Positions 1 through 64,000 of a stretch of 64,000 nucleotides of DNA are shown here, piece by piece. A program made the translations under genes and the position numbers. Source of the stretch: Nitrospiraceae bacterium. GTDB lineage: Bacteria > Nitrospirota > Nitrospiria > Nitrospirales > UBA2166. The stretch's first letter is position 1, and each line of letters opens with the position of its first letter. Below the pieces are notes generated by a model. That model saw nothing but the letters and a program-made list of their open reading frames with translations, was not told where the DNA came from and made no database searches. The DNA lies in the NCBI GenBank assembly GCA_002726235.1, contig PBSN01000008.1:371390-435389 (forward strand), read 5' to 3'.

Positions 1-267
<267 letters not shown>

Positions 268-283
268 TTACACTCTGGTCAGG

Positions 284-1570
284 TTACTTGTCAGCACTGT
301 GCTCCTCGTCCAAGGAAAATAGACGCCGTGTCGCATCCACATACATGGTACTGTTCGCATTGGCAGCTTCTTCCTTGAGCGTGACTAGGGGACGGTGAAG
401 AAGCTTGTTCACAATAGATGAGGCGAGCCCATCAACAATCTCACGTTCCGCGTCAGACAAATCGGGAAGTCGTGCCAACACTTTCGCAACCTCAACCTGC
501 CGAATCCCTTCTGCACGTTTTTTGAGTGCGACAATGGTGGGAACAGTTTCGAGCGTTTTCATCCATCCCATCATCATCGCAACTTCTTCGTGAACAATGG
601 CTTCCGCTGTAAGAGCGGCCTTTTGCCGTTCTTCAATATTCACGGTGACGATCTGTTGCAGATCATCGATGTTAAAGAGGTAGACGTCGTCAATATTCCG
701 AACGCCATCTTCAACGTCACGCGGGACGGCAATATCGATGATACAGATTGGTTTGTTCTGACGTTCACGCATAATATCAGTCATGTCCTGCACTGTAATA
801 ATGGGATGAGATGACCCAGTTGAACAGATCACAATGTCTGCGCGAAGCATCTCCTGCCTAAAGGTCTCGAATGCAACGGGTTCCCCTTTAAATTGTTTTG
901 CAAACCCAACGGCCCGTTGAAAATTTCGTGTTGTCACCATCACTCTCGTGACCCCATGATTCACGAGATGCCGCCCAGCAAGTTCTCCCATTTCGCCTGC
1001 GCCAACCAGCATGACCGAATGGTCCGCAAGATTCTGAAAGAACTTCTTCGCAAGTTCAACTGCGGCGTAGCTTACCGAAACAGCCTGTTCGCCAATTGGA
1101 GTGTCCGTACGAACCTTCTTTGCAACTGAAATAGCTTTTTTTAAGACTTTGTTTAAGACCACGCCTGTGCAACCTTGAGAAACTGCTGACTCCATTGCGT
1201 CTTTAAACTGGCCAAGAATTTGAGGTTCTCCCATAACCATAGAATCTAAGCTCGAAGCAACCCGGAATAAATGCCGCACCGCATCATCGTCGGATAAAAA
1301 GTACAGATGCTGGGTCAATTGCTCAGGAGCAATCGTCGGGTTCCGCTGAATGAGAAACTGGCGTAATTCTTTGATGGCGGCATCAACGTCCTTCGTTGCC
1401 CCATATAGTTCAACCCGGTTGCAGGTTGAAAGAAGCATAGTTTCTTCTACCGCTGACAGTGTTTTCAACGATAGCAAGACGTCGCTGAGGTCGCCATTGG
1501 ATATGGCAAGGCCCTCACGTATCTTGATCGGTGCGGTCTTATGGTTGAGTCCAGCGGTAACGATATGCAT
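284..1570 (-). CDS. hemA: Glutamyl-tRNA reductase
   Basis: Reduces glutamyl-tRNA(Glu) to glutamate-1-semialdehyde, the first step of the C5 route to haem. It has 428 residues, normal for the family. The N-terminal catalytic domain carries LSTCNRVELYG with the nucleophile at Cys50. A Rossmann NADPH domain follows (MLVGAGEMGELAGRHL), then CSTGSSHPII, and a helical dimerisation domain at the C-terminus. It lies 35 bases downstream of the HemX-like gene and just upstream of hemC. The demand for haem fits the many c-type cytochromes encoded further along. Confidence 0.97.
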   Translation of the reverse strand: MHIVTAGLNHKTAPIKIREGLAISNGDLSDVLLSLKTLSAVEETMLLSTCNRVELYGATKDVDAAIKELRQFLIQRNPTIAPEQLTQHLYFLSDDDAVRHLFRVASSLDSMVMGEPQILGQFKDAMESAVSQGCTGVVLNKVLKKAISVAKKVRTDTPIGEQAVSVSYAAVELAKKFFQNLADHSVMLVGAGEMGELAGRHLVNHGVTRVMVTTRNFQRAVGFAKQFKGEPVAFETFRQEMLRADIVICSTGSSHPIITVQDMTDIMRERQNKPICIIDIAVPRDVEDGVRNIDDVYLFNIDDLQQIVTVNIEERQKAALTAEAIVHEEVAMMMGWMKTLETVPTIVALKKRAEGIRQVEVAKVLARLPDLSDAEREIVDGLASSIVNKLLHRPLVTLKEEAANANSTMYVDATRRLFSLDEEHSADK

Positions 1571-1605
1571 GGTTAGTTGATCCTAGACATCCATGACGTT
1601 TTACA

Positions 1606-2376
1606 TTATCCCACATTGGCAAACGTGACGAGTACACCGACAAAACCAACAATTGTCAGATATGCTGCATGTTTGGCACGCCAGCCCATCAGAAGACGGC
1701 CAAGCAACACAATGAGATAAAAAAGCCAGGTCAAAGCGGTAGAGATTTGCTTCGGATCCCAGTTCCACACGAAATTTTCCCACACTGCACCTGCCACAAT
1801 ACCTAGTGTGAGTAGCGGGAATCCAAGGAAAATTGATTTCCGGTTAAGGTCATCAAGAAAGTCCAAAGGGGGAAGCTTATGATACATTGGGGTAAATTGC
1901 CTTGATTTCAAAAGACGTTCTTGGAGGAGATACATGATGCCTGCAACAAATGCTAAAGCGAAAGCAACAGTGCCTGAGACGATCATGCCCACATGCAGCC
2001 AGATAATATTCGAAAGAACAGGTTCGAGCACTTGAAGATCCTGTTTGACGGTCGCAGCGAAAATTAATGCAAGGACTGCGAGAGGAAGCACAAACGACCC
2101 AAGGACAGGGATGCGATTGGCGTATTCGACAATCAAAAAAGTGAGAATCAGACCCCATGCAAAAAAGACCATGACATCGAAGAACCTGCTCAGTGCAACA
2201 TGGTCAGTTCCAAACAAAAGGGTATGGAGAGTGGCTGAATGAAGAACAAACCCAAAAGCCGTCATACCAACCGCAAGACTTGACAGAATTTCGGTGCGAA
2301 CGGCAAGGGAGGTCACAAAAAGCCCTGCACCGAAAAAATATACGATGAGTGTCAACTCAAAATACGGGATGGTCAT
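1606..2376 (-). CDS. HemX/CcsA-like cytochrome c assembly membrane protein
   Basis: An integral membrane protein of 256 residues with about seven or eight hydrophobic helices. Near residues 199-210 it has WENFVWNWDPKQ, the tryptophan-rich WWD-like signature of the CcsA/CcmC haem-handling family. Conserved His residues occur in HSATLH and WLHVGM. Relatives next to hemA are called HemX and are linked either to control of glutamyl-tRNA reductase or to haem delivery for cytochrome c maturation. The position directly before hemA supports the HemX subtype. The exact function cannot be settled from the sequence. Confidence 0.85.
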   Translation of the reverse strand: MTIPYFELTLIVYFFGAGLFVTSLAVRTEILSSLAVGMTAFGFVLHSATLHTLLFGTDHVALSRFFDVMVFFAWGLILTFLIVEYANRIPVLGSFVLPLAVLALIFAATVKQDLQVLEPVLSNIIWLHVGMIVSGTVAFALAFVAGIMYLLQERLLKSRQFTPMYHKLPPLDFLDDLNRKSIFLGFPLLTLGIVAGAVWENFVWNWDPKQISTALTWLFYLIVLLGRLLMGWRAKHAAYLTIVGFVGVLVTFANVG

Positions 2377-2592
2377 TGCCTCTCTTTGGCCAATTTGCCC
2401 CTGTGCTCAGGATCGCTAAACATGCGTAGAAAGGGCTGAATAGTACCATATTCGTATGTTTTGCCTCAACATGCGGGTGGTAGTCCATGCGGATGGAGCG
2501 AGCATTCCTTTCCGCAACATTTGTGGTATAACCTCCGACGTTGTTCAGAGCAAGGAACACTGCCTGAACTGTTGTGCGAGAAAGGAACACTG

Positions 2593-3213
2593 ATGAAACA
2601 ACCCGTTATCGTGTGTCTTGATCTTGAAGGGGTCCTGATACCTGAAGTTTGGCTTTCTCTTGCCGAGGCCACGCAAATCGATGACCTACGGCTCACAACC
2701 AGAGATATCTCCGACTATGACGTCCTGATGAAAAAGAGATTGAAGATCCTAGACGAACATTCGTTACGTTTGCAAGACATTCACGCTGCTGTTGCTACAC
2801 TGAATCCGCTTGAAGGGTCAAGTGAATTTCTGAAGGCGTTACGCGCAACCTACCAAGTGGTGATCCTGTCTGACACCTTCTATGAAGTTATTGCACCCTT
2901 GATGAAGAAACTCAACTACCCAACGTTGTTTAGTCATTCCCTTGAGGTTGATCCCAATGGCCGAATTTGCCAATATCACCTACGTCAATCTGATCAGAAG
3001 CGAAAAGCGGTGATGGCGTTCAAGGGACTGAATTTTCGCGTATTGGCGGCCGGAGATTCCTATAATGATACGACCATGTTGCAATCCGCGGATGTGGGAA
3101 TTTTCTTTCGGCCACCTGCCTCTATCGTTCAGGAATTTCCTCATTTTTCCGTAACACAGACCTACGCCGAATTACGTGCACAGCTGGATAAGGCTGCCTC
3201 TCCTCCTCAATGA
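2593..3213 (+). CDS. thrH: Bifunctional phosphoserine phosphatase/homoserine phosphotransferase ThrH
   Basis: A HAD-superfamily enzyme of 206 residues that dephosphorylates phosphoserine and can move the phosphate to homoserine. Motif I is CLDLEGVLIPE near the N-terminus. It is followed by TTRDISDYDVLMKKRL, motif II VILSDTFYE and motif IV AAGDSYNDTTMLQ, all typical of ThrH rather than SerB. The open frame extends upstream to 2461, but ATG 2593 is chosen because it has GAAAGGAAC just before it and the family N-terminus begins there. Its TGA overlaps the thiD ATG (ATGA), so the two are translationally coupled. Confidence 0.93.
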   Translation: MKQPVIVCLDLEGVLIPEVWLSLAEATQIDDLRLTTRDISDYDVLMKKRLKILDEHSLRLQDIHAAVATLNPLEGSSEFLKALRATYQVVILSDTFYEVIAPLMKKLNYPTLFSHSLEVDPNGRICQYHLRQSDQKRKAVMAFKGLNFRVLAAGDSYNDTTMLQSADVGIFFRPPASIVQEFPHFSVTQTYAELRAQLDKAASPPQ

Positions 3214-4016
3214 GCACTCCCATTGCCTTGAGCATTGCCGGCTCGGATAGTAGCGGAGGAGCGGGCATTCAGGCGGATCTGAAAACCTTCGCTGCGCTGG
3301 GTGTCTATGGAGCATCTGTGATCACGGCTCTGACGGCACAGAACACGAGAGAGGTACGTGAAATTTACGATCTGCCCGCGTCGTTTGTCCGCATCCAAAT
3401 GGAGACGGTTTTTGCCGATCTTGCTATTCGAAGCGTCAAGACCGGGATGTTGAGCCAGCCAGAGGTCATTGTCACTGTTGCTGACTATTTTCGATCCTAT
3501 CCCGCATTGCCCATCGTGGTCGATCCGGTCATGGTGTCCAAAAGTGGGAAGACCCTACTGTCACCCAAGGCCATAGACATGCTCAAGACTCAGTTAATTC
3601 CACTCTCAGCCGTAATTACCCCCAACATTCCAGAAGCGGCAATATTACTTGATATCGCAACCGACGATGTCGAGAAGCAGAGAGACGCGGCGTGCAAGCA
3701 ACTCTTCGATTTAGGATCAAAGGCAGTGGTACTCAAGGGAGGGCATGGAAAAGGTTCTCTGAGTGAAGATCTATTTTACGATGGCCAATCCGTGACTCCG
3801 TTGCCAGGACCACGAATCACAACGACAAATACCCATGGGACTGGATGCACCTTTGCTTCCGCTATCGCCGCACATCTTGCACATGGAGTCTCCCCACTCT
3901 CCGCTTCACGATTCGCAAAAGAATACATTACAGGGGCCATTGCCGCAGCAGGATCCCTCGAAGTAGGCCACGGTCATGGTCCGGTACATCATTTTTTTCA
4001 GCAGAAAAGACGATGA
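3210..4016 (+). CDS. thiD: Hydroxymethylpyrimidine/phosphomethylpyrimidine kinase
   Basis: A ribokinase-fold enzyme of 268 residues that phosphorylates HMP and HMP-P for thiamine synthesis in the cytosol. Visible signatures are SIAGSDSSGGAGIQADLKTF at the N-terminus, VVDPVMVSKSG in the middle, TPNIPEAAIL, and the anion-hole motif THGTGCTFASAIAAHL with its catalytic Cys near the C-terminus. The start overlaps the thrH stop by ATGA. No other thiamine gene is nearby, so the pairing with thrH is operonic but not obviously metabolic. Confidence 0.95.
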   Translation: MSTPIALSIAGSDSSGGAGIQADLKTFAALGVYGASVITALTAQNTREVREIYDLPASFVRIQMETVFADLAIRSVKTGMLSQPEVIVTVADYFRSYPALPIVVDPVMVSKSGKTLLSPKAIDMLKTQLIPLSAVITPNIPEAAILLDIATDDVEKQRDAACKQLFDLGSKAVVLKGGHGKGSLSEDLFYDGQSVTPLPGPRITTTNTHGTGCTFASAIAAHLAHGVSPLSASRFAKEYITGAIAAAGSLEVGHGHGPVHHFFQQKRR

Positions 4017-4024
4017 GGCTATCG

Positions 4025-4060
4025 TTCTAGGTTTTTCGTCAGAAAAACGTTTCTGTAGAA
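4025..4060 (+). terminator. Possible hairpin after thiD
   Basis: Nested inverted repeats follow thiD. TTCTA at 4025-4029 can pair with TAGAA at 4056-4060, and inside them GTTTTTC 4031-4037 pairs with GAAAAAC 4042-4048 around a four-base loop. There is no good T-run after it, so termination is only a possibility. Confidence 0.25.
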
Positions 4061-4397
4061 GGCTACACCCGACAATTCTTCGCACTGGCCACAAAGCAAA
4101 CCATTTCCCTATGGTCACACGGCTTCCACGTGTTGCCAATCTCCGTACACAGCACCGTGAAATCCCTCCCGTCCGTCGGTTCTACGAAGCTTAGACCACC
4201 GAAAGCGCAGAGCGAGAATTCAGAATGAACTCCAGACTCTGGTCTAGGGTCAACCGGTATGACAATGACTGTTTTCCCTGTCATGAAAACCAGAGAAATC
4301 CTTCACCCTCCGCCTTAATTCTTGCATCACTCCCAGTGAAGGTCGGAAGATCTCCCGACTCAATAAAACCAAGATGTGGTCCACATCAGCACACTAA
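4061..4397. other. Intergenic region between converging thiD and trpC
   Basis: About 340 bases between the ends of converging genes. Short open frames here have no recognisable family or ribosome-binding site. I see no RNA gene or repeat. Confidence 0.6.
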
Positions 4398-5219
4398 TTA
4401 TGATGTGATGGGAGAAGACAAACTGGCATCGAGCAGTTCGGACACTTTTCTGCTTATATTCTGAGCCTTCAACAGCGCTTCGCCAACTAGCATTGCATGG
4501 ATTCCTACCTCCGCAAGACGCTCAACATCAATTCGAGATGAGATCCCACTTTCGCTTACAATGGTCATGTTGTTTCGCAACTCGGAGGAAATGCAGTTGA
4601 CCAATCGAAACGTCGTCGCCAAATCTGTTGTGAGGGTGGTAAGATCTCGATTGTTGATGCCAAGTAGTTGGATATCTGGCATGGCATCAGTCGCAATTGC
4701 AAGTTCCCCTTCGGTATGAATCTCAACCAATACATCAAGGCCAAGCTCCTGCGCAAGATGCGAATATTCAATCAATTGAGAGCGTTCGAGAATCGCCACA
4801 ATGAGGAGGACAGCATCGGCCCGATACGCTCTAGCTTCATAAAACTGGATTTCATCTACCATGAATTCCTTGTTCAGAACGGGCAACGCTACCGCCTTGC
4901 CGACTGTAGCCATGATATCCAGACTGCCGTGGAAGTAACGTTGATCCGTCAAAACGGACAAGGCAGACGCACCAGCGCTTTTGTATGCATTGGCAATAGC
5001 AAGCGGGTCAAATGGATCACGAAGAACACCACCGCTGGGTGATTGTTTTTTGACTTCGGCGATAAGACGCGGACATTCGCCTTGAGTGCCATGGAGGGCT
5101 TTTGCGAAGCCAACTGCGAATGGGGTGTCGGCAATAATTCTTTGAAGATTTAATTTATGCGACGACGACTTGCGGTCATTTACCTCATCTCGTTTACAAG
5201 CAACAATTTCTCGCAGCAT
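4398..5219 (-). CDS. trpC: Indole-3-glycerol phosphate synthase
   Basis: Converts CdRP to indole-3-glycerol phosphate in tryptophan synthesis. It has 273 residues with the TIM-barrel signatures LIAEVKKQSPS (catalytic Lys), PVLNKEFMVDEIQ (second catalytic Lys), LGINNRDLTTL, IVSESGI and HAMLVGEALL. It is the last gene of the minus-strand trpE-G-D-C run, starting 9 bases after the trpD stop. trpF, trpB and trpA are not in the window, so the pathway is split. Confidence 0.96.
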   Translation of the reverse strand: MLREIVACKRDEVNDRKSSSHKLNLQRIIADTPFAVGFAKALHGTQGECPRLIAEVKKQSPSGGVLRDPFDPLAIANAYKSAGASALSVLTDQRYFHGSLDIMATVGKAVALPVLNKEFMVDEIQFYEARAYRADAVLLIVAILERSQLIEYSHLAQELGLDVLVEIHTEGELAIATDAMPDIQLLGINNRDLTTLTTDLATTFRLVNCISSELRNNMTIVSESGISSRIDVERLAEVGIHAMLVGEALLKAQNISRKVSELLDASLSSPITS

Positions 5220-5228
5220 AGGTATTCG

Positions 5229-6254
5229 TTAGCTTAAAGGCTTTACAGACTGTGATATCGACACGAGTTGATCCAGCTTTGCTTTTGCCTTTCCGCTATC
5301 AATCGAGTTCCGAGCCTCGGCAAGCCCTTCAGCCAACGTCTGAGCTCTACCCGCGGCAACAATAGCTGGAGCGGCATTAAGTAGCACAATATCTCGGCAC
5401 GGACCCGGGTGTCCTTCCATGATTTGAGTGAGGATAGTGGCGTTTTCATTCGCGTCGCCGCCCTTCAATTCGACCGACGTGCAGCGCGAAAACCCAAAGT
5501 CCTCCGGCTCAATAAAGTAGTTTTCGATCATACCGTTTTTGCCCTCGGAGATCTTGGAGCGGTTTGTCAGTGTAATCTCGTCAAGCCCGTCCATCCCATG
5601 AACAACAAAACTATGTTTACTTCCTAAACGGAGCAGGGCGTTGGCCATCAGTTCAGTTAAAGCTTCATCATAGACACCCAAGACTTGGCTGGTCGCGCGC
5701 GCTGGATTCGTCAACGGACCCAGAATGTTAAAGGTGGTCCTAATGCCAAGTTCCTTCCGTGGACCCGCGACCTTTGCCATCGCCGCGTGAAATATCGGCG
5801 CAAACAGAAATCCAATGCCCGTTTGGTTGATGCAGGTTTCGACGTCGGCAGGTGACAAATCAATGCACACACCAAGTTGCTTGAGAACATCTGCACTCCC
5901 CGATCGCGAAGAGACTGCACGATTTCCGTGTTTCGCCACTGTAATTCCCACGCCGGCTACAACAAACGCGACGGTTGTTGAGATGTTAAATGTTTGTGCA
6001 CCATCCCCACCGGTTCCACAGGTGTCAACCACAGAGGAGGCATCGATATTGATATGGGCTGCACGTTTCCGCATCGCCCGTGCTGAACCGCAGACTTCAG
6101 ATAACGTTTCACCCTTCATGCGAAGGGCAGTTGCGTATGAGGCAATCTGTGCATCGGTAGCTTGGCCGTCCATGATTTCAGACATTATGGTCTCGGCTTG
6201 CTCCTCAGTAAGGTCAGTCCCGTCGACTAGTATTCCGATCGCTTCTCGAATCAC
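5229..6254 (-). CDS. trpD: Anthranilate phosphoribosyltransferase
   Basis: Transfers phosphoribose from PRPP to anthranilate. It has 341 residues. The PRPP-binding signatures are [18 protein letters not shown] and [17 protein letters not shown]; the anthranilate side shows [11 protein letters not shown] and GPLTNPAR. The start is GTG 6254, overlapping the trpG TGA as GTGA, which implies translational coupling. No fused TrpG domain is present; the amidotransferase is the separate upstream gene. Confidence 0.96.
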
Positions 6255-6832
6255 AATTCTCTTCCGCAGACGAAGTTTCGTAGCAGATCCATACCCGTTC
6301 GCGTCAAAATTGATTCAGGATGGAACTGCACACCTTCGATTGGTAGTTCCCGATGACGCATTCCCATGATTTCACCCTCAGCCGTTTCCGCGGTCAGTTC
6401 GAGACAGGCAGGGAGAGTGTCACGGTCGACGATGAGAGAATGGTATCGCGTGGCTTCAAAGGGATTAGGAAGCTTAGCAAAAATTGCCTTGCCATCATGC
6501 AAAATCATCGAGGTTTTCCCATGCATTAGTCGTTCTGCACGCTTGATCTTGGCCCCAAATGCTACGGCCATAGCTTGATGCCCAAGACACACCCCGAGAA
6601 GTGGCACTGCAGGAGTTTTTTGTGAAAAATGTTGAATGAGGCGAATCGAAATGCCGGCATTCTCAGGGACTCCTGGTCCTGGGGAAATCACCACATGATC
6701 TGGATGCAGCGCATCAATCTCACCTACCGTAACTTTGTCATTCCGAAACACTTGAATCTCTTCCCCTATTTCACCCAAGTATTGGACTAGGTTGTAGGTA
6801 AACGAATCATAGTTGTCGAGCATTACTAACAT
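6251..6832 (-). CDS. trpG: Anthranilate synthase component II (glutamine amidotransferase)
   Basis: Class I glutamine amidotransferase of 193 residues that supplies ammonia to TrpE. It starts with [16 protein letters not shown], carries the oxyanion region ISPGPGVP, the nucleophile elbow GVCLGHQA with Cys82, and the His-Glu pair in QFHPESILT. Relatives often also serve folate synthesis (PabA); its place directly after trpE favours TrpG, though dual use is possible. It starts 10 bases after the trpE stop. Confidence 0.95.
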
Positions 6833-6842
6833 CGCTATCAGT

Positions 6843-8354
6843 TCACTCTAATCCATATTCAGCCATTTCGATTGCAGCCATCATAGCCTTAGCTTTCGAA
6901 CGCGTTTCCTCGAATTCTCTCGTCGGATCGGAATCCGCCACAATTCCAGCTCCGGCCTGAATGTAAGCACGGTTTCCTTTTACAACGATCGTTCGAATAC
7001 CAATACAAGTGTCGGCATTGCCTGAAAATCCGACATAACCAACCGTGCCAGCATAGGAACCTCGGCAGGTAGGTTCCAGCTCTTCAATAATCTGCATCGC
7101 TCTTATTTTTGGAGCTCCGGATACCGTCCCAGCAGGAAAACATGCCTTGATGACATCAAACGCATCATGGCCTTCTCGCAAAACTCCTTCAACCCGAGAG
7201 ACAAGATGCATCACGTGCGAATAATATTCAACGATCATAAAATCGCTCACGTGCACTGTGCCATAGCGAGCTACGCGGCCCACATCATTCCGTCCAAGAT
7301 CGACAAGCATGACGTGTTCGGCGCGTTCTTTCTCATCCGCTCGGAGTTCTTCTTCCAATCGGTGGTCTTCGTCGGCGGTTTCTCCACGACGCCGAGTTCC
7401 TGCAATTGGCCGCACTTCAATCCGACCCTCTTCGCATCGCACTAGAACCTCTGGAGAAGAACCGATGAGAGCCATATCATCAATTCGTAAATAGTATAGA
7501 TACGGAGAAGGATTGGTCAAACGAAGGGCACGATAGATGTTAAAAGGCGTTGCAGTAATTTCTGTTTCCCATCGTTGAGAGAGTACCGCCTGGACGATAT
7601 CGCCAGCACAAATGTATTCCTTGGTCGCGAGAACCATCTTTTCAAAGTCGCCTTGGCTGAGGTTCGACTGAAAGGTCACGCACTTCGGCGATCTTGGTTG
7701 AGGGGAGTCGTCCGGGCGCGACTTTCTGAGACGGTCAACCATAGCAGCAATGCGCTCAAGAGCCGCTGAATAAGCGTGTGATAGGTCTTTTCCAGTTGTA
7801 TGCACACAGGAGACGACTTTAATTGTCTTTGCGACGTTGTCGAAAATAAGCACCATATCGGTGAGGAGAAACACAAACGGCAACTGGTCAAGTCGGGACT
7901 TTTCTCTTTCCGGAATCTCGTCAAGCTGATGTGCCACATCATAGGAAAGGTATCCGACGGCTCCGCCATAAAACCGTGGAAGCCCCTTAATGGAGACCGG
8001 ATGATACTGGCGCATCACGGACCGAAGCGCTTCGAGTGGGGTGGAGCCCGCAGGATAAGGCGTTACGGTGTCACCTTTCAGCACGTGTATGCCAAGGTGA
8101 TCACCCTTTAAGACAAGAAATGCTCCGACTCCCAGAAACGAATAGCGCGCCCATTGCTCACCTCCTTCGACGCTTTCGAGGAGGTACGCGTACGCACCAT
8201 CATCGATCTTGGCCATGGCCGAGACAGGTGTTTCCATATCAGCCAAAATTTCTCGATAAACGGGAATGATATTCCCTTCCCGCGCAAGAGACGTGAATGT
8301 GTCCAGATCTGGAAAATACTGCGACCGACGAAACCGATCAGCGTGCGGAGTCAT
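6843..8354 (-). CDS. trpE: Anthranilate synthase component I
   Basis: Chorismate-utilising enzyme of 503 residues that makes anthranilate with TrpG. The C-terminal catalytic domain shows [50 protein letters not shown] and [12 protein letters not shown]. The N-terminal domain contains [18 protein letters not shown]; the LLES box is the known tryptophan feedback site, so allosteric inhibition by tryptophan is expected. No leader peptide or attenuator is visible in the 15 bases between this gene and the one upstream. Confidence 0.96.
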
Positions 8355-8369
8355 ACGGTAAAACTAAAG

Positions 8370-8813
8370 TCACGAGTCGTCGAGATCTTCACCTAGATCT
8401 CGATCATGGAGTGAACTGCCGTCCGTTTCCCCTTCGAGACGTTCTTCAAGATCAAGGAGGTGTGCGCGAAGTGAATCAATCTTCTCATCCAAGCGTCGAA
8501 GACGGGCCTCAAATTTCCGCTCCATAGTCTTCACTCGCACGTCTCCGTCATCAGGTTTCGCTTTGCGATTTTCGGCGGACTCAGTTTGTAGCGCCACAAC
8601 CTGTTTTTCAATACGTTGGAGCTGTACGGACACAACATCCAATGATTTGTCTTTAAGCGGGAGACGTGTTCGCTGCAGAGTTTTCGATGTGATTCGCTTC
8701 TTGGGTATTTGTTTAGGTTTAACAGGGCGCCGTGCAACTTTCTTCTGTGGCACCTTTTTCGTCGTCCGTATGGGTTTTTTCTTTCCCGCCTGCTTTCTTT
8801 TGGTCTGAGCCAT
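8370..8813 (-). CDS. Basic-tailed coiled-coil protein of unknown function
   Basis: A 147-residue protein not matched to a named family. Residues 1-55 are rich in Lys, Arg, Pro and Thr (for example KKPIRTTKKVPQKKVARRP), like a histone-H1-type tail that may bind nucleic acid. Residues 60-130 form a predicted coiled coil with heptad hydrophobics (VSVQLQRIEKQVVALQ, MERKFEARLRRLDEKIDSL), and the end is acidic. ATG 8813 has an excellent GGAGGAG site. It ends 15 bases before trpE and is probably the first gene of that transcript, which is an odd companion for a trp operon. Confidence 0.75.
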   Translation of the reverse strand: MAQTKRKQAGKKKPIRTTKKVPQKKVARRPVKPKQIPKKRITSKTLQRTRLPLKDKSLDVVSVQLQRIEKQVVALQTESAENRKAKPDDGDVRVKTMERKFEARLRRLDEKIDSLRAHLLDLEERLEGETDGSSLHDRDLGEDLDDS

Positions 8814-9674
8814 GCTATCTCCTCCGCTACAAAATTACGCTGTGCGTCCTTCTGGGTTCACCACGCAACCCTGATCCTCAAAACTGACGTATCTCTAGAT
8901 CCAACTACTGAGCTAATCTAATACCCGAATTCCCGAAATTTCTCCAGAATAAAGCAGGAGCGAGTCAATGTGAGACCTTCTGCTCCGAGCCAAATTACCA
9001 CCAAGATGGTTCCGAAGAAGTACCACCACAGCACCCAGACCCTTGAGAAGCAGCAATAAAGGCTTTTCGTAGGTGAACGCTATTTGATGAAAGATTCTCC
9101 TCGGAAATAGTGCCGTTTTTACTGTCGCGCTCGTAGCATTCAAGAGAATGGCTCTGAAATATTCTCGGGCATTCGCGTCAAGAGCTGATAATATTGGCGA
9201 ACATCCTAGCTTGAGACGGCACACCGACTGCTGGAAAGCAGACGTGCAGATGGGTGTCGACCAAGCCAAATGGCTTCAAACCAATCGCGTTGAGTCGCTT
9301 TTTGGCCAAATACCCGAGACGTCGAGATTGCTACAATCCTACGGTTGACCACCCTATGCACACCGTCGGTGCGCTTCAACAGGTCGACGGCTACTACAAC
9401 AGCCATGCTGGCTTGCGCCATATTCGAAGAAGAATCAAGACAAGTTTGGTTTCGAAATGGACTCCAAGTCATGGCGGACCAAGCGCTCATGTAGCCGCTC
9501 ATCCTCTGGCTAAGAATAAATCCATTTGGCAAAACGTGTGGCATGACCGGTTGATCTCTGTGACATGTTCGAGGTTCTCCACTCTCCCTGCGTTCAATGC
9601 GCTGATACTATTACAGCTTCATAGAGACTGTCAAAAGGTGACAAAATAGTCTAACTGCCCTTCTTGATAAGCCT
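8814..9674. other. 860-base gap without a convincing gene
   Basis: Short frames on both strands (for example 9206-9544 minus and 8913-9269 minus) lack ribosome-binding sites and any family signature I know. The stretch could hold the trp-operon promoter and a decayed gene. A short hairpin GGGTT/AACCC lies on the minus strand upstream of the coiled-coil gene. I see no tRNA, RNase P, tmRNA or SRP RNA signature. Confidence 0.5.
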
Positions 9675-10184
9675 TTACGTTTTTTGATAATCCTTTACGT
9701 ATGAGAGGTAGTTATTGGCCGATGTTTTTATCCACTGTAACTCGTCGTCAGTCAGTTGTCGTTTTGGTCGTGCTGGAGAACCAACCATGAGAGTGTTCGG
9801 TGGAACGATGGTTCGTTCTAGTACTAGCGCCCCTGCCGCAATGATGCAGTCCTCCCCTATCTTTGCGCCATCCATGAGGATGGCGCCCATACCAATCAAG
9901 CAACGGTTGGCAATCGCACAGCCATGCAGAACCACGTTGTGTCCAACGGTGACGTCGTTGCCAATGAGTAGCGGGTAGAGTTCCTTCGTGACGTGCAGCA
10001 TGCAAAGATCTTGAATATTAGTCCTATCCCCAATGCGAATATAATGTACATCTCCTCGAATGACCGTATGGAACCAGACATTAGTCAATTCTCCGATGAC
10101 CACATCTCCGATAATGGTAGCTGATTCTTCAATAAAGGCTCTTTTATGTATGGTCGGAGTGATTCCTTTAAACGACTTGATCAT
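9675..10184 (-). CDS. Gamma-class carbonic anhydrase-like hexapeptide-repeat protein
   Basis: A left-handed beta-helix protein of 169 residues of the YrdA/PaaY/CamH group. Imperfect hexapeptide repeats run from about residue 18 to 140. The three zinc-ligand histidines are in place: His64 in CMLHVT, and His82 and His87 in GHNVVLHGC. It ends with the family tail VGSPARPKRQLTDDEL. ATG 10184 follows AAGGAGGTGAG. It is divergent from the HAD-hpnD operon. Carbonic anhydrase activity is plausible but many relatives are untested. Confidence 0.85.
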   Translation of the reverse strand: MIKSFKGITPTIHKRAFIEESATIIGDVVIGELTNVWFHTVIRGDVHYIRIGDRTNIQDLCMLHVTKELYPLLIGNDVTVGHNVVLHGCAIANRCLIGMGAILMDGAKIGEDCIIAAGALVLERTIVPPNTLMVGSPARPKRQLTDDELQWIKTSANNYLSYVKDYQKT

Positions 10185-10241
10185 CTCACCTCCTTAGGCA
10201 TGAACCCTATGTTACAATCGACGCCAAGTAGGGAACAAATA

Positions 10242-10928
10242 ATGCTACAGGCGATTATCTTTGATTTCGATGGCGTCATCGCGAATAGTGAGCCGCTACA
10301 TTATGCCGCTTTTCGACATGTGCTTGCCAAAGAGAGCATTCTGCTTACCGAGTCTCAGTATTATACCGATTACATCGGTATGGATGATAAAGGCTGTTTT
10401 GCTGCGCTTCTTACTCGCCACCATCGCACTCTCTCACCCGATGTCATCACCGATCTGATTCGGAAGAAATCAACCTACTTCCACGAGCATATCACGCAGA
10501 GCCTTTGCCTGTTTGACGGTGTCGTCGACTTCATATCTATGCTCACAAAGCGATGGCCATTGGCTATTGTTTCCGGTGCCTTACGAAACGAAATTGAGGT
10601 GATTCTCGGAGAAGCAGGACTCCGTGATGCCTTTCTCAGCATCATCAGCGCAGAAGATGTAAATGAGGGAAAACCTAACCCCGAGGGATTTCTCAAAGGC
10701 TTGGACGCCTTAAATCGATCAGAGATGCAGTCCATCGTGCAACCGGCAAATTGCCTAGTTATCGAGGATTCGGTCCCAGGCGTCGATGGAGCGCAGGCAG
10801 CTGGAATGCGATGTCTCGCGGTGTCCAATACCTATCCACCTGAACATTTTGCACAGGCTGATGCTGTAACCGATTCCTTAGCGGAATACGACATCGATGC
10901 ACTTGAGCGCAAACTCTGGAATACTTGA
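10242..10928 (+). CDS. HAD-IA family phosphatase/phosphoglucomutase-like
   Basis: A 228-residue HAD subfamily IA hydrolase. Motif I is IIFDFDGVIANSEPLHY, motif II IVSGALRNEI, motif III the Lys in EGKPNPEGF, and motif IV IEDSVPGVDGAQAAGM. This pattern matches the beta-phosphoglucomutase-like group; the substrate cannot be read from the sequence. The frame stays open upstream to 10146, across the divergent gene, but ATG 10242 begins the conserved domain. hpnD starts 6 bases after its stop, so a phosphatase role near isoprenoid metabolism is possible but unproven. Confidence 0.85.
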   Translation: MLQAIIFDFDGVIANSEPLHYAAFRHVLAKESILLTESQYYTDYIGMDDKGCFAALLTRHHRTLSPDVITDLIRKKSTYFHEHITQSLCLFDGVVDFISMLTKRWPLAIVSGALRNEIEVILGEAGLRDAFLSIISAEDVNEGKPNPEGFLKGLDALNRSEMQSIVQPANCLVIEDSVPGVDGAQAAGMRCLAVSNTYPPEHFAQADAVTDSLAEYDIDALERKLWNT

Positions 10929-10934
10929 GACAGC

Positions 10935-11834
10935 ATGACGACCGATCAAGCACAACGGTACTGCGAAAACGTCACCAAACAGAGTGGGAGCAATTTCGTC
11001 CATTCCTTTGCATTTCTCTCCCCAAGCCGACGTGAAGCCATGTATGCAGTGTATGCGTTTTGCCAAGAAGTTGATGATCTCGTAGATCACCCAGACCCAG
11101 GCGTAGATTGTCAGAAAAAATTAAATGCTTGGCGTGTGCAACTTGCTTCCATCTACACCGGAATGCCTAGTTTCCCCGTTGCCGTGGGACTCGCAAGGCA
11201 TGTGAAAACCTTTGATATTCCGCTTGAGTATTTTGAGGAATTGATCAACGGGGTCGAAATGGATCTCACCATTCGGCGCTATGCGACTTTTACCGATCTG
11301 TACCAATACTGCTATCGCGTCGCCTCCGTAGCAGGGTTAATCTGCATTAGGGTGTTCGGCACTCAATCTCCACACGCAACCGAGTACGCAGTAAATCTTG
11401 GATTGGCCTTTCAACTCACTAATATTCTTCGCGATGTCGGTGTTGATGCCAAACGAGACCGGATCTATCTTCCCCAAGAGGATTTAATGCGATTTGGATA
11501 TCATGAGCGTGATGTATTTGCCAACACGACTTCCCTAGCCTTTCAGAAACTCATGGAGTTTCAGGCTCAGCGTGCACATGAGTACTATACTAAAGCCCAA
11601 GCAGCACTTCCACCGGAAGACCGCAAAGCACTTCTTGTCGCCGAGATGATGCGAAGGGTGTATCTCCACATTTTGCGCCGCGTTGAAAAAGATCCCTCCC
11701 GCGTATTTCAGGAACGAGTAAGAGTCTCCTCTCCACTCAAGGCCCTACTTGCCGTACAAACCTGCTTAAAAATCATGCTTCAACAGGCAATTACCCTTGC
11801 CTGCCAAAAGCCTCGGTGCCTTAAATTGCTTTAA
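10935..11834 (+). CDS. hpnD: Presqualene diphosphate synthase (squalene/phytoene synthase family)
   Basis: Condenses two farnesyl diphosphates to presqualene diphosphate in the HpnCDE route to squalene and hopanoids. It has 299 residues with NFVHSFAFLSPSRREAMYAV, the first aspartate-rich motif CQEVDDLVD, ELINGVEMDL, YCYRVASVAGLI, and the second motif LTNILRDVGVDAKRDRIYLP. The sequence resembles HpnD more than phytoene synthase or HpnC. hpnC, hpnE and a squalene-hopene cyclase are not in this window, so the rest of the pathway must lie elsewhere. Confidence 0.87.
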   Translation: MTTDQAQRYCENVTKQSGSNFVHSFAFLSPSRREAMYAVYAFCQEVDDLVDHPDPGVDCQKKLNAWRVQLASIYTGMPSFPVAVGLARHVKTFDIPLEYFEELINGVEMDLTIRRYATFTDLYQYCYRVASVAGLICIRVFGTQSPHATEYAVNLGLAFQLTNILRDVGVDAKRDRIYLPQEDLMRFGYHERDVFANTTSLAFQKLMEFQAQRAHEYYTKAQAALPPEDRKALLVAEMMRRVYLHILRRVEKDPSRVFQERVRVSSPLKALLAVQTCLKIMLQQAITLACQKPRCLKLL

Positions 11835-11877
11835 AAACGTAATCGCTGATGTACCCAACATCATATTGGAGAAAAAG

Positions 11878-12471
11878 ATGACGCTCGCAGAGTTAAATGC
11901 CTCGGTGCGTGATTGCCAACAATGCCGACTCGCTTCGAAACGAACCCAAGTAGTGGTTGGTGCTGGAAACCCCGCGGCCACCATCATGTTTATTGGGGAA
12001 GCCCCTGGATTTCATGAAGACAAGCAGGGCGAACCATTTGTCGGTGCGGCAGGGAAGCTCTTGACAGAATTGCTAGACTCGGCCGGACTTTCCCGCAATG
12101 ATGTTTACATCGCAAATGTCATCAAGTGCAGACCACCAGATAATCGGAATCCATTGCCGGATGAAATTGAGACATGCAAGCCATTTCTCATGCAGCAAAT
12201 TCAACTCATCAACCCCAAAGTTATTTGCACTCTAGGCAATTTTGCTATTCGCACGATGTTAGGGAAACAGGTGTCGATTACGAAGATACGGGGAGAACAT
12301 TTTGAGGTGCAGGGATTTGACGTGTTCCCCATGCTCCACCCTGCAGCTGCATTGCATCAAGGGAACTTTAGAGTGCTACTTCAAGAAGACTTTCGTAAGC
12401 TAAAGAAATACCTAGATAATACTCATTTAATGCAGCCAAAAACTGCCGAGCAAATGGGGCTGTTTGGCTGA
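11878..12471 (+). CDS. Family 4 uracil-DNA glycosylase (Fe-S type)
   Basis: Removes uracil from DNA. It has 197 residues. Four cysteines expected to hold a 4Fe-4S cluster are visible: CQQC near residue 15, Cys in IKCRPPDNRNP and Cys in EIETCKPFL. The catalytic loop is GEAPGFHEDKQGEPFVGAAG, and the C-terminal motif is MLHPAAALH. The open frame begins at 11797 inside hpnD, but ATG 11878 has GGAGAAAAAG before it and starts the domain. It follows hpnD by 43 bases. Confidence 0.92.
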   Translation: MTLAELNASVRDCQQCRLASKRTQVVVGAGNPAATIMFIGEAPGFHEDKQGEPFVGAAGKLLTELLDSAGLSRNDVYIANVIKCRPPDNRNPLPDEIETCKPFLMQQIQLINPKVICTLGNFAIRTMLGKQVSITKIRGEHFEVQGFDVFPMLHPAAALHQGNFRVLLQEDFRKLKKYLDNTHLMQPKTAEQMGLFG

Positions 12472-12483
12472 AGAATTGCCCTG

Positions 12484-14739
12484 ATGCCCACGCCGAAAAC
12501 TGCGAAGACGACGATTCCTATCGCGGGGATGTCCTGCGCGTCCTGCGTGGCACGGGTCGAAGCGGGCTTACGCGAACGATCCGGCGTGACCTCAGTGGCG
12601 GTCAACTTTGCGACTGAGCAGGCTTTGATTGAGTTTTTTCCAAACCAGATTACTCTTCAGGATATGGCAACAACGATCACTGAACTCGGCTACACGCCAC
12701 ATTTTCCTGAGGAGGCTACTGATCGCAACCCTGTTGAGCGAGATCGGGAATCTAGACAGGCTGCGTTGCAATCACTAACCATCCGGCTAATGGTTGCTGT
12801 TGGACTTACCATCCTAATTTTCGCATTGAACATAATCGAGACTTCCGCCCTCTCCGTACAGCAAGGGTTTCTATTGCAGTGGCTACTCGCCACACCCATT
12901 CAGTTTTGGGCAGGATGGCGGTTTTACCATAGTGCTTGGGCAGCCGGAAAACATAAGACGACAGATATGAATACCCTTATTGCACTGGGGACAACTGCTG
13001 CCTACGGATATAGCGTGCTGGCGACTCTTGCACCTAGTGTATTTGCGACTGCCGGCATCGCTCCTACGGTATATTTTGATACGGCTGCTGCCATCATCGT
13101 GCTCATTCTATTTGGTCGAAGACTCGAAGCCACCGCCAAAGGGAAAACCTCTGAAGCCATCACTAAACTTATTGGATTACAACCCAAACAAGCACGGGTA
13201 GTTAGAAAAGGCGAAGAACACGATATTCCTATCGAAACTGTTCGCGTGGATGATGTCGTGATTGTCAGACCGGGAGAAAAAATCCCGGTTGATGGCGTCA
13301 TCAAAGAGGGGATCTCAACCGTTGATGAATCTATGCTGACCGGAGAAAGCATTCCGGTTGATAAGGGACCTGGAGATGAGGTCATCGGTGCGACCATCAA
13401 TCAAACTGGAAGTTTCCATTTTGTCGCCAAACGGGTTGGAAAAGATACAGCCTTAGCCCATATCCTCCAATTAATTCAGGAGGCGCAAGGTTCGAAACCA
13501 CCAATTGCCAAACTCGTTGACACAGTGGCTTCATATTTCGTCCCAGCGGTACTTGGAGTTGCAGCGTTGACATTTGTCGTATGGTGGTCCGTTGGACCCG
13601 AACCGGCTACAACACTCGCCATCCTCAATCTCGTTGCGGTCCTGATCATTGCTTGTCCATGCTCACTTGGATTAGCAACCCCCACTTCAATTATGGTCGG
13701 AATTGGAAAGGGGGCGGAACACGGAATTCTCATTCGAAAGAGCGAAGCCTTAGAACGAGCGCGAACTCTAACCACAGTCGTATTCGACAAAACCGGCACA
13801 CTCACCAAAGGAAGAATGGACGTGCAAGAAATTATTTCCCTTGATAGCGACTGGGATCCTAATCGCATTCTATTCTATGCAGGATCAGCTGAGAAAGGAT
13901 CAGAGCATCCACTTGGCGAAGCTTTTGTAAAAGCGGCCGAGGAGCGAGAAATCAAACTTGAAAACCCAAAAGAATTCCTCGCCATCTCCGGATTAGGAAT
14001 CAAAGCTATCGTTGCCAAAGAGCAGGTACACGTGGGAAATCTCAGACATTTTGAAAGTGAAGGTTTCGATGTTACTAGTATTCAATCAAAAATCATTGAG
14101 ATTTCTGCACATGGCTTGACCGTAATGGGTGTTGCAATAAACAGTAAACCCATTGGCATCGTGAGCGTCGCCGATTCCGTGAAGGACCATGCGGCTGAAG
14201 CCATATCAGCCATCAAAAACGCCGGGTTGGAAGCGATCATGCTAACTGGTGACAATCAGCATACTGCAACGACTATTGCAAAGTCAGTGGGCATCGGGAA
14301 AGTCATCTCGGAAGTCCTCCCGGATCAAAAGTCAGAAGAAATCAAGCGGCTTCAGGCTGAGGGAAAGATCGTCGCAATGGTTGGAGACGGGATCAATGAT
14401 GCACCTGCCATTGCCCAGGCAGATATCGGAATGGCCATCGGAACTGGAACTGACGTGGCAATGGAAACGGCTGATGTTACCTTGGTTGGAGGTGACGTCA
14501 GAAACGTACTTACGGCAATAACGCTGAGTTGCGCCACCTTCAGAAATATCAAGCAGAACCTTTTTTGGGCCTTCGCTTACAACATAACCCTCATCCCAGT
14601 TGCGGCAGGAGTCCTCTACCCACTCTGGGGCATCCTACTCGACCCCATCTTCGCCGCAGGAGCCATGGCAATGTCATCAGTAAGTGTTGTCAGCAATGCT
14701 CTCCGGCTTCGCTGGTTTCGACCACCAATAGCAATTTGA
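12484..14739 (+). CDS. copA: Copper-transporting P1B-type ATPase
   Basis: Cu(I) efflux ATPase of the inner membrane, 751 residues. It has one N-terminal heavy-metal domain (GMSCASC, Cys18 and Cys21), eight predicted membrane helices, the TGES actuator motif in [13 protein letters not shown] at 391-393 in [13 protein letters not shown], the phosphorylated Asp435 in [15 protein letters not shown], and [20 protein letters not shown]. The final helices carry AYN and [13 protein letters not shown], typical of Cu(I) selectivity. It starts 12 bases after the glycosylase gene. No CopZ chaperone or CueR/CsoR regulator is adjacent. Confidence 0.95.
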
Positions 14740-14787
14740 GCCCCTGCTCCCCTACCATCCACCCCTGAAAATTGGAACTTCAACCCA

Positions 14788-15306
14788 TCATGGCCACCTA
14801 AAAAAAAGCGTCTGCTGTTGGCCTGTTATTACCTCTACGTTTGTGCGTGTTTTTATATCATTGTCTTTCACCACGTCGATACGGTATTCCCCATCTGCAA
14901 GGTCAAGAAATACCCATGGCCCTTTCACATCAGATGCCGGGATTTGCCCCACCTGAGTTCCATCAACTTTCCAAATGGTGACTGCAATAAACGCCAGATA
15001 GGTTCCACTTGCCCGGCTGAAAACGAGCTTGACTGGGAAGCTAAGATATGTTGCATCTCTCTCTAACCGTCCAATTCCAGTCACGAAATAGCGCATGTCT
15101 CCAGATCGATGGATTGGAATGGTTGCCACGATTTTGCCGCTTCCATTGCTATCAATAATATGTAGTGACGTTCCGGTGGGAGATTCTTTCGTGATGGGTG
15201 TACACAAAACAACCGCGGCATTGCAAAGAAACAATCCCCATACTACACCAAGAATCCCAAGATGCTTGAGCGGGAGCTTTGTCAATGTTGCACAATCCAC
15301 ATACAC
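14788..15306 (-). CDS. Exported protein of unknown function
   Basis: A 172-residue protein I do not recognise. The N-terminus has a hydrophobic stretch (LGILGVVWGLFLCNAAVVLC) that looks like a signal peptide. The rest is rich in beta-strand with alternating hydrophobics, such as YLSFPVKLVFSRASGTYLAF and DLADGEYRIDVVKDN. The last part resembles an Ig-like or carboxypeptidase-regulatory fold. It ends convergent to copA with a 48-base gap. Periplasmic or surface location is inferred from the signal only. Confidence 0.6.
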   Translation of the reverse strand: MYVDCATLTKLPLKHLGILGVVWGLFLCNAAVVLCTPITKESPTGTSLHIIDSNGSGKIVATIPIHRSGDMRYFVTGIGRLERDATYLSFPVKLVFSRASGTYLAFIAVTIWKVDGTQVGQIPASDVKGPWVFLDLADGEYRIDVVKDNDIKTRTNVEVITGQQQTLFFRWP

Positions 15307-15561
15307 GTTGTTGGAACGCTACTATGAAGAACTTACGACACCTTACACTTCATCTAACGAAGGATCAAGAAATGCAACGATTCAGCCACTCCCTTTTGCA
15401 CATAACAGCGTTGTTGTGCGCTCAAACACTTACGGATTTCTATACGCACGGATTTGCGCACCTCAGATCTCCTTCGAACTCGAAATCAGAGAACCTAAGT
15501 CCTTGCGATGGGAAGTCATCCTTGACAATCTACCTTTGAACTCTTAGCATAAACACATGAT
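15307..15561. other. Intergenic leader region before purA
   Basis: Between the divergent exported protein and purA lie about 315 bases including the terminator-like hairpin. Plus-strand frames end just before it (15324-15539, 71 codons from ATG 15324) but match nothing I know. The region probably contains the purA promoter and leader. Confidence 0.45.
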
Positions 15562-15590
15562 GCTCTGGTCAATGTGGCCAGAGCTTTTTT
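15562..15590 (+). terminator. Rho-independent terminator/attenuator before purA
   Basis: GCTCTGG at 15562-15568 pairs with CCAGAGC at 15578-15584 around a nine-base loop, followed directly by TTTTTT at 15585-15590. It lies 33 bases before the purA ATG on the same strand. No convincing upstream plus-strand gene needs terminating, so an attenuator in the purA leader is possible. Confidence 0.75.
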
Positions 15591-15622
15591 GTGCGGTGTT
15601 ATCGCAAAATTCGAGGAGAAAC

Positions 15623-16924
15623 ATGCCGAATATCATCGTTGTAGGAACGCAATGGGGAGATGAAGGCAAAGGGAAGATTGTGCATCTTTTAGCCAAAGAT
15701 GCGGATGTGATTGTTAGGTATCAGGGAGGCGCAAATGCCGGCCATACCGTAATTGATCATCGCGCGCAGTATACGTTTCACATGATACCATCAGGCATTT
15801 TGCATCCAGGGAAAACATGTATTCTTGGCAATGGCATGGTCATCGACCCTGCCGCTCTCCTTGAAGAGATTGAACTTCTTGAGTCCCAACAGATTCCCGT
15901 GCGAGAGAATTTTTTGATCAGCCATCGTGCACATTTAATCCTGCCCTATCATCGAGCTATTGAGAGAGCAAACGAGAAGCTTAAGGGCCCCAGGCGGATC
16001 GGCACAACTGGTCGTGGGATTGGGCCTTCATATGCCGATAAAATGGGACGCACGGGTATTCGCATGTGTGACCTGCTTGATCCAACTGGGTTTCGAAAAA
16101 TACTCGAGGCAAACCTGGCTGAAATGAATTTACTCTTTAATCGCCTCTATGACGCTGAAAGCATGGATCTCGAAAAAATTTTTGAGACCTACTGTGGCTA
16201 TGGGGAGCGTTTAAAAAGTCATGTCGTTGACATCTCCTTACTTATTAACGATCTCATTGACCGCTCCAAAACAGTGCTTTTTGAAGGAGCGCAAGGCACA
16301 CACCTTGATGTTGACCATGGGACATATCCTTTTGTCACCTCATCAAGTTCGACGGCCGGTGGCGCGTGCACCGGAACAGGTGTGGGGCCAACTCGAATCA
16401 ACGAAGTTATCGGTGTTACAAAGGCCTATACCACGCGTGTCGGGAGCGGCCCATTTCCAACCGAACTCCTTGGAGATGCCGGCAATGGCCTAAAAACACG
16501 CGGTAACGAATTTGGAGCAACAACGGGCAGACCACGCCGATGCGGCTGGTATGATGCCGTCGCGGTCAAATATGCGGTTCGTGTCAATGGTTTGTCGTCT
16601 CTTGCGGTGACGAAGCTCGATGTGCTGGACGGAGAGCCAGAAATAAAACTATGCACAAGTTATCTCTATGATGGGAAACACTATACAGATATGCCTCTCA
16701 ATGAGGCGATTATCAATTCCTGCGAGCCTGTCTACGAGGTGTTGGAGGGTTGGGAAACCCCAACAAGTGGAGCGACCTTATATCAGGAATTACCTGAACC
16801 TGCAAAACGTTTTATTGAAAGGGTTGAAGTGCTTGCTGGGTGCAAGGTTGATATCGTTTCAACCGGCTCCCGCGAAAATGAAACAATTATCATAAGAAAT
16901 CCCCTTGTTACGGAAAAGCAATAA
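15623..16924 (+). CDS. purA: Adenylosuccinate synthetase
   Basis: Joins IMP and aspartate with GTP, the first committed step to AMP. It has 433 residues. The N-terminus carries VVGTQWGDEGKGKIVHLLA with the GTP-binding loop, then GGANAGHTV, RRIGTTGRGIGPSYADK, FEGAQGTHLDVDHGTYPFVT, and the late RPRRCGWYDAVA. The frame is open from 15557, but ATG 15623 follows CGAGGAGAA and begins the conserved domain. The gene stands alone behind a terminator-like leader. Confidence 0.97.
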   Translation: MPNIIVVGTQWGDEGKGKIVHLLAKDADVIVRYQGGANAGHTVIDHRAQYTFHMIPSGILHPGKTCILGNGMVIDPAALLEEIELLESQQIPVRENFLISHRAHLILPYHRAIERANEKLKGPRRIGTTGRGIGPSYADKMGRTGIRMCDLLDPTGFRKILEANLAEMNLLFNRLYDAESMDLEKIFETYCGYGERLKSHVVDISLLINDLIDRSKTVLFEGAQGTHLDVDHGTYPFVTSSSSTAGGACTGTGVGPTRINEVIGVTKAYTTRVGSGPFPTELLGDAGNGLKTRGNEFGATTGRPRRCGWYDAVAVKYAVRVNGLSSLAVTKLDVLDGEPEIKLCTSYLYDGKHYTDMPLNEAIINSCEPVYEVLEGWETPTSGATLYQELPEPAKRFIERVEVLAGCKVDIVSTGSRENETIIIRNPLVTEKQ

Positions 16925-16969
16925 CAAAGGGATGCTTGAAAAGAATCGACGTGTTGAAACTGGCAGTGA

Positions 16970-17038
16970 GTAGTAGCGTGCGAAGAAGCAATGTGATGCG
17001 CGACACTCAAGTGCCGCACATCACGCGCCTCCTACTAC
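16970..17038. terminator. Long imperfect hairpin between purA and csp
   Basis: Between the converging purA and cold-shock genes, GTAGTAG 16970-16976 pairs with CTACTAC 17032-17038. Inside, GTGATGCGCGACA 16993-17005 pairs with TGCCGCACATCAC 17012-17024 apart from two mismatches. There is no T-run, so it may be a bidirectional structural terminator or transcript-end stabiliser. The csp stop codon lies in the outer arm. Confidence 0.5.
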
Positions 17039-17244
17039 GAATCCTGAGATTTAGTGACGTTTGACGCTTGCGGGCCTTTTGCGCCCTGAATGATTTCGAA
17101 TTCGACTTCCTCTCCCTCTTTCAGGGTTTTGAAACCATCCCCTTGGAGCGCAGAATAATGCACAAAGACATCGCCCCCATCTTCAAGTTTAATAAACCCA
17201 AAGCCTTTTTTCTCATTGAACCATTTGACTGTTCCAGTACTCAC
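17035..17244 (-). CDS. Cold-shock domain protein
   Basis: A 69-residue single-domain RNA chaperone that binds single-stranded nucleic acid. RNP1 is [10 protein letters not shown] and RNP2 is DVFVHYSAL, with the usual GTVKWFNE start. The start codon is GTG 17244, preceded by AAGAAGGAGGCAGTT, a very strong ribosome-binding site. Its long leader contains a terminator-like hairpin and a tandem direct repeat, described separately, which suggests post-transcriptional control as in other csp genes. Confidence 0.95.
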
Positions 17245-17257
17245 AACTGCCTCCTTC

Positions 17258-17294
17258 TTGATGCCAAAACTAAGGTTGATGCTAGAAAACTAAG
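17258..17294 (-). repeat. Tandem imperfect direct repeat in csp leader
   Basis: On the plus strand TTGATGCCAAAACTAAG (17258-17274) is followed by TTGATGCTAGAAAACTAAG (17276-17294). The repeat lies directly upstream of the csp Shine-Dalgarno sequence, so it would be in the 5' untranslated RNA. A role in translation control or protein binding is a guess. Confidence 0.55.
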
Positions 17295-17337
17295 ACCTAG
17301 AGGGCATCTCTTTAAGCCGTAGTTGGGTGCAGGACAG

Positions 17338-17368
17338 AAAAAACCGTAGAAGGACAACTCCTCCTACG
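17338..17368 (-). terminator. Intrinsic terminator in the csp leader
   Basis: Reading the minus strand, an 11-base stem (17368-17358 with 17353-17343, one mismatch, loop of four) is followed by five T at 17342-17338. It stands about 95 bases upstream of the csp start and points the same way. A second CTACGG (minus strand, 17322-17317) could compete for the 5' arm, as in attenuators. Alternatively it ends an unseen small RNA. Confidence 0.65.
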
Positions 17369-17629
17369 GCATACGCTGTCATCAAAGCCTAAAAATCTGT
17401 CCATGCGTGAACTAGTACAAAAACGTCCCCACAATAGCTGAATTGACCGCCGTGGTCAAGCACAGCAGTCAAGATACTTTTATCGACTGCCAATTCACCC
17501 CCCCCTCTGCATGGAGAGCTTGTTATCCTCGCCTGCCGAATTTACACGATAGCACTCATCGGCTATCATACCTAGGTTTTCAACCCATTTGCGTGAATCA
17601 GCATTCTCGTCTTCCCATCGCAGGTCTTT
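17369..17629. other. Divergent intergenic region between csp and lptF
   Basis: Holds the presumed csp and lptF promoters. A run of eight C lies at 17498-17505. No open frame here has support. Confidence 0.5.
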
Positions 17630-18733
17630 ATGCGTTCCCTAACACTTAACCGGTATATTTTATCGGAATTGTGCCTTCCATTCTCCTTGGCCATTGGCGG
17701 ATTGTTGTTTGTACTGCTGACTAGGGAGATGACACGGGTAGCAGAGTTACTAGTGGTGCAAGGCGTTTCGACACTTATGGTCCTCAAACTTATTGCGTAC
17801 ATCCTTCCTTCGTTTATGATTTTGACACTTCCCATTGCCACCCTCATTGCATCAACCTGTGCCTTTAGCAGGCTCGCAGCCGATCACGAACTCATTGCTA
17901 TACAAGCAAGTGGCATCGGGATTCGACAACTTCTTATTCCGGTTTCAGTATTTTCTATCTGCATTTATGTAGTGGCCTTTTCCCTTTCATTGTGGGCACA
18001 GCCCTGGAGTGGGGCGTCACTGAAAACGCTCGCTCTGGGTATGATCAAGGAACAGCTGATGCTTCCTCTCGATGAGGGCATGTTCAACGATCCCGTCGAT
18101 GGGCTTATGATTTATATCCCGCAAACGGACACAGCATCCAAAGGAATTTTCATTGCTGATTCCCGGAATGATGAAGGGAACAGAATCCTCGTCGCACAAA
18201 ACTGGACACTGTTAAGTGATCCGGAAAGCGAACGCATAGGTCTCCGCCTGATAAACGGGAGCATCCATATCAAAACTCAAATCCCCAATGCAAGTCAGCG
18301 CGTGACATTTGATACATACGACATGCAACTAGAATTCGATAAGGGTTTTCAAACACCCATGACGGATATTCTAGACCTCAACGGCATTTATACGCGTCTT
18401 CATGCGTCAGATTGGACGGATGTCAGCGCATTGAAACAACTTGAGGCATACCACCGGACTTGGGCAATACCAGCAGCATGCCTAATCTTTGGATTCATTG
18501 GTGTTCCGCTCGGTGTTCGCTCCGGCGTTGCTGGCCGGATCGGAGGACTTGGCGTGGGCGTTGCTGGCATCCTCTTTTACTACCTGCTCAACATCTTTGG
18601 CGATTTCTTAGTATCCACGCGTACCATGACCCCATGGATCGCGGCGTGGCTTCCCAATGCCATCTTTATTGTGTTATCCGCATTTCTCTTCCGCTTGGTC
18701 TTGCCTTCCGCACCTCAACTGAGGTATCGCTGA
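17630..18733 (+). CDS. lptF: LPS export ABC transporter permease LptF
   Basis: One of the two inner-membrane permeases that pull LPS from the membrane into the Lpt bridge. It has 367 residues: three N-terminal helices, a periplasmic beta-jellyroll (about residues 130-265), and three C-terminal helices. Signatures include LNRYILSELCLPF at the start, SRLAADHELIAIQASGIG (the coupling region) and GFIGVPLGVRSGVAGRIGG near the end. ATG 17630 has AGG seven bases before it. It is followed after 15 bases by lptG. The choice of F over G rests on order and the short-chain features, so the two labels could be swapped. Confidence 0.88.
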   Translation: MRSLTLNRYILSELCLPFSLAIGGLLFVLLTREMTRVAELLVVQGVSTLMVLKLIAYILPSFMILTLPIATLIASTCAFSRLAADHELIAIQASGIGIRQLLIPVSVFSICIYVVAFSLSLWAQPWSGASLKTLALGMIKEQLMLPLDEGMFNDPVDGLMIYIPQTDTASKGIFIADSRNDEGNRILVAQNWTLLSDPESERIGLRLINGSIHIKTQIPNASQRVTFDTYDMQLEFDKGFQTPMTDILDLNGIYTRLHASDWTDVSALKQLEAYHRTWAIPAACLIFGFIGVPLGVRSGVAGRIGGLGVGVAGILFYYLLNIFGDFLVSTRTMTPWIAAWLPNAIFIVLSAFLFRLVLPSAPQLRYR

Positions 18734-18748
18734 GAGAGGATTGACGCA

Positions 18749-19846
18749 TTGGCAATCTGGCTTTTAGATCGATACCTCATATCCAAATACCTCAGGATTC
18801 TGGGTATTGCAACGACGGCATTGCTCTCAATTTACCTGACCATTGATTTTGTTGAGCAGATACGTAAATACTTAAAAGATGACACTCAACTTCTTGATAT
18901 AATTAGCTATTTAGGGCTTAAGATCCCTGCTATCATTTATCAACTAACTCCCCTTGCCATCTTACTCGCGACGCTTATCACGCTTGGAACCCTCTCGTAC
19001 GACAATGAAATTACCGCCATGCGAGCGGGCGGTATCAACCTTTGGCGTATTACTGCCTCCTTCCTTATCTTTCCATTGGCCCTCAGCCTTCTTCTGCTCG
19101 CAGCCGATCATTCGTTGCTTCCAACCACAAATGACCGAGCCCACTATGTGCGAACGACTGTTCTTGAACAACATCCCGAGCAAGCGCTTTTCACACAAAA
19201 CCGTATTTGGTTGCGAGTATCAGCAAACACTTTCATGAATGTGCAACTTGTTGATCTTAGTCAGTCAACGCTCTTTGGGATTAGTTTGTATCGGCTCAGC
19301 CAGGACTTCGCGTTGCAAGAGATGATTGACGCGCAAGAACTTCGACACGATAACGATCAATGGATACTGATATCTGGCATCAAGAGACATTTTCTTGACG
19401 ACGGGAGAATCCAAACGATCCCGTTTTATCAGGAACCCGTTGACTTGAAATATGAGCCACTCGAACTTAGGAAGCGGTTAACCATCACGCCTGACAATCT
19501 GACCCTACCAGAGCTTGCAAACTATATTGATCGTTTAGAAGAAAGCGGATACCCCTCGTCCAAATACTCCGCGAATTACTATGGCCGGTACGCTTTTCCT
19601 TTTGCTTCTCTTGTTATGGCGATACTTGGGATTTCCATCACCATGATGGAACTCAGAACTCGTAGAAAACACTTTGCACGAAGCATAGGATTCACGCTCC
19701 TTATTGGGTTTCATTATTGGATCATTCATTCATTTGCCATCGGAATAGGCCGTGGTGATGTGATACCTCCAGCGGTCGCAGGATGGACTGCGAACACCCT
19801 CTTCCTTACTATTGGATTTTTTCTCATGTCACGAATCCGTCAGTAG
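18749..19846 (+). CDS. lptG: LPS export ABC transporter permease LptG
   Basis: Partner permease of LptF, 365 residues with the same layout of three helices, periplasmic jellyroll and three helices. It begins LLDRYLISKYLRILG and contains GTLSYDNEITAMRAGGINLW, the family coupling segment. The start is TTG 18749 with GAGAGGA upstream; no ATG is available in this frame near the N-terminus. The cytosolic ATPase LptB is not in the window. Confidence 0.88.
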   Translation: MAIWLLDRYLISKYLRILGIATTALLSIYLTIDFVEQIRKYLKDDTQLLDIISYLGLKIPAIIYQLTPLAILLATLITLGTLSYDNEITAMRAGGINLWRITASFLIFPLALSLLLLAADHSLLPTTNDRAHYVRTTVLEQHPEQALFTQNRIWLRVSANTFMNVQLVDLSQSTLFGISLYRLSQDFALQEMIDAQELRHDNDQWILISGIKRHFLDDGRIQTIPFYQEPVDLKYEPLELRKRLTITPDNLTLPELANYIDRLEESGYPSSKYSANYYGRYAFPFASLVMAILGISITMMELRTRRKHFARSIGFTLLIGFHYWIIHSFAIGIGRGDVIPPAVAGWTANTLFLTIGFFLMSRIRQ

Positions 19847-20160
19847 AGGCGGTTGCAAAAGTCCATCACACCAATGTTATCGTCCCATTGTCGTTTTCAC
19901 GCACTCCATATACACTTACGCGCCGACGACCCTGAAGTCTTGCGGTCAAGAATTTTAGCCCCCCCCCATAATACTCCTGACACTTGAGAGAATTAAAACC
20001 TTCTAAAATTTGTGACTTCGAGTCGTCGCTGGGCCTTTCAAAAAGCCGTGTTCTGGCAGAAAACTAAGAGGATGCTTCCATGAAAATTTACAATTTATGG
20101 AAAGCATATTATGGCCATTCTGAAAAAAGCGCAGGCTGAATTGTCTATTTCAAGGTCATA
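19847..20160. other. Intergenic region between lptG and the AlgH-family gene
   Basis: About 310 bases between convergent genes. It contains a run of nine C at 19959-19967 and an AT-rich part with tiny frames (for example a 19-codon frame from ATG 20081). No hairpin with a T-run was found. Nothing here can be called a gene. Confidence 0.5.
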
Positions 20161-20838
20161 TCAAAATTGATGAGCAGGAGGCGAAAAGGAATATGAGGAT
20201 TGATCGTAAACCTGAATAGCTTGAGAAGCCTCGAATAGTTTCGACCAGACATCACTCGGATCAGGATTAAAAATAAAATTCGCATCCCCTTGCAATAGAT
20301 GCCATGCACCTTGTGCCATCTCAGATGCAAGTTGACCTGGGGACCACCCCGCATGACCTGAATAGACTCGCAGTACCCCTTCAAGTGCAGAACTGTCACG
20401 AAGCGGCTGAAGCACATCGAAACTCGTGCTCACGTAAACATCCGAAAATACGTGTTGTCCATCCTGGAGCTTCTCAGGATAGCGAAAGAGAAAAATTGGG
20501 TTTTCCATGGCAACAGGCCCACCGAAATACAACATCAAATCTACGCCCCTTAATGCAGTTACCTGTGGCAGTGCTTGAGAAAGAGAGATATCTCTGGGAC
20601 GATTAATAATGACTCCGTGCGTTCCATGTTCCCCGTGATTCCACAACAATACAACCGTCTGCCGAAAATACGGATCACTCATCGCTGAATCCGCAATGAG
20701 AAATACTCCTGGCTGAATAGAGGGATTCTCCACGCTTGGAAAGGCGTCTGCAGACACACCCTGACCAAGGAGCAAAAAAAGAGTGGCACACACGACACGA
20801 CAGTACTGTTCAACATTTGCACCTCGACACATGAACAT
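20161..20838 (-). CDS. AlgH/YqgE-family protein with an N-terminal export signal
   Basis: A 225-residue member of the AlgH/YqgE (DUF179) family. Family signatures: QPGVFLIADSAMSDPYFRQT, VVLLWNHGEHGTHGVIINRP, YFGGPVAMENPIFL and RVYSGHAGWSPGQLASEM. The usual family member is cytosolic and about 185 residues. This one has an extra N-terminus with the hydrophobic run VVCATLFLLLGQGVSADAFP, which looks like a cleavable signal peptide. Its ATG overlaps the upstream stop codon as TAATG, making it the last gene of the cytochrome array. The biochemical role of the family is unknown. Confidence 0.85.
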   Translation of the reverse strand: MFMCRGANVEQYCRVVCATLFLLLGQGVSADAFPSVENPSIQPGVFLIADSAMSDPYFRQTVVLLWNHGEHGTHGVIINRPRDISLSQALPQVTALRGVDLMLYFGGPVAMENPIFLFRYPEKLQDGQHVFSDVYVSTSFDVLQPLRDSSALEGVLRVYSGHAGWSPGQLASEMAQGAWHLLQGDANFIFNPDPSDVWSKLFEASQAIQVYDQSSYSFSPPAHQF

Positions 20839-21806
20839 TAATCAATACGGACCGGCCAAGGCACATCTTTCAAGACATAAGTCGCAAGGCGTTTTGCCAT
20901 CTCAATTTGCTTCCCAGTATCATTTTCGTTCAAAACATCTCTCAACCCTTGACCAAATAGCTTATCCCTCACCAAGATAAACTGAAGCTCTTCAGCTGCC
21001 GAGACATGCCACAGACCTCGCAGGCGAAACCAAGAGAAGACGACCTGGTCAAGAAAAGTCGGTAATAGATATCGAGCACGATCTGGATGATCGGTCGCCT
21101 CTTGCATCTTCCCAAGCCAATGGTAACACTCTGCTTTCAGAGATATTTTTTCATTAACAGAGGGGTAGGGAGGACCCTGTCGAAATCGCCGAGTAGCCAC
21201 GTCTAGAATTTTCGAAGCGATCCCATCGCGCTCAAACAATACTCGCGCTTTGCGAAGAAATGAGGGAAGATGCAGTGATGTCTGAAGTTCTTCTTCAAGT
21301 CCTTTTTGGCCCCGATAGGAGATATCAATTAGCTGTCGTTTCACACGAATCCATTGTGCGCTCTGTTCTTCACCCTTGATGATAACGAGGATGAAATGTT
21401 TTCCTCTACGCTTTGACCGAGCATCGTAGGCTGCCGCGGGCATAATAATCCCGAGCAAATCTCCACCTCGCTTTGCTTTTATATGTCGTAGCGCTATGGG
21501 AAGAAGTTCATTAAGTTCATCGCCAAACTCGTCCGCAAGCCAGATTGGCAAGGAAGGTTCGGGAAGTTGACTCTCACCATCAGCGATTATCGTACTCGAT
21601 GTTTCCTGGGGAGATTCATGTGTTGCAGAGAGATTCATCTCATTTTGTGTAAGATCAGTTTGAATTACTGCTGATGCGTCTAAATCAACATGCGGACGGT
21701 TCACATCCACGTCATCTTTCGAAGAGGCTACATAGCCATCTGGCTGAATTACATGCGCGACTTCAGATGCTTCGGGTTGAGCACCCATCGTTTGTTCTCT
21801 ATTCAT
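20838..21806 (-). CDS. Unknown protein with nucleotidyltransferase-like region
   Basis: A 322-residue cytosolic protein. Residues 1-95 are acidic and look disordered. Residues 100-260 resemble the nucleotidyltransferase fold followed by a HEPN-like helical part: LLPIALRHIKAKRGGDLLGI, then LIDISYRGQKGLEEELQ, KARVLFERDG and KAECYHWLGKMQEA. The usual GS and D-x-D catalytic residues are not found; the position of D-x-D reads KHFILVII. It is therefore probably inactive or very diverged. It lies 5 bases after the YCF48-like gene. The family link is my inference and moderate at best. Confidence 0.6.
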   Translation of the reverse strand: MNREQTMGAQPEASEVAHVIQPDGYVASSKDDVDVNRPHVDLDASAVIQTDLTQNEMNLSATHESPQETSSTIIADGESQLPEPSLPIWLADEFGDELNELLPIALRHIKAKRGGDLLGIIMPAAAYDARSKRRGKHFILVIIKGEEQSAQWIRVKRQLIDISYRGQKGLEEELQTSLHLPSFLRKARVLFERDGIASKILDVATRRFRQGPPYPSVNEKISLKAECYHWLGKMQEATDHPDRARYLLPTFLDQVVFSWFRLRGLWHVSAAEELQFILVRDKLFGQGLRDVLNENDTGKQIEMAKRLATYVLKDVPWPVRID

Positions 21807-21811
21807 TTTGG

Positions 21812-22774
21812 CTACCCCTTCGCACGATACCTTAGTATCGTGCCCTCAGCCCCAACTGCCAACCCAAAAGAAGGAGTGACAAAGTCTAGACTCCACAATG
21901 TTTTTGTTGTAGGACTTTTCCATTTCGTCCACGTTGCACCGCCATCAACGGTATGAAGAAGACTCCCAAGCTCACCAACCGTCCATCCCTTATTCACATC
22001 GAGAAAGTCAATTCCGGTCAGTTCTATATCAATATCGCTGGGTTGAAAATTCCATCGTCGCCCAGCATCGTGGGTCACGGCAATAATTCCACCATCCCCA
22101 CTTGCCCATCCGTGAGTATTATTCATAAACGACAAGTCAGTGAGGCGCATTGAAATCCCAACTGGAGAAAAGCCTATGACATTCATAGGTTCCCATGTGT
22201 TTCCGCCGTCAGCAGTATGATAAATCTCCCCTTGAACTCCACCTATCCAACCATGAGTAGGGTTAACAAATGTGACGGCAGAAAACCATCCGACATCTGG
22301 AATATCGTGTGCAGTCCAATTTTTCCCTCCATCCGTTGTATGAAAGACCTCACTAAAGGTTCCAACAGCCCATCCGTGAAGTTCATCAAAAAAATCTACT
22401 GCAAGAAATGCATTCTTGTTGTCGTGCTTCTGAATCTCCCACGTATCTCCTCCATCAGTCGTATGAAGAATGGTCATCATATCACCTACGACCCATCCTT
22501 TATCAGTAGTGACAAAGTCGACACTATAAAGACTTGATGAAACTCCACTTGGAAGAACAGTCCACCGATCACCCCCATCACTCGTACGTAAAATCGTCCC
22601 CGACTCTCCCACTATCCAGCTAGTTTTGTCGTCGAAAACCGACACCCCTGCAAGATTGTATGTTGTATTACTATTCCGAGCCGTCCAGTCTTCATGCTCT
22701 CCCGGACAGCCAAGCACAAAAGCCATTGACAAAATACTCAAGGTGCATAACACCCTAGACCATGATACCTTCAT
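21812..22774 (-). CDS. YCF48/Hcf136-like beta-propeller lipoprotein
   Basis: A 320-residue predicted lipoprotein. The signal ends in the lipobox FVLGC near residue 23. The rest is six or seven blades of the pattern GWxVGxxGxIxHTxDGGxTW, for example GWVVGDMMTILHTTDGGDTW and GWAVGTFSEVFHTTDGGKNW. The fold is that of the photosystem II assembly factor YCF48/Hcf136 and of many bacterial exported relatives that help assemble cofactor proteins. Its ATG overlaps the YVTN-propeller stop (ATGA). A scaffold or assembly role for the neighbouring cytochromes is inference. Confidence 0.85.
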   Translation of the reverse strand: MKVSWSRVLCTLSILSMAFVLGCPGEHEDWTARNSNTTYNLAGVSVFDDKTSWIVGESGTILRTSDGGDRWTVLPSGVSSSLYSVDFVTTDKGWVVGDMMTILHTTDGGDTWEIQKHDNKNAFLAVDFFDELHGWAVGTFSEVFHTTDGGKNWTAHDIPDVGWFSAVTFVNPTHGWIGGVQGEIYHTADGGNTWEPMNVIGFSPVGISMRLTDLSFMNNTHGWASGDGGIIAVTHDAGRRWNFQPSDIDIELTGIDFLDVNKGWTVGELGSLLHTVDGGATWTKWKSPTTKTLWSLDFVTPSFGLAVGAEGTILRYRAKG

Positions 22775-23742
22775 GGAATCACAACGATACCATGAGGATC
22801 TTTTCCAACGGGAATACTGGCCACAACAGTGTGTGTAGATAGCTCAATCACTTCGACAGTTTCGGTATCTCGACTCGTCACATACAATTCCTTGCCATCA
22901 GGAGAAAACACAGGAATATCAGGACGTTTTCCAACCGGGATTGTCACAATAGGAACGCGATGCCGAACATCAATAAGTGAAACTGTGTCATCACCTCGGT
23001 TTGCAACCGCAGCAAGCTTTCCATCAGATGTTATAGCGAGACCATGAGTATCTTTTCCAAGCGCAATCTCAGCGACAACTGTACGTGTCGCTGTATCAAT
23101 CACCGACACCTGATCTTCGCCGCCTTCGGTAACCCACAGCTCTCCGCCACTCGGTGTGATGCTGATTCCCATTGCATCCTTCCCCGCAAACACATCCTGA
23201 ACTGTTTGCCGTTCCCAAGTATCAATCACTGAGATATCCGCTGAACCACCATTACTCACATAAGCGTAGTGACCATCAGGACTAAATACGGTAAGCATCG
23301 GTTTTTTTCCCACAGGTATTGTGTCAATGACTTTCTGCTCTGCCAACGAAATAATCGAAACCGTATTTGCCCCCACATTTGCAGTGTAAAGATATTGACC
23401 ATCAGGTGTTACCGAAACTCCATGTGTTTTCGTTCCAGCTGGAATGCTTACCACTTCTCGTTTGGCTACGGTATCAAACACCACAACATTGTGACTTCCG
23501 ACGTTTGCAATATACAGGTGTTTTCCGTCTAAAGATGCCACAAGATTGTGTGGTTTCTTGCTTGAAAGTGGAATAGTGTGGGTTACCTCTTTCGTTGTGG
23601 AATCAATAACCGACAAGGAATTCGAAGCTTGATTTCCTACATAAATTGTCGCGGCGTGGACAGGAACACTGAAACAAAGCACGGCAGACATACACATTAG
23701 CCCCAAATGGACTATCCGTTTATTTCGAAGTAGCGTCATCAT
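22771..23742 (-). CDS. YVTN-family beta-propeller protein, exported
   Basis: About 323 residues: a signal peptide (LGLMCMSAVLCFSVPVHA), then seven repeats of roughly 42 residues of the YVTN type, such as TIYVGNQASNSLSVIDSTTK, YLYTANVGANTVSIISL and ELYVTSRDTETVEVIEL. The open frame starts at 23754, but GGAGGT overlaps those first codons and the following ATG 23742 or 23739 fits it best. It overlaps the cytochrome gene upstream by about 20 bases and the YCF48-like gene by four, so the three are tightly coupled. The ligand is unknown. Confidence 0.87.
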   Translation of the reverse strand: MMTLLRNKRIVHLGLMCMSAVLCFSVPVHAATIYVGNQASNSLSVIDSTTKEVTHTIPLSSKKPHNLVASLDGKHLYIANVGSHNVVVFDTVAKREVVSIPAGTKTHGVSVTPDGQYLYTANVGANTVSIISLAEQKVIDTIPVGKKPMLTVFSPDGHYAYVSNGGSADISVIDTWERQTVQDVFAGKDAMGISITPSGGELWVTEGGEDQVSVIDTATRTVVAEIALGKDTHGLAITSDGKLAAVANRGDDTVSLIDVRHRVPIVTIPVGKRPDIPVFSPDGKELYVTSRDTETVEVIELSTHTVVASIPVGKDPHGIVVIP

Positions 23743-24178
23743 GGGTACCTCCATGTTGATCCGATGCCGAAAACATCGTGCGTAGGAAGTTTACAACATG
23801 CCACCGATCTTCTTCTGATAATTGCAACTGCCAGTTTGGCATGGCCCGCCGACCGACAGTGATTTTCCAGTAGAGACTGCCATCAGATTGTCGTTGTATC
23901 GCTGGATCCATGAAATTCGCCATGGCAACGCCCAAACTCAGTGACGATGGGCCATCTCCATCACCTCGCGAACCATGACACACTTGGCAATTCTTGGCGT
24001 ACACCAATATCCCACGTCCAATTGAAGCTTGTGTCGGAAGAATCGGGTTTTGACGTTGTTTGGCTTCGCCTGGAATATCCCAAGACGTTGACCGTTCGAT
24101 CGCAAAAAGGGGAGTAGAGCAAAAAACAAGAAATGCAATGCTAAGGAGAAAAGCGCGACTCAAATGAATTGTTAACAC
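23720..24178 (-). CDS. Single-haem c-type cytochrome, periplasmic
   Basis: A 152-residue class I cytochrome. A signal peptide (FLLSIAFLVFCSTPLFA) is followed by one haem site CQVCHG, then DGDGPSSLSLGVAMANF, and the distal Met ligand in RRAMPNWQLQLSEEDRWHVV. The start is GTG 24178. It starts 9 bases after the SoxZ-like gene and is likely its electron acceptor, though that is inferred from position only. Confidence 0.9.
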   Translation of the reverse strand: MLTIHLSRAFLLSIAFLVFCSTPLFAIERSTSWDIPGEAKQRQNPILPTQASIGRGILVYAKNCQVCHGSRGDGDGPSSLSLGVAMANFMDPAIQRQSDGSLYWKITVGRRAMPNWQLQLSEEDRWHVVNFLRTMFSASDQHGGTHDDATSK

Positions 24179-24187
24179 GTAGCACCC

Positions 24188-24577
24188 TTACCCCTCGGTA
24201 AATCGAAGCATCGTGGATGCTTCATACGCTTTCTCGTCACTGCTGGTGAAGACGACCCTAATTTGGCCTTCCTCTGAGGCTCGAAGTTTAAATGTCACAA
24301 TTGGATCATCACTAAGTGCAGCGCTCATCTCATAGGTTGACACTAACGCGTCACGAAAAAACACTTCCATCTTGTTAATGTAAAATGCTGGCTCGCCTTT
24401 GGCAAAAACATGTTCCGCTATCATTCGAAGCCCTGTCCTAGCTGGATGGCGCATCTTGGCCTGCACTTTTATGACTTTCCCTCTGGAAATCCGTATGGGC
24501 AACCGAATGCGAGGAGGTGCAATCAGCTGTGAAGAGGAAATTGGATTCTGATGATGTTGCTTGTGCTGCTCTGCCAT
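24188..24577 (-). CDS. SoxZ-like sulfur-carrier partner
   Basis: A 129-residue protein of the SoxZ immunoglobulin-like family. The core begins PPRIRLPIRISRGKVIKVQA, continues KMRHPARTGLRM, and ends with IVTFKLRASEEGQIRVVFTS and EASTMLRF. This matches SoxZ, with an N-terminal extension of about 20 polar residues. No signal peptide is visible; SoxZ is normally exported as a complex with SoxY. It lies 22 bases after the SoxY-like gene. Other SoxYZ-like pairs have unknown substrates, so the gene symbol is withheld. Confidence 0.85.
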   Translation of the reverse strand: MAEQHKQHHQNPISSSQLIAPPRIRLPIRISRGKVIKVQAKMRHPARTGLRMIAEHVFAKGEPAFYINKMEVFFRDALVSTYEMSAALSDDPIVTFKLRASEEGQIRVVFTSSDEKAYEASTMLRFTEG

Positions 24578-24599
24578 GTCAAACTACCCGTCGCCCAGT

Positions 24600-25112
24600 C
24601 TAACACCCACCAACGGCCACATCTATACTGTGTTCAGTGACCCATTTTCCATGCTGATTACACTCCGCAATAACATAAACTGTAGATTCACCAGAATCAA
24701 TTCGAAGTTGGGTGTACAGATACACTTCGCCATTGTCTGGAGTAAAACTAAAGGTGCCTTTCCAGATGATTGGATCATGGTAGTCAAGAATTTGCACACT
24801 GGTTATGTAATGGTCCTGTTCCATAGGATGGTCCATTGCGACGATAATGGGGGCGTTGGCACCATCCTCAACAACATCAGGCATCCGTATCATTGGAATA
24901 TGCAGCTTCTCAAAAGGAGTTAGGCTCTCTCGGTCACGAGGAAACTGAATCAGCTCAGGCAATGTCGACGCGCTCGCCACAGGTCTGCCGAGAAACCCAG
25001 ATATGCCGAACGCGCCGAGGCTCCCAAACCATGCCCAGAGCATCTCTCGCCTAGTCAAATTCTTGGCAAATCGAGCCATGGAACGCACCCCATTAAACGA
25101 ATACTGCCTCAC
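24600..25112 (-). CDS. SoxY-like sulfur-carrier protein with Tat signal and C-terminal GGC
   Basis: A 170-residue SoxY-family protein. The N-terminus has a twin-arginine signal (LTRREMLWAWFGSLGAFGIS). The mature part shows HIPMIRMPDVVEDGANAPI, the SoxY start. The protein ends VAVGGC, so the sulfur-binding Cys is the last residue and the usual final GG of GGCGG is missing. The start is GTG 25112 (GGAG nine bases before) or ATG 25079. It forms a pair with the SoxZ-like gene. In canonical systems the Cys carries the thiosulfate-derived sulfane; here the substrate is unknown. Confidence 0.87.
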   Translation of the reverse strand: MRQYSFNGVRSMARFAKNLTRREMLWAWFGSLGAFGISGFLGRPVASASTLPELIQFPRDRESLTPFEKLHIPMIRMPDVVEDGANAPIIVAMDHPMEQDHYITSVQILDYHDPIIWKGTFSFTPDNGEVYLYTQLRIDSGESTVYVIAECNQHGKWVTEHSIDVAVGGC

Positions 25113-25143
25113 CCATTTATCTCCACAGGTACTAGTAAAATAG

Positions 25144-25974
25144 CTAGAGCTTCAGATCCCATTTGAGACTTGTTAAGTAAGCATTCACTGCATTGAGTTC
25201 ATCAGAAGATAAATTGAAACTTGGCATGAAAGTCCGTGGTTTCATTTTTTGCGGGTCGGTGAGCCAACTATCCCTCCATTCCGGTCGAATTTTACTTCCC
25301 ACAAATGTCAGGTCAGGGTAGCCAAAAACACCTCTGGCATCGTCATCCTCACCAATGGTGTGGCAGGCTCGACAATCATAGGCATCAGGGGCGGCCAGAG
25401 CCTCTCCGATTTTCTCCAACGACTTCCCTGATGAGAGAATTGTGGCCGGGTCAAAATCAACCTTCAGGGTTTCAAGAAAGGCAATCACATCCGCAACCTC
25501 TTGATCACCTGCCCAGTCAAAAACTGGCATCTGAGTCTGTGGAAACATTTCCGTGGGATCCCAAATCCAGTTAAACAGCCACTGTTTGCTTCGCCGAGCC
25601 GTCACCTGGTTGAGTGTTGGGCCTGTCTCACCCCCAATATATTCACCATCTTGCAAGACACTGTGGCATTGAAGACACTGCACACCATCACCCCAGTCCT
25701 TTTGGAACAATGCCTCACCGCGCTTTGCATCACCTGCTGGGATCTCTGCCAATTCTCCTCCAAGCGGACCGGCGGCCGGGGCAAAACGAACCGACGGATG
25801 CATATCATCAAACGAAACAACAACTGGCGCCGGCGGTGACGATGAAGTTGCCTCAGACGTGATTTCTTCAGAATTGGTCGCGCATCCGGCCAACAGAAAG
25901 ATGCAACCAATCACTAGCGGCACATAGGTTTTCCACGATAACGATCGCATTGTTTGCATTTTTGGAATGACCAT
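25144..25974 (-). CDS. Two-haem c-type cytochrome lipoprotein
   Basis: A 276-residue exported cytochrome. The signal ends in the lipobox LLAGC, so it is probably lipid-anchored. It has two haem sites, CLQCH and CRACH, each followed at a distance by a T-x-MP-x-F motif (TQMPVFDW and RTFMPSFNL) that should give the Met ligands. The two halves look like a duplication of one domain. ATG 25974 has GGGAGGAA before it. It is a paralogue of the 236-residue cytochrome 1.4 kb upstream and lies 31 bases before the SoxY-like gene. Confidence 0.92.
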   Translation of the reverse strand: MVIPKMQTMRSLSWKTYVPLVIGCIFLLAGCATNSEEITSEATSSSPPAPVVVSFDDMHPSVRFAPAAGPLGGELAEIPAGDAKRGEALFQKDWGDGVQCLQCHSVLQDGEYIGGETGPTLNQVTARRSKQWLFNWIWDPTEMFPQTQMPVFDWAGDQEVADVIAFLETLKVDFDPATILSSGKSLEKIGEALAAPDAYDCRACHTIGEDDDARGVFGYPDLTFVGSKIRPEWRDSWLTDPQKMKPRTFMPSFNLSSDELNAVNAYLTSLKWDLKL

Positions 25975-26013
25975 TGGTTCCTCCCATTATTAATTGTCTT
26001 ACTTTCATGAATA

Positions 26014-27348
26014 CTACTGCTTAATGGAAATCGCACTAAAGTAAATATCGCTACACTGGACTGGGGGACAGGGCGACAACAATCCAGTATCATGTCGTTG
26101 ATCCGACCACATGACAAGAAAACGTTTTGACTCACTCACAGCAAGACTCGGAAAAAGCTGATCTTCTGACCCTCCATCGTCATCAATCTGAACATTTTTT
26201 GTAAACGTTTTCCCTCTGTCACGACTCAGGGAGAAAAAAATATCAAAATTGTCATATCGCTTGTCCTCCCAAACCACACCAATCGTGCCATCGGAGGTAA
26301 CTGCGATACTCGGATGAAACTGAAAGGCATCAGAAGAGTCATCGCTCACCTTAATGTTAAGACCAAATGATTTCCCGCCATCGACACTCTTTCCAAAATA
26401 AATATCTGGCTGGCTATTATTTCGAAGATCGTGCCAAGCAATATATATATGACCTTTCGCATCAACTGCCAGACTTGGGTTGAATTGGTGCGTCTTCGTT
26501 TCATCATCACTGACCATCAGATTGCGACTAAATGACTCGCCGCCATCAGTGCTTCTTGCAAAGAAAATATCCGCATTGCCTTTCCGATGATCATGCCACG
26601 CAAGAACAATCGTCCCGTCCGGACTCACAGCCAACGTTGGGTAGAGCTGCCCAGCACTGCCAAATTCGTCAGTGACCTTGACATTGCGGCGAAATGTTCG
26701 ACCTCCATCCATGCTCTTTGAAAAATAGATGTCGGCCTGCGCACGTCGATAGTCTTGCCATACAACGTAAATCTCCCCTTTAGTTCCTAAAGCAACCATA
26801 GGATGTGTTTGAAACGCAGCTGGTTCAACGTATTCAGGATCTCCAAATTCATCGACTGCAGGCTCGCGGGTTTCATCATCATTCACCTTGACACTCGCAG
26901 TGAAGCCCCCAGTAACACCAAGAGAGATACTACGAGCAAAATAAATATCCTGATCTCCATCACGTTCGTCTAGCCAAACGACGTACACATGCCCCTGCGC
27001 ATCAATGGCTGAGGTTGCTCCATACAAATGAGCCTTATCTGGGATATCATTTACACGAACCGACGGAGCGAACGTCGCTCCATCATCTAGGCTTTGGACA
27101 GCAAAGATGTTTGATCGCCCTGCCCGCTCATCCGACCACACCGCCACAACAAGCTGTTCATCAGTCTCAAGCTTTCGAGATACCAAGCCTCGTTGACCGG
27201 CAGACAGCGTCATTGCGGTGACCTTCCCAACGGGATAATCAGAAATCCGCATGTTTGACTGGCCTGCTGTTTGTCCCATCCGACCACTCCCAATCCAAAG
27301 GATCACTAGTCCAAGCAGGAGAATAATGAGGAAAAAACCGCGTCGCAA
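26014..27348 (-). CDS. Sialidase-fold (Asp-box/BNR repeat) exported protein
   Basis: A 444-residue protein with one N-terminal hydrophobic helix (FFLIILLLGLVILWIGS), signal or anchor. The rest is seven blades of the type IYVVWQDYRRAQADIYFSKS followed by an Asp box such as MDGGRTFRRNVKV or TDGGESFSRN. It resembles sialidase-like propellers but the catalytic Arg triad is not evident, so hydrolase activity is not claimed. The start appears to be TTG 27348, 10 bases after the two-haem cytochrome gene. It sits between two paralogous cytochromes, suggesting a structural or assembly role. Confidence 0.8.
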   Translation of the reverse strand: MRRGFFLIILLLGLVILWIGSGRMGQTAGQSNMRISDYPVGKVTAMTLSAGQRGLVSRKLETDEQLVVAVWSDERAGRSNIFAVQSLDDGATFAPSVRVNDIPDKAHLYGATSAIDAQGHVYVVWLDERDGDQDIYFARSISLGVTGGFTASVKVNDDETREPAVDEFGDPEYVEPAAFQTHPMVALGTKGEIYVVWQDYRRAQADIYFSKSMDGGRTFRRNVKVTDEFGSAGQLYPTLAVSPDGTIVLAWHDHRKGNADIFFARSTDGGESFSRNLMVSDDETKTHQFNPSLAVDAKGHIYIAWHDLRNNSQPDIYFGKSVDGGKSFGLNIKVSDDSSDAFQFHPSIAVTSDGTIGVVWEDKRYDNFDIFFSLSRDRGKTFTKNVQIDDDGGSEDQLFPSLAVSESKRFLVMWSDQRHDTGLLSPCPPVQCSDIYFSAISIKQ

Positions 27349-27358
27349 TGGTGGACTA

Positions 27359-28069
27359 CTATTTCAAGCTCTCAAGATATGTCGTAATTGCTGTGATAGC
27401 ATCCTCAGAGAGATTGAAGTCTGGCATAAACGTTCCCTCGATGATATCGTCGGGGTTCCTCAACCAGATATGCTCCCATTCCCGATAAATCTTACTCCCA
27501 ACATGGGTCAGGTCGGGATACATCGCCCGACCACCTCCAGCCTCCCCTTCCCCTATTGTATGACAGGCTCGACAATCATAGGCATTGACCAACACTTCTC
27601 CTGCCGCAATGTTCGCACCCCCGTGTTGAGTGATAACAGCCGCGACATCAGGCGGCGTTGCAGTGGACATAAGAAACGCGGCAATGTCAGCAGATTGTTG
27701 TAGGTTTTCCCATGGAAATTGCGGCATCGGCGTCTCTGGATAAATCGATCGCGGTTCATTCACAAATTCGAAAAGATGGTCTTCCGACCTGCGCAACCCA
27801 ACCTCGGTAAGAGTTGGACCGACTCTTCCACCTGCCAACAATTTAGAACCATCTGGTTGTGCTTCATACAATGCCTCATGGTCAATGATATGACAATTTA
27901 CGCAAAGGCTCTTCTTATACAGTTCTACACCCTTTACGGGATCTCCAACCAGCGGTTGCTCCTCCGCAAATCCAATAGTTCCCCCTAGGAACATGCCACT
28001 CAACAATACAGCAGCCCCGACATACCATATTCCTGTCCAGCGCATGGAATCGTGTTTCTGTTGCTTCAT
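27359..28069 (-). CDS. Two-haem c-type cytochrome
   Basis: A 236-residue exported cytochrome with a hydrophobic N-terminal segment (YVGAAVLLSGMFLGGTIGFA). The haem sites are CVNCH and CRACH, with Met ligands expected in PETPMPQFPW and EGTFMPDFNL. The two halves repeat the same domain, and it is paralogous to the lipoprotein cytochrome at 25144-25974. ATG 28069 is preferred over GTG 28075 because the GGAGG site is correctly spaced for it. It is the first gene after the strong terminator. Confidence 0.92.
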   Translation of the reverse strand: MKQQKHDSMRWTGIWYVGAAVLLSGMFLGGTIGFAEEQPLVGDPVKGVELYKKSLCVNCHIIDHEALYEAQPDGSKLLAGGRVGPTLTEVGLRRSEDHLFEFVNEPRSIYPETPMPQFPWENLQQSADIAAFLMSTATPPDVAAVITQHGGANIAAGEVLVNAYDCRACHTIGEGEAGGGRAMYPDLTHVGSKIYREWEHIWLRNPDDIIEGTFMPDFNLSEDAITAITTYLESLK

Positions 28070-28166
28070 TGCCACCCTCCTCTAGCAAAGAATTAACGAC
28101 GTACTATCCGCCCAAGTTTAACAACTCACGTACCGTATAATAGCAAACTCGCTCGCCCAAAGGGAT

Positions 28167-28208
28167 AAAAAAAGGGGGAGAAGATTTCTTCTCCCCCCCC
28201 CTTTTTTT
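28167..28208. terminator. Strong bidirectional intrinsic terminator
   Basis: A nearly perfect palindrome: a run of seven A, then a GC-rich stem GGGGGAGAAGA paired with TCTTCTCCCCC around two T, then seven T. It lies 32 bases after the stop of the downstream-most single-haem cytochrome on the minus strand. It should separate the three SoxA-like cytochromes from the genes that follow. Confidence 0.9.
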
Positions 28209-28239
28209 CTAGCACTCAGTTGAAACAGGAAACGCGATC

Positions 28240-28884
28240 TTACATGGCACCTGCAACCGGACCAGCCGGTAGAATTTTCTTGGCACCTGGTTTCCACTTC
28301 TTCCCTTTGCTAAAAGACGAGATATAGTTCGCAAGATCGACTGAGGCCTGAGTGTTTTGATCAATCCATTGGCCTTTGTTGAACGCCGAAATGCACATAT
28401 TGTTCATAGCCGGAAGGTTCACCATAAACCCACGACGCGGCCCGCGTGGCTTCGGAAAGCTTACCGCAGCGCCTTTGAGGGTCGGAATCGACAATTTCGG
28501 ACGAAACACGAATCCACCGGGTTTAATGACCTCAGTTGTAGCTGCCCCACCAATTGATCCTCCACCTTCATGACAACTCGCACAACTTTGTCCGGCATTC
28601 CCATTACCAAGCGTTGGATCGTGATAGATCTTCTTGCCTCGCTCCAACGAAGCTTCCATGGTATCTGGGGCGCTATTTTGCATTGCCTTCATTAACTCAG
28701 CCACCTCTGCATCCGACAAATACGGATCCGCCATCATTCTGATATCTATGGGCTTAGCGTTGGCTAATTTCGCTTCCATTGAATCGGCCCCAATTCCTTT
28801 ACCGGCACCAGCCGTTGTACCTCCACCTGCACATGACGCGAAAGCAAACAGAGGTATGGCTAAGAGACTGATATATCGTTTCAT
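28240..28884 (-). CDS. SoxA-domain-like single-haem cytochrome (copy 3)
   Basis: A 214-residue exported cytochrome with a lipobox-like N-terminus (LFAFASC). The haem site is GQSCASCHEGGGSIGGA. Further on are IPTLKGAAVSFPKPRGP and MNNMCISAF, then DLANYISSFSKGKKW. The spacing and the late Cys resemble the catalytic half of SoxA, where a Cys persulfide ligates the haem. It is the last of three tandem paralogues and ends at the strong terminator. The SoxA link is motif-based inference. Confidence 0.85.
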   Translation of the reverse strand: MKRYISLLAIPLFAFASCAGGGTTAGAGKGIGADSMEAKLANAKPIDIRMMADPYLSDAEVAELMKAMQNSAPDTMEASLERGKKIYHDPTLGNGNAGQSCASCHEGGGSIGGAATTEVIKPGGFVFRPKLSIPTLKGAAVSFPKPRGPRRGFMVNLPAMNNMCISAFNKGQWIDQNTQASVDLANYISSFSKGKKWKPGAKKILPAGPVAGAM

Positions 28885-28941
28885 TTCATCCTCCCATTGT
28901 CAGAGATCCTTAAGAACCTCATACCATTACCACATCTTTGC

Positions 28942-29478
28942 TTATGGCAAGGTTGGCTTACCACCCGGCTCATACCGCTTTCCTTTGCTCAAACTGGCAA
29001 CATAGGACTCAAGATCAATCGCCTGGTGAGAATTTCTGTTTAAAGGTTTCCCCTTCAAAAATGTCATCAGGCACATGTTGTTCATGCCAGCGAGGTCAGT
29101 GACGACCTTCATCGGACCTCGCACGGCCGGAAAATGCGCAGCAGCACCCTTCAGGGTAGGAATGGCCACCTGCATGGCCTGTCCTTTCCACTTCATCTCT
29201 GTCGCACCCCCAACCGATCCACCACCTTCATGGCAACTCGCACAACTTTGCCCAGTGGTGTTATGCCCTAGCTTTGGATCATTGAACATTTTATTACCGG
29301 CTTTAACAGAATCCTTTAATGTCACGATGTCCATGTCAGCCATGGTACCCATCCCAACCATGCCGGTTTCCGGTGACAACAACTTCATCCCCGGAAGAGA
29401 CGCTGCTCCAGCATACGTAACCACCCCGAGCAATATCGCGACGCTCCCCAAAAGCAAAATAACTTTTGCCATTTTCAT
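28942..29478 (-). CDS. SoxA-domain-like single-haem cytochrome (copy 2)
   Basis: A 178-residue exported paralogue. The N-terminal hydrophobic stretch is VILLLGSVAILLGVVTYAGA. The haem site is GQSCASCHEGGGSVGGA, followed by IPTLKGAAAHFPAVRGP, the conserved MNNMCLMTF with a fifth-position Cys, and DLESYVASLSKGKRY. It has no lipobox. It lies 57 bases before copy 3 and 24 bases after copy 1. Confidence 0.88.
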   Translation of the reverse strand: MKMAKVILLLGSVAILLGVVTYAGAASLPGMKLLSPETGMVGMGTMADMDIVTLKDSVKAGNKMFNDPKLGHNTTGQSCASCHEGGGSVGGATEMKWKGQAMQVAIPTLKGAAAHFPAVRGPMKVVTDLAGMNNMCLMTFLKGKPLNRNSHQAIDLESYVASLSKGKRYEPGGKPTLP

Positions 29479-29502
29479 CGCATTCCCCCTTAGGTTGGTA
29501 GA

Positions 29503-30072
29503 TTACATCGCCCCAGGAATTGGAGTCGGGACGATCTTTTTTCCGCCAATTTTATACCGTTTTCCCTTGCTGAGAGACCCTATATAAGTCTGAAGATCGA
29601 CAGCCGGCCGCATGTTTTTGTTCAACGGCAAGCCCTTCATGAAGGTCATAATGCACATGTTATTCATGTCCCCAAGATCAGCAATCCGCTTCATCGGACC
29701 ACGAATAGCGGGGAAATTCACCGCAGCGCCTTTCAAGGTTGGAATGGCAACCATCATTTTCATGCCCTTCCAATTCATTTCCGCAGCGCCGCCGACCGAT
29801 CCACCACCACTATGACAGGTTGCGCAAGACTGGCCCGTCTCGTTCTTACCCAACTTGGGGTTATTGAACATCTTTTCCCCACGCATTAACGAAGCTTCAA
29901 GGGTGTCTGGCTTCATGTTCATCATCATTTCTTTCATCTTCATGACTTTCTCTTTCGGGATATATGGGTCCGGCATTGCCCCCTTCATACCCTCGCCGGC
30001 TATCGCATACAGCGACACCCCAAAGACTGCAACCGCAATCGCGGCACTGATCAAAACTACTTTCTTACTCAT
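29503..30072 (-). CDS. SoxA-domain-like single-haem cytochrome (copy 1)
   Basis: A 189-residue exported paralogue, first of the three. The signal is VVLISAAIAVAVFGVSLYAIA. The mature part is unusually rich in Met and Lys (VMKMKEMMMNMKPD). Haem site GQSCATCHSGGGSVGGA, then IPTLKGAAVNFPAIRGP, MNNMCIMTF and DLQTYIGSLSKGKRY. The Cys of MNNMC lies 54 residues after the second haem Cys. ATG 30072 follows GGGAGGACGTCAGCTG. A promoter-like region lies about 120-150 bases upstream. Confidence 0.88.
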   Translation of the reverse strand: MSKKVVLISAAIAVAVFGVSLYAIAGEGMKGAMPDPYIPKEKVMKMKEMMMNMKPDTLEASLMRGEKMFNNPKLGKNETGQSCATCHSGGGSVGGAAEMNWKGMKMMVAIPTLKGAAVNFPAIRGPMKRIADLGDMNNMCIMTFMKGLPLNKNMRPAVDLQTYIGSLSKGKRYKIGGKKIVPTPIPGAM

Positions 30073-30169
30073 CAGCTGACGTCCTCCCTTCTTGATCCTG
30101 AATTAATTGAACACAAATCTCTACCAATTTACGTCACACCAGAGTGTAGCAACGCTCACGCAACATCAT

Positions 30170-30223
30170 ATATCATTAGTGATATAGCACACAAAAGTAC
30201 CACACGAAATTCAGGCTTGTCAA
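30170..30223 (-). promoter_or_regulatory. Candidate promoter with palindromic operator for the cytochrome array
   Basis: On the minus strand a perfect TTGACA (30223-30218) is followed after 18 bases by TACTTT (30199-30194). Just downstream is the palindrome ATATCATTAGTGATAT (30170-30185). The arrangement suits a repressor site overlapping the transcription start. The -10 match is weak, so this is a candidate only. Confidence 0.35.
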
Positions 30224-30412
30224 GAAATGAATATCCTTCCTCAAAATTCACAAATCGTTGTGAAATCACTGCTTTTTATCATCTTTTCATCATCGGAAGT
30301 ATCCATTCTAGGCACTTCTACCAAGCTTGAAATGCCGACAATTACCACCCAGCAATAACAACACCACTTTGCATGTCCATAGCGTTTCCTTTATCATCAG
30401 TTATCATCAGTC
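30224..30412. other. Divergent intergenic region before the sigma factor
   Basis: AT-rich region with no supported gene. A perfect tandem repeat TTATCATCAG lies at 30391-30400 and 30401-30410, immediately before the sigma-factor frame opens. Confidence 0.5.
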
Positions 30413-30499
30413 GTGCGCCATCTCGCAAGACATTGGGGACGGTCGCACCTTTTCCTTTACAGCCCTTATCCTTACTCACAAACAACTAGGCACATCCCA

Positions 30500-31375
30500 T
30501 TGAAAGATACGGATACAAGCACCTCTCTTCTCCATTATAGCCCCCTCCAGCAATACCTTGCAGAGGTGCGCCGATATCCACTTTTGACACGAGAGAAGGA
30601 AGCGCGGCTTATCAACGAGTACCGCGAATTTGGAAACCGCGACTCAGGAATTCAGCTAATTCTAGCAAATTTACGCTTGGTCGTCTCAATTGCCGGTCCC
30701 TACGCCCGTCCTGGAATGGAACAGCTTGACCTCATACAAGAAGGCAATATCGGATTGCTACAAGCCCTCAAACGCTATGACCCGTCAAAGGGCACGCGGT
30801 TTGGATCCTATGCGGCATGGTGGATTCGAGCCTATATCTTACGATATGTGGTCGCAAACTTTCGTTTGGTTAAACTTGGAACCACGCAGGATCAGCGAAA
30901 GCTCTTCTATAACTTGAAGAAAGAGCGGCAAAAGCTTGAATTGCAAGGGTTTGTTCCAGACACAAAACTTCTTGCCGACCGCTTGAGCGTGCGCGAGAGG
31001 GATATATGGCAAATGGAACAACGTCTCGGAAATCGGGAAATTCCACTGCACCAACCACTCGGAAATGATTCCGAGCAGACGCTTCTCGACATCCTCCCTT
31101 CCGCAGAAGAGCAGATCGACAAAAAACTTGCGGAAAAGGAACTCAAGGCGTTGTTTCGGAAAACGTTACGCGAATTTACTGAAACTCTTAACGATCGAGA
31201 GCGCTTTATCATGACACATCGCATTCTCTCCGAATCTCCGGTCACACTGGAAGAGCTTGGAAAACGGTTTGGGGTAACAAAAGAAAGGAGCCGCCAATTG
31301 CAAAATAGGATTATCGAGAAACTTCGCGACTTTGCAAAAGACAGAATTAAGGACTTTGGGCAACTCAGTTTTTAG
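30500..31375 (+). CDS. RpoH-like RNA polymerase sigma factor
   Basis: An alternative sigma factor of the sigma-70 family, closest in layout to RpoH (sigma-32). Region 2 shows LVVSIAGPYARPGMEQLDLI, QEGNIGLLQALKRYDPSKGT and FGSYAAWWIRAYILRYVV. Region 4 ends VTLEELGKRFGVTKERSRQL. About 291 residues from TTG 30500, which fits RpoH length; the frame is also open from GTG 30413. Region 1.1 is missing. It is divergent from the SoxA-like cytochromes and could control them or the envelope genes, but the sequence does not show targets. Confidence 0.88.
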   Translation: MKDTDTSTSLLHYSPLQQYLAEVRRYPLLTREKEARLINEYREFGNRDSGIQLILANLRLVVSIAGPYARPGMEQLDLIQEGNIGLLQALKRYDPSKGTRFGSYAAWWIRAYILRYVVANFRLVKLGTTQDQRKLFYNLKKERQKLELQGFVPDTKLLADRLSVRERDIWQMEQRLGNREIPLHQPLGNDSEQTLLDILPSAEEQIDKKLAEKELKALFRKTLREFTETLNDRERFIMTHRILSESPVTLEELGKRFGVTKERSRQLQNRIIEKLRDFAKDRIKDFGQLSF

Positions 31376-31390
31376 GGTTTAGCCTACCTC

Positions 31391-32227
31391 TCAGGCACCA
31401 GTGAAATCACCATCGCTACCACCAGTTGATGGTCCTTGGGATCCTAAATAAATCATCCCATTCTCAATGTCATCCTTCACTTGCTGAACCCCAAAGTACA
31501 TAAATTTTGCTTCGTCAGGACATTCGCGGCACAACAATAAACTCCGTCTGTCCGTTTTATGATGTCGCTGGTCTTGCTGAATCGTCTCAAGAAATTTTGA
31601 TTCATCCATCTTGATACGAAGTCCACAAAAGTCGAGTAGCCGCTGTATTTCACACATTGGATCCTGAAAATAGTCATCATAGAAGGTCACGAACATTGGA
31701 ATCCCAATGCTATGCCTAAATGCGATGTCCATATACTGCTTCCAAAGGACCATGCCGGACTGAATAGACCACCCATGCCGAGTTGCAAGTGAGTGAGCAA
31801 CATCCACAGGATTCCGAATCACTAACACCAGACGCAATGCACTAACCACACGTCTCCAAAATGGTAGCGTGAGCGTCGTTCGCGGATCTTTCCATCCCCA
31901 ATGCAATGCCCCACGACGCCCGTATGCCCGATGGAGGATGGCGACGGCCTCTTCCATTAGAAGGGGTATGTCCGACGCTCTTTCCCAGCCATTCTGCCAT
32001 TGAGAAGGTTTCATCCAAGTGCCTCCTTGGGAAGCCAAAAGACGATCGTTAAGATCCATAATTTCTCGATTTTCCCAAAAACCTAAAGGATTGTCGTCTT
32101 GGGGATCTAAGAATCGTTCTGGATCACCAAGATCAAGCCCCGCACGATTGAGAAGACGAGCCACCATTGATGTTCCACTACGATGCATTCCAATGATGCA
32201 AATCGCAGATCCAGCAAGAGGTGTCAT
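31391..32227 (-). CDS. Sulfotransferase family protein
   Basis: A 278-residue PAPS-dependent sulfotransferase-fold protein. The 5'-phosphosulfate loop is GMHRSGTSMVARLLNRAG at residues 13-30, and the 3'-phosphate motif is VIRNPVDVAHSLATRHG. The segment RFLDPQDDNPLGFWENREI is typical of bacterial polysaccharide-linked members. It lies downstream of the Wzt-type ATPase gene by 32 bases, on the same strand. The acceptor is probably a glycan. Conversion between sulfotransferase and related kinase-like roles cannot be excluded. Confidence 0.85.
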   Translation of the reverse strand: MTPLAGSAICIIGMHRSGTSMVARLLNRAGLDLGDPERFLDPQDDNPLGFWENREIMDLNDRLLASQGGTWMKPSQWQNGWERASDIPLLMEEAVAILHRAYGRRGALHWGWKDPRTTLTLPFWRRVVSALRLVLVIRNPVDVAHSLATRHGWSIQSGMVLWKQYMDIAFRHSIGIPMFVTFYDDYFQDPMCEIQRLLDFCGLRIKMDESKFLETIQQDQRHHKTDRRSLLLCRECPDEAKFMYFGVQQVKDDIENGMIYLGSQGPSTGGSDGDFTGA

Positions 32228-32259
32228 ATGTCCACGGCCATGGCAGACAGAATCATCTG

Positions 32260-33579
32260 TTATCGGTTTACCTCTTCACGTGATTCGACCTTCTCCTTCA
32301 CTCTCACGGAGATGTTGGTCTCCATATAAGCCAAACCGACAAAACGCTTCGCACTGTGGACTTGAAAGACAAGAAGGTCTTTTCGCTTGTCCAACATACG
32401 AACATGGGTGCCAAGCTTCTCTGTCACACCACAGCTTAGAATATAGTTTCCTGCGTGAAACTGCGTAAGGATTGAAAAATCAATGGTCAAGACCGTACCT
32501 GCTACCTGAGGGTCTAAGGGAAAATCAGCGTTATCAGTGCTGATACCGTATACGGCAACACCAACTGGAGTGTGGATTGCCATCCCTACACTCGGCGTTG
32601 TGATATCACGATGAAAGGAAATGGTCATTGCGATCGTAACCCAGCTCCCCCTCTGCACAGCCCGACACGGCATATTTTTGTGATCGTAAAGCTCAACCTC
32701 AAGGATCTCTGCAGCACGCGAACCAAACCTATATTCCTCTCCTTCTAAGGCTGGCTGAAACCCAACATCTTCCAAGCCACGTTCACCATCATCGAGCCAA
32801 TATGCCCGAGACCCTTGTGTCAACTTCAAACGCTCGACATATTCTTCTTCCCGGCGAGACAACAACTCCCTATAGGAGTGAAAAACATTTACTGGAGGGC
32901 CTGCAGTAAGCATTGTTCCATGATCAAGTAAAATGGCTTCGTCACACACGGTTTGTATCACCTGCGCACTATGCGAAGCCAATACAATCGTTTTCCCATC
33001 CCTCTTCGCCTGTTCAAGACGCCGGAAACATCGCCGCTGAAACATGCTATCACCAACTTGAAGTGCCTCGTCGAGAATGAAGATATCAGCATCAATGTTT
33101 GCCGCAATAGCAAACGCCAGTCTAATGTACATTCCAGATGAGTAGGTCTTGACCGGTTGATCAAGAAACGTACCAATTTCCGCAAAGTCCACGATCAGAT
33201 CAAAGCGTTCTTCCATCTCAGCACGATCAATCCCAAGAATAGCGCCGTTAAGATACACATTGTCGCGTCCAGTAAACTCGGGATCAAACCCTGCGCCCAA
33301 CGCCAACAAAGCTGCGATTCTTCCCTGAAGCTGGATTGTCCCTGTTGTAGGTTGCAGAACGCCTGCGAGGAGCTGCAGCAACGTACTTTTTCCTGCTCCG
33401 TTTTGTCCAACCAAGCCAATAATTTTGCCCCGTTCGACCTCAAAAGAAATATCGCGTAACGCCCAATACTCTTCATGATAGCTTCTGCGTCGAATGGAAA
33501 ACAGTTCACGTAATCGATCCACTGGACGACGATAAAGATTGTAAGATTTGGATAAGTTGTGCACGACAACCGTGTTCAT
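32260..33579 (-). CDS. wzt: Wzt-type ABC transporter ATPase for polysaccharide export
   Basis: A 439-residue ATPase. The nucleotide-binding domain has GLVGQNGAGKSTL (Walker A, residues 56-68), TYSSGMYIRLAFAIA (signature) and DIFILDEALQVGD (Walker B). A C-terminal domain (about 250-430) resembles the Wzt carbohydrate-binding domain that reads the non-reducing end of the O-antigen, with RAAEILEVELYDHKN and VGMAIHTPVGVAVYG. It follows the permease gene by 48 bases. The presence of the C-terminal domain implies a capped polymer, for which the sulfotransferases are candidates. Confidence 0.92.
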   Translation of the reverse strand: MNTVVVHNLSKSYNLYRRPVDRLRELFSIRRRSYHEEYWALRDISFEVERGKIIGLVGQNGAGKSTLLQLLAGVLQPTTGTIQLQGRIAALLALGAGFDPEFTGRDNVYLNGAILGIDRAEMEERFDLIVDFAEIGTFLDQPVKTYSSGMYIRLAFAIAANIDADIFILDEALQVGDSMFQRRCFRRLEQAKRDGKTIVLASHSAQVIQTVCDEAILLDHGTMLTAGPPVNVFHSYRELLSRREEEYVERLKLTQGSRAYWLDDGERGLEDVGFQPALEGEEYRFGSRAAEILEVELYDHKNMPCRAVQRGSWVTIAMTISFHRDITTPSVGMAIHTPVGVAVYGISTDNADFPLDPQVAGTVLTIDFSILTQFHAGNYILSCGVTEKLGTHVRMLDKRKDLLVFQVHSAKRFVGLAYMETNISVRVKEKVESREEVNR

Positions 33580-33627
33580 CCGCTTCTCTCACCACACACT
33601 GCTGCGACAATCGCAAACTGTTTAGGT

Positions 33628-34449
33628 TTATAAAACATCGGCAAATGCGGGTTTGGATCGCATGAAAAATAGATACCCAAATGCGGCAACCATCACCATG
33701 ACACACGTCAATATGAGCAATCCTGCTATGTCTGGAACAGTCCCTTCAATGATTGCAAGTCGATAACCTTTGACCAGATGGGCCATAGGATTGATCACCA
33801 ACAGTATCTTCAACGATTCCGGAACTAGTTCGGCCGGATAAATGATAGGCGTGAGAAACATCCACATCTGGGTACCCAAGCCAATCGCATGCCCTGTATC
33901 ACGTACGAATACCCCAAGACATGCAATCGTCCAAGTTAATCCAATCGTAAACAAAAGCTGAAGACACACCAACAGCGGAACAAACACGACCGTCCACGTC
34001 AATGGTGTAAAAAATACGCCGACTACACCCAGCAATAATGTAAATCCAATCCCAAGCTGAATCATTCCGGAAAGTGATACTGATAAAGGGAGAATCTCCA
34101 CCGGAAAAATGATACGCTGCACAAAATGTGCGTTTTCTCGTATCAGCGATGCTGATCGATTCAGCGCGTCGCTAAATGTAAGCCAAGGAATCATGCCACA
34201 CAGAAAATACACTACAAAATCAGCACTTCGCCCTCCCCCGAAACGTACCTTAAGGATTGTCGAGAAGACAAATGTAAAGATAAGGATGATACAAAGTGGC
34301 GTGATGACCGCCCAGGTAAACCCCATTGTCGTCCCTTTGTATTTTCCAACAAAGTCTTTGCGAATAAAGTCCGCAATAAGGCTTCGCGACCGATAGAGAG
34401 AGAGCAACAATGTGAATTTAAGCACGGCACGCTTCCTGGCTCGCATCAC
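33628..34449 (-). CDS. wzm: Wzm-type ABC transporter permease
   Basis: An ABC-2 permease of 273 residues with six predicted helices, for export of O-antigen or other polysaccharide. The N-terminal cytosolic helix carries LIADFIRKDFVGKYKGTTMG, followed by FTWAVITPLCIILIFTFVFS and later FLTPIIYPAELVPESLK, all typical of Wzm/KpsM/TagG proteins. Start is GTG 34449 or ATG 34446. It starts 6 bases after the upstream sulfotransferase gene and pairs with the Wzt-type ATPase. Confidence 0.92.
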   Translation of the reverse strand: MMRARKRAVLKFTLLLSLYRSRSLIADFIRKDFVGKYKGTTMGFTWAVITPLCIILIFTFVFSTILKVRFGGGRSADFVVYFLCGMIPWLTFSDALNRSASLIRENAHFVQRIIFPVEILPLSVSLSGMIQLGIGFTLLLGVVGVFFTPLTWTVVFVPLLVCLQLLFTIGLTWTIACLGVFVRDTGHAIGLGTQMWMFLTPIIYPAELVPESLKILLVINPMAHLVKGYRLAIIEGTVPDIAGLLILTCVMVMVAAFGYLFFMRSKPAFADVL

Positions 34450-34455
34450 GCTGCA

Positions 34456-35277
34456 TCACGTCTCAAAAGAATAACCGGACAAAAAATCATAGGATGCCAT
34501 CTGCGCACGCACCCGCTCGATGTCGTCCTGATCCCAATCAATCTTATGGCGACTCTTGTTTGGGGAAGAAAACACAACCTGAGAACATGCCGTCGTATAG
34601 TCGTCCGGACAATTAATCCCCAAAAACTTACACAGGGTCTGTAACCACAAAACTGGGCGTTCAATCATTGCTTCATGAGGAATATCGAGCATGTCTTCGC
34701 TCGCCACTCGTCGCTTAATATCTGCCACTGTCTGATACAGTAGAAAATGCTCTTCAATAAGGCTTTGAAAATCTACCGTCCCGTGTCGCAAACGCTTCAA
34801 GTACTTGGTCGCGATATTATCGTAGGGGTTCCGAATGACATGGATCAATTTCACTGGAAGAGCAATCGTTTGCTCCAACTTCCACAGAAGTTTGGGGTCA
34901 TCACGCAAATGCAAGGTGGCTTGCTGCCCCTTCTTATCTCCAATCACACGCATCGAGGTGAAGCGGCCTTGCCATTGATTGGAAACACCGTACAAATGGC
35001 CTCCCCGCGCCCTCCCGCGCTGCACACTCAACTGAGAATTGTGGAGAATTAACTCAAAGAGATGTTGTTTTCCAATGCCGTCTTGAATATATTTCATGGC
35101 ATCAAGTTGATCGGCAATAATCACATTGGGATGAGCATCAAGCAATGCCCCAATAAGTGAGTGTCCGCTTCGTGCATAGCCAACAAACATGCAGTAGGTA
35201 GCGATGTCGTCAAAGATCGTTGAACTGTCCATCCTGCCCTGGGGAGAAATCAAATGCTGTTTTGACATCACTAGCAA
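34456..35277 (-). CDS. Sulfotransferase family protein
   Basis: A 273-residue sulfotransferase-fold protein. The PAPS loop is VGYARSGHSLIGALLDAHPN (residues 32-51), with His in place of the usual Thr. The 3'-phosphate region is HVIRNPYDNIATKYLKRLR. It is a close paralogue of the next gene upstream, sharing the RVIGDKKG motif and the D/E-rich C-terminal third. It lies directly before the exporter permease. Substrate unknown. Confidence 0.83.
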   Translation of the reverse strand: MLVMSKQHLISPQGRMDSSTIFDDIATYCMFVGYARSGHSLIGALLDAHPNVIIADQLDAMKYIQDGIGKQHLFELILHNSQLSVQRGRARGGHLYGVSNQWQGRFTSMRVIGDKKGQQATLHLRDDPKLLWKLEQTIALPVKLIHVIRNPYDNIATKYLKRLRHGTVDFQSLIEEHFLLYQTVADIKRRVASEDMLDIPHEAMIERPVLWLQTLCKFLGINCPDDYTTACSQVVFSSPNKSRHKIDWDQDDIERVRAQMASYDFLSGYSFET

Positions 35278-35326
35278 TCTAAAACAACATACTTCGATTG
35301 AAACATTCTACTGCCCGCCCTTACTA

Positions 35327-36181
35327 TCAATCATAGGAATATCCATTCAAAAAACTAAACGGTTTCATCTTCTCACAAACTATCTCAATATCTTCCGGTT
35401 CCCATTCGATATCATTTCGAGTTTTGCGAGGCGCCCGAAACACAATCTGCGAGCACTGTTCAGCATAGTCGGTCGGACACTCAATCCCCAAGAACTCACA
35501 CACGGTCTGTAAACATTGAGCCGGATCTTCAATCATCAATTCATGGTAGATTTCAAGGTATTCCTCCTCACTTAACTTACCTTTCACATCAGAAACGGTT
35601 TGACATTGGGCAAAGTGTTGTTCGATGACATGCCGAAGGTTTGCTGGTCCGCGTTGCAAACGTCTGCGATACTTAGTAGCAATATTGTCATAGGGATTTC
35701 TCACAACATGAAATATCTTCAGGGGAAGTTCAATCGTCTTGCGTAGTATTTGAAGCAGCTCGGGATTTTCTCGAAGCCGCAAACTCGACTTGCCTCCCTT
35801 TTTGTCCCCAATAACACGTAAGGTCGTATATCTCCCCTGCCACTGATCCTTGATTTCATAGCTATACCCAGTCGCTTTGCGCCCACGAAACGCGTGAGCT
35901 TTGGAATTTTCCCGCAACAGATGAAAGATCTGATATTTCGTAAAACCCGCGTGAACATACTTAAGCACATCAAGTTCATGAGCTAGGATGACATTCGGGT
36001 GTGCATCAAGCAATGCACCAAATAAAGATGTTCCGCTTCGGGCATAGCCGAGAAACATGCAGAATGTCTCAAGCTGCGTAAATTGAGCACGATGTTTTAT
36101 CCCACCATATCCCGAAAGAAGATACCCCTTTATCAACTCTAAAACACTGGACCCAATGGGATTGTGGGAGAAAAGACTCAT
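35327..36181 (-). CDS. Sulfotransferase family protein
   Basis: A 284-residue paralogue of the preceding downstream gene. The PAPS loop is LGYARSGTSLFGALLDAHPN (residues 44-63) with the normal Thr. The 3'-phosphate motif is VVRNPYDNIATKYRRRLQ. The shared RVIGDKKGGKSSLRLREN segment shows a recent duplication. Its ATG overlaps the stop of the family-2 sulfotransferase upstream (ATGA). Confidence 0.84.
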   Translation of the reverse strand: MSLFSHNPIGSSVLELIKGYLLSGYGGIKHRAQFTQLETFCMFLGYARSGTSLFGALLDAHPNVILAHELDVLKYVHAGFTKYQIFHLLRENSKAHAFRGRKATGYSYEIKDQWQGRYTTLRVIGDKKGGKSSLRLRENPELLQILRKTIELPLKIFHVVRNPYDNIATKYRRRLQRGPANLRHVIEQHFAQCQTVSDVKGKLSEEEYLEIYHELMIEDPAQCLQTVCEFLGIECPTDYAEQCSQIVFRAPRKTRNDIEWEPEDIEIVCEKMKPFSFLNGYSYD

Positions 36182-37083
36182 TGCTGATGAAACGTCGCCG
36201 CATATCGTTGCTCAAACAACGCAGTTGCAAATCGATAAAGTTCACTATCAAGAGATGTATAGGATTCAATCTGAGCTATGGTTTCGTGCGAAAGGGTTTC
36301 CTCCGTAAGTGCTGGATCGCGTAGCGCGTTCAGATGGGGAACATCCATCGTAGTCGTCCAGCCAAACGTAGCTAGCAAAAGCTCCATCGACTCCGCAAAA
36401 CGATCTGTAATACCAACAAATTCAAACGAGGCAAGACGCTGCTTGGCTTTTTCCAGTAGCTCATCATCACTCATATTTGTCGTTGTATAGGAAAGCAACT
36501 TTGCTTGTTTTGGAAGAATTTCTTTCCCATCGTCATCGTAATATGTTTGGGTTAGATCAAAATCTATTGCAAGATTACGTACTTGAAAGTTGGTAATAAG
36601 TCGTCGCGTCGGAGGAAAGGAAAGAAAATCCTCAATGGTTACGTTGGGATCAAGAAACCGCTCATGGCCCACTGATTTCCTGACACGATTTCGCATCAAA
36701 TTTTTAAAACGTGAGATTGTTCGGCTAACCGGTTCCCGAATCATCGTGATAACACGAGGCACTTGCGGAAGCAATGCGATGAGTGTATGGCCTAGATGAC
36801 CGGCAAACAATGAGTAATTAGCAAGTTCATTTTTGTCCCGCTTCACGATATCGGCAAGTTCATGCATGTAAGAGAATGGCGCGATATGATCTTTTGAAAA
36901 CTGTTCCTCAATGACGGATCGTAGCGAAGTTCCGGCCGTTTTTGGAATGTGGAGAAAGTAAGTTTGAGTTTTTTTAGCTTCGTTATGCATCAGCTTTTTC
37001 GACTCATCATTCAGCGCAACCGTATGATCATGGCGAGACCAATATGTTTTGTAGCATGCGGTGATAGCGTCGTCCAAATACAA
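36178..37083 (-). CDS. Family-2 sulfotransferase-like protein
   Basis: A 301-residue protein of the Sulfotransfer_2 type, which includes heparan-2-O and chondroitin sulfotransferase relatives. The PAPS loop is YFLHIPKTAGTSLRSVIEEQ near residue 42. Next are AGHLGHTLIALLP and TMIREPVSRTISRF, the 3'-phosphate site. The N-terminal 30 residues before the domain may not be translated; ATG 36990 is an alternative start. It is paralogous to the next gene upstream. Confidence 0.84.
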   Translation of the reverse strand: MYLDDAITACYKTYWSRHDHTVALNDESKKLMHNEAKKTQTYFLHIPKTAGTSLRSVIEEQFSKDHIAPFSYMHELADIVKRDKNELANYSLFAGHLGHTLIALLPQVPRVITMIREPVSRTISRFKNLMRNRVRKSVGHERFLDPNVTIEDFLSFPPTRRLITNFQVRNLAIDFDLTQTYYDDDGKEILPKQAKLLSYTTTNMSDDELLEKAKQRLASFEFVGITDRFAESMELLLATFGWTTTMDVPHLNALRDPALTEETLSHETIAQIESYTSLDSELYRFATALFEQRYAATFHQQ

Positions 37084-37182
37084 TTTTTAGGTTGTTGTAA
37101 TTGTGGCGCAGGGTAAGACGCAAAGACGGCCGAAGCGGAAGATATCTTGAAATACGTAAAGATCGATCCCATAGCAACACTG

Positions 37183-38001
37183 TCATGAGGCAAAAGGGAA
37201 GTGTCCTGAAAAATTATGTTCAAATATTTCAGTAGCAAACCTATACAACTCAGCATCAAGCGATGTACATGCCTGTATATCAGCAAGCGTCTGATTCGAG
37301 AGTGGCCGAGCAAGCCCAAGTGACGTAGATGAGGCATTGAGAAACGGGCTATCCATCGTGCCCTCCCAGCCAAATGTTGAACACAAAAGATCAAGCGAGT
37401 CTCTAAATCGCTCGGTAACTCCCACAAATTCAAACGAGGCTAGGCGCCTTTTGGCCCTGCTCAACAAATCATGATCACTCAACCCCGTTGATGTATAAGC
37501 GAAGAGTTTGTTCATCTTCGGAACAATAGGATTGCCGGAAAAATCTGTATAAGTCTTGGTTAAATCAAAATCCTGTGCAAGATTGCGAACCTGAAAATTT
37601 GTGATGAGTCGTCGTGTGGGTTCAAATGCCAAAAAATCATCAATGCTGACATCAGGATCTAAAAAACGATTGTGCCCCCACGGAGCGCGTCCCGAACGTG
37701 CAGCATGTAGCCTCATATAGTTGAATCGTGAAATCGTGCGTGCAACAGGATCACGAAGCATAGTAATCACGCGTGGCGGCGTTGGAAGAAGAGAGAGCAG
37801 GGTATACCCCATATGTCCCGCAATCACTGGATAGGTGGCAAGCTCACTGACGTCCCGTCTCACCACGTCCGCCAATTCCTGCATGACAGAACAGGGACAG
37901 ATTTCTTCGGGTTCAAATTGAGCTTCAATTATTTTTCGAAGAGACGTTCCAGCTGTTTTTGGAATATGGAGAAAGTAGATTTGCCGTAGATCTGCCGTCA
38001 T
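37183..38001 (-). CDS. Family-2 sulfotransferase-like protein
   Basis: A 272-residue paralogue of the 36178-37083 gene. The PAPS loop FLHIPKTAGTSLRKIIEAQF begins at residue 10; TMLRDPVARTISRFNYMR is the 3'-phosphate site; RRLITNFQVRNLAQDFDLT is shared almost exactly with its neighbour. A 99-base gap separates them. No signal peptide, so it acts in the cytosol, presumably on a glycan before export by Wzm/Wzt. Confidence 0.85.
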   Translation of the reverse strand: MTADLRQIYFLHIPKTAGTSLRKIIEAQFEPEEICPCSVMQELADVVRRDVSELATYPVIAGHMGYTLLSLLPTPPRVITMLRDPVARTISRFNYMRLHAARSGRAPWGHNRFLDPDVSIDDFLAFEPTRRLITNFQVRNLAQDFDLTKTYTDFSGNPIVPKMNKLFAYTSTGLSDHDLLSRAKRRLASFEFVGVTERFRDSLDLLCSTFGWEGTMDSPFLNASSTSLGLARPLSNQTLADIQACTSLDAELYRFATEIFEHNFSGHFPFAS

Positions 38002-38033
38002 TGGAAGGGCGAAATCGTGTCTCGAAGTCGTAG

Positions 38034-39404
38034 CTACCTAAAACACCTGACAATGTCATGACGGCACGGCGACAAGACAACATCCAGTATCATAGGCTCG
38101 GTCAGGTTAAGCATGACAAACGATTTCTCCTTTTGAAACCCCTTTGTTTTTGTCACAACTCGGTATTCACCCTCCGGAAGTCCGGTAAAAAAATAACGCC
38201 CTTCCTCGTCAGTCAAAGCTTTGTGCTTGAATACCGTTTTCCCATCATTTCGCTGTTTGAGTACAATTTGCGCGCCAAGCACGGCCTTTTCATCGCCCTC
38301 ATCATCTACACGCGTCACCATGCCACTTAATGCTGTTGACGCATTGCCTGACGGAGGAACGAGCCGAAACACCGCATCAAACGTCGTGTAGTAGAGATTA
38401 CCATCGGCTCCAGTTTTCACATCTAAAGTCCCGACAGGCCCTTCATCTACAAAATTTTCCAATACACCAACCTGATCATAGGATGGAGGCATAAGTTTGA
38501 TGCGTTGCACCCGACCAGTATTACAGTCGGTAAAAAAAAGATCATTGCGGTATTGCTCCGGAAAGGTATTCCCAGAATAAAAGTCCATTCCGGTTGGACA
38601 AATGGATGGGTTGAAGTTGACAATTGGGTCGATAAAGATTGTGTTGGGTGTTTCACAGCCCCCCATGCAAATGGGCCAACCATAGTTTCCGCCTGCCTTC
38701 AACAGGTTAATCTCATCATCATTTCTCCCATTCTCGCTGAAGAATACTCTCCCAGTTATGGGATGAACGGCAATGCCAAAACTATTGCGGATTCCAGATG
38801 CAAAAACGGGAGAGCCTTCACTAGGATTGTCCACAGGAATCGACCCATCCGCATTCACCCGAATGATCTTACCCTGTACGACCTCATCGTCCTGCGCAAG
38901 ATCTTGAAATCCCGTATCCCCTCTGGTAATCAATAAAGTATTGTCGGGTAAAAATACAATCCGTCCACCATTATGTTTACCGTCTCCTGGCTGCCTCAAG
39001 ATTTCAACTTCATCAATTCCAATCCCTTCAACATCACGAAACCGTGATACCACGATTTCAGTAGGGGTTGGTGTATACAGCACATACAGAAACTGGTTGG
39101 TGGCAAAGTCAGGATCAGCAGTCAAAGCAAGCAACCCCAGTCCACGAGCACCTCCAACATCAAACGACGTCGCGACAGTAAGCGTGACAAAGGGCTCCGG
39201 CTCGAGAATGCCATCCTTGAGCACACGAACCGACCCGGTAAGCAACTCGGCATAGAAGAGCCGACCATCGGGAACTGGTGCAAGAGAGACTGGAATCGCA
39301 GCGTCTGTGACGAGGGTCTCGACCTGAAAACCTATCGGTGGATGTGAATCCACCTCTGAAACACCAAGCAGCGCAAAAAAACAGACCCACATAAGACGTA
39401 GCAT
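38034..39404 (-). CDS. PQQ-dependent soluble aldose dehydrogenase-like protein with C-terminal regulatory-type domain
   Basis: About 456 residues. A signal peptide (MWVCFFALLGVSEVDS) leads into a six-blade propeller of the soluble glucose/aldose dehydrogenase family, with DGKHNGGRIVFLPDNTLLI (active-site His), ASGIRNSFGIAVHP and NYGWPICMGG. Residues from about 365 form an added domain like carboxypeptidase-D regulatory repeats (DEEGRYFFTGLPEGEYRVV). The frame is open to 39440 but ATG 39404 follows GAGAGGTTCATC. PQQ-dependent sugar oxidation in the periplasm is likely but not all relatives bind PQQ. Confidence 0.83.
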   Translation of the reverse strand: MLRLMWVCFFALLGVSEVDSHPPIGFQVETLVTDAAIPVSLAPVPDGRLFYAELLTGSVRVLKDGILEPEPFVTLTVATSFDVGGARGLGLLALTADPDFATNQFLYVLYTPTPTEIVVSRFRDVEGIGIDEVEILRQPGDGKHNGGRIVFLPDNTLLITRGDTGFQDLAQDDEVVQGKIIRVNADGSIPVDNPSEGSPVFASGIRNSFGIAVHPITGRVFFSENGRNDDEINLLKAGGNYGWPICMGGCETPNTIFIDPIVNFNPSICPTGMDFYSGNTFPEQYRNDLFFTDCNTGRVQRIKLMPPSYDQVGVLENFVDEGPVGTLDVKTGADGNLYYTTFDAVFRLVPPSGNASTALSGMVTRVDDEGDEKAVLGAQIVLKQRNDGKTVFKHKALTDEEGRYFFTGLPEGEYRVVTKTKGFQKEKSFVMLNLTEPMILDVVLSPCRHDIVRCFR

Positions 39405-39479
39405 GATGAACCTCTCACGCTGGCTGCTGGCACTCCACAACTACGCAATACATTTGACCTAACCTCATATAGCGTATAG

Positions 39480-42281
39480 CTAATTTCCAACAGCTGTACC
39501 CTGAACAATAGTCACATCTTGGCATGAGGAGTTGGATTGTGGACACGTTTGCCCATCCCAAACGGATAAGCGAACTGGGATCCCAACAATACTAATCGTA
39601 TACGCAAAACCTCCAAGCACTGGGTCAACTATCGGCAACCCCGCCTCCCCCAGAACCGCTACCAACGCATCTGGGCTAAAAGTAAGTGAACCCGGAGCAA
39701 CTCCCGTAGTTAACACACCGTTATTTGTTAATGGCGTTGTTGATACCACCTCGAGTCCATCCTCATCCCTACCAACAAAAGCAATCCTGGTCGCCGAGAG
39801 ATCGATCAGAACAGATTCTTTGGACACGGCAAACGTCACTGGCGAAAAACTCGCGGTCGATACTTTAGGATTGCCAAGAACATCGAGCCCTATAACCAGC
39901 GCGCCACTGCGTGTGCCCGTTCCTTGATCTGGATGAACGGTAAAGTCAAATTTTACAGTCGCCGCATTCAGCGAATTCCCTGGAACTCCCAGAGTCGCCA
40001 CAGCAGCGCTAATCTCGTTGACAGAAACAAACTGCACTTGACTGTCATCACGCATCACAAGGCCATTCCCCAGCAAAGTTATACTGAAATTGTCCTTTCC
40101 TAAGATAATCTCCCCCAAATTGGTAATACCACCTGGTACAGCCAGTACGGCTTGAGAACTGTTCGTCACATCACCACTCGTCACAGATGCCCGAATGGTA
40201 AACGGATTCGTCGCACACAATACCCCATTTGGTCCAGCAGGCACGTTAAGCACGGTGAACGATCCATCCGCACGAGTCATCACCGGTCCAACACCTGGAA
40301 GAGTCACCGCCACTCCAGCAACCGGTGTTACGGCAATGTTCTGCGAGCGCACAAGCCCAACTACCGTAGTACGTCGACAGGGAGAAGATGTAATCGCAGT
40401 GTGATACCACCCAAGCTTAAGTGGAGTTGGAAGCGGACCACACTGGACCTTGTCATCCAAATCATTCGCCTCGCCGTCCGTATCAACATCTATCACAGTG
40501 CACGAATCCCCAATCGGCTGCAACAGGCCATTCTTAATCCCATTGAGCGTTGGTACGTCGGCCACATTAAATCTATCAATATTGTCAAAGACAACGGACA
40601 GCACCGACCCAGCAGGACAATTCACATCTATCCCACTCGGATGAAACGTTCCAAGCAATGTGGAACTCTGACCAGGTGGTAATGGAATCGGAAGCATGGC
40701 TGGATTAACCCTTGTGATTGAAAGCAATGGTGAATCCATTACTGGCGGCATAAGCAAGCATCCTTCGGAAAATCGAAGTTTGAGACCAGCATTGTTCACC
40801 ACAAGCGACTCACCAAACTTCACCTGAAATACTCCCTCCCCGACATCAGCGATGAGGTTAGACGGATCACTCAAATTTACCGCTCCATCGAGATCAAGTT
40901 CTGGCAAAGATACATCACGGAATACATTATCTACTCCGCCATTTATAAAAACGGGCAAATCACGAATCGTCAGAAACTGTCCACTAGTGCCTCCATCCAC
41001 CGTGACGTCTGTTGCGCGTATCCCAGCAAAAACGTCTGTTGCGCGTGCCCCATCAAAGGTAACCCTCGTCACCCCCGTCGCCCCAACGGGAACACTCATT
41101 CGAAATAGGCCATTGGCATTTGTCTCTCCCGTGATGAGTCCTGTCCCAAGTTGGACACTGACCCCCGATAATGCATTCCCAACTCCATCAAACACACGGC
41201 CTCGAAAAACCGTTCCAAATTCTCCGGAAGCAACTATGGCAACCCCTGTTGCACCAAAATTCGACGCAACTGCGTCAACATCGAGCATATTAATAACATC
41301 GTCAGAAATCAGATCGAGCCCATCAAGATATCCCACCTCACCTGCTCGTACTCCCAAGCGGTTTATCAAGATGGGAACATCCAAGCCATCAACCAAACCA
41401 TCATCATTGGTGTCTGCAATTGAAGCATCAACCAAGGGTTCTTTCACGGTGCCAACTTGAAGATCAAACGTTATTGCAACTTTATTTCCCGCAAAGTCTT
41501 TCGCAAAAATCTGCAATGGAATCGGTTCCGTATCAAGAGGGGTAAACGAGACACGGATGGTAAACACACCATCCCCAGCCAAAACATCTCCCCCAGTTCC
41601 ATCATCGAGAAGTCGACCAAGTTTTCCCGCACGCCTTCTGGCCCCAGGTTCAGCTAATTGATATAACTTGACATTCTTGAGGTCACCAATTGGGAAGCCG
41701 ATCGTTTTATCCGCCTGGGGATCCAGAACCCTCACCGAAACCACAACAACTTGTTTTCCACCTTGAGGGTCGAGAACGCTTGGCTGCACAGTGAGTTCAC
41801 TCAACACAGGGGTAGCTGTGTGGTTGACAATCGAAAGAATGGCACCGCGTTTGGTTTGATTCCTTTCCTGATCCGTTGCCTTTACTTTTAGAAACACACG
41901 TTCTGCAACCTCAGTATCCACAATCAACTGAGCCGTGAAACGCCCATCTTCCGCTACCTCATCACCTCCAGTACCATCGTCAGTTAACTTCACTGTTTTC
42001 TTGGTCACACCTTTGCGGTTCACCACAACCTTCACAGTTTTGAGATTCAAATCCGGATCAAACACAAGCGCGGATACCGTGACCACCTGTACGCCTATGC
42101 CTTGCTCCAGCACTGTAGGCTCAACGGTCACATCACTCAATGTGGGAGGTAGCGCTACCACGATGCTTGGAAGACACACCACCCCACATGCCACTATGAA
42201 CACAACCAGTAACGGAAAACGCGCCAAATAATTCGATGTGATTAATTTGACATATGCCACGCCGCATTGTATCACAGACAC
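39480..42281 (-). CDS. Large secreted protein with dockerin-like and Ig-like domains
   Basis: A 933-residue exported protein. The signal is FPLLVVFIVACGVVCLPSIVVA. Two Ig-like units follow (about 45-155 and 158-278), each with LTDDGTGGD- or LLDDGTGGD-type calcium-like loops. A type I dockerin-like segment lies at about 286-344 (DTNDDGLVDGLDVPILINRL, then DLISDDVINMLDVDAV). After it come carboxypeptidase-regulatory-like repeats (near 355-420 and 670-740) and a long C-terminal region I do not recognise. Start GTG 42281 has GAGGT eight bases before. Surface adhesion or scaffold work is a guess. Confidence 0.75.
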   Translation of the reverse strand: MSVIQCGVAYVKLITSNYLARFPLLVVFIVACGVVCLPSIVVALPPTLSDVTVEPTVLEQGIGVQVVTVSALVFDPDLNLKTVKVVVNRKGVTKKTVKLTDDGTGGDEVAEDGRFTAQLIVDTEVAERVFLKVKATDQERNQTKRGAILSIVNHTATPVLSELTVQPSVLDPQGGKQVVVVSVRVLDPQADKTIGFPIGDLKNVKLYQLAEPGARRRAGKLGRLLDDGTGGDVLAGDGVFTIRVSFTPLDTEPIPLQIFAKDFAGNKVAITFDLQVGTVKEPLVDASIADTNDDGLVDGLDVPILINRLGVRAGEVGYLDGLDLISDDVINMLDVDAVASNFGATGVAIVASGEFGTVFRGRVFDGVGNALSGVSVQLGTGLITGETNANGLFRMSVPVGATGVTRVTFDGARATDVFAGIRATDVTVDGGTSGQFLTIRDLPVFINGGVDNVFRDVSLPELDLDGAVNLSDPSNLIADVGEGVFQVKFGESLVVNNAGLKLRFSEGCLLMPPVMDSPLLSITRVNPAMLPIPLPPGQSSTLLGTFHPSGIDVNCPAGSVLSVVFDNIDRFNVADVPTLNGIKNGLLQPIGDSCTVIDVDTDGEANDLDDKVQCGPLPTPLKLGWYHTAITSSPCRRTTVVGLVRSQNIAVTPVAGVAVTLPGVGPVMTRADGSFTVLNVPAGPNGVLCATNPFTIRASVTSGDVTNSSQAVLAVPGGITNLGEIILGKDNFSITLLGNGLVMRDDSQVQFVSVNEISAAVATLGVPGNSLNAATVKFDFTVHPDQGTGTRSGALVIGLDVLGNPKVSTASFSPVTFAVSKESVLIDLSATRIAFVGRDEDGLEVVSTTPLTNNGVLTTGVAPGSLTFSPDALVAVLGEAGLPIVDPVLGGFAYTISIVGIPVRLSVWDGQTCPQSNSSCQDVTIVQGTAVGN

Positions 42282-42393
42282 TTAAGTAACCTCACTGTGA
42301 GAATAGTCGCAACCACGGATAGTCGCAACGGTTTCCTCCTCATTCATCAATATGCGGAAACCGAAGAAACGTCAGAATGAGATAGAAACATTT

Positions 42394-43269
42394 TTACAGA
42401 TCATGATATCCAAACCACGCGGCAGAAGCAGCACACATCGATTCGATACACTTTTTCTCTTCTATGCTCATCGCGCAACGCTCCTCCTCATTATTCCGGC
42501 TCACCAACGGTTTAACCGATCCAATCATCTGGTCTGGAAAAAACTGCTGGTAGATCCGCTGCAAATGAGGAAGAGGATCGACAATCAAATCTTCATATCT
42601 GATGATCGTATCGAAATCCGCACACATGATAATCTCTGTCGCCAAATAGTTCCATAGGCCAGCTCGTCTGGTCGACTCATCTGCAACTGCAGCTAGCTTA
42701 AGCAGAATAGCCCTCTGTCGTTCATCGGCAAATTTAAACACCGCTGAATTGAGAATAGTCGCATGTCGAAGATGAGAAAAGGTCTTCTTCCAGGACCCAA
42801 TGGTGTAATAGGGATGTCTCACCAGGATCACTATTTTCGCTCCTGGAAATACCCTGCGGATAGTCATCAATTGCGTCAAGTATGCGAGAGGGTTCTTCGT
42901 TCCTAACACAAAATCTTCGCGGGTTACCAGTGGGCGGTATAAACGACGCTCCCCGTCATTCCAAGTATCGGAGACAACCATATTATCCACACACTGATTT
43001 TCAATCGCCTCGCCATTGGCGATCTTCGTTCGCCATGTCTTATATGAAGAAAAAAATCCTTCTAATGATGGGGTTTCAAATAAAAAGGGAAGTTCACGAG
43101 GCTCGTTAAGAATGGCGAGATTTGGGAGATGATCGAGTAGATGTGCCAGTAAACTGGTCCCACTGCGTGGGATACCCGTAATAAAGAGCATTCGCTCAGA
43201 TTCCTGAACAGTGAGGGTGAACGGTGGTGATGGATGCTGTTGACTCATGACATGTCTGGTAGACATCAC
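42394..43269 (-). CDS. Sulfotransferase family protein
   Basis: A 291-residue sulfotransferase-fold protein. The PAPS loop is TGIPRSGTSLLAHLLDHLPN at residues 31-50; the 3'-phosphate site is VILVRHPYYTIGSWKKT; NEPRELPFLFETPS follows the first loop as in exopolysaccharide members. Its start overlaps the stop of the next sulfotransferase (ATGA). Confidence 0.85.
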   Translation of the reverse strand: MMSTRHVMSQQHPSPPFTLTVQESERMLFITGIPRSGTSLLAHLLDHLPNLAILNEPRELPFLFETPSLEGFFSSYKTWRTKIANGEAIENQCVDNMVVSDTWNDGERRLYRPLVTREDFVLGTKNPLAYLTQLMTIRRVFPGAKIVILVRHPYYTIGSWKKTFSHLRHATILNSAVFKFADERQRAILLKLAAVADESTRRAGLWNYLATEIIMCADFDTIIRYEDLIVDPLPHLQRIYQQFFPDQMIGSVKPLVSRNNEEERCAMSIEEKKCIESMCAASAAWFGYHDL

Positions 43270-44129
43270 GCTTCTTGCTCTACTTGTCTACCCTTCCCCC
43301 TCGCATAGCGACCGTTTTGAAAAGCCAGAATATGTGGCGCATGCCGCTCGATTATCTGCCACACTCGTTCCGCTTCAGAATGATCGTAGTACATACTCGA
43401 ATTCCTTGATTTAAGTTTGGATACCGGTCTAGATATCTTGAATCCAATTGCTGCCACTGCGTTATCAGGATCAGTCATGAGGTCCTCGTAACATATGATC
43501 GCGTGAGCAGAAAGATGTGACATGACACGTCCGAAAATCCAATTGAGGATCTTCACCTGCCTCACGAGAAGATCCGGTTCATTGACTAGAATCCGCAGTT
43601 CGGACGAAATCCGTTCTGCAGAATGCAAATGGCCGCGTGAAATCGGAAGATCGAGAGATCTCCAGGAAAGTATCGTTGATACTGGATCACGTAGCATAGC
43701 AAGCACTGAAATATCTTCACGTGCGACAAGACGATCGATCACGGCAACCAGCGGCGCATTGCGTTTTACCAAAAGCTGGAACCGAGACTCTGGAATAGGG
43801 AGCAATTGCGTTTGCCATTGAAATCCCGACTCTACAACCCAACCATCGGCGCTGTGTTCATGGCGAACAGCGTAATTCTCTGCAAGAGCTCCGGTATGCG
43901 GATCGATACGATTTTCAATTGGCGTTCCACGCAAAATGTCTTCACGGATTTTCGCAATAAACGCGACCAAGCCAGCGACAAACTCCTCTGGTGCGCTTGA
44001 CTGTTCAGTCAGTGCATCAATCTTCCGCGGTTCACTCAAACAGATAACATCAGGCGGATTATGCAACAAGCTTGTCAGGAGTGAAGTACCGCTTCGCGGT
44101 GCACCCAAAAGAATGACGTTGTTTTTCAC
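43266..44129 (-). CDS. Sulfotransferase family protein
   Basis: A 287-residue sulfotransferase-fold protein. The PAPS loop LLGAPRSGTSLLTSLLHNPP starts at residue 7, LSEPRKIDAL follows, and the 3'-phosphate site is AMLRDPVSTILSWRSL. It is coupled to the downstream sulfotransferase by ATGA and divergent from the 2OG-Fe(II) oxygenase. With five others and this one's neighbour it makes seven such genes in 13 kb. Confidence 0.85.
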   Translation of the reverse strand: MKNNVILLGAPRSGTSLLTSLLHNPPDVICLSEPRKIDALTEQSSAPEEFVAGLVAFIAKIREDILRGTPIENRIDPHTGALAENYAVRHEHSADGWVVESGFQWQTQLLPIPESRFQLLVKRNAPLVAVIDRLVAREDISVLAMLRDPVSTILSWRSLDLPISRGHLHSAERISSELRILVNEPDLLVRQVKILNWIFGRVMSHLSAHAIICYEDLMTDPDNAVAAIGFKISRPVSKLKSRNSSMYYDHSEAERVWQIIERHAPHILAFQNGRYARGKGRQVEQEA

Positions 44130-44341
44130 AGTCTAGCCATGGCTCCCTTAAAAAGGTTTTGGCAGTCGTTGGAAGTACCAATCAATTCTGCATTATATAC
44201 ATGTATACATGCCTCAGCATGAATCCACGGCAGAAACATGTCGTCCATACCAAAAACCATGTCTATCTTCTCGTTCTAAGTCAATCCTTCCGAAGATTCG
44301 TGATACACTTGATACTCACTGTCTGTCTCGACTTTGTAACA

Positions 44342-45127
44342 ATGGCGTTCAAAAAGCTTTTCACACGGTTCTCACGACACAATACTGGCGATGTTTTCGT
44401 GTTCGATCAATCAGCATTATCAGCACTCGCCCACACGCACAAAAGCGCCTACGCCGAGGCAAAACCATTTCCTCACGTGGTGATCAATGATTTCTTACCG
44501 CCCTGTGTGGCAAACCGCGCTCTTGAGGAATTCCCTCCCCCCGACGCTCCACTTTGGCTTGATTGGAGGAAACGTGACACAGTACACCAGCCGAAGAAAC
44601 TCGGAATCGGTTCCGCAAAACGCCTAGCACAAGCATCTCCATCCCTACAACATATTCTATTCACATTGAATTCACACACCATGCTCGAATTCCTGGAGGA
44701 CCTGACTGACATTCATGGCCTCATCCCAGACCCTCACTTTACTGGAGGAGGCCTACATCAAATTCTATCTGGGGGCAAGCTTGCGATTCACAGCGATTTT
44801 AATTTTGACCGCCGCCTAAAGCTCTATCGGCGAATTAATGTCCTGATTTTTCTGAATAAAGATTGGAAGGAAGAATACGGAGGGCACTTAGAGCTTTGGG
44901 ATCCTGCCATGACACACTGCATACGACGCGTCTTGCCCACATTTAATCGATGCGTTATTTTCAACACCAATAAGGATTCTTGCCACGGTCATCCGGAACC
45001 GCTGAATACACCGAATGATATCACGCGAAAATCACTTGCCCTCTATTATTACTCACGCGATTCCAACGAAGGTGATAACAGTATACGAAGTACAGATTGG
45101 CGCATTCGGCCAGGAGAAAATGGGTAA
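44342..45127 (+). CDS. 2-oxoglutarate/Fe(II)-dependent oxygenase
   Basis: A 261-residue 2OG-Fe(II) dioxygenase of the prolyl-4-hydroxylase-like superfamily. The iron ligands are His and Asp in LAIHSDFNF and the distal His in SCHGHPEPL; the 2OG-binding Arg is in ITRKSLALYYYS. The frame is open from 44159, but ATG 44342 starts the domain. It stands alone on the plus strand between sulfotransferases and a glycosyltransferase, so a glycan- or lipid-modifying hydroxylase is likely. Confidence 0.85.
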   Translation: MAFKKLFTRFSRHNTGDVFVFDQSALSALAHTHKSAYAEAKPFPHVVINDFLPPCVANRALEEFPPPDAPLWLDWRKRDTVHQPKKLGIGSAKRLAQASPSLQHILFTLNSHTMLEFLEDLTDIHGLIPDPHFTGGGLHQILSGGKLAIHSDFNFDRRLKLYRRINVLIFLNKDWKEEYGGHLELWDPAMTHCIRRVLPTFNRCVIFNTNKDSCHGHPEPLNTPNDITRKSLALYYYSRDSNEGDNSIRSTDWRIRPGENG

Positions 45128-45328
45128 CCACGCATGACAGGTATCGGACCTCATGACTAAACTGTCTGAGTCACACTCAGGGCTTGTGCAAGAATAATTT
45201 CATATTCCACAGCACCAATCCATACCAGTTGGCAACGTTGCTCATTATCATTTATGTACCTCCCAGGATTCTCGCTCGTCGCATTCTGCCAAGTGGAACC
45301 TCAACGCCTTTAATCTTGGAATTCATTT

Positions 45329-46489
45329 TTGCGCGAACTCTATAAACATGCTCGCACTTGGCTGCGAGATGTGAGTCGCCAGTCAAGACGTCGCCTGCAT
45401 ACACAAACTCGTACAGCATTACGCTTACGAAAACACGGTCTGCCCATGAGTTCAATGCTATTCGTGATGCCAACGTCAGCGGTTGGAGGAGGAAATGTGA
45501 AAATTATCCATTATCTTTCACATGCCCGCTCGCTTGGTCTTCGCGTGGGTTTGTGGGTGACTCAGGATAACGATCCCATCAATTGGTCTCCTCAATCAGT
45601 CGCAGACATTCACATCCGAACCCCAGAAACCCTAAAAGAATGGGACACAATTTTTTTCACCTGGGCTCCAGATTGGCCAAAGATTTCAGAACGGCTGACA
45701 TCTCCGCTGTCCGAACAACACATCATTCATATCATCCAACATATTCGACATATCAATCCCGATTTCCTTAATGGATACGCACTTCATTTGCTGCAGACAA
45801 AAGCCTTTTCTCGCATCTGTGTCTCGCCGGAAGTAGCAGAGACAATTACCCCATACGTAAAAAACACTGCACTTATGAAAACGATTCCGAATGTGATAGA
45901 TACCCGCCTGTTTCACCCAACCTTTCGCTGGATTACGCCATCGCGGCCATTAAAGGTGCTATATGCAAACTGGAAAACCACTTTTGGTAATCGGATCCGC
46001 GATTACTGGCAATCTACGCACGCACGGGATACCATTATCTTTGAATCAATTGATCATCCTCTTTCGCAGCAAGCGTTTGCCCATCGAATGCGGGCTGCAG
46101 ATATTTTTATCGGGACCCCGAACAAAACAGAAGGCTTTTACCTCGCGCCATTAGAAGCCATGGCAAGCGCAGTTGCAGTCATCTGTCCCGACGTTATCGG
46201 AAACCGTTCATTTTGCCTACGGAATGTGACTTGTTTGATGCCAGTCTACGATGATCTGGACGGGCACGTCAGCACATTGCGCCAATTCCTCGATGATCCA
46301 AACTTACGACACACCATTGCGCGTAACGGTTACCAAAAAGCACGTTCGCGTCAGTGGTGGGATGAACGCGGCGATTTTCTTTGTTTTCTACAGCGTCTGA
46401 CCCCAATTTCCAGCACAACTTCCCATTGTGATGAGAATGTGGCCACGACAGTTACATCACACGAGACGATGGCAAATCTGCGGGATTAA
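45329..46489 (+). CDS. Glycosyltransferase, GT4-like
   Basis: A 386-residue GT-B fold glycosyltransferase. The start of the domain is MLFVMPTSAVGGGNVKIIHY, and the nucleotide-sugar half has NKTEGFYLAPLEAMASAVAV with the family's E-x7-E pattern. The N-terminal 40 residues are Arg-rich. The best start is TTG 45329, with no strong ribosome-binding site; ATG 45446 is the alternative. Its last 38 bases overlap the convergent O-antigen ligase gene. The sugar and acceptor are unknown. Confidence 0.82.
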   Translation: MRELYKHARTWLRDVSRQSRRRLHTQTRTALRLRKHGLPMSSMLFVMPTSAVGGGNVKIIHYLSHARSLGLRVGLWVTQDNDPINWSPQSVADIHIRTPETLKEWDTIFFTWAPDWPKISERLTSPLSEQHIIHIIQHIRHINPDFLNGYALHLLQTKAFSRICVSPEVAETITPYVKNTALMKTIPNVIDTRLFHPTFRWITPSRPLKVLYANWKTTFGNRIRDYWQSTHARDTIIFESIDHPLSQQAFAHRMRAADIFIGTPNKTEGFYLAPLEAMASAVAVICPDVIGNRSFCLRNVTCLMPVYDDLDGHVSTLRQFLDDPNLRHTIARNGYQKARSRQWWDERGDFLCFLQRLTPISSTTSHCDENVATTVTSHETMANLRD

Positions 46490-47768
46490 GAATCCGCTGT
46501 AATCCGAAAAATAACCCAGCCAACATCCAAAACAGCACCGCTAACATCCCAAGAAACATCACATCAAATGTGATCCTGATTATCATGCCCACGGTCATCA
46601 AAAGAAGTCCAAGCGCAAGCATTCGCTGAAATTCAGATGACCCACTCAGAAATCCAGTCCAGAAGGTGCGTAGAATGCGAAGCAGTAGCCATAAAAAAAA
46701 GCACAGAGCGGGAATGCCAGCACCAAACGCAAAATCCCCATAACTGCTATGAATATTATGAAGTTGTGGGGGACATCGCGATATGTGAATATCATGGTAC
46801 TTTCGAGCGAACGTCTTCGTTCCATATCCCCATCCGGCGATCGGGCGCTCAATCACATCTTTGATGCCGAGTTCCCAAATATGAATTCGGCACCATAGTG
46901 TGCTTAAGTTCATCGTGTCTCCTTCAGCCTCCATACTTCCATGTTTCTCCGATGCATTCTTTGGCTCATTCTGCATGATCGCAACAATCAATGTACCCAA
47001 CGCAAACACGAGCATCCCAGCAAGGACAATCTTCATCACGTTCGGCCCTTTCAGTGTGACAAGCACACAAGCTTGAACGGCGACGGCAATCCACGCACCA
47101 CGCGTATATGTGAGGAACAGGGCGAATGTTGCGACAACCAACGTCACCACAAGCACAAAACGCCATTCCCGATGATTTGTTGACAATGCCCATACCATAA
47201 CAATTGGCAACCCCATCATGAGGTAGGTGCTGAACCAATGATACTCTGAAGTCAGAGCATCCGCACGAAGCGTGCGTTGATGCCATTGCTCCACGAGTGA
47301 CCCATTGGCAAGAAAGAATTCGACAATGCCGTAGATACTCATCAGAAACATACCGACGACAAACGCTCCAAGGATCCGCTTAACCTGCACTTCTTCTGAA
47401 ATAAAGTTCACCATTAGAAAAAACATCAGTATATGGGCAAACAGCTTTCGCCATTCAGAAAAACTATACGCAAAGTCGGTTGCACTGAACACAGAGATGA
47501 GAACCCATCCAAGAAGAAGAAGGATCGGAAAATCTAACGACGTCCGGGCCAATCGCCGATTACGACTCGCGATCTGACGCGTCAGCACAACAATCGCAAG
47601 CGTGATGAAAAGATATTCCAGCAGGTGATTGAGGTCAGCAACAAGAATTGCCGCAGCGATAACCATGAGGCCACACTCGACCCCTCGGTCCAGAAGCCTA
47701 TCGGTCTGAAAGCAAACCTGCCGCGAAAAGGCAGACGCTGTCCAGCTATTCTGATTCTTTTCGCTCAA
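46452..47768 (-). CDS. O-antigen ligase/polymerase family membrane protein
   Basis: A 438-residue protein with about ten to twelve membrane helices. It has the O-antigen ligase (WaaL/Wzy) signature: ALFLTYTRGAWIAVAVQACV, RPIAGWGYGTKTF, and the periplasmic loop LHNIHSSYGDFAFGAG. WaaL joins O-antigen to lipid A core; Wzy polymerises it. Given the ABC-type exporter nearby, ligation is more likely than polymerisation, but sequence alone cannot tell. Its 3' end overlaps the convergent glycosyltransferase. Confidence 0.87.
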   Translation of the reverse strand: MSEKNQNSWTASAFSRQVCFQTDRLLDRGVECGLMVIAAAILVADLNHLLEYLFITLAIVVLTRQIASRNRRLARTSLDFPILLLLGWVLISVFSATDFAYSFSEWRKLFAHILMFFLMVNFISEEVQVKRILGAFVVGMFLMSIYGIVEFFLANGSLVEQWHQRTLRADALTSEYHWFSTYLMMGLPIVMVWALSTNHREWRFVLVVTLVVATFALFLTYTRGAWIAVAVQACVLVTLKGPNVMKIVLAGMLVFALGTLIVAIMQNEPKNASEKHGSMEAEGDTMNLSTLWCRIHIWELGIKDVIERPIAGWGYGTKTFARKYHDIHISRCPPQLHNIHSSYGDFAFGAGIPALCFFLWLLLRILRTFWTGFLSGSSEFQRMLALGLLLMTVGMIIRITFDVMFLGMLAVLFWMLAGLFFGLQRILNPADLPSSRVM

Positions 47769-47828
47769 CAGACCCCACTTTCCATCGCAATGAACTTCTA
47801 GTCTAACTGGCTCCTATAGCACTGAAGT

Positions 47829-48335
47829 TCATCTCCTCTGAAGCTGGAGAATCACGTCACTCATCTCCCGAACGGCTCCTGCGCCGCCATTGCGTTCACA
47901 AATAAAATCAACAACCTCCTTGACCACAGACACGGCATCCGCAGGAGCGACGGAGAACCCAACATGTTTAAGCGCATCGAGATCATTGACATCATCACCG
48001 ATAAAAGCAACATCATGCATGCCCAAGTTATACTTTACACAGAGTTCAGAGAGAACATTCTTTTTTTCGAAGGTCCCTTGGTGGATCTCCGGCACCTTGA
48101 GTCGATCGCCTCGTCGCTGAACGAGATTGGTCTGTTCCGAAGTTACAAATGCAGTGATGATTCCAGCAGCTTGTAACAACTTGATCCCCATTCCATCTCG
48201 GCTATGAAACTTTTTCATCTCATCCCCTGAGTCCGAATAGTACATTCCCCCATCCGTTAGGACCCCATCTACATCCATCGCGACAAGTCTGACTCGGCGA
48301 ATCTTTGTCTGCAGATCAGCAGTCAGCTCTCGCAT
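47829..48335 (-). CDS. kdsC: 3-deoxy-D-manno-octulosonate 8-phosphate phosphatase
   Basis: A cap-less HAD phosphatase of 168 residues that makes Kdo from Kdo-8-phosphate. Motif I is MDVDGVLTDGGMYY with Asp21 and Asp23; next are KKFHSRDGMGIKLLQAAG, the Ser/Thr of FVTSEQT, and motif IV FIGDDVNDLDAL. It is the right length and pattern for KdsC; a sialic-acid-type phosphatase is less likely. It overlaps the GT9 gene upstream by 13 bases. kdsA, kdsB and kdsD are outside the window. Confidence 0.9.
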   Translation of the reverse strand: MRELTADLQTKIRRVRLVAMDVDGVLTDGGMYYSDSGDEMKKFHSRDGMGIKLLQAAGIITAFVTSEQTNLVQRRGDRLKVPEIHQGTFEKKNVLSELCVKYNLGMHDVAFIGDDVNDLDALKHVGFSVAPADAVSVVKEVVDFICERNGGAGAVREMSDVILQLQRR

Positions 48336-49384
48336 GCGGTAAATTGTCCCTTCTCGTTTTTTGTCATTAGCAAGTCGTTAATCGCGTCCACCACTTCGTC
48401 AACAGAAATCTGCGCCATGCAACTCTGCGAACCTAAACGACAACCGGGCACAAAACATGATCGGCAGTCAAAATTCTTGAAGAATACTCGATGTCTCGCA
48501 CCCCATGGCCCCCATACTTTCGGATTCGTTGGGCCGAACAACGCAACAACAGAACACCCCATCGCAACCGCCATATGCATTGGACCATTATCATTTCCAA
48601 TAAATAGAGCACATCGCTTCATGACTGCAGCAAGCTGAAGCACCGTTGTTTGTCCTACAATTGACACAGATGTCGTCAACATCTTCTCTTGTATGCTCTG
48701 AACCCGAGTACGCTCCTTTTCACTTCCGGCAAATACAATGCGAGTAGATCTCGAACTCTGAACGGTGTCAGCGACTGCAGCAAAGCGATTCAGCAACCAC
48801 GACTTGGCTTCCCAACGAGACCCTGGATGAACCATTACCAATTGCTCCTCACGATTGATGCCGTGATTGAGCAAAAGCTCATTAGCATATTCTTCATCAT
48901 TAGGCCCCAAAAAAAGCGTTGGAGCCTGCACCATCACATTGAGACCAATTTCCTTTACAGCATGCAAGTGATAATCCACGGAGTGCATCTTATCTGGGTC
49001 AGCATCGATGATCTGATCATAACAACGTCCTCTCCAGCGATGCTCAGCATTGTAACCAACACGATATCGTGCGTTCATAAGCCAGGTTATAATTGCTGCC
49101 CTGTCCCCATCGGTCAAATCGAGCACAAGGTCATACCGAGACTTCCGTAAGCACATAACTGCCCGACAACTTTCAATAAAATAACGTCGATCAATCGCGA
49201 CAAGGTGATCCACAGAGGGGTGATTCTGTAGGATAGACTCGGTGCCCTTATTGACCATAACTGTCACGTTAGCGTGTGGCAGATTTTTCTTGATAGCCTG
49301 CAAACACGGCGTCATAAGCAGCACATCCCCTAAATACCTCAATTTAATGATAAGAACATCTTTAATGGTCAAGGGATCAATCAT
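48323..49384 (-). CDS. GT9 heptosyltransferase-like LPS glycosyltransferase
   Basis: A 353-residue GT9 (heptosyltransferase) family protein. The N-terminal motif is IKLRYLGDVLLMTPCLQAIK, and the ADP-heptose half has MVHPGSRWEAKSW and LFIGNDNGPMHMAVAMG. It starts 6 bases after the GT4 gene and overlaps kdsC. It is one of three GT9 enzymes in this cluster. The acceptor residue in the core is not known. Confidence 0.88.
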   Translation of the reverse strand: MIDPLTIKDVLIIKLRYLGDVLLMTPCLQAIKKNLPHANVTVMVNKGTESILQNHPSVDHLVAIDRRYFIESCRAVMCLRKSRYDLVLDLTDGDRAAIITWLMNARYRVGYNAEHRWRGRCYDQIIDADPDKMHSVDYHLHAVKEIGLNVMVQAPTLFLGPNDEEYANELLLNHGINREEQLVMVHPGSRWEAKSWLLNRFAAVADTVQSSRSTRIVFAGSEKERTRVQSIQEKMLTTSVSIVGQTTVLQLAAVMKRCALFIGNDNGPMHMAVAMGCSVVALFGPTNPKVWGPWGARHRVFFKNFDCRSCFVPGCRLGSQSCMAQISVDEVVDAINDLLMTKNEKGQFTACES

Positions 49385-49390
49385 ATGCTT

Positions 49391-50485
49391 TCAAAACACA
49401 CCAGTGTATACCGCAAGGGTATTGCGCGCGGTCTGCTCCCAAGAAAACTCTTTTACTCGAGATAGCCCTTTCTGCCTAAGGCTCTCTCCGATACTAGCGT
49501 CGTTAAGAATGGCTTTTATCGATTGAGCCAATGTGGCCGGCTGCAACGGATCCACCAGAACTGCCGCATCGCCGACGACTTCGGGGAGAGAAGATGTGTT
49601 GGATGTGATGACCGGAATTCCACTTGCCATTGCTTCCAATGGTGGAATTCCGAACCCCTCGTAGAGTGACGGATAGACAAAGAGTGAGGCGTGTCTATAG
49701 AAAGCAGCGAGATGCTCCTGTGCAACATAGCCAGTGATTACCACATCGTTAGTTAAGTCAAGCTGACGCATCTTCTGTGCAATTTGCTCCATCCACCTTC
49801 CCATTCCACCAACAAGAACAAGTTGGTAGCGCCGTCGAAGATCTCCAAGCATGGAATAGGCCTCCAAGAGGCCCGAAATGTTTTTCCGCGGCCCCCCCCC
49901 CCCAACATGCAAAATATATCCGCCACCGTGAAGCCCATAACGCTGCTTTAGAAACTCCAGCGTAATATCCGTATGATCAACATTCCTTGCGAGTGAGCCT
50001 CCATGATGGACAACATTTATCCGCTCCAATGGAATTCGATAATAGTCATGAAGATCCTGAGCGGTCTGGTGAGACACCGCAATAATACGATCTGCCCTCG
50101 CAAACGCCCGACTAGACCGCCACGAAGCCCATCGTTGTCCGAATATTTTTTTAGAATGCTGCGGAAATCTCTCGAGAGCAAGATCGTGCACCGTGATTAC
50201 ACTTCTATATCTCCCGTAAGCCGCCAGTCGATAATTCGTTCCATGAAATACCTCGATAGCATCTCGTCGCACTTGGCGCCTCATACACCACTTTGGAACC
50301 TCCACAGACGAGAAGTTATGTTGATTGATAGATGGATCAATAGGAAATTGCGACGAGGCGTCATGGTAAAGCACATAGGTGTTTTCATGATCAATGCGCG
50401 CAAGAGAAGTCGTAAGATGATAAGCATACCAGCCGATTCCACCACGTTCACGAAACATCGGGGTTGCATCGATCCCAATTCTCAT
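49391..50485 (-). CDS. GT4 glycosyltransferase with a poly-G tract
   Basis: A 364-residue GT4 enzyme. It begins [20 protein letters not shown], and the donor half has [20 protein letters not shown]. In the central linker, [12 protein letters not shown] is encoded by twelve G in a row (49892-49903 on the plus strand as C). Loss or gain of one base would stop translation, so this is a candidate phase-variable gene. The ATG at 50485 overlaps the next upstream stop (ATGA). Confidence 0.88.
49892..49903 (-). repeat. Homopolymer of twelve G inside a glycosyltransferase gene
   Basis: Twelve consecutive C on the plus strand (G on the coding strand). The frame is intact at twelve. Slippage by one base would shift the frame of the GT4 gene. 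Long runs like this are rare in coding DNA unless selected. Confidence 0.9.
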
Positions 50486-51657
50486 ACGCTATCTGTCCAA
50501 ACTCCAGTTCTTAGTGGCGCTTGACCTAGGAGTTCTGCATAGAGATCTTCGAACTTCGCGATCTCGGTTTTAATTGAGAAACAGGACTCGACACGCTCAC
50601 GACCGCGCTTCCCCATCGCCGCTGCCTGTTCAGGGTTTGCCAAGAGATGGGAAACTGTACGAGCCAATGCTAGCGAATCCTTAGCTTTAACCAACAATCC
50701 GGTTTGTCCATGAATGACGACCTCAGGGATCCCTCCAACGGATGTAGCAACCACTGGTTTATTCATCGCCATGGCCTCAAGAAGCGCGATCCCAAATCCC
50801 TCACTCGTCGATGCAAGAACAAACACATCCATCACTGAGATGAGCGGATACACATCGTCACAAAACCCGGTAAAGATGACATGGTCGCTTACGTTAAGTT
50901 CATGCACGAGAGCATACAACGTTCTAGCATATGCCCGATTTCCATCACCGACAATCAAACAGAGAATAGATGGGATAACTGTTTTGATATGTGCAACGGC
51001 TCGAATCAAAAATTCATACCCCTTCACCGCAAGAAGATTTCCAACTGCCCCAATCACAACACGTTCTGGAGCAATTTTGTAACGGGTTTGTATCAAGGCA
51101 ACATCTTGATGGTCCTCGATTTGCGAGAGATCAATTCCACTATACACCAAGCGTATACGAGAAGGATTGACCCCTGCACCTTCCAGAGACCGTCCCACTG
51201 CTTTGGAGACCGGCACACATATTTGACCGGCCTTCAGGCGATATCGACTAATATGCCGCGGCGCGTAATCTGCTCTGACGTGCGTAATGCAGGGAATATC
51301 AGCCAGCCGTGCCGCGGCAAGACCGATTGGAGCCCACCAGAGATCGTTAATGTGCAACACATCGATCTTGTGATTCACTAGGATCCGAAACAAGCGATAC
51401 ATCGCAGGCAGAATCAGCGGAAAAGCCTTGATCTTTCTCCACGGCGGCATATTCATGCAGATGACGGGCACTCCAATTTTACGGACCAAAGACACCAACG
51501 GATCCTGACAGGGACACACCACAACCGGATCAAACCCACGCAACGCTTTGATAATCGCCAGAAGGTCTCGCTCAGCGCCACCAATAGAGGTAATGCCATG
51601 GAGGAAAAGAACTCGCCCAGAAGCAGAGGTAACCGTTGTTGAGCCAAGGGTCCTCAT
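50482..51657 (-). CDS. GT4 glycosyltransferase
   Basis: A 391-residue GT4 enzyme. After LFLHGITSIGGAERDLLAII (the G-G-A-E-R acceptor-side motif) it has PVSKAVGRSLEGAGVNPSRI, GNLLAVKGYEFLIRAV, and the donor motif LASTSEGFGIALLEAMAMN. The frame is open to 51699, but ATG 51657 overlaps the GT2 stop exactly as ATGA, which settles the start. It is coupled to the poly-G gene downstream by ATGA. Confidence 0.9.
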   Translation of the reverse strand: MRTLGSTTVTSASGRVLFLHGITSIGGAERDLLAIIKALRGFDPVVVCPCQDPLVSLVRKIGVPVICMNMPPWRKIKAFPLILPAMYRLFRILVNHKIDVLHINDLWWAPIGLAAARLADIPCITHVRADYAPRHISRYRLKAGQICVPVSKAVGRSLEGAGVNPSRIRLVYSGIDLSQIEDHQDVALIQTRYKIAPERVVIGAVGNLLAVKGYEFLIRAVAHIKTVIPSILCLIVGDGNRAYARTLYALVHELNVSDHVIFTGFCDDVYPLISVMDVFVLASTSEGFGIALLEAMAMNKPVVATSVGGIPEVVIHGQTGLLVKAKDSLALARTVSHLLANPEQAAAMGKRGRERVESCFSIKTEIAKFEDLYAELLGQAPLRTGVWTDSV

Positions 51658-52472
51658 AGGGGCTTCTGCGGCCGCCGTACCTTGCGAGAGGCTTCCCATG
51701 TTTTGGCGTACTTCAGAAAGGTATACATGGCAGAGAAGAGACTATTGATGAAACCTACCACACCGTCCCGCACTCCTTGCTTCAGGAAAGAGACCTTACA
51801 CAGGGTAAGCAGAGGATTAAATAGAAGGTGGTACCAGGACACAGAGGAAAATGTTTCCAATTTTCTTCTCGCTGCAAGCGTTGTGTACTCATCCATCTTT
51901 TTCAAATGATCCCCAATGCATCGTTCTGTATAGTGATCAAGAGGATTACGTAACGTCCCAATGGACCCTTTTACGAGAAGATTTTCATGAATAAACACGT
52001 CGTTATAGAGGGCAGTCTCTTTCTTAAACAAGCGTATTTGATAATCGGGATACATTCCTCCATAGCGAACCCAATGCCCCCAGAGAAAGTTACGCCGCGG
52101 GATACGGTAGGCAACAGTACCAAGACCTGGGTAACACAATAGATTCTGGATTTCGTGCTGTAAGGCAAGAGTCACACGTTCATCGGCATCAAGAATCAGA
52201 ACCCAATCCGACGATGCCTGCGCGATCCCAAAATTCTTCTGCGGACCAAATCCTGGCCAGGGTCGCGTAAAAACGCGAACCCCTGGATTCATTCCTCGCG
52301 CAATCTCCACGGTTTGATCGGAACTCTCCCCATCGACAAGAATACGCTCATCGACCCATTGCACACTTTCAAGACAGTCCGTAATGTTTCGCGCTTCGTT
52401 CTTCGCAATCACGACAACTGAGATGGTCATACGACCAACTAGCTTTCCAGATGAAAGAAGTCGAACATCCAT
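51654..52472 (-). CDS. GT2 LPS core glycosyltransferase (WaaE/KdtX-like)
   Basis: A 272-residue GT2 enzyme. The N-terminus is ISVVVIAKNEARNITDCLES, the donor site is WVLILDADERVT (D-x-D), and the middle has YGGMYPDYQIRLFKKE, typical of WaaE-type core beta-glucosyltransferases. The C-terminal half has hydrophobic segments (WYHLLFNPLLTLCKVSFLKQ). The true start may be ATG 52430. It is a paralogue of the 52920-53720 gene. Confidence 0.87.
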   Translation of the reverse strand: MDVRLLSSGKLVGRMTISVVVIAKNEARNITDCLESVQWVDERILVDGESSDQTVEIARGMNPGVRVFTRPWPGFGPQKNFGIAQASSDWVLILDADERVTLALQHEIQNLLCYPGLGTVAYRIPRRNFLWGHWVRYGGMYPDYQIRLFKKETALYNDVFIHENLLVKGSIGTLRNPLDHYTERCIGDHLKKMDEYTTLAARRKLETFSSVSWYHLLFNPLLTLCKVSFLKQGVRDGVVGFINSLFSAMYTFLKYAKTWEASRKVRRPQKPL

Positions 52473-52919
52473 GTTTACGAAACACCGTCTGAAGTCGCTG
52501 GAAATATTTTCTTATACTGGAGAAGCCTCCTCACACAAAAGAGATCGCTACAGTTTTCCATCAACGCCTTTTACATCTCGAGCAACCGCCAAACAGACTT
52601 CATCCTAAATATAGCGCCAAACCTAGTTTCTCACCTCAACGCAAAAGATGCGGGTCCACTGGAATATTGTGCCTTGCCGTGCATCGCACCTAATACTGTA
52701 CATGTCCCAGGTTCCACAACATCAAACAAGTCATGAATGAATTTCCCCTTCAGACATCGACAAAACCACATGGTCATATCACGTGCCTTAAGTTAAAAAT
52801 CAATCTGAAGGATTGGTGGAAGCGAATGCGTTAGCCATCCCAGTGATAACCGTCAGACAGGTGATGGCTACAACATACATCGCGCCGTCTATCATCCTCA
52901 AGAAAGGCAAACCGTTTCA
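52473..52919. other. 447-base gap between two GT2 genes
   Basis: No supported gene. An inverted repeat TAGCCATC (52832-52839) and GATGGCTA (52863-52870) lies near the end of the upstream GT2 gene, without a T-run. The region may carry a promoter for the genes downstream on the minus strand or the remains of a deletion. Confidence 0.45.
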
Positions 52920-53720
52920 TTAGCGAGCGCGGTCATAGTGCTCCCAAAGCTTGGCATATTTGGTAAACACGTAGGCGGCATATAAGCCTGCCAGGACGAG
53001 TCCAGGCATGCCATCCCGAAACCCTTGTCGGGCAATGTACATTTTGACGAACGTAAACAGCGGATGCGAGACAAGCTGGTGGGCGTAAAACCGGCGCCCT
53101 TTACGAAACATAGCCTCTGCACCCAAATTAGAATAGCGATGCATCTTTCCAAGATATTGACTGATTGTGTGGAAAGGATATTGAAAAACATGGCCATGGA
53201 GATACCCCAATTTTCCATCAATCCCATCAAAAAACTCAAAACTTTCATGAACCATATCCTCTCGATAACGCATTCGTGCCCGGTGGAAGAATTGAGGCTG
53301 ACGATAATCCGGATACCAGCCTCCATAGCGAATCCACTGACCCAAAAAATGGCTTTTTCGTGGAACGTAAAACGCATCAGATAGTGAGCCACGTTGCAGG
53401 ATCGTGGTAATCTCATCACGCAATTCATTCGAAACCCGTTCATCCGCATCCACGCTCAAAATCCAATCATGCGTCGTATGCGCAATAGCCTGATTACGCA
53501 GTCGCCCAAAACCCTCAAACTCGTGCTGAAAAAATCGATCTGTAAACTCGCGGCAAATTTGTTCCGTCTTGTCAGTGCTGAATGAATCGACAACGACAAT
53601 CTCGTCTGCCCACACTACACTCTCCAAGGCTGCACGAATGTTCGCTTCCTCATTGTGTGTCAACAGATAGACAGAGATGGGGGCTTTAGCGGATTCAATC
53701 AAGTGGCTTGGCTTCCTCAA
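52920..53720 (-). CDS. GT2 LPS core glycosyltransferase (WaaE/KdtX-like)
   Basis: A 266-residue GT2 enzyme paralogous to the 51654-52472 gene. It has ISVYLLTHNEEANIRAALES, VVDSFSTDKTEQICREF, the donor motif WILSVDADERVS, and YGGWYPDYRQPQFFHRARM. The start is TTG 53720 or the in-frame TTG 53702; the first overlaps the YcaR-like gene by 26 bases. The C-terminus has LVSHPLFTFVKMYIARQGFR, as in its paralogue. Confidence 0.86.
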   Translation of the reverse strand: MRKPSHLIESAKAPISVYLLTHNEEANIRAALESVVWADEIVVVDSFSTDKTEQICREFTDRFFQHEFEGFGRLRNQAIAHTTHDWILSVDADERVSNELRDEITTILQRGSLSDAFYVPRKSHFLGQWIRYGGWYPDYRQPQFFHRARMRYREDMVHESFEFFDGIDGKLGYLHGHVFQYPFHTISQYLGKMHRYSNLGAEAMFRKGRRFYAHQLVSHPLFTFVKMYIARQGFRDGMPGLVLAGLYAAYVFTKYAKLWEHYDRAR

Positions 53721-53865
53721 TCAACATTACCGGAATGTCGTCGGTGATAGGATAGATGCGACGACAGGCGTTACACATCAAACCATCATTCTGCACTGTC
53801 AATACCACCTTTCCTTTACATTTTGGGCAGGCAAGAAGCTCCAGAAGTGGTCGGTCAATGGTCAT
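53695..53865 (-). CDS. Trm112/YcaR-family small protein
   Basis: A 56-residue Trm112/UPF0434 protein with two Cys pairs that hold zinc: LLACPKCKGKVVL and MCNACRRIYP, then DDIPVMLIEEA. Relatives in Gram-negatives lie near lpxK and kdsB. Start ATG 53865 fits the family; the frame stays open to 53916. It is between a GT9 and a GT2 gene, overlapping the latter. Confidence 0.9.
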   Translation of the reverse strand: MTIDRPLLELLACPKCKGKVVLTVQNDGLMCNACRRIYPITDDIPVMLIEEAKPLD

Positions 53866-53875
53866 TGTGCTATCC

Positions 53876-54916
53876 TCACCGTAGTTGAAGCATTCTCTGT
53901 GCCGCCAATACGACATCTCTCACGGATACCTTGCGCAGACACTCGTTTGTGTTTGAGTTATGGCAGTAACGCCGAAAGCATGGACGACACTCAACAGGCG
54001 ACGTTAATACAGCATGGCCATCCCCGTATGGCCCGGTACACGCCTGGCTGGTCGGGCCAAATACAGCCACCACCGGAGTCCCAACCGCCGCTGCTACATG
54101 CATTGGACCGGAATCATTGGTAATGAGCAAGCAAAGTCGCCGCACCACTGCCGGGAGATCACCCAGCGTCGTCAGCCCGGTCAAATCAGCTGCTTTGGTT
54201 TTCATTGCCTGCTTCACCCTCGCAATTTCGCTCTTCTCGTTGGCCGCGCCAATGAAAACAACTCTATTACGCCCCTCATGCTGCAATTGATCTGCAACCG
54301 CCGCAAATGATTCAGCAACCCACCGTTTTGTCACCCACCGCGCCGCAGGAGCAATCCCGATAAGTTTCGAAGCACCATCAAGTCCAACCTTAGTATACAA
54401 GGCTTGTCTTCGTCCTTCTTCATCCGGCGAGTCTGGCAACACAAACTCTGGTTGACGTTCTTTTGCCCCCAATGCAGAGGCAAGGCGAAGATATCGGTCG
54501 ACCGCATGCATCTTACGCATTGATCCACAAATACGCTGCGTGTAAAAGAAAGAACTCCCCTCCCGTGCATCAGCGAATCCAATACGCACTGGGGCTCCAG
54601 AGAGTAAGGAGAGTACTCCAGTTCGAAGCAACCCTTGTAGATCCACGACGACATCAAACCGACGTGCCCGCAGAGAAGCAACCAAGGCAAACAGTTTAGT
54701 AGCTGAAAACTCCCCCTCAATGATATCGTCAAGCATTGGATGCCGGTAAAGAATGGGTGCCCATTCCTTCTTCACAAGCCACGAAATACACGCCGCTGGA
54801 AAGGTTCTGCGAATAGCCGCAAGCGTCGGAAGCGCATGAATAATATCGCCCAACGAACTCGGTTTGATGAGGAGAATGCGTTCAGGAAGTGTTGAATAAT
54901 TCAACAATTGTCTCAT
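53876..54916 (-). CDS. GT9 heptosyltransferase, WaaC-like
   Basis: A 346-residue GT9 enzyme. It begins ILLIKPSSLGDIIHALPTLA, the heptosyltransferase I pattern, and has VVDLQGLLRTGVLSLLSG, IGIAPAARWVTKRW and LITNDSGPMHVAAAVG. It probably adds the first L-glycero-D-manno-heptose to Kdo, but that is inferred from the N-terminal pattern. It is 10 bases upstream of the YcaR-like gene. Confidence 0.87.
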   Translation of the reverse strand: MRQLLNYSTLPERILLIKPSSLGDIIHALPTLAAIRRTFPAACISWLVKKEWAPILYRHPMLDDIIEGEFSATKLFALVASLRARRFDVVVDLQGLLRTGVLSLLSGAPVRIGFADAREGSSFFYTQRICGSMRKMHAVDRYLRLASALGAKERQPEFVLPDSPDEEGRRQALYTKVGLDGASKLIGIAPAARWVTKRWVAESFAAVADQLQHEGRNRVVFIGAANEKSEIARVKQAMKTKAADLTGLTTLGDLPAVVRRLCLLITNDSGPMHVAAAVGTPVVAVFGPTSQACTGPYGDGHAVLTSPVECRPCFRRYCHNSNTNECLRKVSVRDVVLAAQRMLQLR

Positions 54917-54922
54917 ACCCGC

Positions 54923-55084
54923 TCACCTTGGAAGCACACGCGGGATCACTTGAGCATGAGGCGGGGAACAAAAAATATCCGTCCAGCAAAGCCTCAGCTG
55001 TTTTAATGCGTGGAGGGTACAGGTCGTACACGCGCACGACAAAGGAGCGAGAATGCAGCCGGTAGTTTTTTTCATCCAGTTCAT
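54923..55084 (-). CDS. Possible small Cys-rich ORF between two heptosyltransferase genes
   Basis: A 53-codon frame starting two bases after the WaaF-GmhB stop and ending six bases before the WaaC-like ATG, in the same frame as that gene. It holds six Cys (for example PLSCACTTCTL). No clear ribosome-binding site or family is seen. It fills a 170-base gap in an otherwise tight operon but may be chance. Confidence 0.2.
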   Translation of the reverse strand: MNWMKKTTGCILAPLSCACTTCTLHALKQLRLCWTDIFCSPPHAQVIPRVLPR

Positions 55085-55086
55085 AA

Positions 55087-56715
55087 TTATCTAGCGTTGC
55101 TCCGTAGATCCGCAAGCACCCAATCAACTGCCTCACGAATATCCTCAGCAATATAGTTTGGCTGTATACCCACTGTCCGAAGTTGATTTAACTCATCACC
55201 AAAATCGTGATGAGTTTTCACCAACAGCCCTTTTAGCCCGGCATTCGCTGCAAGCATAATGTCCGAGGCTTTATCACCAATCATATATGACCGTCCAATG
55301 TCCAAATGAAGATCATTAGATGCTCGAATCACCATCTCCTGACGAGGCTTTCGACACTGGCATTCATCATCGGGGTGATGAGGACAATAGTAAATTCCGT
55401 CAAGCGTTGCACCCGCTTCCTCCCTCAGAAGATCACGCAGTCGATCGTGTACTTCAGCCAATGTGGACTCGGTAAACAAACCTCGCCCAACTCCAGATTG
55501 ATTGGAAACAACAACAGTCGTAACGCCTTCACCGTTGAGACGCGCAATCGCTGTTGACGCGCCCGGCAAAAGGGTCAGGGCTCTGGAATCTGAAAGATAT
55601 CCTGGGTCGTAGTTGATGGTTCCATCTCGATCCAAAAATACCGCGACATCGGTCGTTGCCTTAGAACGTTTCAGCAGTGCCAGTGCTGCCTCAAACACCT
55701 CCTGTTCCTCAATGCCATTCATACACGCATGATCGATCGGACATGCCCGCAACAGACATGGAGAACACCCAATCATTGTCGTTACCACGGCATGTTGTGT
55801 TCCGTCCGGAGCTGTTGCTCTAGGATCTGTTGGTCCAAAAATAGCAACAACTGGCACACCTAATGCCGATGCCACATGCATAGGGCCGGTATCGTTCGTG
55901 AGAAGCATGTGACATCGTTTTAACAAAGCCATAAGTTCCCGCACCGAAGTCTTTCCACTAAGGAGCACGGAACGGGCCTTCATCATTTCAGCAATTCGAG
56001 AACCTAACTCCTCTTCACCAAATCCACCAAAGATAATAATTTTCGCTCCGGTTGAGGACACAAGACGGTCGGCAACTGCTGCATAACGCCGGAACGACCA
56101 CTGTTTTGCAGTTCCATACACTGCCCCAGGATTAAGCCCAATAAGCAAATCCATTGACCCAAGGCCATGTGTTGCAAGCATAGCCGCAGCATGTTCATCC
56201 TCTTCCGGAGTCGTATGAAGCACAGGAGCACTCTCTCCAGGTGTAATACCTAATGTGGCAAGGAGTCCACAAAAATAGCGAACCAAGGGTTCACGGCCAG
56301 CTTGATGCGGTCGAGCAACTGGATGCGTAAGCAACCTCCCCCGCCCATCAGTGTCATACCCGAGTCGAATAGGGATGGCAGCTAAACGAGCGACAACCGC
56401 AACCCCAATAGCATTCTGAAATAGAATCGCAAGATCATATTCCCTTTCCTTCAGATCCCTCCCCAACTTCAAAAGTCCGCGCCATCCAGAATGAATGCCA
56501 GGATCTCGGTAGAGGACGACTTCATCAATATCCGGAGATTGCTCGAATAGCGCTGCAGAAGCTGGTTTAGCAAGAAGAGAAAGATGCCACTGCGGAAAAG
56601 CGTGTCGGATAGCAGCCAGTGCTGGCGTAAACATAACTGCATCCCCAAGCCAATTTGGGGACCGGATAAGGACTCGCTGTATTCGACCGAGATCGAGATC
56701 CACTACTAACTCCAC
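55087..56715 (-). CDS. Fusion of heptosyltransferase II and heptose-bisphosphate phosphatase (WaaF-GmhB)
   Basis: A 542-residue two-domain enzyme. Residues 1-345 are a GT9 heptosyltransferase II (IRSPNWLGDAVMFTPALAAI; LLTNDTGPMHVASALG). Residues 355-540 are a HAD phosphatase of the GmhB type: FLDRDGTINYDPGYL with Asp362 and Asp364, VVSNQSGVGRGLF, the zinc site CPHHPDDECQCRKP (Cys444, His446, Cys452, Cys454) and MIGDKASDIMLAANAG. GmhB makes the precursor of ADP-heptose; WaaF uses ADP-heptose. Joining them couples two steps of one pathway. Confidence 0.93.
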   Translation of the reverse strand: MELVVDLDLGRIQRVLIRSPNWLGDAVMFTPALAAIRHAFPQWHLSLLAKPASAALFEQSPDIDEVVLYRDPGIHSGWRGLLKLGRDLKEREYDLAILFQNAIGVAVVARLAAIPIRLGYDTDGRGRLLTHPVARPHQAGREPLVRYFCGLLATLGITPGESAPVLHTTPEEDEHAAAMLATHGLGSMDLLIGLNPGAVYGTAKQWSFRRYAAVADRLVSSTGAKIIIFGGFGEEELGSRIAEMMKARSVLLSGKTSVRELMALLKRCHMLLTNDTGPMHVASALGVPVVAIFGPTDPRATAPDGTQHAVVTTMIGCSPCLLRACPIDHACMNGIEEQEVFEAALALLKRSKATTDVAVFLDRDGTINYDPGYLSDSRALTLLPGASTAIARLNGEGVTTVVVSNQSGVGRGLFTESTLAEVHDRLRDLLREEAGATLDGIYYCPHHPDDECQCRKPRQEMVIRASNDLHLDIGRSYMIGDKASDIMLAANAGLKGLLVKTHHDFGDELNQLRTVGIQPNYIAEDIREAVDWVLADLRSNAR

Positions 56716-57279
56716 TTAGGATCATAGCAGGAACGCTTAAGAATGGAACACCTCGCAATGCAGTCGTACCAAGTTAATAGAAAATCTCATAGATTGTGTC
56801 GTACTGCAAACCTAACCTTGCCTCTCCCCTGGCAGGTACATGGCAGGGAGAAAAAATTGTTCGCAACCTATCGAGCCGTAGATTGCGCTCAGTTTTAAAG
56901 AGATGTGTGAGGCTCTGATTTTCTATGCCTGCATTCTTACGGCATCACGACAGTAACACGTGATCCCACAAATGGACGCACTCACAGAAAGACTACGTCC
57001 TACCTCATCCCCAAGAAAGCGAGCCGCCTTGCAGGAGGTCCTGGAATGTCAAGATCTATTGGGAATATCGTCTGCCTTCCCACTTCCCGCATTGAGAAGC
57101 GGGTTCTGAAAAACCAAAAGACGCGCCGCTCACAAGGCAAAATCATCAAACTGGTGAGGCGATCACAATTCCAAGCACCTAGCTAACGCGATGATTTAGC
57201 ACAAACCTCTTCCGCAGTAGTGTTGATGGCGACTTCCAGTTCCACCGCAAATCGTTTTCAACGCCTAATTACTTGCGAA
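56716..57279. other. 564-base intergenic region
   Basis: Upstream of the WaaF-GmhB gene and downstream of the MscS gene. It probably holds the promoter of the LPS-core genes. No frame, RNA gene or repeat could be supported. Confidence 0.5.
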
Positions 57280-58452
57280 TTATAAAGCAGGTGCCCGTTG
57301 GGAGGTCGGCTGCCCAGACAGCGGGAATTGCTCGGGTGTGCCAAATGGTAGAGTTTCGACGTACAACGAGGTCGAAGGGAACGCGAATCCAGCGCCATGT
57401 CCTCCAACGATCTCTTTGACTCGATAGGCCAGACGCTCCTTCACCCGAAGCCACTCACCCCATTCTGTGGTCTTGGTAAAACAGTACAGCATGACGTCAA
57501 CACTTGATGCTCCAAAGGAGTCGACAAACACAAACGTCTTGGTTTTTTTCGGATCCGTTTCAAACTCCGGATCTTCATTGAGAAATTTTGAAATGTCGTG
57601 AACAATAAACTGAAGCTGTTCTTTGGTAGTCCGATACTCCAAGCCAATCATCCAGTAAATTCGGCGATTGGTCATGCGTGAAAAATTGATGAGCGCTTCA
57701 CCCGCTAACCGTGCATTCGGAATGGTCACCACGGCCTTATCAAAGCGTCGAATTTTTGTTGCCCGAAACCCGATGTCCTCCACTATCCCATCAATATCAG
57801 GTGTCTGAATCCAGTTCCCTTTCTCAAAGATTCGGTCAAGAAAAATAGTGAGTCCTGCAAAAAGATTAGCGATAAAATCCTTAGCACCAAGCGCAACGGC
57901 CATCCCGACGAGTCCTAGACTACCCAACACCGCCGCAACATTGAATCCCCATTCCTGAAATACCGCCGCGACTCCCAAACAAATCACGACAAATTTGGTC
58001 AGCTTAACCAGGAAGTCTTTCATGGTATCTCGCATACTGGGACTTCCAATCATCCCCAGAGCGCGGTCTATTAATACGGACAATGGGGTCAGCGCTCGAA
58101 AAAGAGTCCAAAAAAGGGTAAAGGCAATCAGAGACCGGACAAACTTTGCAAAAACATCTGCGACATGCTCGGACATCGGGACTACTTGGCCCGCAACATA
58201 GAAGCCCATGACCACAAATGCAAACTCAAGTGGCTTTTCAAATGCCACCAACAGCATGTCATCCAAATTAGTTTTGGTTTTTTTTGTCACCTTGATAACG
58301 GTTGCAACCACGAATCGGAAAAATACCCGACGGATCACTAAAAAAAGAATGAATATCCCGAAGGCGGCAAACACGTCCCCAAGGCTGACCCCCAAGACCC
58401 CAGCATCCGATACGGCTACAATGACCTTCCAAAAGTCACTGAGTGAGTTCAC
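57280..58452 (-). CDS. MscS-family mechanosensitive channel
   Basis: A small-conductance mechanosensitive channel of 390 residues. Five or so N-terminal helices lead to the pore helix AAVLGSLGLVGMAVALGAKD, then the beta domain DFIANLFAGLTIFLDRIFEK and PNARLAGEALINFSR. The start GTG 58452 is chosen because GCGGAGGC lies at the right distance; the frame is open to 58476. It releases solutes under osmotic downshock. No link to its neighbours is evident. Confidence 0.93.
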   Translation of the reverse strand: MNSLSDFWKVIVAVSDAGVLGVSLGDVFAAFGIFILFLVIRRVFFRFVVATVIKVTKKTKTNLDDMLLVAFEKPLEFAFVVMGFYVAGQVVPMSEHVADVFAKFVRSLIAFTLFWTLFRALTPLSVLIDRALGMIGSPSMRDTMKDFLVKLTKFVVICLGVAAVFQEWGFNVAAVLGSLGLVGMAVALGAKDFIANLFAGLTIFLDRIFEKGNWIQTPDIDGIVEDIGFRATKIRRFDKAVVTIPNARLAGEALINFSRMTNRRIYWMIGLEYRTTKEQLQFIVHDISKFLNEDPEFETDPKKTKTFVFVDSFGASSVDVMLYCFTKTTEWGEWLRVKERLAYRVKEIVGGHGAGFAFPSTSLYVETLPFGTPEQFPLSGQPTSQRAPAL

Positions 58453-58509
58453 ACCAACGCCTCCGCACAACACCAAGCCACTTTCAAAACCCCGCTAGAT
58501 GAAAGGATA

Positions 58510-58938
58510 TCAGGTATCATATCGAAACTTCATATATGCAACGCCCGCGGCTAAGGCCAAGCGCCACGCCAACTCGACATCGACGTTGTAATCAGGATCG
58601 TGTTCTCTGACTGTATCAAGCAAACTATCGATCCAGAAATCATACAGCCAAGGTTCAATATTCTTCTGACTGCGGCTATGCAACGCCGCAACATACGACA
58701 ACTCTTCTGGCACTTTCAGATCGCTGTATAGGTTGATCACGTGCACGAGAGACTTCTGGAGCATCCGTTTCTGTCGCCGAAGATCAACATGCCGAAATTT
58801 CTCAGCGACGATGGGTGATGATGCAATGAATTTATCATAGAACATATCGAAAAAACGCTCCTTGCTATCCTCTCTACTCACGCGAGCATAGCTTTCCTTA
58901 AAAACAACTTTGTAATCACCCGTTCCTTTCAGTGTCAT
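58510..58938 (-). CDS. Globin-like haem protein
   Basis: A 142-residue all-helical protein that matches bacterial single-domain globins. Visible features are FFDMFYDKFIASSPIVAEKF with Phe48 in the CD1 region, RHVDLRRQKRML, and the proximal His87 in AALHSRSQKNIEPWLYDFW. It has no signal peptide. Its role could be oxygen or NO sensing or scavenging. The match is by pattern only; the start is ATG 58938. Confidence 0.75.
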   Translation of the reverse strand: MTLKGTGDYKVVFKESYARVSREDSKERFFDMFYDKFIASSPIVAEKFRHVDLRRQKRMLQKSLVHVINLYSDLKVPEELSYVAALHSRSQKNIEPWLYDFWIDSLLDTVREHDPDYNVDVELAWRLALAAGVAYMKFRYDT

Positions 58939-59061
58939 GGGGTCTCTCAGTTTTCTCCGAACGTACTCAGGACCGCAAAACTATTCCTACATCTAATCCT
59001 AGCACATGCATTGATTACTGTGAGACAACAAGACCCACAGCAGTAGCTCGACCAGCACATC

Positions 59062-60156
59062 TCACCCTTGATTTACGGCGTACATCAGATGTTCTTCTAG
59101 CGATTCTTGTCCTTCCTTCCACTCAAGTTCCATCCTAGCAGCGACAACTTCCAATGATGCGGGGAGCCGATGGCAAATCTTGACGGCATCTTTCTCTGTG
59201 GTGATGACAAGTTTTGGAGAACATCCTTCAGTGCTATTCCATATGGTTTGAAGATCCTCTGACGTGTATCGCCAATGATCTGAAAAACTCAGAAACTCAT
59301 GAATCGTCACGCCCGCGCCTTCCAACATGGAAGAAAATGAGTTCGGATTTGCGATTCCGCAAAAGGCAATACAACGCTTTCCAGATAGCGCCTCTGGCGA
59401 GAGAAGTTCACCTGTCCGAAGGTTCACGAAACCTGCCAAAAAAAAATTTGATATTGCAATAGGCATCTCCAGTGAAGCTGAGGTGCACAACTGCGCGATT
59501 ACACTATTTTTAGTGGACGATGCCCTCGTGACAATCAGTGCCGTCGCACGCTCAATGCCTATGGATGGCTCGCGCAACGGGCCTCGCGGTAAAAGATATC
59601 CATTACCGAAACGTGATTCTTCATCAACGAGGAGAAGGTTAGCATCACGTTTTAATGCCAAGTGTTGGAATCCATCATCCAGAATAAGCACATCGCACAA
59701 AAACTGACTAAGAAGTTGTCTTCCAGCAGCATATCTATTAGTTCCAACGATGACCGGAATTCCTGGGCATCGCGTAGCGATAAGAATTGGCTCATCACCT
59801 GCTTTCTGTGAGTCAAGCAAAATTTTCTTACCATCGGAGACCAGGAGAATCTGTTTTTCATCGTTTCGTCCATAACCACGACTGACCACTCCGACACGTT
59901 TTCCTTGATTGTGAAGCCACTGAGCCAGCGCGATAACAAGGGGGGTCTTCCCTGTCCCCCCAACAGTGAGATTTCCAACGCTGATGACAGGACAACTCAA
60001 AGATCGCGTTTTCAAAAACCCCAATCGGTACAAGTAGGAGCGAAATCTTCCGCCTACGCCGTACGCAAATGCAAACGGAACAAGGGCGAGATCAAGTGCG
60101 GGCGACAAAGTCCCATTCCGAATGTGCTGTTGAAACCACATTATAAGTCGTTGCAT
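59062..60156 (-). CDS. lpxK: Tetraacyldisaccharide 4'-kinase
   Basis: Phosphorylates the 4' position of the lipid A precursor at the inner membrane. It has 364 residues. The P-loop is VGNLTVGGTGKTPLV (about residues 60-74), preceded by a membrane-associated helix, followed by VVSRGYGRN, GDEPILIA, LILDDGFQHLALKRDANLL and FCGIANPNSF. It begins 18 bases after the waaA stop in a waaA-lpxK pair. Confidence 0.95.
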   Translation of the reverse strand: MQRLIMWFQQHIRNGTLSPALDLALVPFAFAYGVGGRFRSYLYRLGFLKTRSLSCPVISVGNLTVGGTGKTPLVIALAQWLHNQGKRVGVVSRGYGRNDEKQILLVSDGKKILLDSQKAGDEPILIATRCPGIPVIVGTNRYAAGRQLLSQFLCDVLILDDGFQHLALKRDANLLLVDEESRFGNGYLLPRGPLREPSIGIERATALIVTRASSTKNSVIAQLCTSASLEMPIAISNFFLAGFVNLRTGELLSPEALSGKRCIAFCGIANPNSFSSMLEGAGVTIHEFLSFSDHWRYTSEDLQTIWNSTEGCSPKLVITTEKDAVKICHRLPASLEVVAARMELEWKEGQESLEEHLMYAVNQG

Positions 60157-60174
60157 ACTGACAAATGTGCAGTG

Positions 60175-61551
60175 CTAAATTGCCGCACGAGACTGATCAC
60201 CCAGTACTAAGTCGAGGACTCGCATTGTGCGATCAAGCGCACCCTGATTATCCTTAACGACTTGCTTTGCCGCATTTCCCACCCACTCACGCTGTTTCTT
60301 ATCTCGCAAGAGTCCTGTCATTCTCGTGGTCATTTCTTCCAATGAGAATATCTGAATTCCACCGCCACCTGCGACCATCATTTTCGCCATCTCAGCGACA
60401 TGATCCATATACGGTCCGAACAACACCGGCTTTCCCCATTGCGCCGGCTCCATCAGATTGTGCCCGCCCACTGGGACCCAACTTCCCCCAACCCACACAA
60501 TGGTCGCGAACTGAAATATGGCCGCCAGTTCACCATAAGTATCAAGAATCAGCACACGCTTTGAAACATTGCTTCCGGCATCCATCCTCGTAGTGGAGAG
60601 AAGATGATTCTGGCTAGCATTGGATGCCAATGTTTTGCGGAGAGGGACGAAGCTGTGGGAACGTATCATCGACTCAAGTTCTGACACGCGATCGAGATGT
60701 CTAGGTGCAAGCAACAATACCAACGAAGGAAACGTTTCAAGGAGCCTTTTGTACACTGTCAAAATCGCGTCCTCTTCACCCTGATATGTACTTGCTGCAA
60801 CAAGCACATCTTCCCCTTCCGCCATTTTCACAAACGCTCCTAATGTTTTTTCGATCCGAGGGTTTGAGAGAGGCAACTCCTGATCACACTTGATGCTTCC
60901 CGTCATCACCACTTGTTCCGCATTTGCCCCCAATGCACGTATTCGGTCGACATCGCGTTTAGACTGCATGGCACAGAGCGATATGGACTGAATCACGTGC
61001 TTCATGAATGGTCTAATTTTCATGTAGCGGCCAAATGATTTTGACGAGAGTCGCCCATTAATAAGCAACGTGGGAGTCCGTCGGCGCTGTAATGCATGAA
61101 GCAAATTAGGCCAGAGTTCGGTATCGACAAACATGAATACGTGAGGATTGATTCTATTGAGTACGCGATTAACGATAACCACATAGTCAAAAGGGAGATA
61201 CAAATGTTCTGCAAGACCATGAAGCTTATTCAGTACCACGTCACGACCGGTATCAGTGATCGTCGAGACAAATACTCTGGAGTTCGGATAAGCATCCTTA
61301 ATTCGAAAGACCAGCGGGACGATAGCCATCGCTTCACCCATGGACACCGCATGAATCCACAGCACAAGATTATCGCTGTGGCCGACAGCAGGATTCCGGG
61401 AGAACACACCGAATCGTTCCAACAACCCAGCACGAGATCGTTGCTTGGCAATCAGAAGAAAGAGGATCACGGGTAATCCGATGGTCAGAAGAAAATTATA
61501 TAAGGTATACCATCCACTCCTGCTAGGAGAGGCAATATTGATCGGCTTCAT
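60175..61551 (-). CDS. waaA: Kdo transferase
   Basis: Transfers Kdo from CMP-Kdo to lipid A precursor. It has 458 residues, with an N-terminal membrane anchor (TIGLPVILFLLIAKQRSRAG), the acceptor-base motif HAVSMGEAMA with Glu73, FVDTELWPNLLHALQRR, and MTGSIKCDQELP. The donor half has VGGSWVPVGGHNLMEPA. It overlaps the acyltransferase-like gene by 29 bases. Confidence 0.95.
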   Translation of the reverse strand: MKPINIASPSRSGWYTLYNFLLTIGLPVILFLLIAKQRSRAGLLERFGVFSRNPAVGHSDNLVLWIHAVSMGEAMAIVPLVFRIKDAYPNSRVFVSTITDTGRDVVLNKLHGLAEHLYLPFDYVVIVNRVLNRINPHVFMFVDTELWPNLLHALQRRRTPTLLINGRLSSKSFGRYMKIRPFMKHVIQSISLCAMQSKRDVDRIRALGANAEQVVMTGSIKCDQELPLSNPRIEKTLGAFVKMAEGEDVLVAASTYQGEEDAILTVYKRLLETFPSLVLLLAPRHLDRVSELESMIRSHSFVPLRKTLASNASQNHLLSTTRMDAGSNVSKRVLILDTYGELAAIFQFATIVWVGGSWVPVGGHNLMEPAQWGKPVLFGPYMDHVAEMAKMMVAGGGGIQIFSLEEMTTRMTGLLRDKKQREWVGNAAKQVVKDNQGALDRTMRVLDLVLGDQSRAAI

Positions 61552-62173
61552 CGCACACTCGATTTAACTCATCCTCAATTTCTTTACATTTCTCTTCGCG
61601 CTCGATTTTTCCAGATTCGCGATGAACCCACAGCGGTTCACCCCACACAAAAACACTTCGTGTCCAAGGCAAGGGAAGCTGGAACCTATCCCAACTCTGA
61701 AACACGTATTTCTTGGCGGCACCAAAAGCCAAGGCTACAATTGGCAATCCGGTTTTCTGGGCGACATATGCAATACCTGATTGTGCCACACAACGCGGCC
61801 CTCGTGGACCATCTGGCGTAAACACAAGATCCGAACCAGCTTGGGCCAACGAAAGCAATTCGCCAACCGCGCGCATCCCTCCCCGCGTAGTTGACCCCCG
61901 CACGGTCCCAAAACCCAAACGTTGCAGGATTCCGTGAATATATTCACCATCCCGATGCTGACTCACCAGCACATATCCTGATTTCCCTCGATAGGCAAAC
62001 GGCATCATCAACTGGCGACCATGCCAAAAAGCAATGATCACGGGCATCCGCTTTTTATGAAACTGATCGATACGCTCTGGATACAGCGTGTGGATGCGCA
62101 AGGTTTTAGCATATATCCGCAGCAACGCTGTCCCGAGCAGAGGAAACACTCGCCTTATGAAGAACTGTTCCAT
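61523..62173 (-). CDS. Lysophospholipid acyltransferase-like protein (DUF374)
   Basis: A 216-residue membrane-associated protein of the DUF374/LPLAT-like family found in lipid A loci. It has an N-terminal hydrophobic region, IIAFWHGRQLMMPFAYRG (the WHGR-type catalytic motif), SQHRDGEYI, RGSTTRGGMRAV and FTPDGPRGPRCVAQSGI. It could add a late acyl chain to lipid A, but the family is not characterised. It lies 11 bases after msbA. Confidence 0.85.
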   Translation of the reverse strand: MEQFFIRRVFPLLGTALLRIYAKTLRIHTLYPERIDQFHKKRMPVIIAFWHGRQLMMPFAYRGKSGYVLVSQHRDGEYIHGILQRLGFGTVRGSTTRGGMRAVGELLSLAQAGSDLVFTPDGPRGPRCVAQSGIAYVAQKTGLPIVALAFGAAKKYVFQSWDRFQLPLPWTRSVFVWGEPLWVHRESGKIEREEKCKEIEDELNRVCDEADQYCLS

Positions 62174-62184
62174 AGTCTACCTGT

Positions 62185-63921
62185 TCAACCTTGCATTCGG
62201 TGGAGATGGGTATAGACTCCATCCTGACGTAGCAGGGCTTCATGGCCCCCAGTTTCAATAATCTTCCCATGATTGAGCACGACAATCCGATCAGCCTGTC
62301 GGATTGTTGAGAATCGATGTGCAACTACAAACGTGGTTCGCCCCTTCATGAGATTGAGCAACGCAAGTTGAACCATCTGTTCAGATTCAGCATCTAAAGC
62401 AGCTGTGGCTTCATCGAGAATGAGGACTCGTGGATTACGCAGCATTGCACGTGCAATCGCAATGCGCTGACGCTCCCCTCCAGAAAGTTTGATGCCATTC
62501 TCTCCGATGATGGCATCATACTCATCCGGCAATTGAGTGATGAAGTTGTGCGCATACGCGCCTTCTGCTGCCGCAACGACTTCACCTATTCCAAGATCGT
62601 CACGTCCATACGCAATATTGCTACGAATTGTCCCTTCAAATAGCAGTACATCCTGTGAGACCATGCCAATCTGTTGCCTCAATGATTGAAGTGACACTTC
62701 ACGTATGTCATGCCCATCGAAAAGAATTCTCCCTTCTGTCGGATCATAGAATCGAGGGATAAGGTTCACGCATGTCGTTTTTCCACTCCCACTAGGCCCC
62801 ACCAATGCCACAACCTCGCCTGCTCCTGCGGTAATGTCAATCTCGACAAGCGCAGGCATCTCTGTCTCCGCATAATAGAAAGTCACACCTTGAAGCTCAA
62901 TGGTGCCTTTCACCGCAGGAAGTACACGCTGACCCCGATCAAGGACACATTCAGTTTCTTCATCGAGGACCACAAAAATTCGCTGGGCTGCCGCTAAGGC
63001 ACGTTGAATCGTATTATTGGCATGGGCCAGTCGACGGATAGGATTGTAGAGTAGAAACACAGCTGTCAGGAAGGAAGCAAAGGCGCCAGGAGTCATGACG
63101 TCTTGGATCACGAGATAGCCGCCATACCACACTACGCCAGCAACACCGATCGACCCCACAAACTCCATCACCGGAGACGTGAACGCTGCGACTTGCGCGC
63201 CTTTCATGGTGGCTCGAAAGTAGTTCGTATTAACGTCATGAAAACGACCTGCCTCAAAGGTTTCACGCACAAACGCTTTGACGACTCTAATGCCCGTGAG
63301 ACTTTCCTTGATAAGCGCAGAAAGATCAGCAATCCGCTCTTGACCGGTCAAGGCAATTCTTCGAAGACGTTTGCCTAACTGCAACATGGGATAAATCGAT
63401 AACGGGAGCACCACTACCGCAAGGAGAGCTAATTTCGGATTCTGATAAAAAATCACAGCGACGAGAACGAGAACGGTCAAACTCTGTTGAACAACATCTT
63501 TAAACATTCCGGAGACCGCCTCTTGAAATAGATGGACATCATCAAGTACTCGTGCCAATAAACGTCCGGATGCGTTCTTGATATGGAACGTAAGAGGCAA
63601 ACGAATCAGGTGTTCGTATAACTGATCCCGGACATCAGCCACCACGCGTAACCCAACATAGTTCATCAGATACGCTTGGGCATAGGTAAACAGCCCTTTC
63701 AGCAGGGAAATCGCAAGAAGAACGAGCGGTAAGATGATGAGCATCTGCATATTTTTGTTGATGAAGATATCGTCCAAAACCGGTCGTGCGAGGTAGGCGT
63801 ACATTCCAGTAAAACCAGACACAAACGCAGAACACACCACCGCGATTGCAAGGCGTTTCCAATATGGACCCAAATAACGGAGAAGTCTGAGGTAGTTTGT
63901 GATGCCTTCGGAGCGTTCCAT
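62185..63921 (-). CDS. msbA: Lipid A export ABC transporter MsbA
   Basis: A 578-residue half-transporter that flips core-lipid A across the inner membrane. Six predicted helices, then a nucleotide-binding domain with ALVGPSGSGKTTCVNLIPRF (about residue 375), GENGIKLSGGERQRIAIA (signature) and ILDEATAALDAESE (Walker B). The pattern is of MsbA rather than peptide exporters, as it is next to waaA and lpxK. Its start is ATG 63921. Confidence 0.93.
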   Translation of the reverse strand: MERSEGITNYLRLLRYLGPYWKRLAIAVVCSAFVSGFTGMYAYLARPVLDDIFINKNMQMLIILPLVLLAISLLKGLFTYAQAYLMNYVGLRVVADVRDQLYEHLIRLPLTFHIKNASGRLLARVLDDVHLFQEAVSGMFKDVVQQSLTVLVLVAVIFYQNPKLALLAVVVLPLSIYPMLQLGKRLRRIALTGQERIADLSALIKESLTGIRVVKAFVRETFEAGRFHDVNTNYFRATMKGAQVAAFTSPVMEFVGSIGVAGVVWYGGYLVIQDVMTPGAFASFLTAVFLLYNPIRRLAHANNTIQRALAAAQRIFVVLDEETECVLDRGQRVLPAVKGTIELQGVTFYYAETEMPALVEIDITAGAGEVVALVGPSGSGKTTCVNLIPRFYDPTEGRILFDGHDIREVSLQSLRQQIGMVSQDVLLFEGTIRSNIAYGRDDLGIGEVVAAAEGAYAHNFITQLPDEYDAIIGENGIKLSGGERQRIAIARAMLRNPRVLILDEATAALDAESEQMVQLALLNLMKGRTTFVVAHRFSTIRQADRIVVLNHGKIIETGGHEALLRQDGVYTHLHRMQG

Positions 63922-63945
63922 TAATCAATCATGCAGTAGAGTGTG

Positions 63946-64000
63946 CTACTCCACGAGAACATGCCTCAGATGTTTCACGATCACAGCGGCAGCGCGATCC
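63946..64000 (-). CDS. C-terminal end of an upstream gene, perhaps lpxB
   Basis: A minus-strand frame enters from the right edge and ends at TAG 63946-63948, 24 bases before msbA. The 17 visible codons read DRAAAVIVKHLRHVLVE, which resembles the final helix of lipid-A-disaccharide synthase (LpxB). lpxB often precedes msbA, but 17 residues cannot prove it. Confidence 0.35.
   Translation of the reverse strand, partial: DRAAAVIVKHLRHVLVE

Follow-up and report, generated by a model that had tools for sequence, protein, structure and literature searches.

The window analyzed here, the whole 64,000-nucleotide stretch of DNA from a Nitrospiraceae bacterium (genome G000), contains three complete, intact ORFs side by side on the minus strand at positions 28240 to 30072. 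In order of transcription these are copy 3 (29503-30072), copy 2 (28942-29478), and copy 1 (28240-28884), which encode single-heme cytochromes of 189, 178, and 214 amino acids, respectively; copies 2 and 3 are 42-47% identical to copy 1. An export signal was read from the sequence of each copy, and that of copy 1 is of the lipoprotein type (AFASC). The mature domain of each protein contains one CxxCH motif, encoded at 29812-29826 (copy 3), 29230-29244 (copy 2), and 28570-28584 (copy 1), and one further Cys, a candidate heme ligand in the motif MNNMC, with its codon at 29653-29655, 29071-29073, and 28393-28395, respectively. The heme motifs of copies 1, 2, and 3 are GQSCASCHEGGG, GQSCASCHEGGG, and GQSCATCHSGGG, the C-terminal tail motifs, in that order, are DLANYISSFSKGK, DLESYVASLSKGK, and DLQTYIGSLSKGK, and both IPTLKGAA-x-x-FP and MNNMC are found in all three. 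The original prediction, which described three tandem single-heme cytochromes from these motifs, was borne out in the complete ORFs, apart from the distance between the second heme Cys and the MNNMC Cys, given as 54 residues in copy 1: we measured 60 residues there and 54 in copies 2 and 3. The same spacing, measured here, is 42-49 in SoxA catalytic domains and 33-35 in SoxA N-terminal heme domains. Comparison with the sister species UBA2166 gave a dN/dS of ~0.03-0.06 for each copy, and each is under purifying selection.

At 28174-28201, a strong GC-rich hairpin followed on both strands by T runs separates the three cytochrome genes from those downstream and is a candidate terminator or attenuator. 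A promoter scan returned sites no more numerous than in shuffled sequence. Divergent from the cytochrome genes is a gene for a sigma-70-family factor (30413-31375, plus strand), a possible regulator, and at 31391-44129 sulfotransferase-like P-loop genes surround a polysaccharide-type ABC transporter (32260-34449), as judged by eye from the translations.

Downstream of the hairpin, also on the minus strand, are a di-heme cytochrome with two SoxX-like domains (27359-28075; 59.7 bits with the SoxX model TIGR04485, cut-off 61), the BNR-repeat β-propeller of the long cassette described below (26014-27348), a second di-heme SoxX-like cytochrome (25144-25974; 88.6 bits with TIGR04485, cut-off 61), a SoxY-like sulfur carrier with a twin-arginine signal and a terminal GGC (24600-25112; PF13501, 60.6 bits), a SoxZ-like carrier partner that has no signal peptide (24188-24577; PF08770, 59.1 bits), a mono-heme class I cytochrome c (23720-24178), a YncE/YVTN β-propeller (22771-23754), and a YCF48/HCF136-like propeller (21812-22774; PF14870, 195 bits). 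The BNR propeller and the mono-heme cytochrome were assigned by Pfam and neighborhood comparison, and the YncE propeller by profile matches and neighborhood comparison. The PQQ-associated propeller model TIGR03866 also recognizes the YncE protein, and the SoxY and SoxZ proteins (24188-25112) score comparably with the quinoprotein-associated SoxYZ carrier model TIGR04557 and with the models of true SoxY and SoxZ.

A multi-heme SoxX-like gene lies directly after the cytochrome gene at 12 loci in Nitrospirota, Acidobacteriota, and KSB1, which is every genome with adequate flanks except that of the short, divergent relative L087; G014, which ends at the cytochrome gene, was left out of this count. 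In these relatives, the SoxX-like neighbor scores 55.9-81.4 bits with TIGR04485 (cut-off 61), the one HMM behind its SoxX label; here as in the window, the score sums two domains. The Acidobacteria and KSB1 proteins have three CxxCH motifs. Compared with SoxX itself, the neighbor is near or above the model cut-off, but it has two (or three) heme domains instead of one; generic class I cytochromes match the SoxX-like profile equally well in the PDB, and single-sequence searches single out neither SoxX nor TsdB. In several genomes with a single copy, a YCF48-like propeller likewise comes after the cytochrome pair. Three genera possess a long cassette consisting of the cytochrome copies, the di-heme SoxX-like gene, the BNR propeller, the second SoxX-like gene, a further cytochrome (two genera), SoxY, SoxZ, usually a cytochrome c, and the YncE and YCF48-like propellers. 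In all four genomes read, SoxY ends in VAVGGC and carries a twin-arginine signal, and SoxZ has no signal; together they match the GGC-armed SoxYZ carrier of the Sox system, with scores under the true-SoxY and true-SoxZ equivalog cut-offs. This gene order supports a sulfur role for the cytochromes, a role that was first suggested without reference to the SoxX-like, SoxY, and SoxZ genes and that is strengthened by them.

Among 269 genomes of the class, SoxZ is present only in G000, G001, G002, G046, and G074, and two or three cytochrome copies are present in G000, G001, G003, G046, and G074, a co-occurrence that represents two or three independent lineages only. In the mismatched genomes, G002 and G003, contigs end inside the cluster. 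Single-copy genomes have no SoxZ, and since these relatives have the cytochrome pair without SoxYZ, the carrier is not an obligate partner of the family.

The SoxA/TsdA profile PF21342 (cut-off 27) gave 40.7 bits for copy 2, 35.2 for copy 3, and 25.8, just under the cut-off, for copy 1. The earlier proposal of single-domain SoxA relatives is supported. The SoxA equivalog TIGR04484 gave 23.3, 32.3, and 29.5 bits for the three copies, far short of its cut-off of 110. With PF21342, SoxA N-domains score 87-121 bits and SoxA C-domains 22-35 bits. When the family profile was aligned by hhalign with hand-split SoxA, the N-terminal heme-1 domain matched with an E of 5.6e-18 (probability 99) and the C-terminal catalytic domain with an E of 2.7e-9 (probability 96), and the MNNMC Cys is paired with the ligand-position Cys of SoxA in both alignments. 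In a PDB profile alignment, it falls exactly on Cys96 of mature TsdA, which corresponds to Cys123 of the precursor (PMC4423706), an equivalence counted from the printed alignment. The extra Cys that had been likened to that of SoxA therefore aligns with the axial Cys ligand of both SoxA and TsdA. The family combines a CxxCH, a subsequent ligand-position Cys, and the SoxA/TsdA fold, the last taken from a model with SoxA rows in its alignment, and these features characterize the superfamily. By score, architecture, and arginine residues, the three copies are relatives of the SoxA/TsdA heme domain, yet they are neither SoxA nor TsdA. None reaches the TIGR04484 cut-off, has two cytochrome domains, or carries Arg at both -4 and -16 from the ligand Cys, as SoxA does; the chains end after the SKGK region without the second cytochrome c domain of TsdA, and they lack its Arg at -4 and basic residue at -14. 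The likeness to the SoxA catalytic domain in particular, seen in the original prediction, was not supported: the N-domain is the better hhalign match, the phylogenetic tree sides with TsdA, and the -4 Arg is gone. No relatives of the cytochrome were found in viral contigs, and plasmids gave matches only at the level of peroxidases.

A model of the copy 2 core, built from a 17-sequence alignment that included three SoxA N-domain rows, had a pLDDT of 79.5 and a pTM of 0.75. It contains a predicted β-hairpin insert between CxxCH and IPTLKGAA; copy 1 has an insert that is six residues longer. The best solved match to the model is the TsdA catalytic domain, residues 17-134 (Foldseek E 8e-5; VIA Z 13.0), with further matches to the N-terminal domain of Rhodovulum sulfidophilum SoxA (1h31, residues 50-154; Z 12.6) and to Marichromatium TsdBA (Z 12.3). 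The next family has a Z of 9.2, and peroxidases reach no more than 7.3. The full mature copy 3, a longer protein that was modeled without SoxA rows, gave a poor pLDDT of 54.8. Given the SoxA N-domain rows in the first alignment and the poor model without them, we regard the fold match as supporting rather than independent evidence.

A phylogenetic tree (~120 columns) was constructed of the cytochrome family, SoxA N- and C-domains, and three TsdA catalytic domains, two of which are from the Nitrospirota genomes G046 and G074. The cytochrome family forms one clade (96/96), sister to TsdA (95/88), and the SoxA catalytic domains are separated from it by a branch with 99/99 support. AU tests gave p 0.29 when the cytochromes were held with SoxA N-domains and p 0.064 when they were held with SoxA C-domains; because the nearest alternatives are not rejected, the branching order is a best estimate. 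On that best estimate, the tree and the fold search place the family nearest to the TsdA catalytic domain, then to the SoxA N-terminal heme domain, with the SoxA catalytic domain furthest. By sequence, tree, and fold search, the three genes are paralogs encoding exported c-type cytochromes that consist of a single SoxA/TsdA-superfamily domain and most resemble the TsdA catalytic domain. Sequences from the window genome, UBA2166, and OFTM238 group by copy, with one clade each for copies 1, 2, and 3, indicating that the triplication is older than the divergence of these species; on the earlier question of whether the triplication is lineage-wide, it is genus-wide. The nine sequences of the triplicated genus are joined in two trees with moderate support (84/92; 94/94), and two other trees do not settle the joining. 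The copy pair of G046 groups with G074, apart from the triplicated genus. The L087 relative (L087:7323-7709, genome G479) is a 128-amino acid single-heme protein that has no β-hairpin insert and no SoxX-like neighbor, with Ala at -4 and a Cys spacing of 33 like that of SoxA N-domains.

The Cys at the MNNMC position is kept in 22 of 22 relatives examined, including all rows of the 14-row alignment A2. Its invariance, the PF21342 scores of copies 2 and 3 above cut-off, and the low dN/dS argue that the observed pattern is not due to chance. The Arg at -4 from the ligand Cys (TsdA Arg119) is invariant in TsdA and SoxA and binds thiosulfate, and there is a second, SoxA-specific Arg (R. sulfidophilum SoxA Arg232) (PMC4423706), which we place at -16; Arg occupies both positions in all 11 SoxA catalytic domains. 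In the cytochrome family, the -4 residue is Met in every one of the 14 aligned members of A2 and Gln (G334) or Ala (L087) in two further relatives, both of which keep the Cys. At -16, Arg is confined to copies 2 and 3 of the triplicated genus; it is absent from copy 1, and the rows measured outside the genus have Met, Ala, or Lys. At -14, where TsdA has a basic residue that also binds thiosulfate, copies 2 and 3 have Pro, and position +4 is Phe in A2, where TsdA has Ser or Asn. With the -4 Arg replaced, the -16 Arg mostly absent, and Phe at +4, little remains of the charged pocket for thiosulfate, while the candidate ligand persists.

From the alignments, we consider the MNNMC Cys likely to be the distal heme ligand, with the CxxCH His on the opposite face. 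Because the -4 Arg is absent, canonical thiosulfate chemistry is doubtful, and these cytochromes probably neither conjugate nor dehydrogenate thiosulfate in the canonical way. Electron transfer, or a reaction with some sulfur species of lower charge, would be more plausible than thiosulfate conjugation, and the cytochromes could possibly bind a sulfur species.

Genome-wide profile searches were made for the remaining Sox components. SoxB gave no match at E 1e-20 in G000-G003, G046, and G074 (73-99% complete), no canonical SoxA scored over the TIGR04484 cut-off in the six genomes searched, including the window genome, and no canonical TsdA scored over cut-off elsewhere in the window genome, whose completeness of 90.65% makes the absences provisional. 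Replacement of SoxB by a SoxH-type hydrolase was rejected on a search confined to one MBL model, as the SoxH-related TIGR04558 had no match in four genomes.

In the mechanism that we propose, the CxxCH His and the conserved MNNMC Cys would bind the heme from opposite faces, and the cytochromes would form a SoxAX-like or TsdAB-like complex with the adjoining tandem-heme SoxX-like cytochrome, as inferred from an adjacency conserved in three phyla. Electrons would pass from a sulfur compound into the tandem SoxX-like hemes and on to cytochrome c. We think it fairly likely that the cytochrome and its SoxX-like partner constitute such a SoxAX/TsdAB-like electron-transfer unit. Where a genus has the long cassette, the electrons would come from a sulfur species that is attached to the SoxYZ arm or is due to be loaded there, in a pathway without SoxB; that the unit of the window organism handles sulfur carried on SoxYZ without SoxB is a tentative proposal to which we give slightly less than even weight. 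The paralogs probably differ in localization, one being a lipoprotein and two not, and perhaps in partner. For the explanation taken whole, that is, TsdA-like Cys-heme cytochromes with a SoxX-like partner and SoxYZ and no SoxB, our confidence is evenly divided.

Pure electron transfer would be a simpler function, with the Cys-ligated heme binding no substrate at its face and feeding or draining the SoxX-like cytochrome, like the heme-1 domain of di-heme SoxA. The Met at -4 is shared with the R. sulfidophilum SoxA N-domain (EQMINACR), Phe at +4 in place of the TsdA Ser/Asn gives a non-polar distal side, and the hhalign match to the SoxA N-domain (E 5.6e-18) is in keeping with such a relay. However, the tree and the fold search are closer to the TsdA catalytic domain, and three conserved paralogs beside a sulfur carrier are many for one relay; we consider a relay without substrate doubtful. 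We also hold unlikely a full SoxB-independent Sox-like pathway, in which three TsdA-derived Cys-heme cytochromes and tandem SoxX-like partners would oxidatively load or unload different uncharged sulfur species (persulfide or sulfide, not thiosulfate) on the GGC-armed SoxYZ, with the β-propellers replacing SoxB.

A catalytic role as single-domain SoxA units, whose Cys would carry thiosulfate in persulfide or S-thiosulfonate form for conjugation to SoxYZ in the manner of SoxAX, would fit the alignment with the catalytic Cys, the GGC-armed SoxY in the same cassette, and the -16 Arg of copies 2 and 3. It is made improbable by the loss of the -4 Arg in all members and of the -16 Arg in copy 1 and outside the genus, by a profile likeness that is weaker to the catalytic domain than to the N-domain, by the separation of the two in the tree, and by the failure to detect SoxB in the genomes searched. 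Ligation by His/Met, for example through the Met at -4 found in 14 of 14 rows of A2, would leave the Cys for another purpose such as an intermolecular disulfide, but the Cys persists where -4 is Gln (G334) or Ala (L087), and an intramolecular disulfide is impossible since the mature domain has only one non-heme Cys; we judge this highly improbable. Derivation from di-heme peroxidases or MauG rather than from SoxA/TsdA, suggested by Pfam CCP_MauG and PDB profile matches to peroxidases, was rejected and has a negligible chance of being correct, as there is one heme and no second peroxidase domain, the matches center on the heme-motif half and stop before MNNMC, and the Z of at most 7.3 compares with 13.0 for TsdA.

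The Cys-heme cytochromes that we favor as sulfur-linked electron-transfer proteins share with the TsdA catalytic domain (PDB 4wq7/4v2k; PMC4423706) the domain fold, as modeled here, the Cys position, and a similar tail (LNGRALALDHPALIDMLAYMSWLSQG in TsdA, LKGKPLNRNSHQAIDLESYVASLSKG in the cytochrome). Unlike TsdA, they have no second heme domain in the chain, no -4 Arg, and no basic residue at -14; they have a predicted β-hairpin insert of 10-20 residues after CxxCH, and the gene is present three times, in the company of SoxX-like and SoxYZ genes. As in SoxA of SoxAX (TIGR04484; PDB 1h31, 2c1d), a heme domain with a ligand-position Cys is encoded beside a SoxX-like cytochrome, with SoxYZ nearby also in three genera, but there is one domain instead of two, the catalytic Arg is gone, and the resemblance is nearer to the non-catalytic N-terminal heme domain. 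Plasmids of Methylobacterium and Neorhizobium encode SoxA, SoxX, a SoxY-like protein, and SoxZ with no annotated soxB within 9 kb, and with this precedent SoxA/SoxYZ without an adjacent soxB is not new in itself. In those plasmid clusters, SoxA is of the canonical two-domain form and has both arginines, and the SoxY arm is AACIE, compared with GGC here; the window cluster also differs from them in its β-propeller partners. A literature search returned nothing specific to the cluster, nor any description of a single-domain, arginine-less, amplified cytochrome with a tandem-heme partner.

SoxA and TsdA supply most of the known examples of Cys-ligated hemes whose ligand takes part in sulfur chemistry. 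What the ligand Cys does in SoxAX has been disputed (PMC4423706). The cytochrome family is a natural variant in which the Cys is kept, the arginine is lost, and the gene is amplified, in some genera beside SoxYZ without SoxB, and it offers a direct test of whether a Cys-heme by itself relays electrons or handles sulfur. The family is a pointer to a sulfur-related module of Nitrospirota that has not been described, and SoxA- or SoxX-type annotations in these genomes should not be taken as thiosulfate oxidation.

The window genome has no NarH/NxrB-type protein over cut-off, and so it is not obviously that of a nitrite oxidizer. It encodes three molybdopterin sulfite-oxidase-family proteins, none of which exceeds the SoxC cut-off (best 205 of 420 bits). 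One of the three (L091:1075-2853, contig C20 of G000) is encoded beside a small mono-heme cytochrome and resembles a SorAB-type sulfite dehydrogenase. Two Nitrospirota genomes with the SoxYZ cassette also encode candidates for a true two-heme TsdA (L100, contig C16 of G046; L101, contig C5 of G074).
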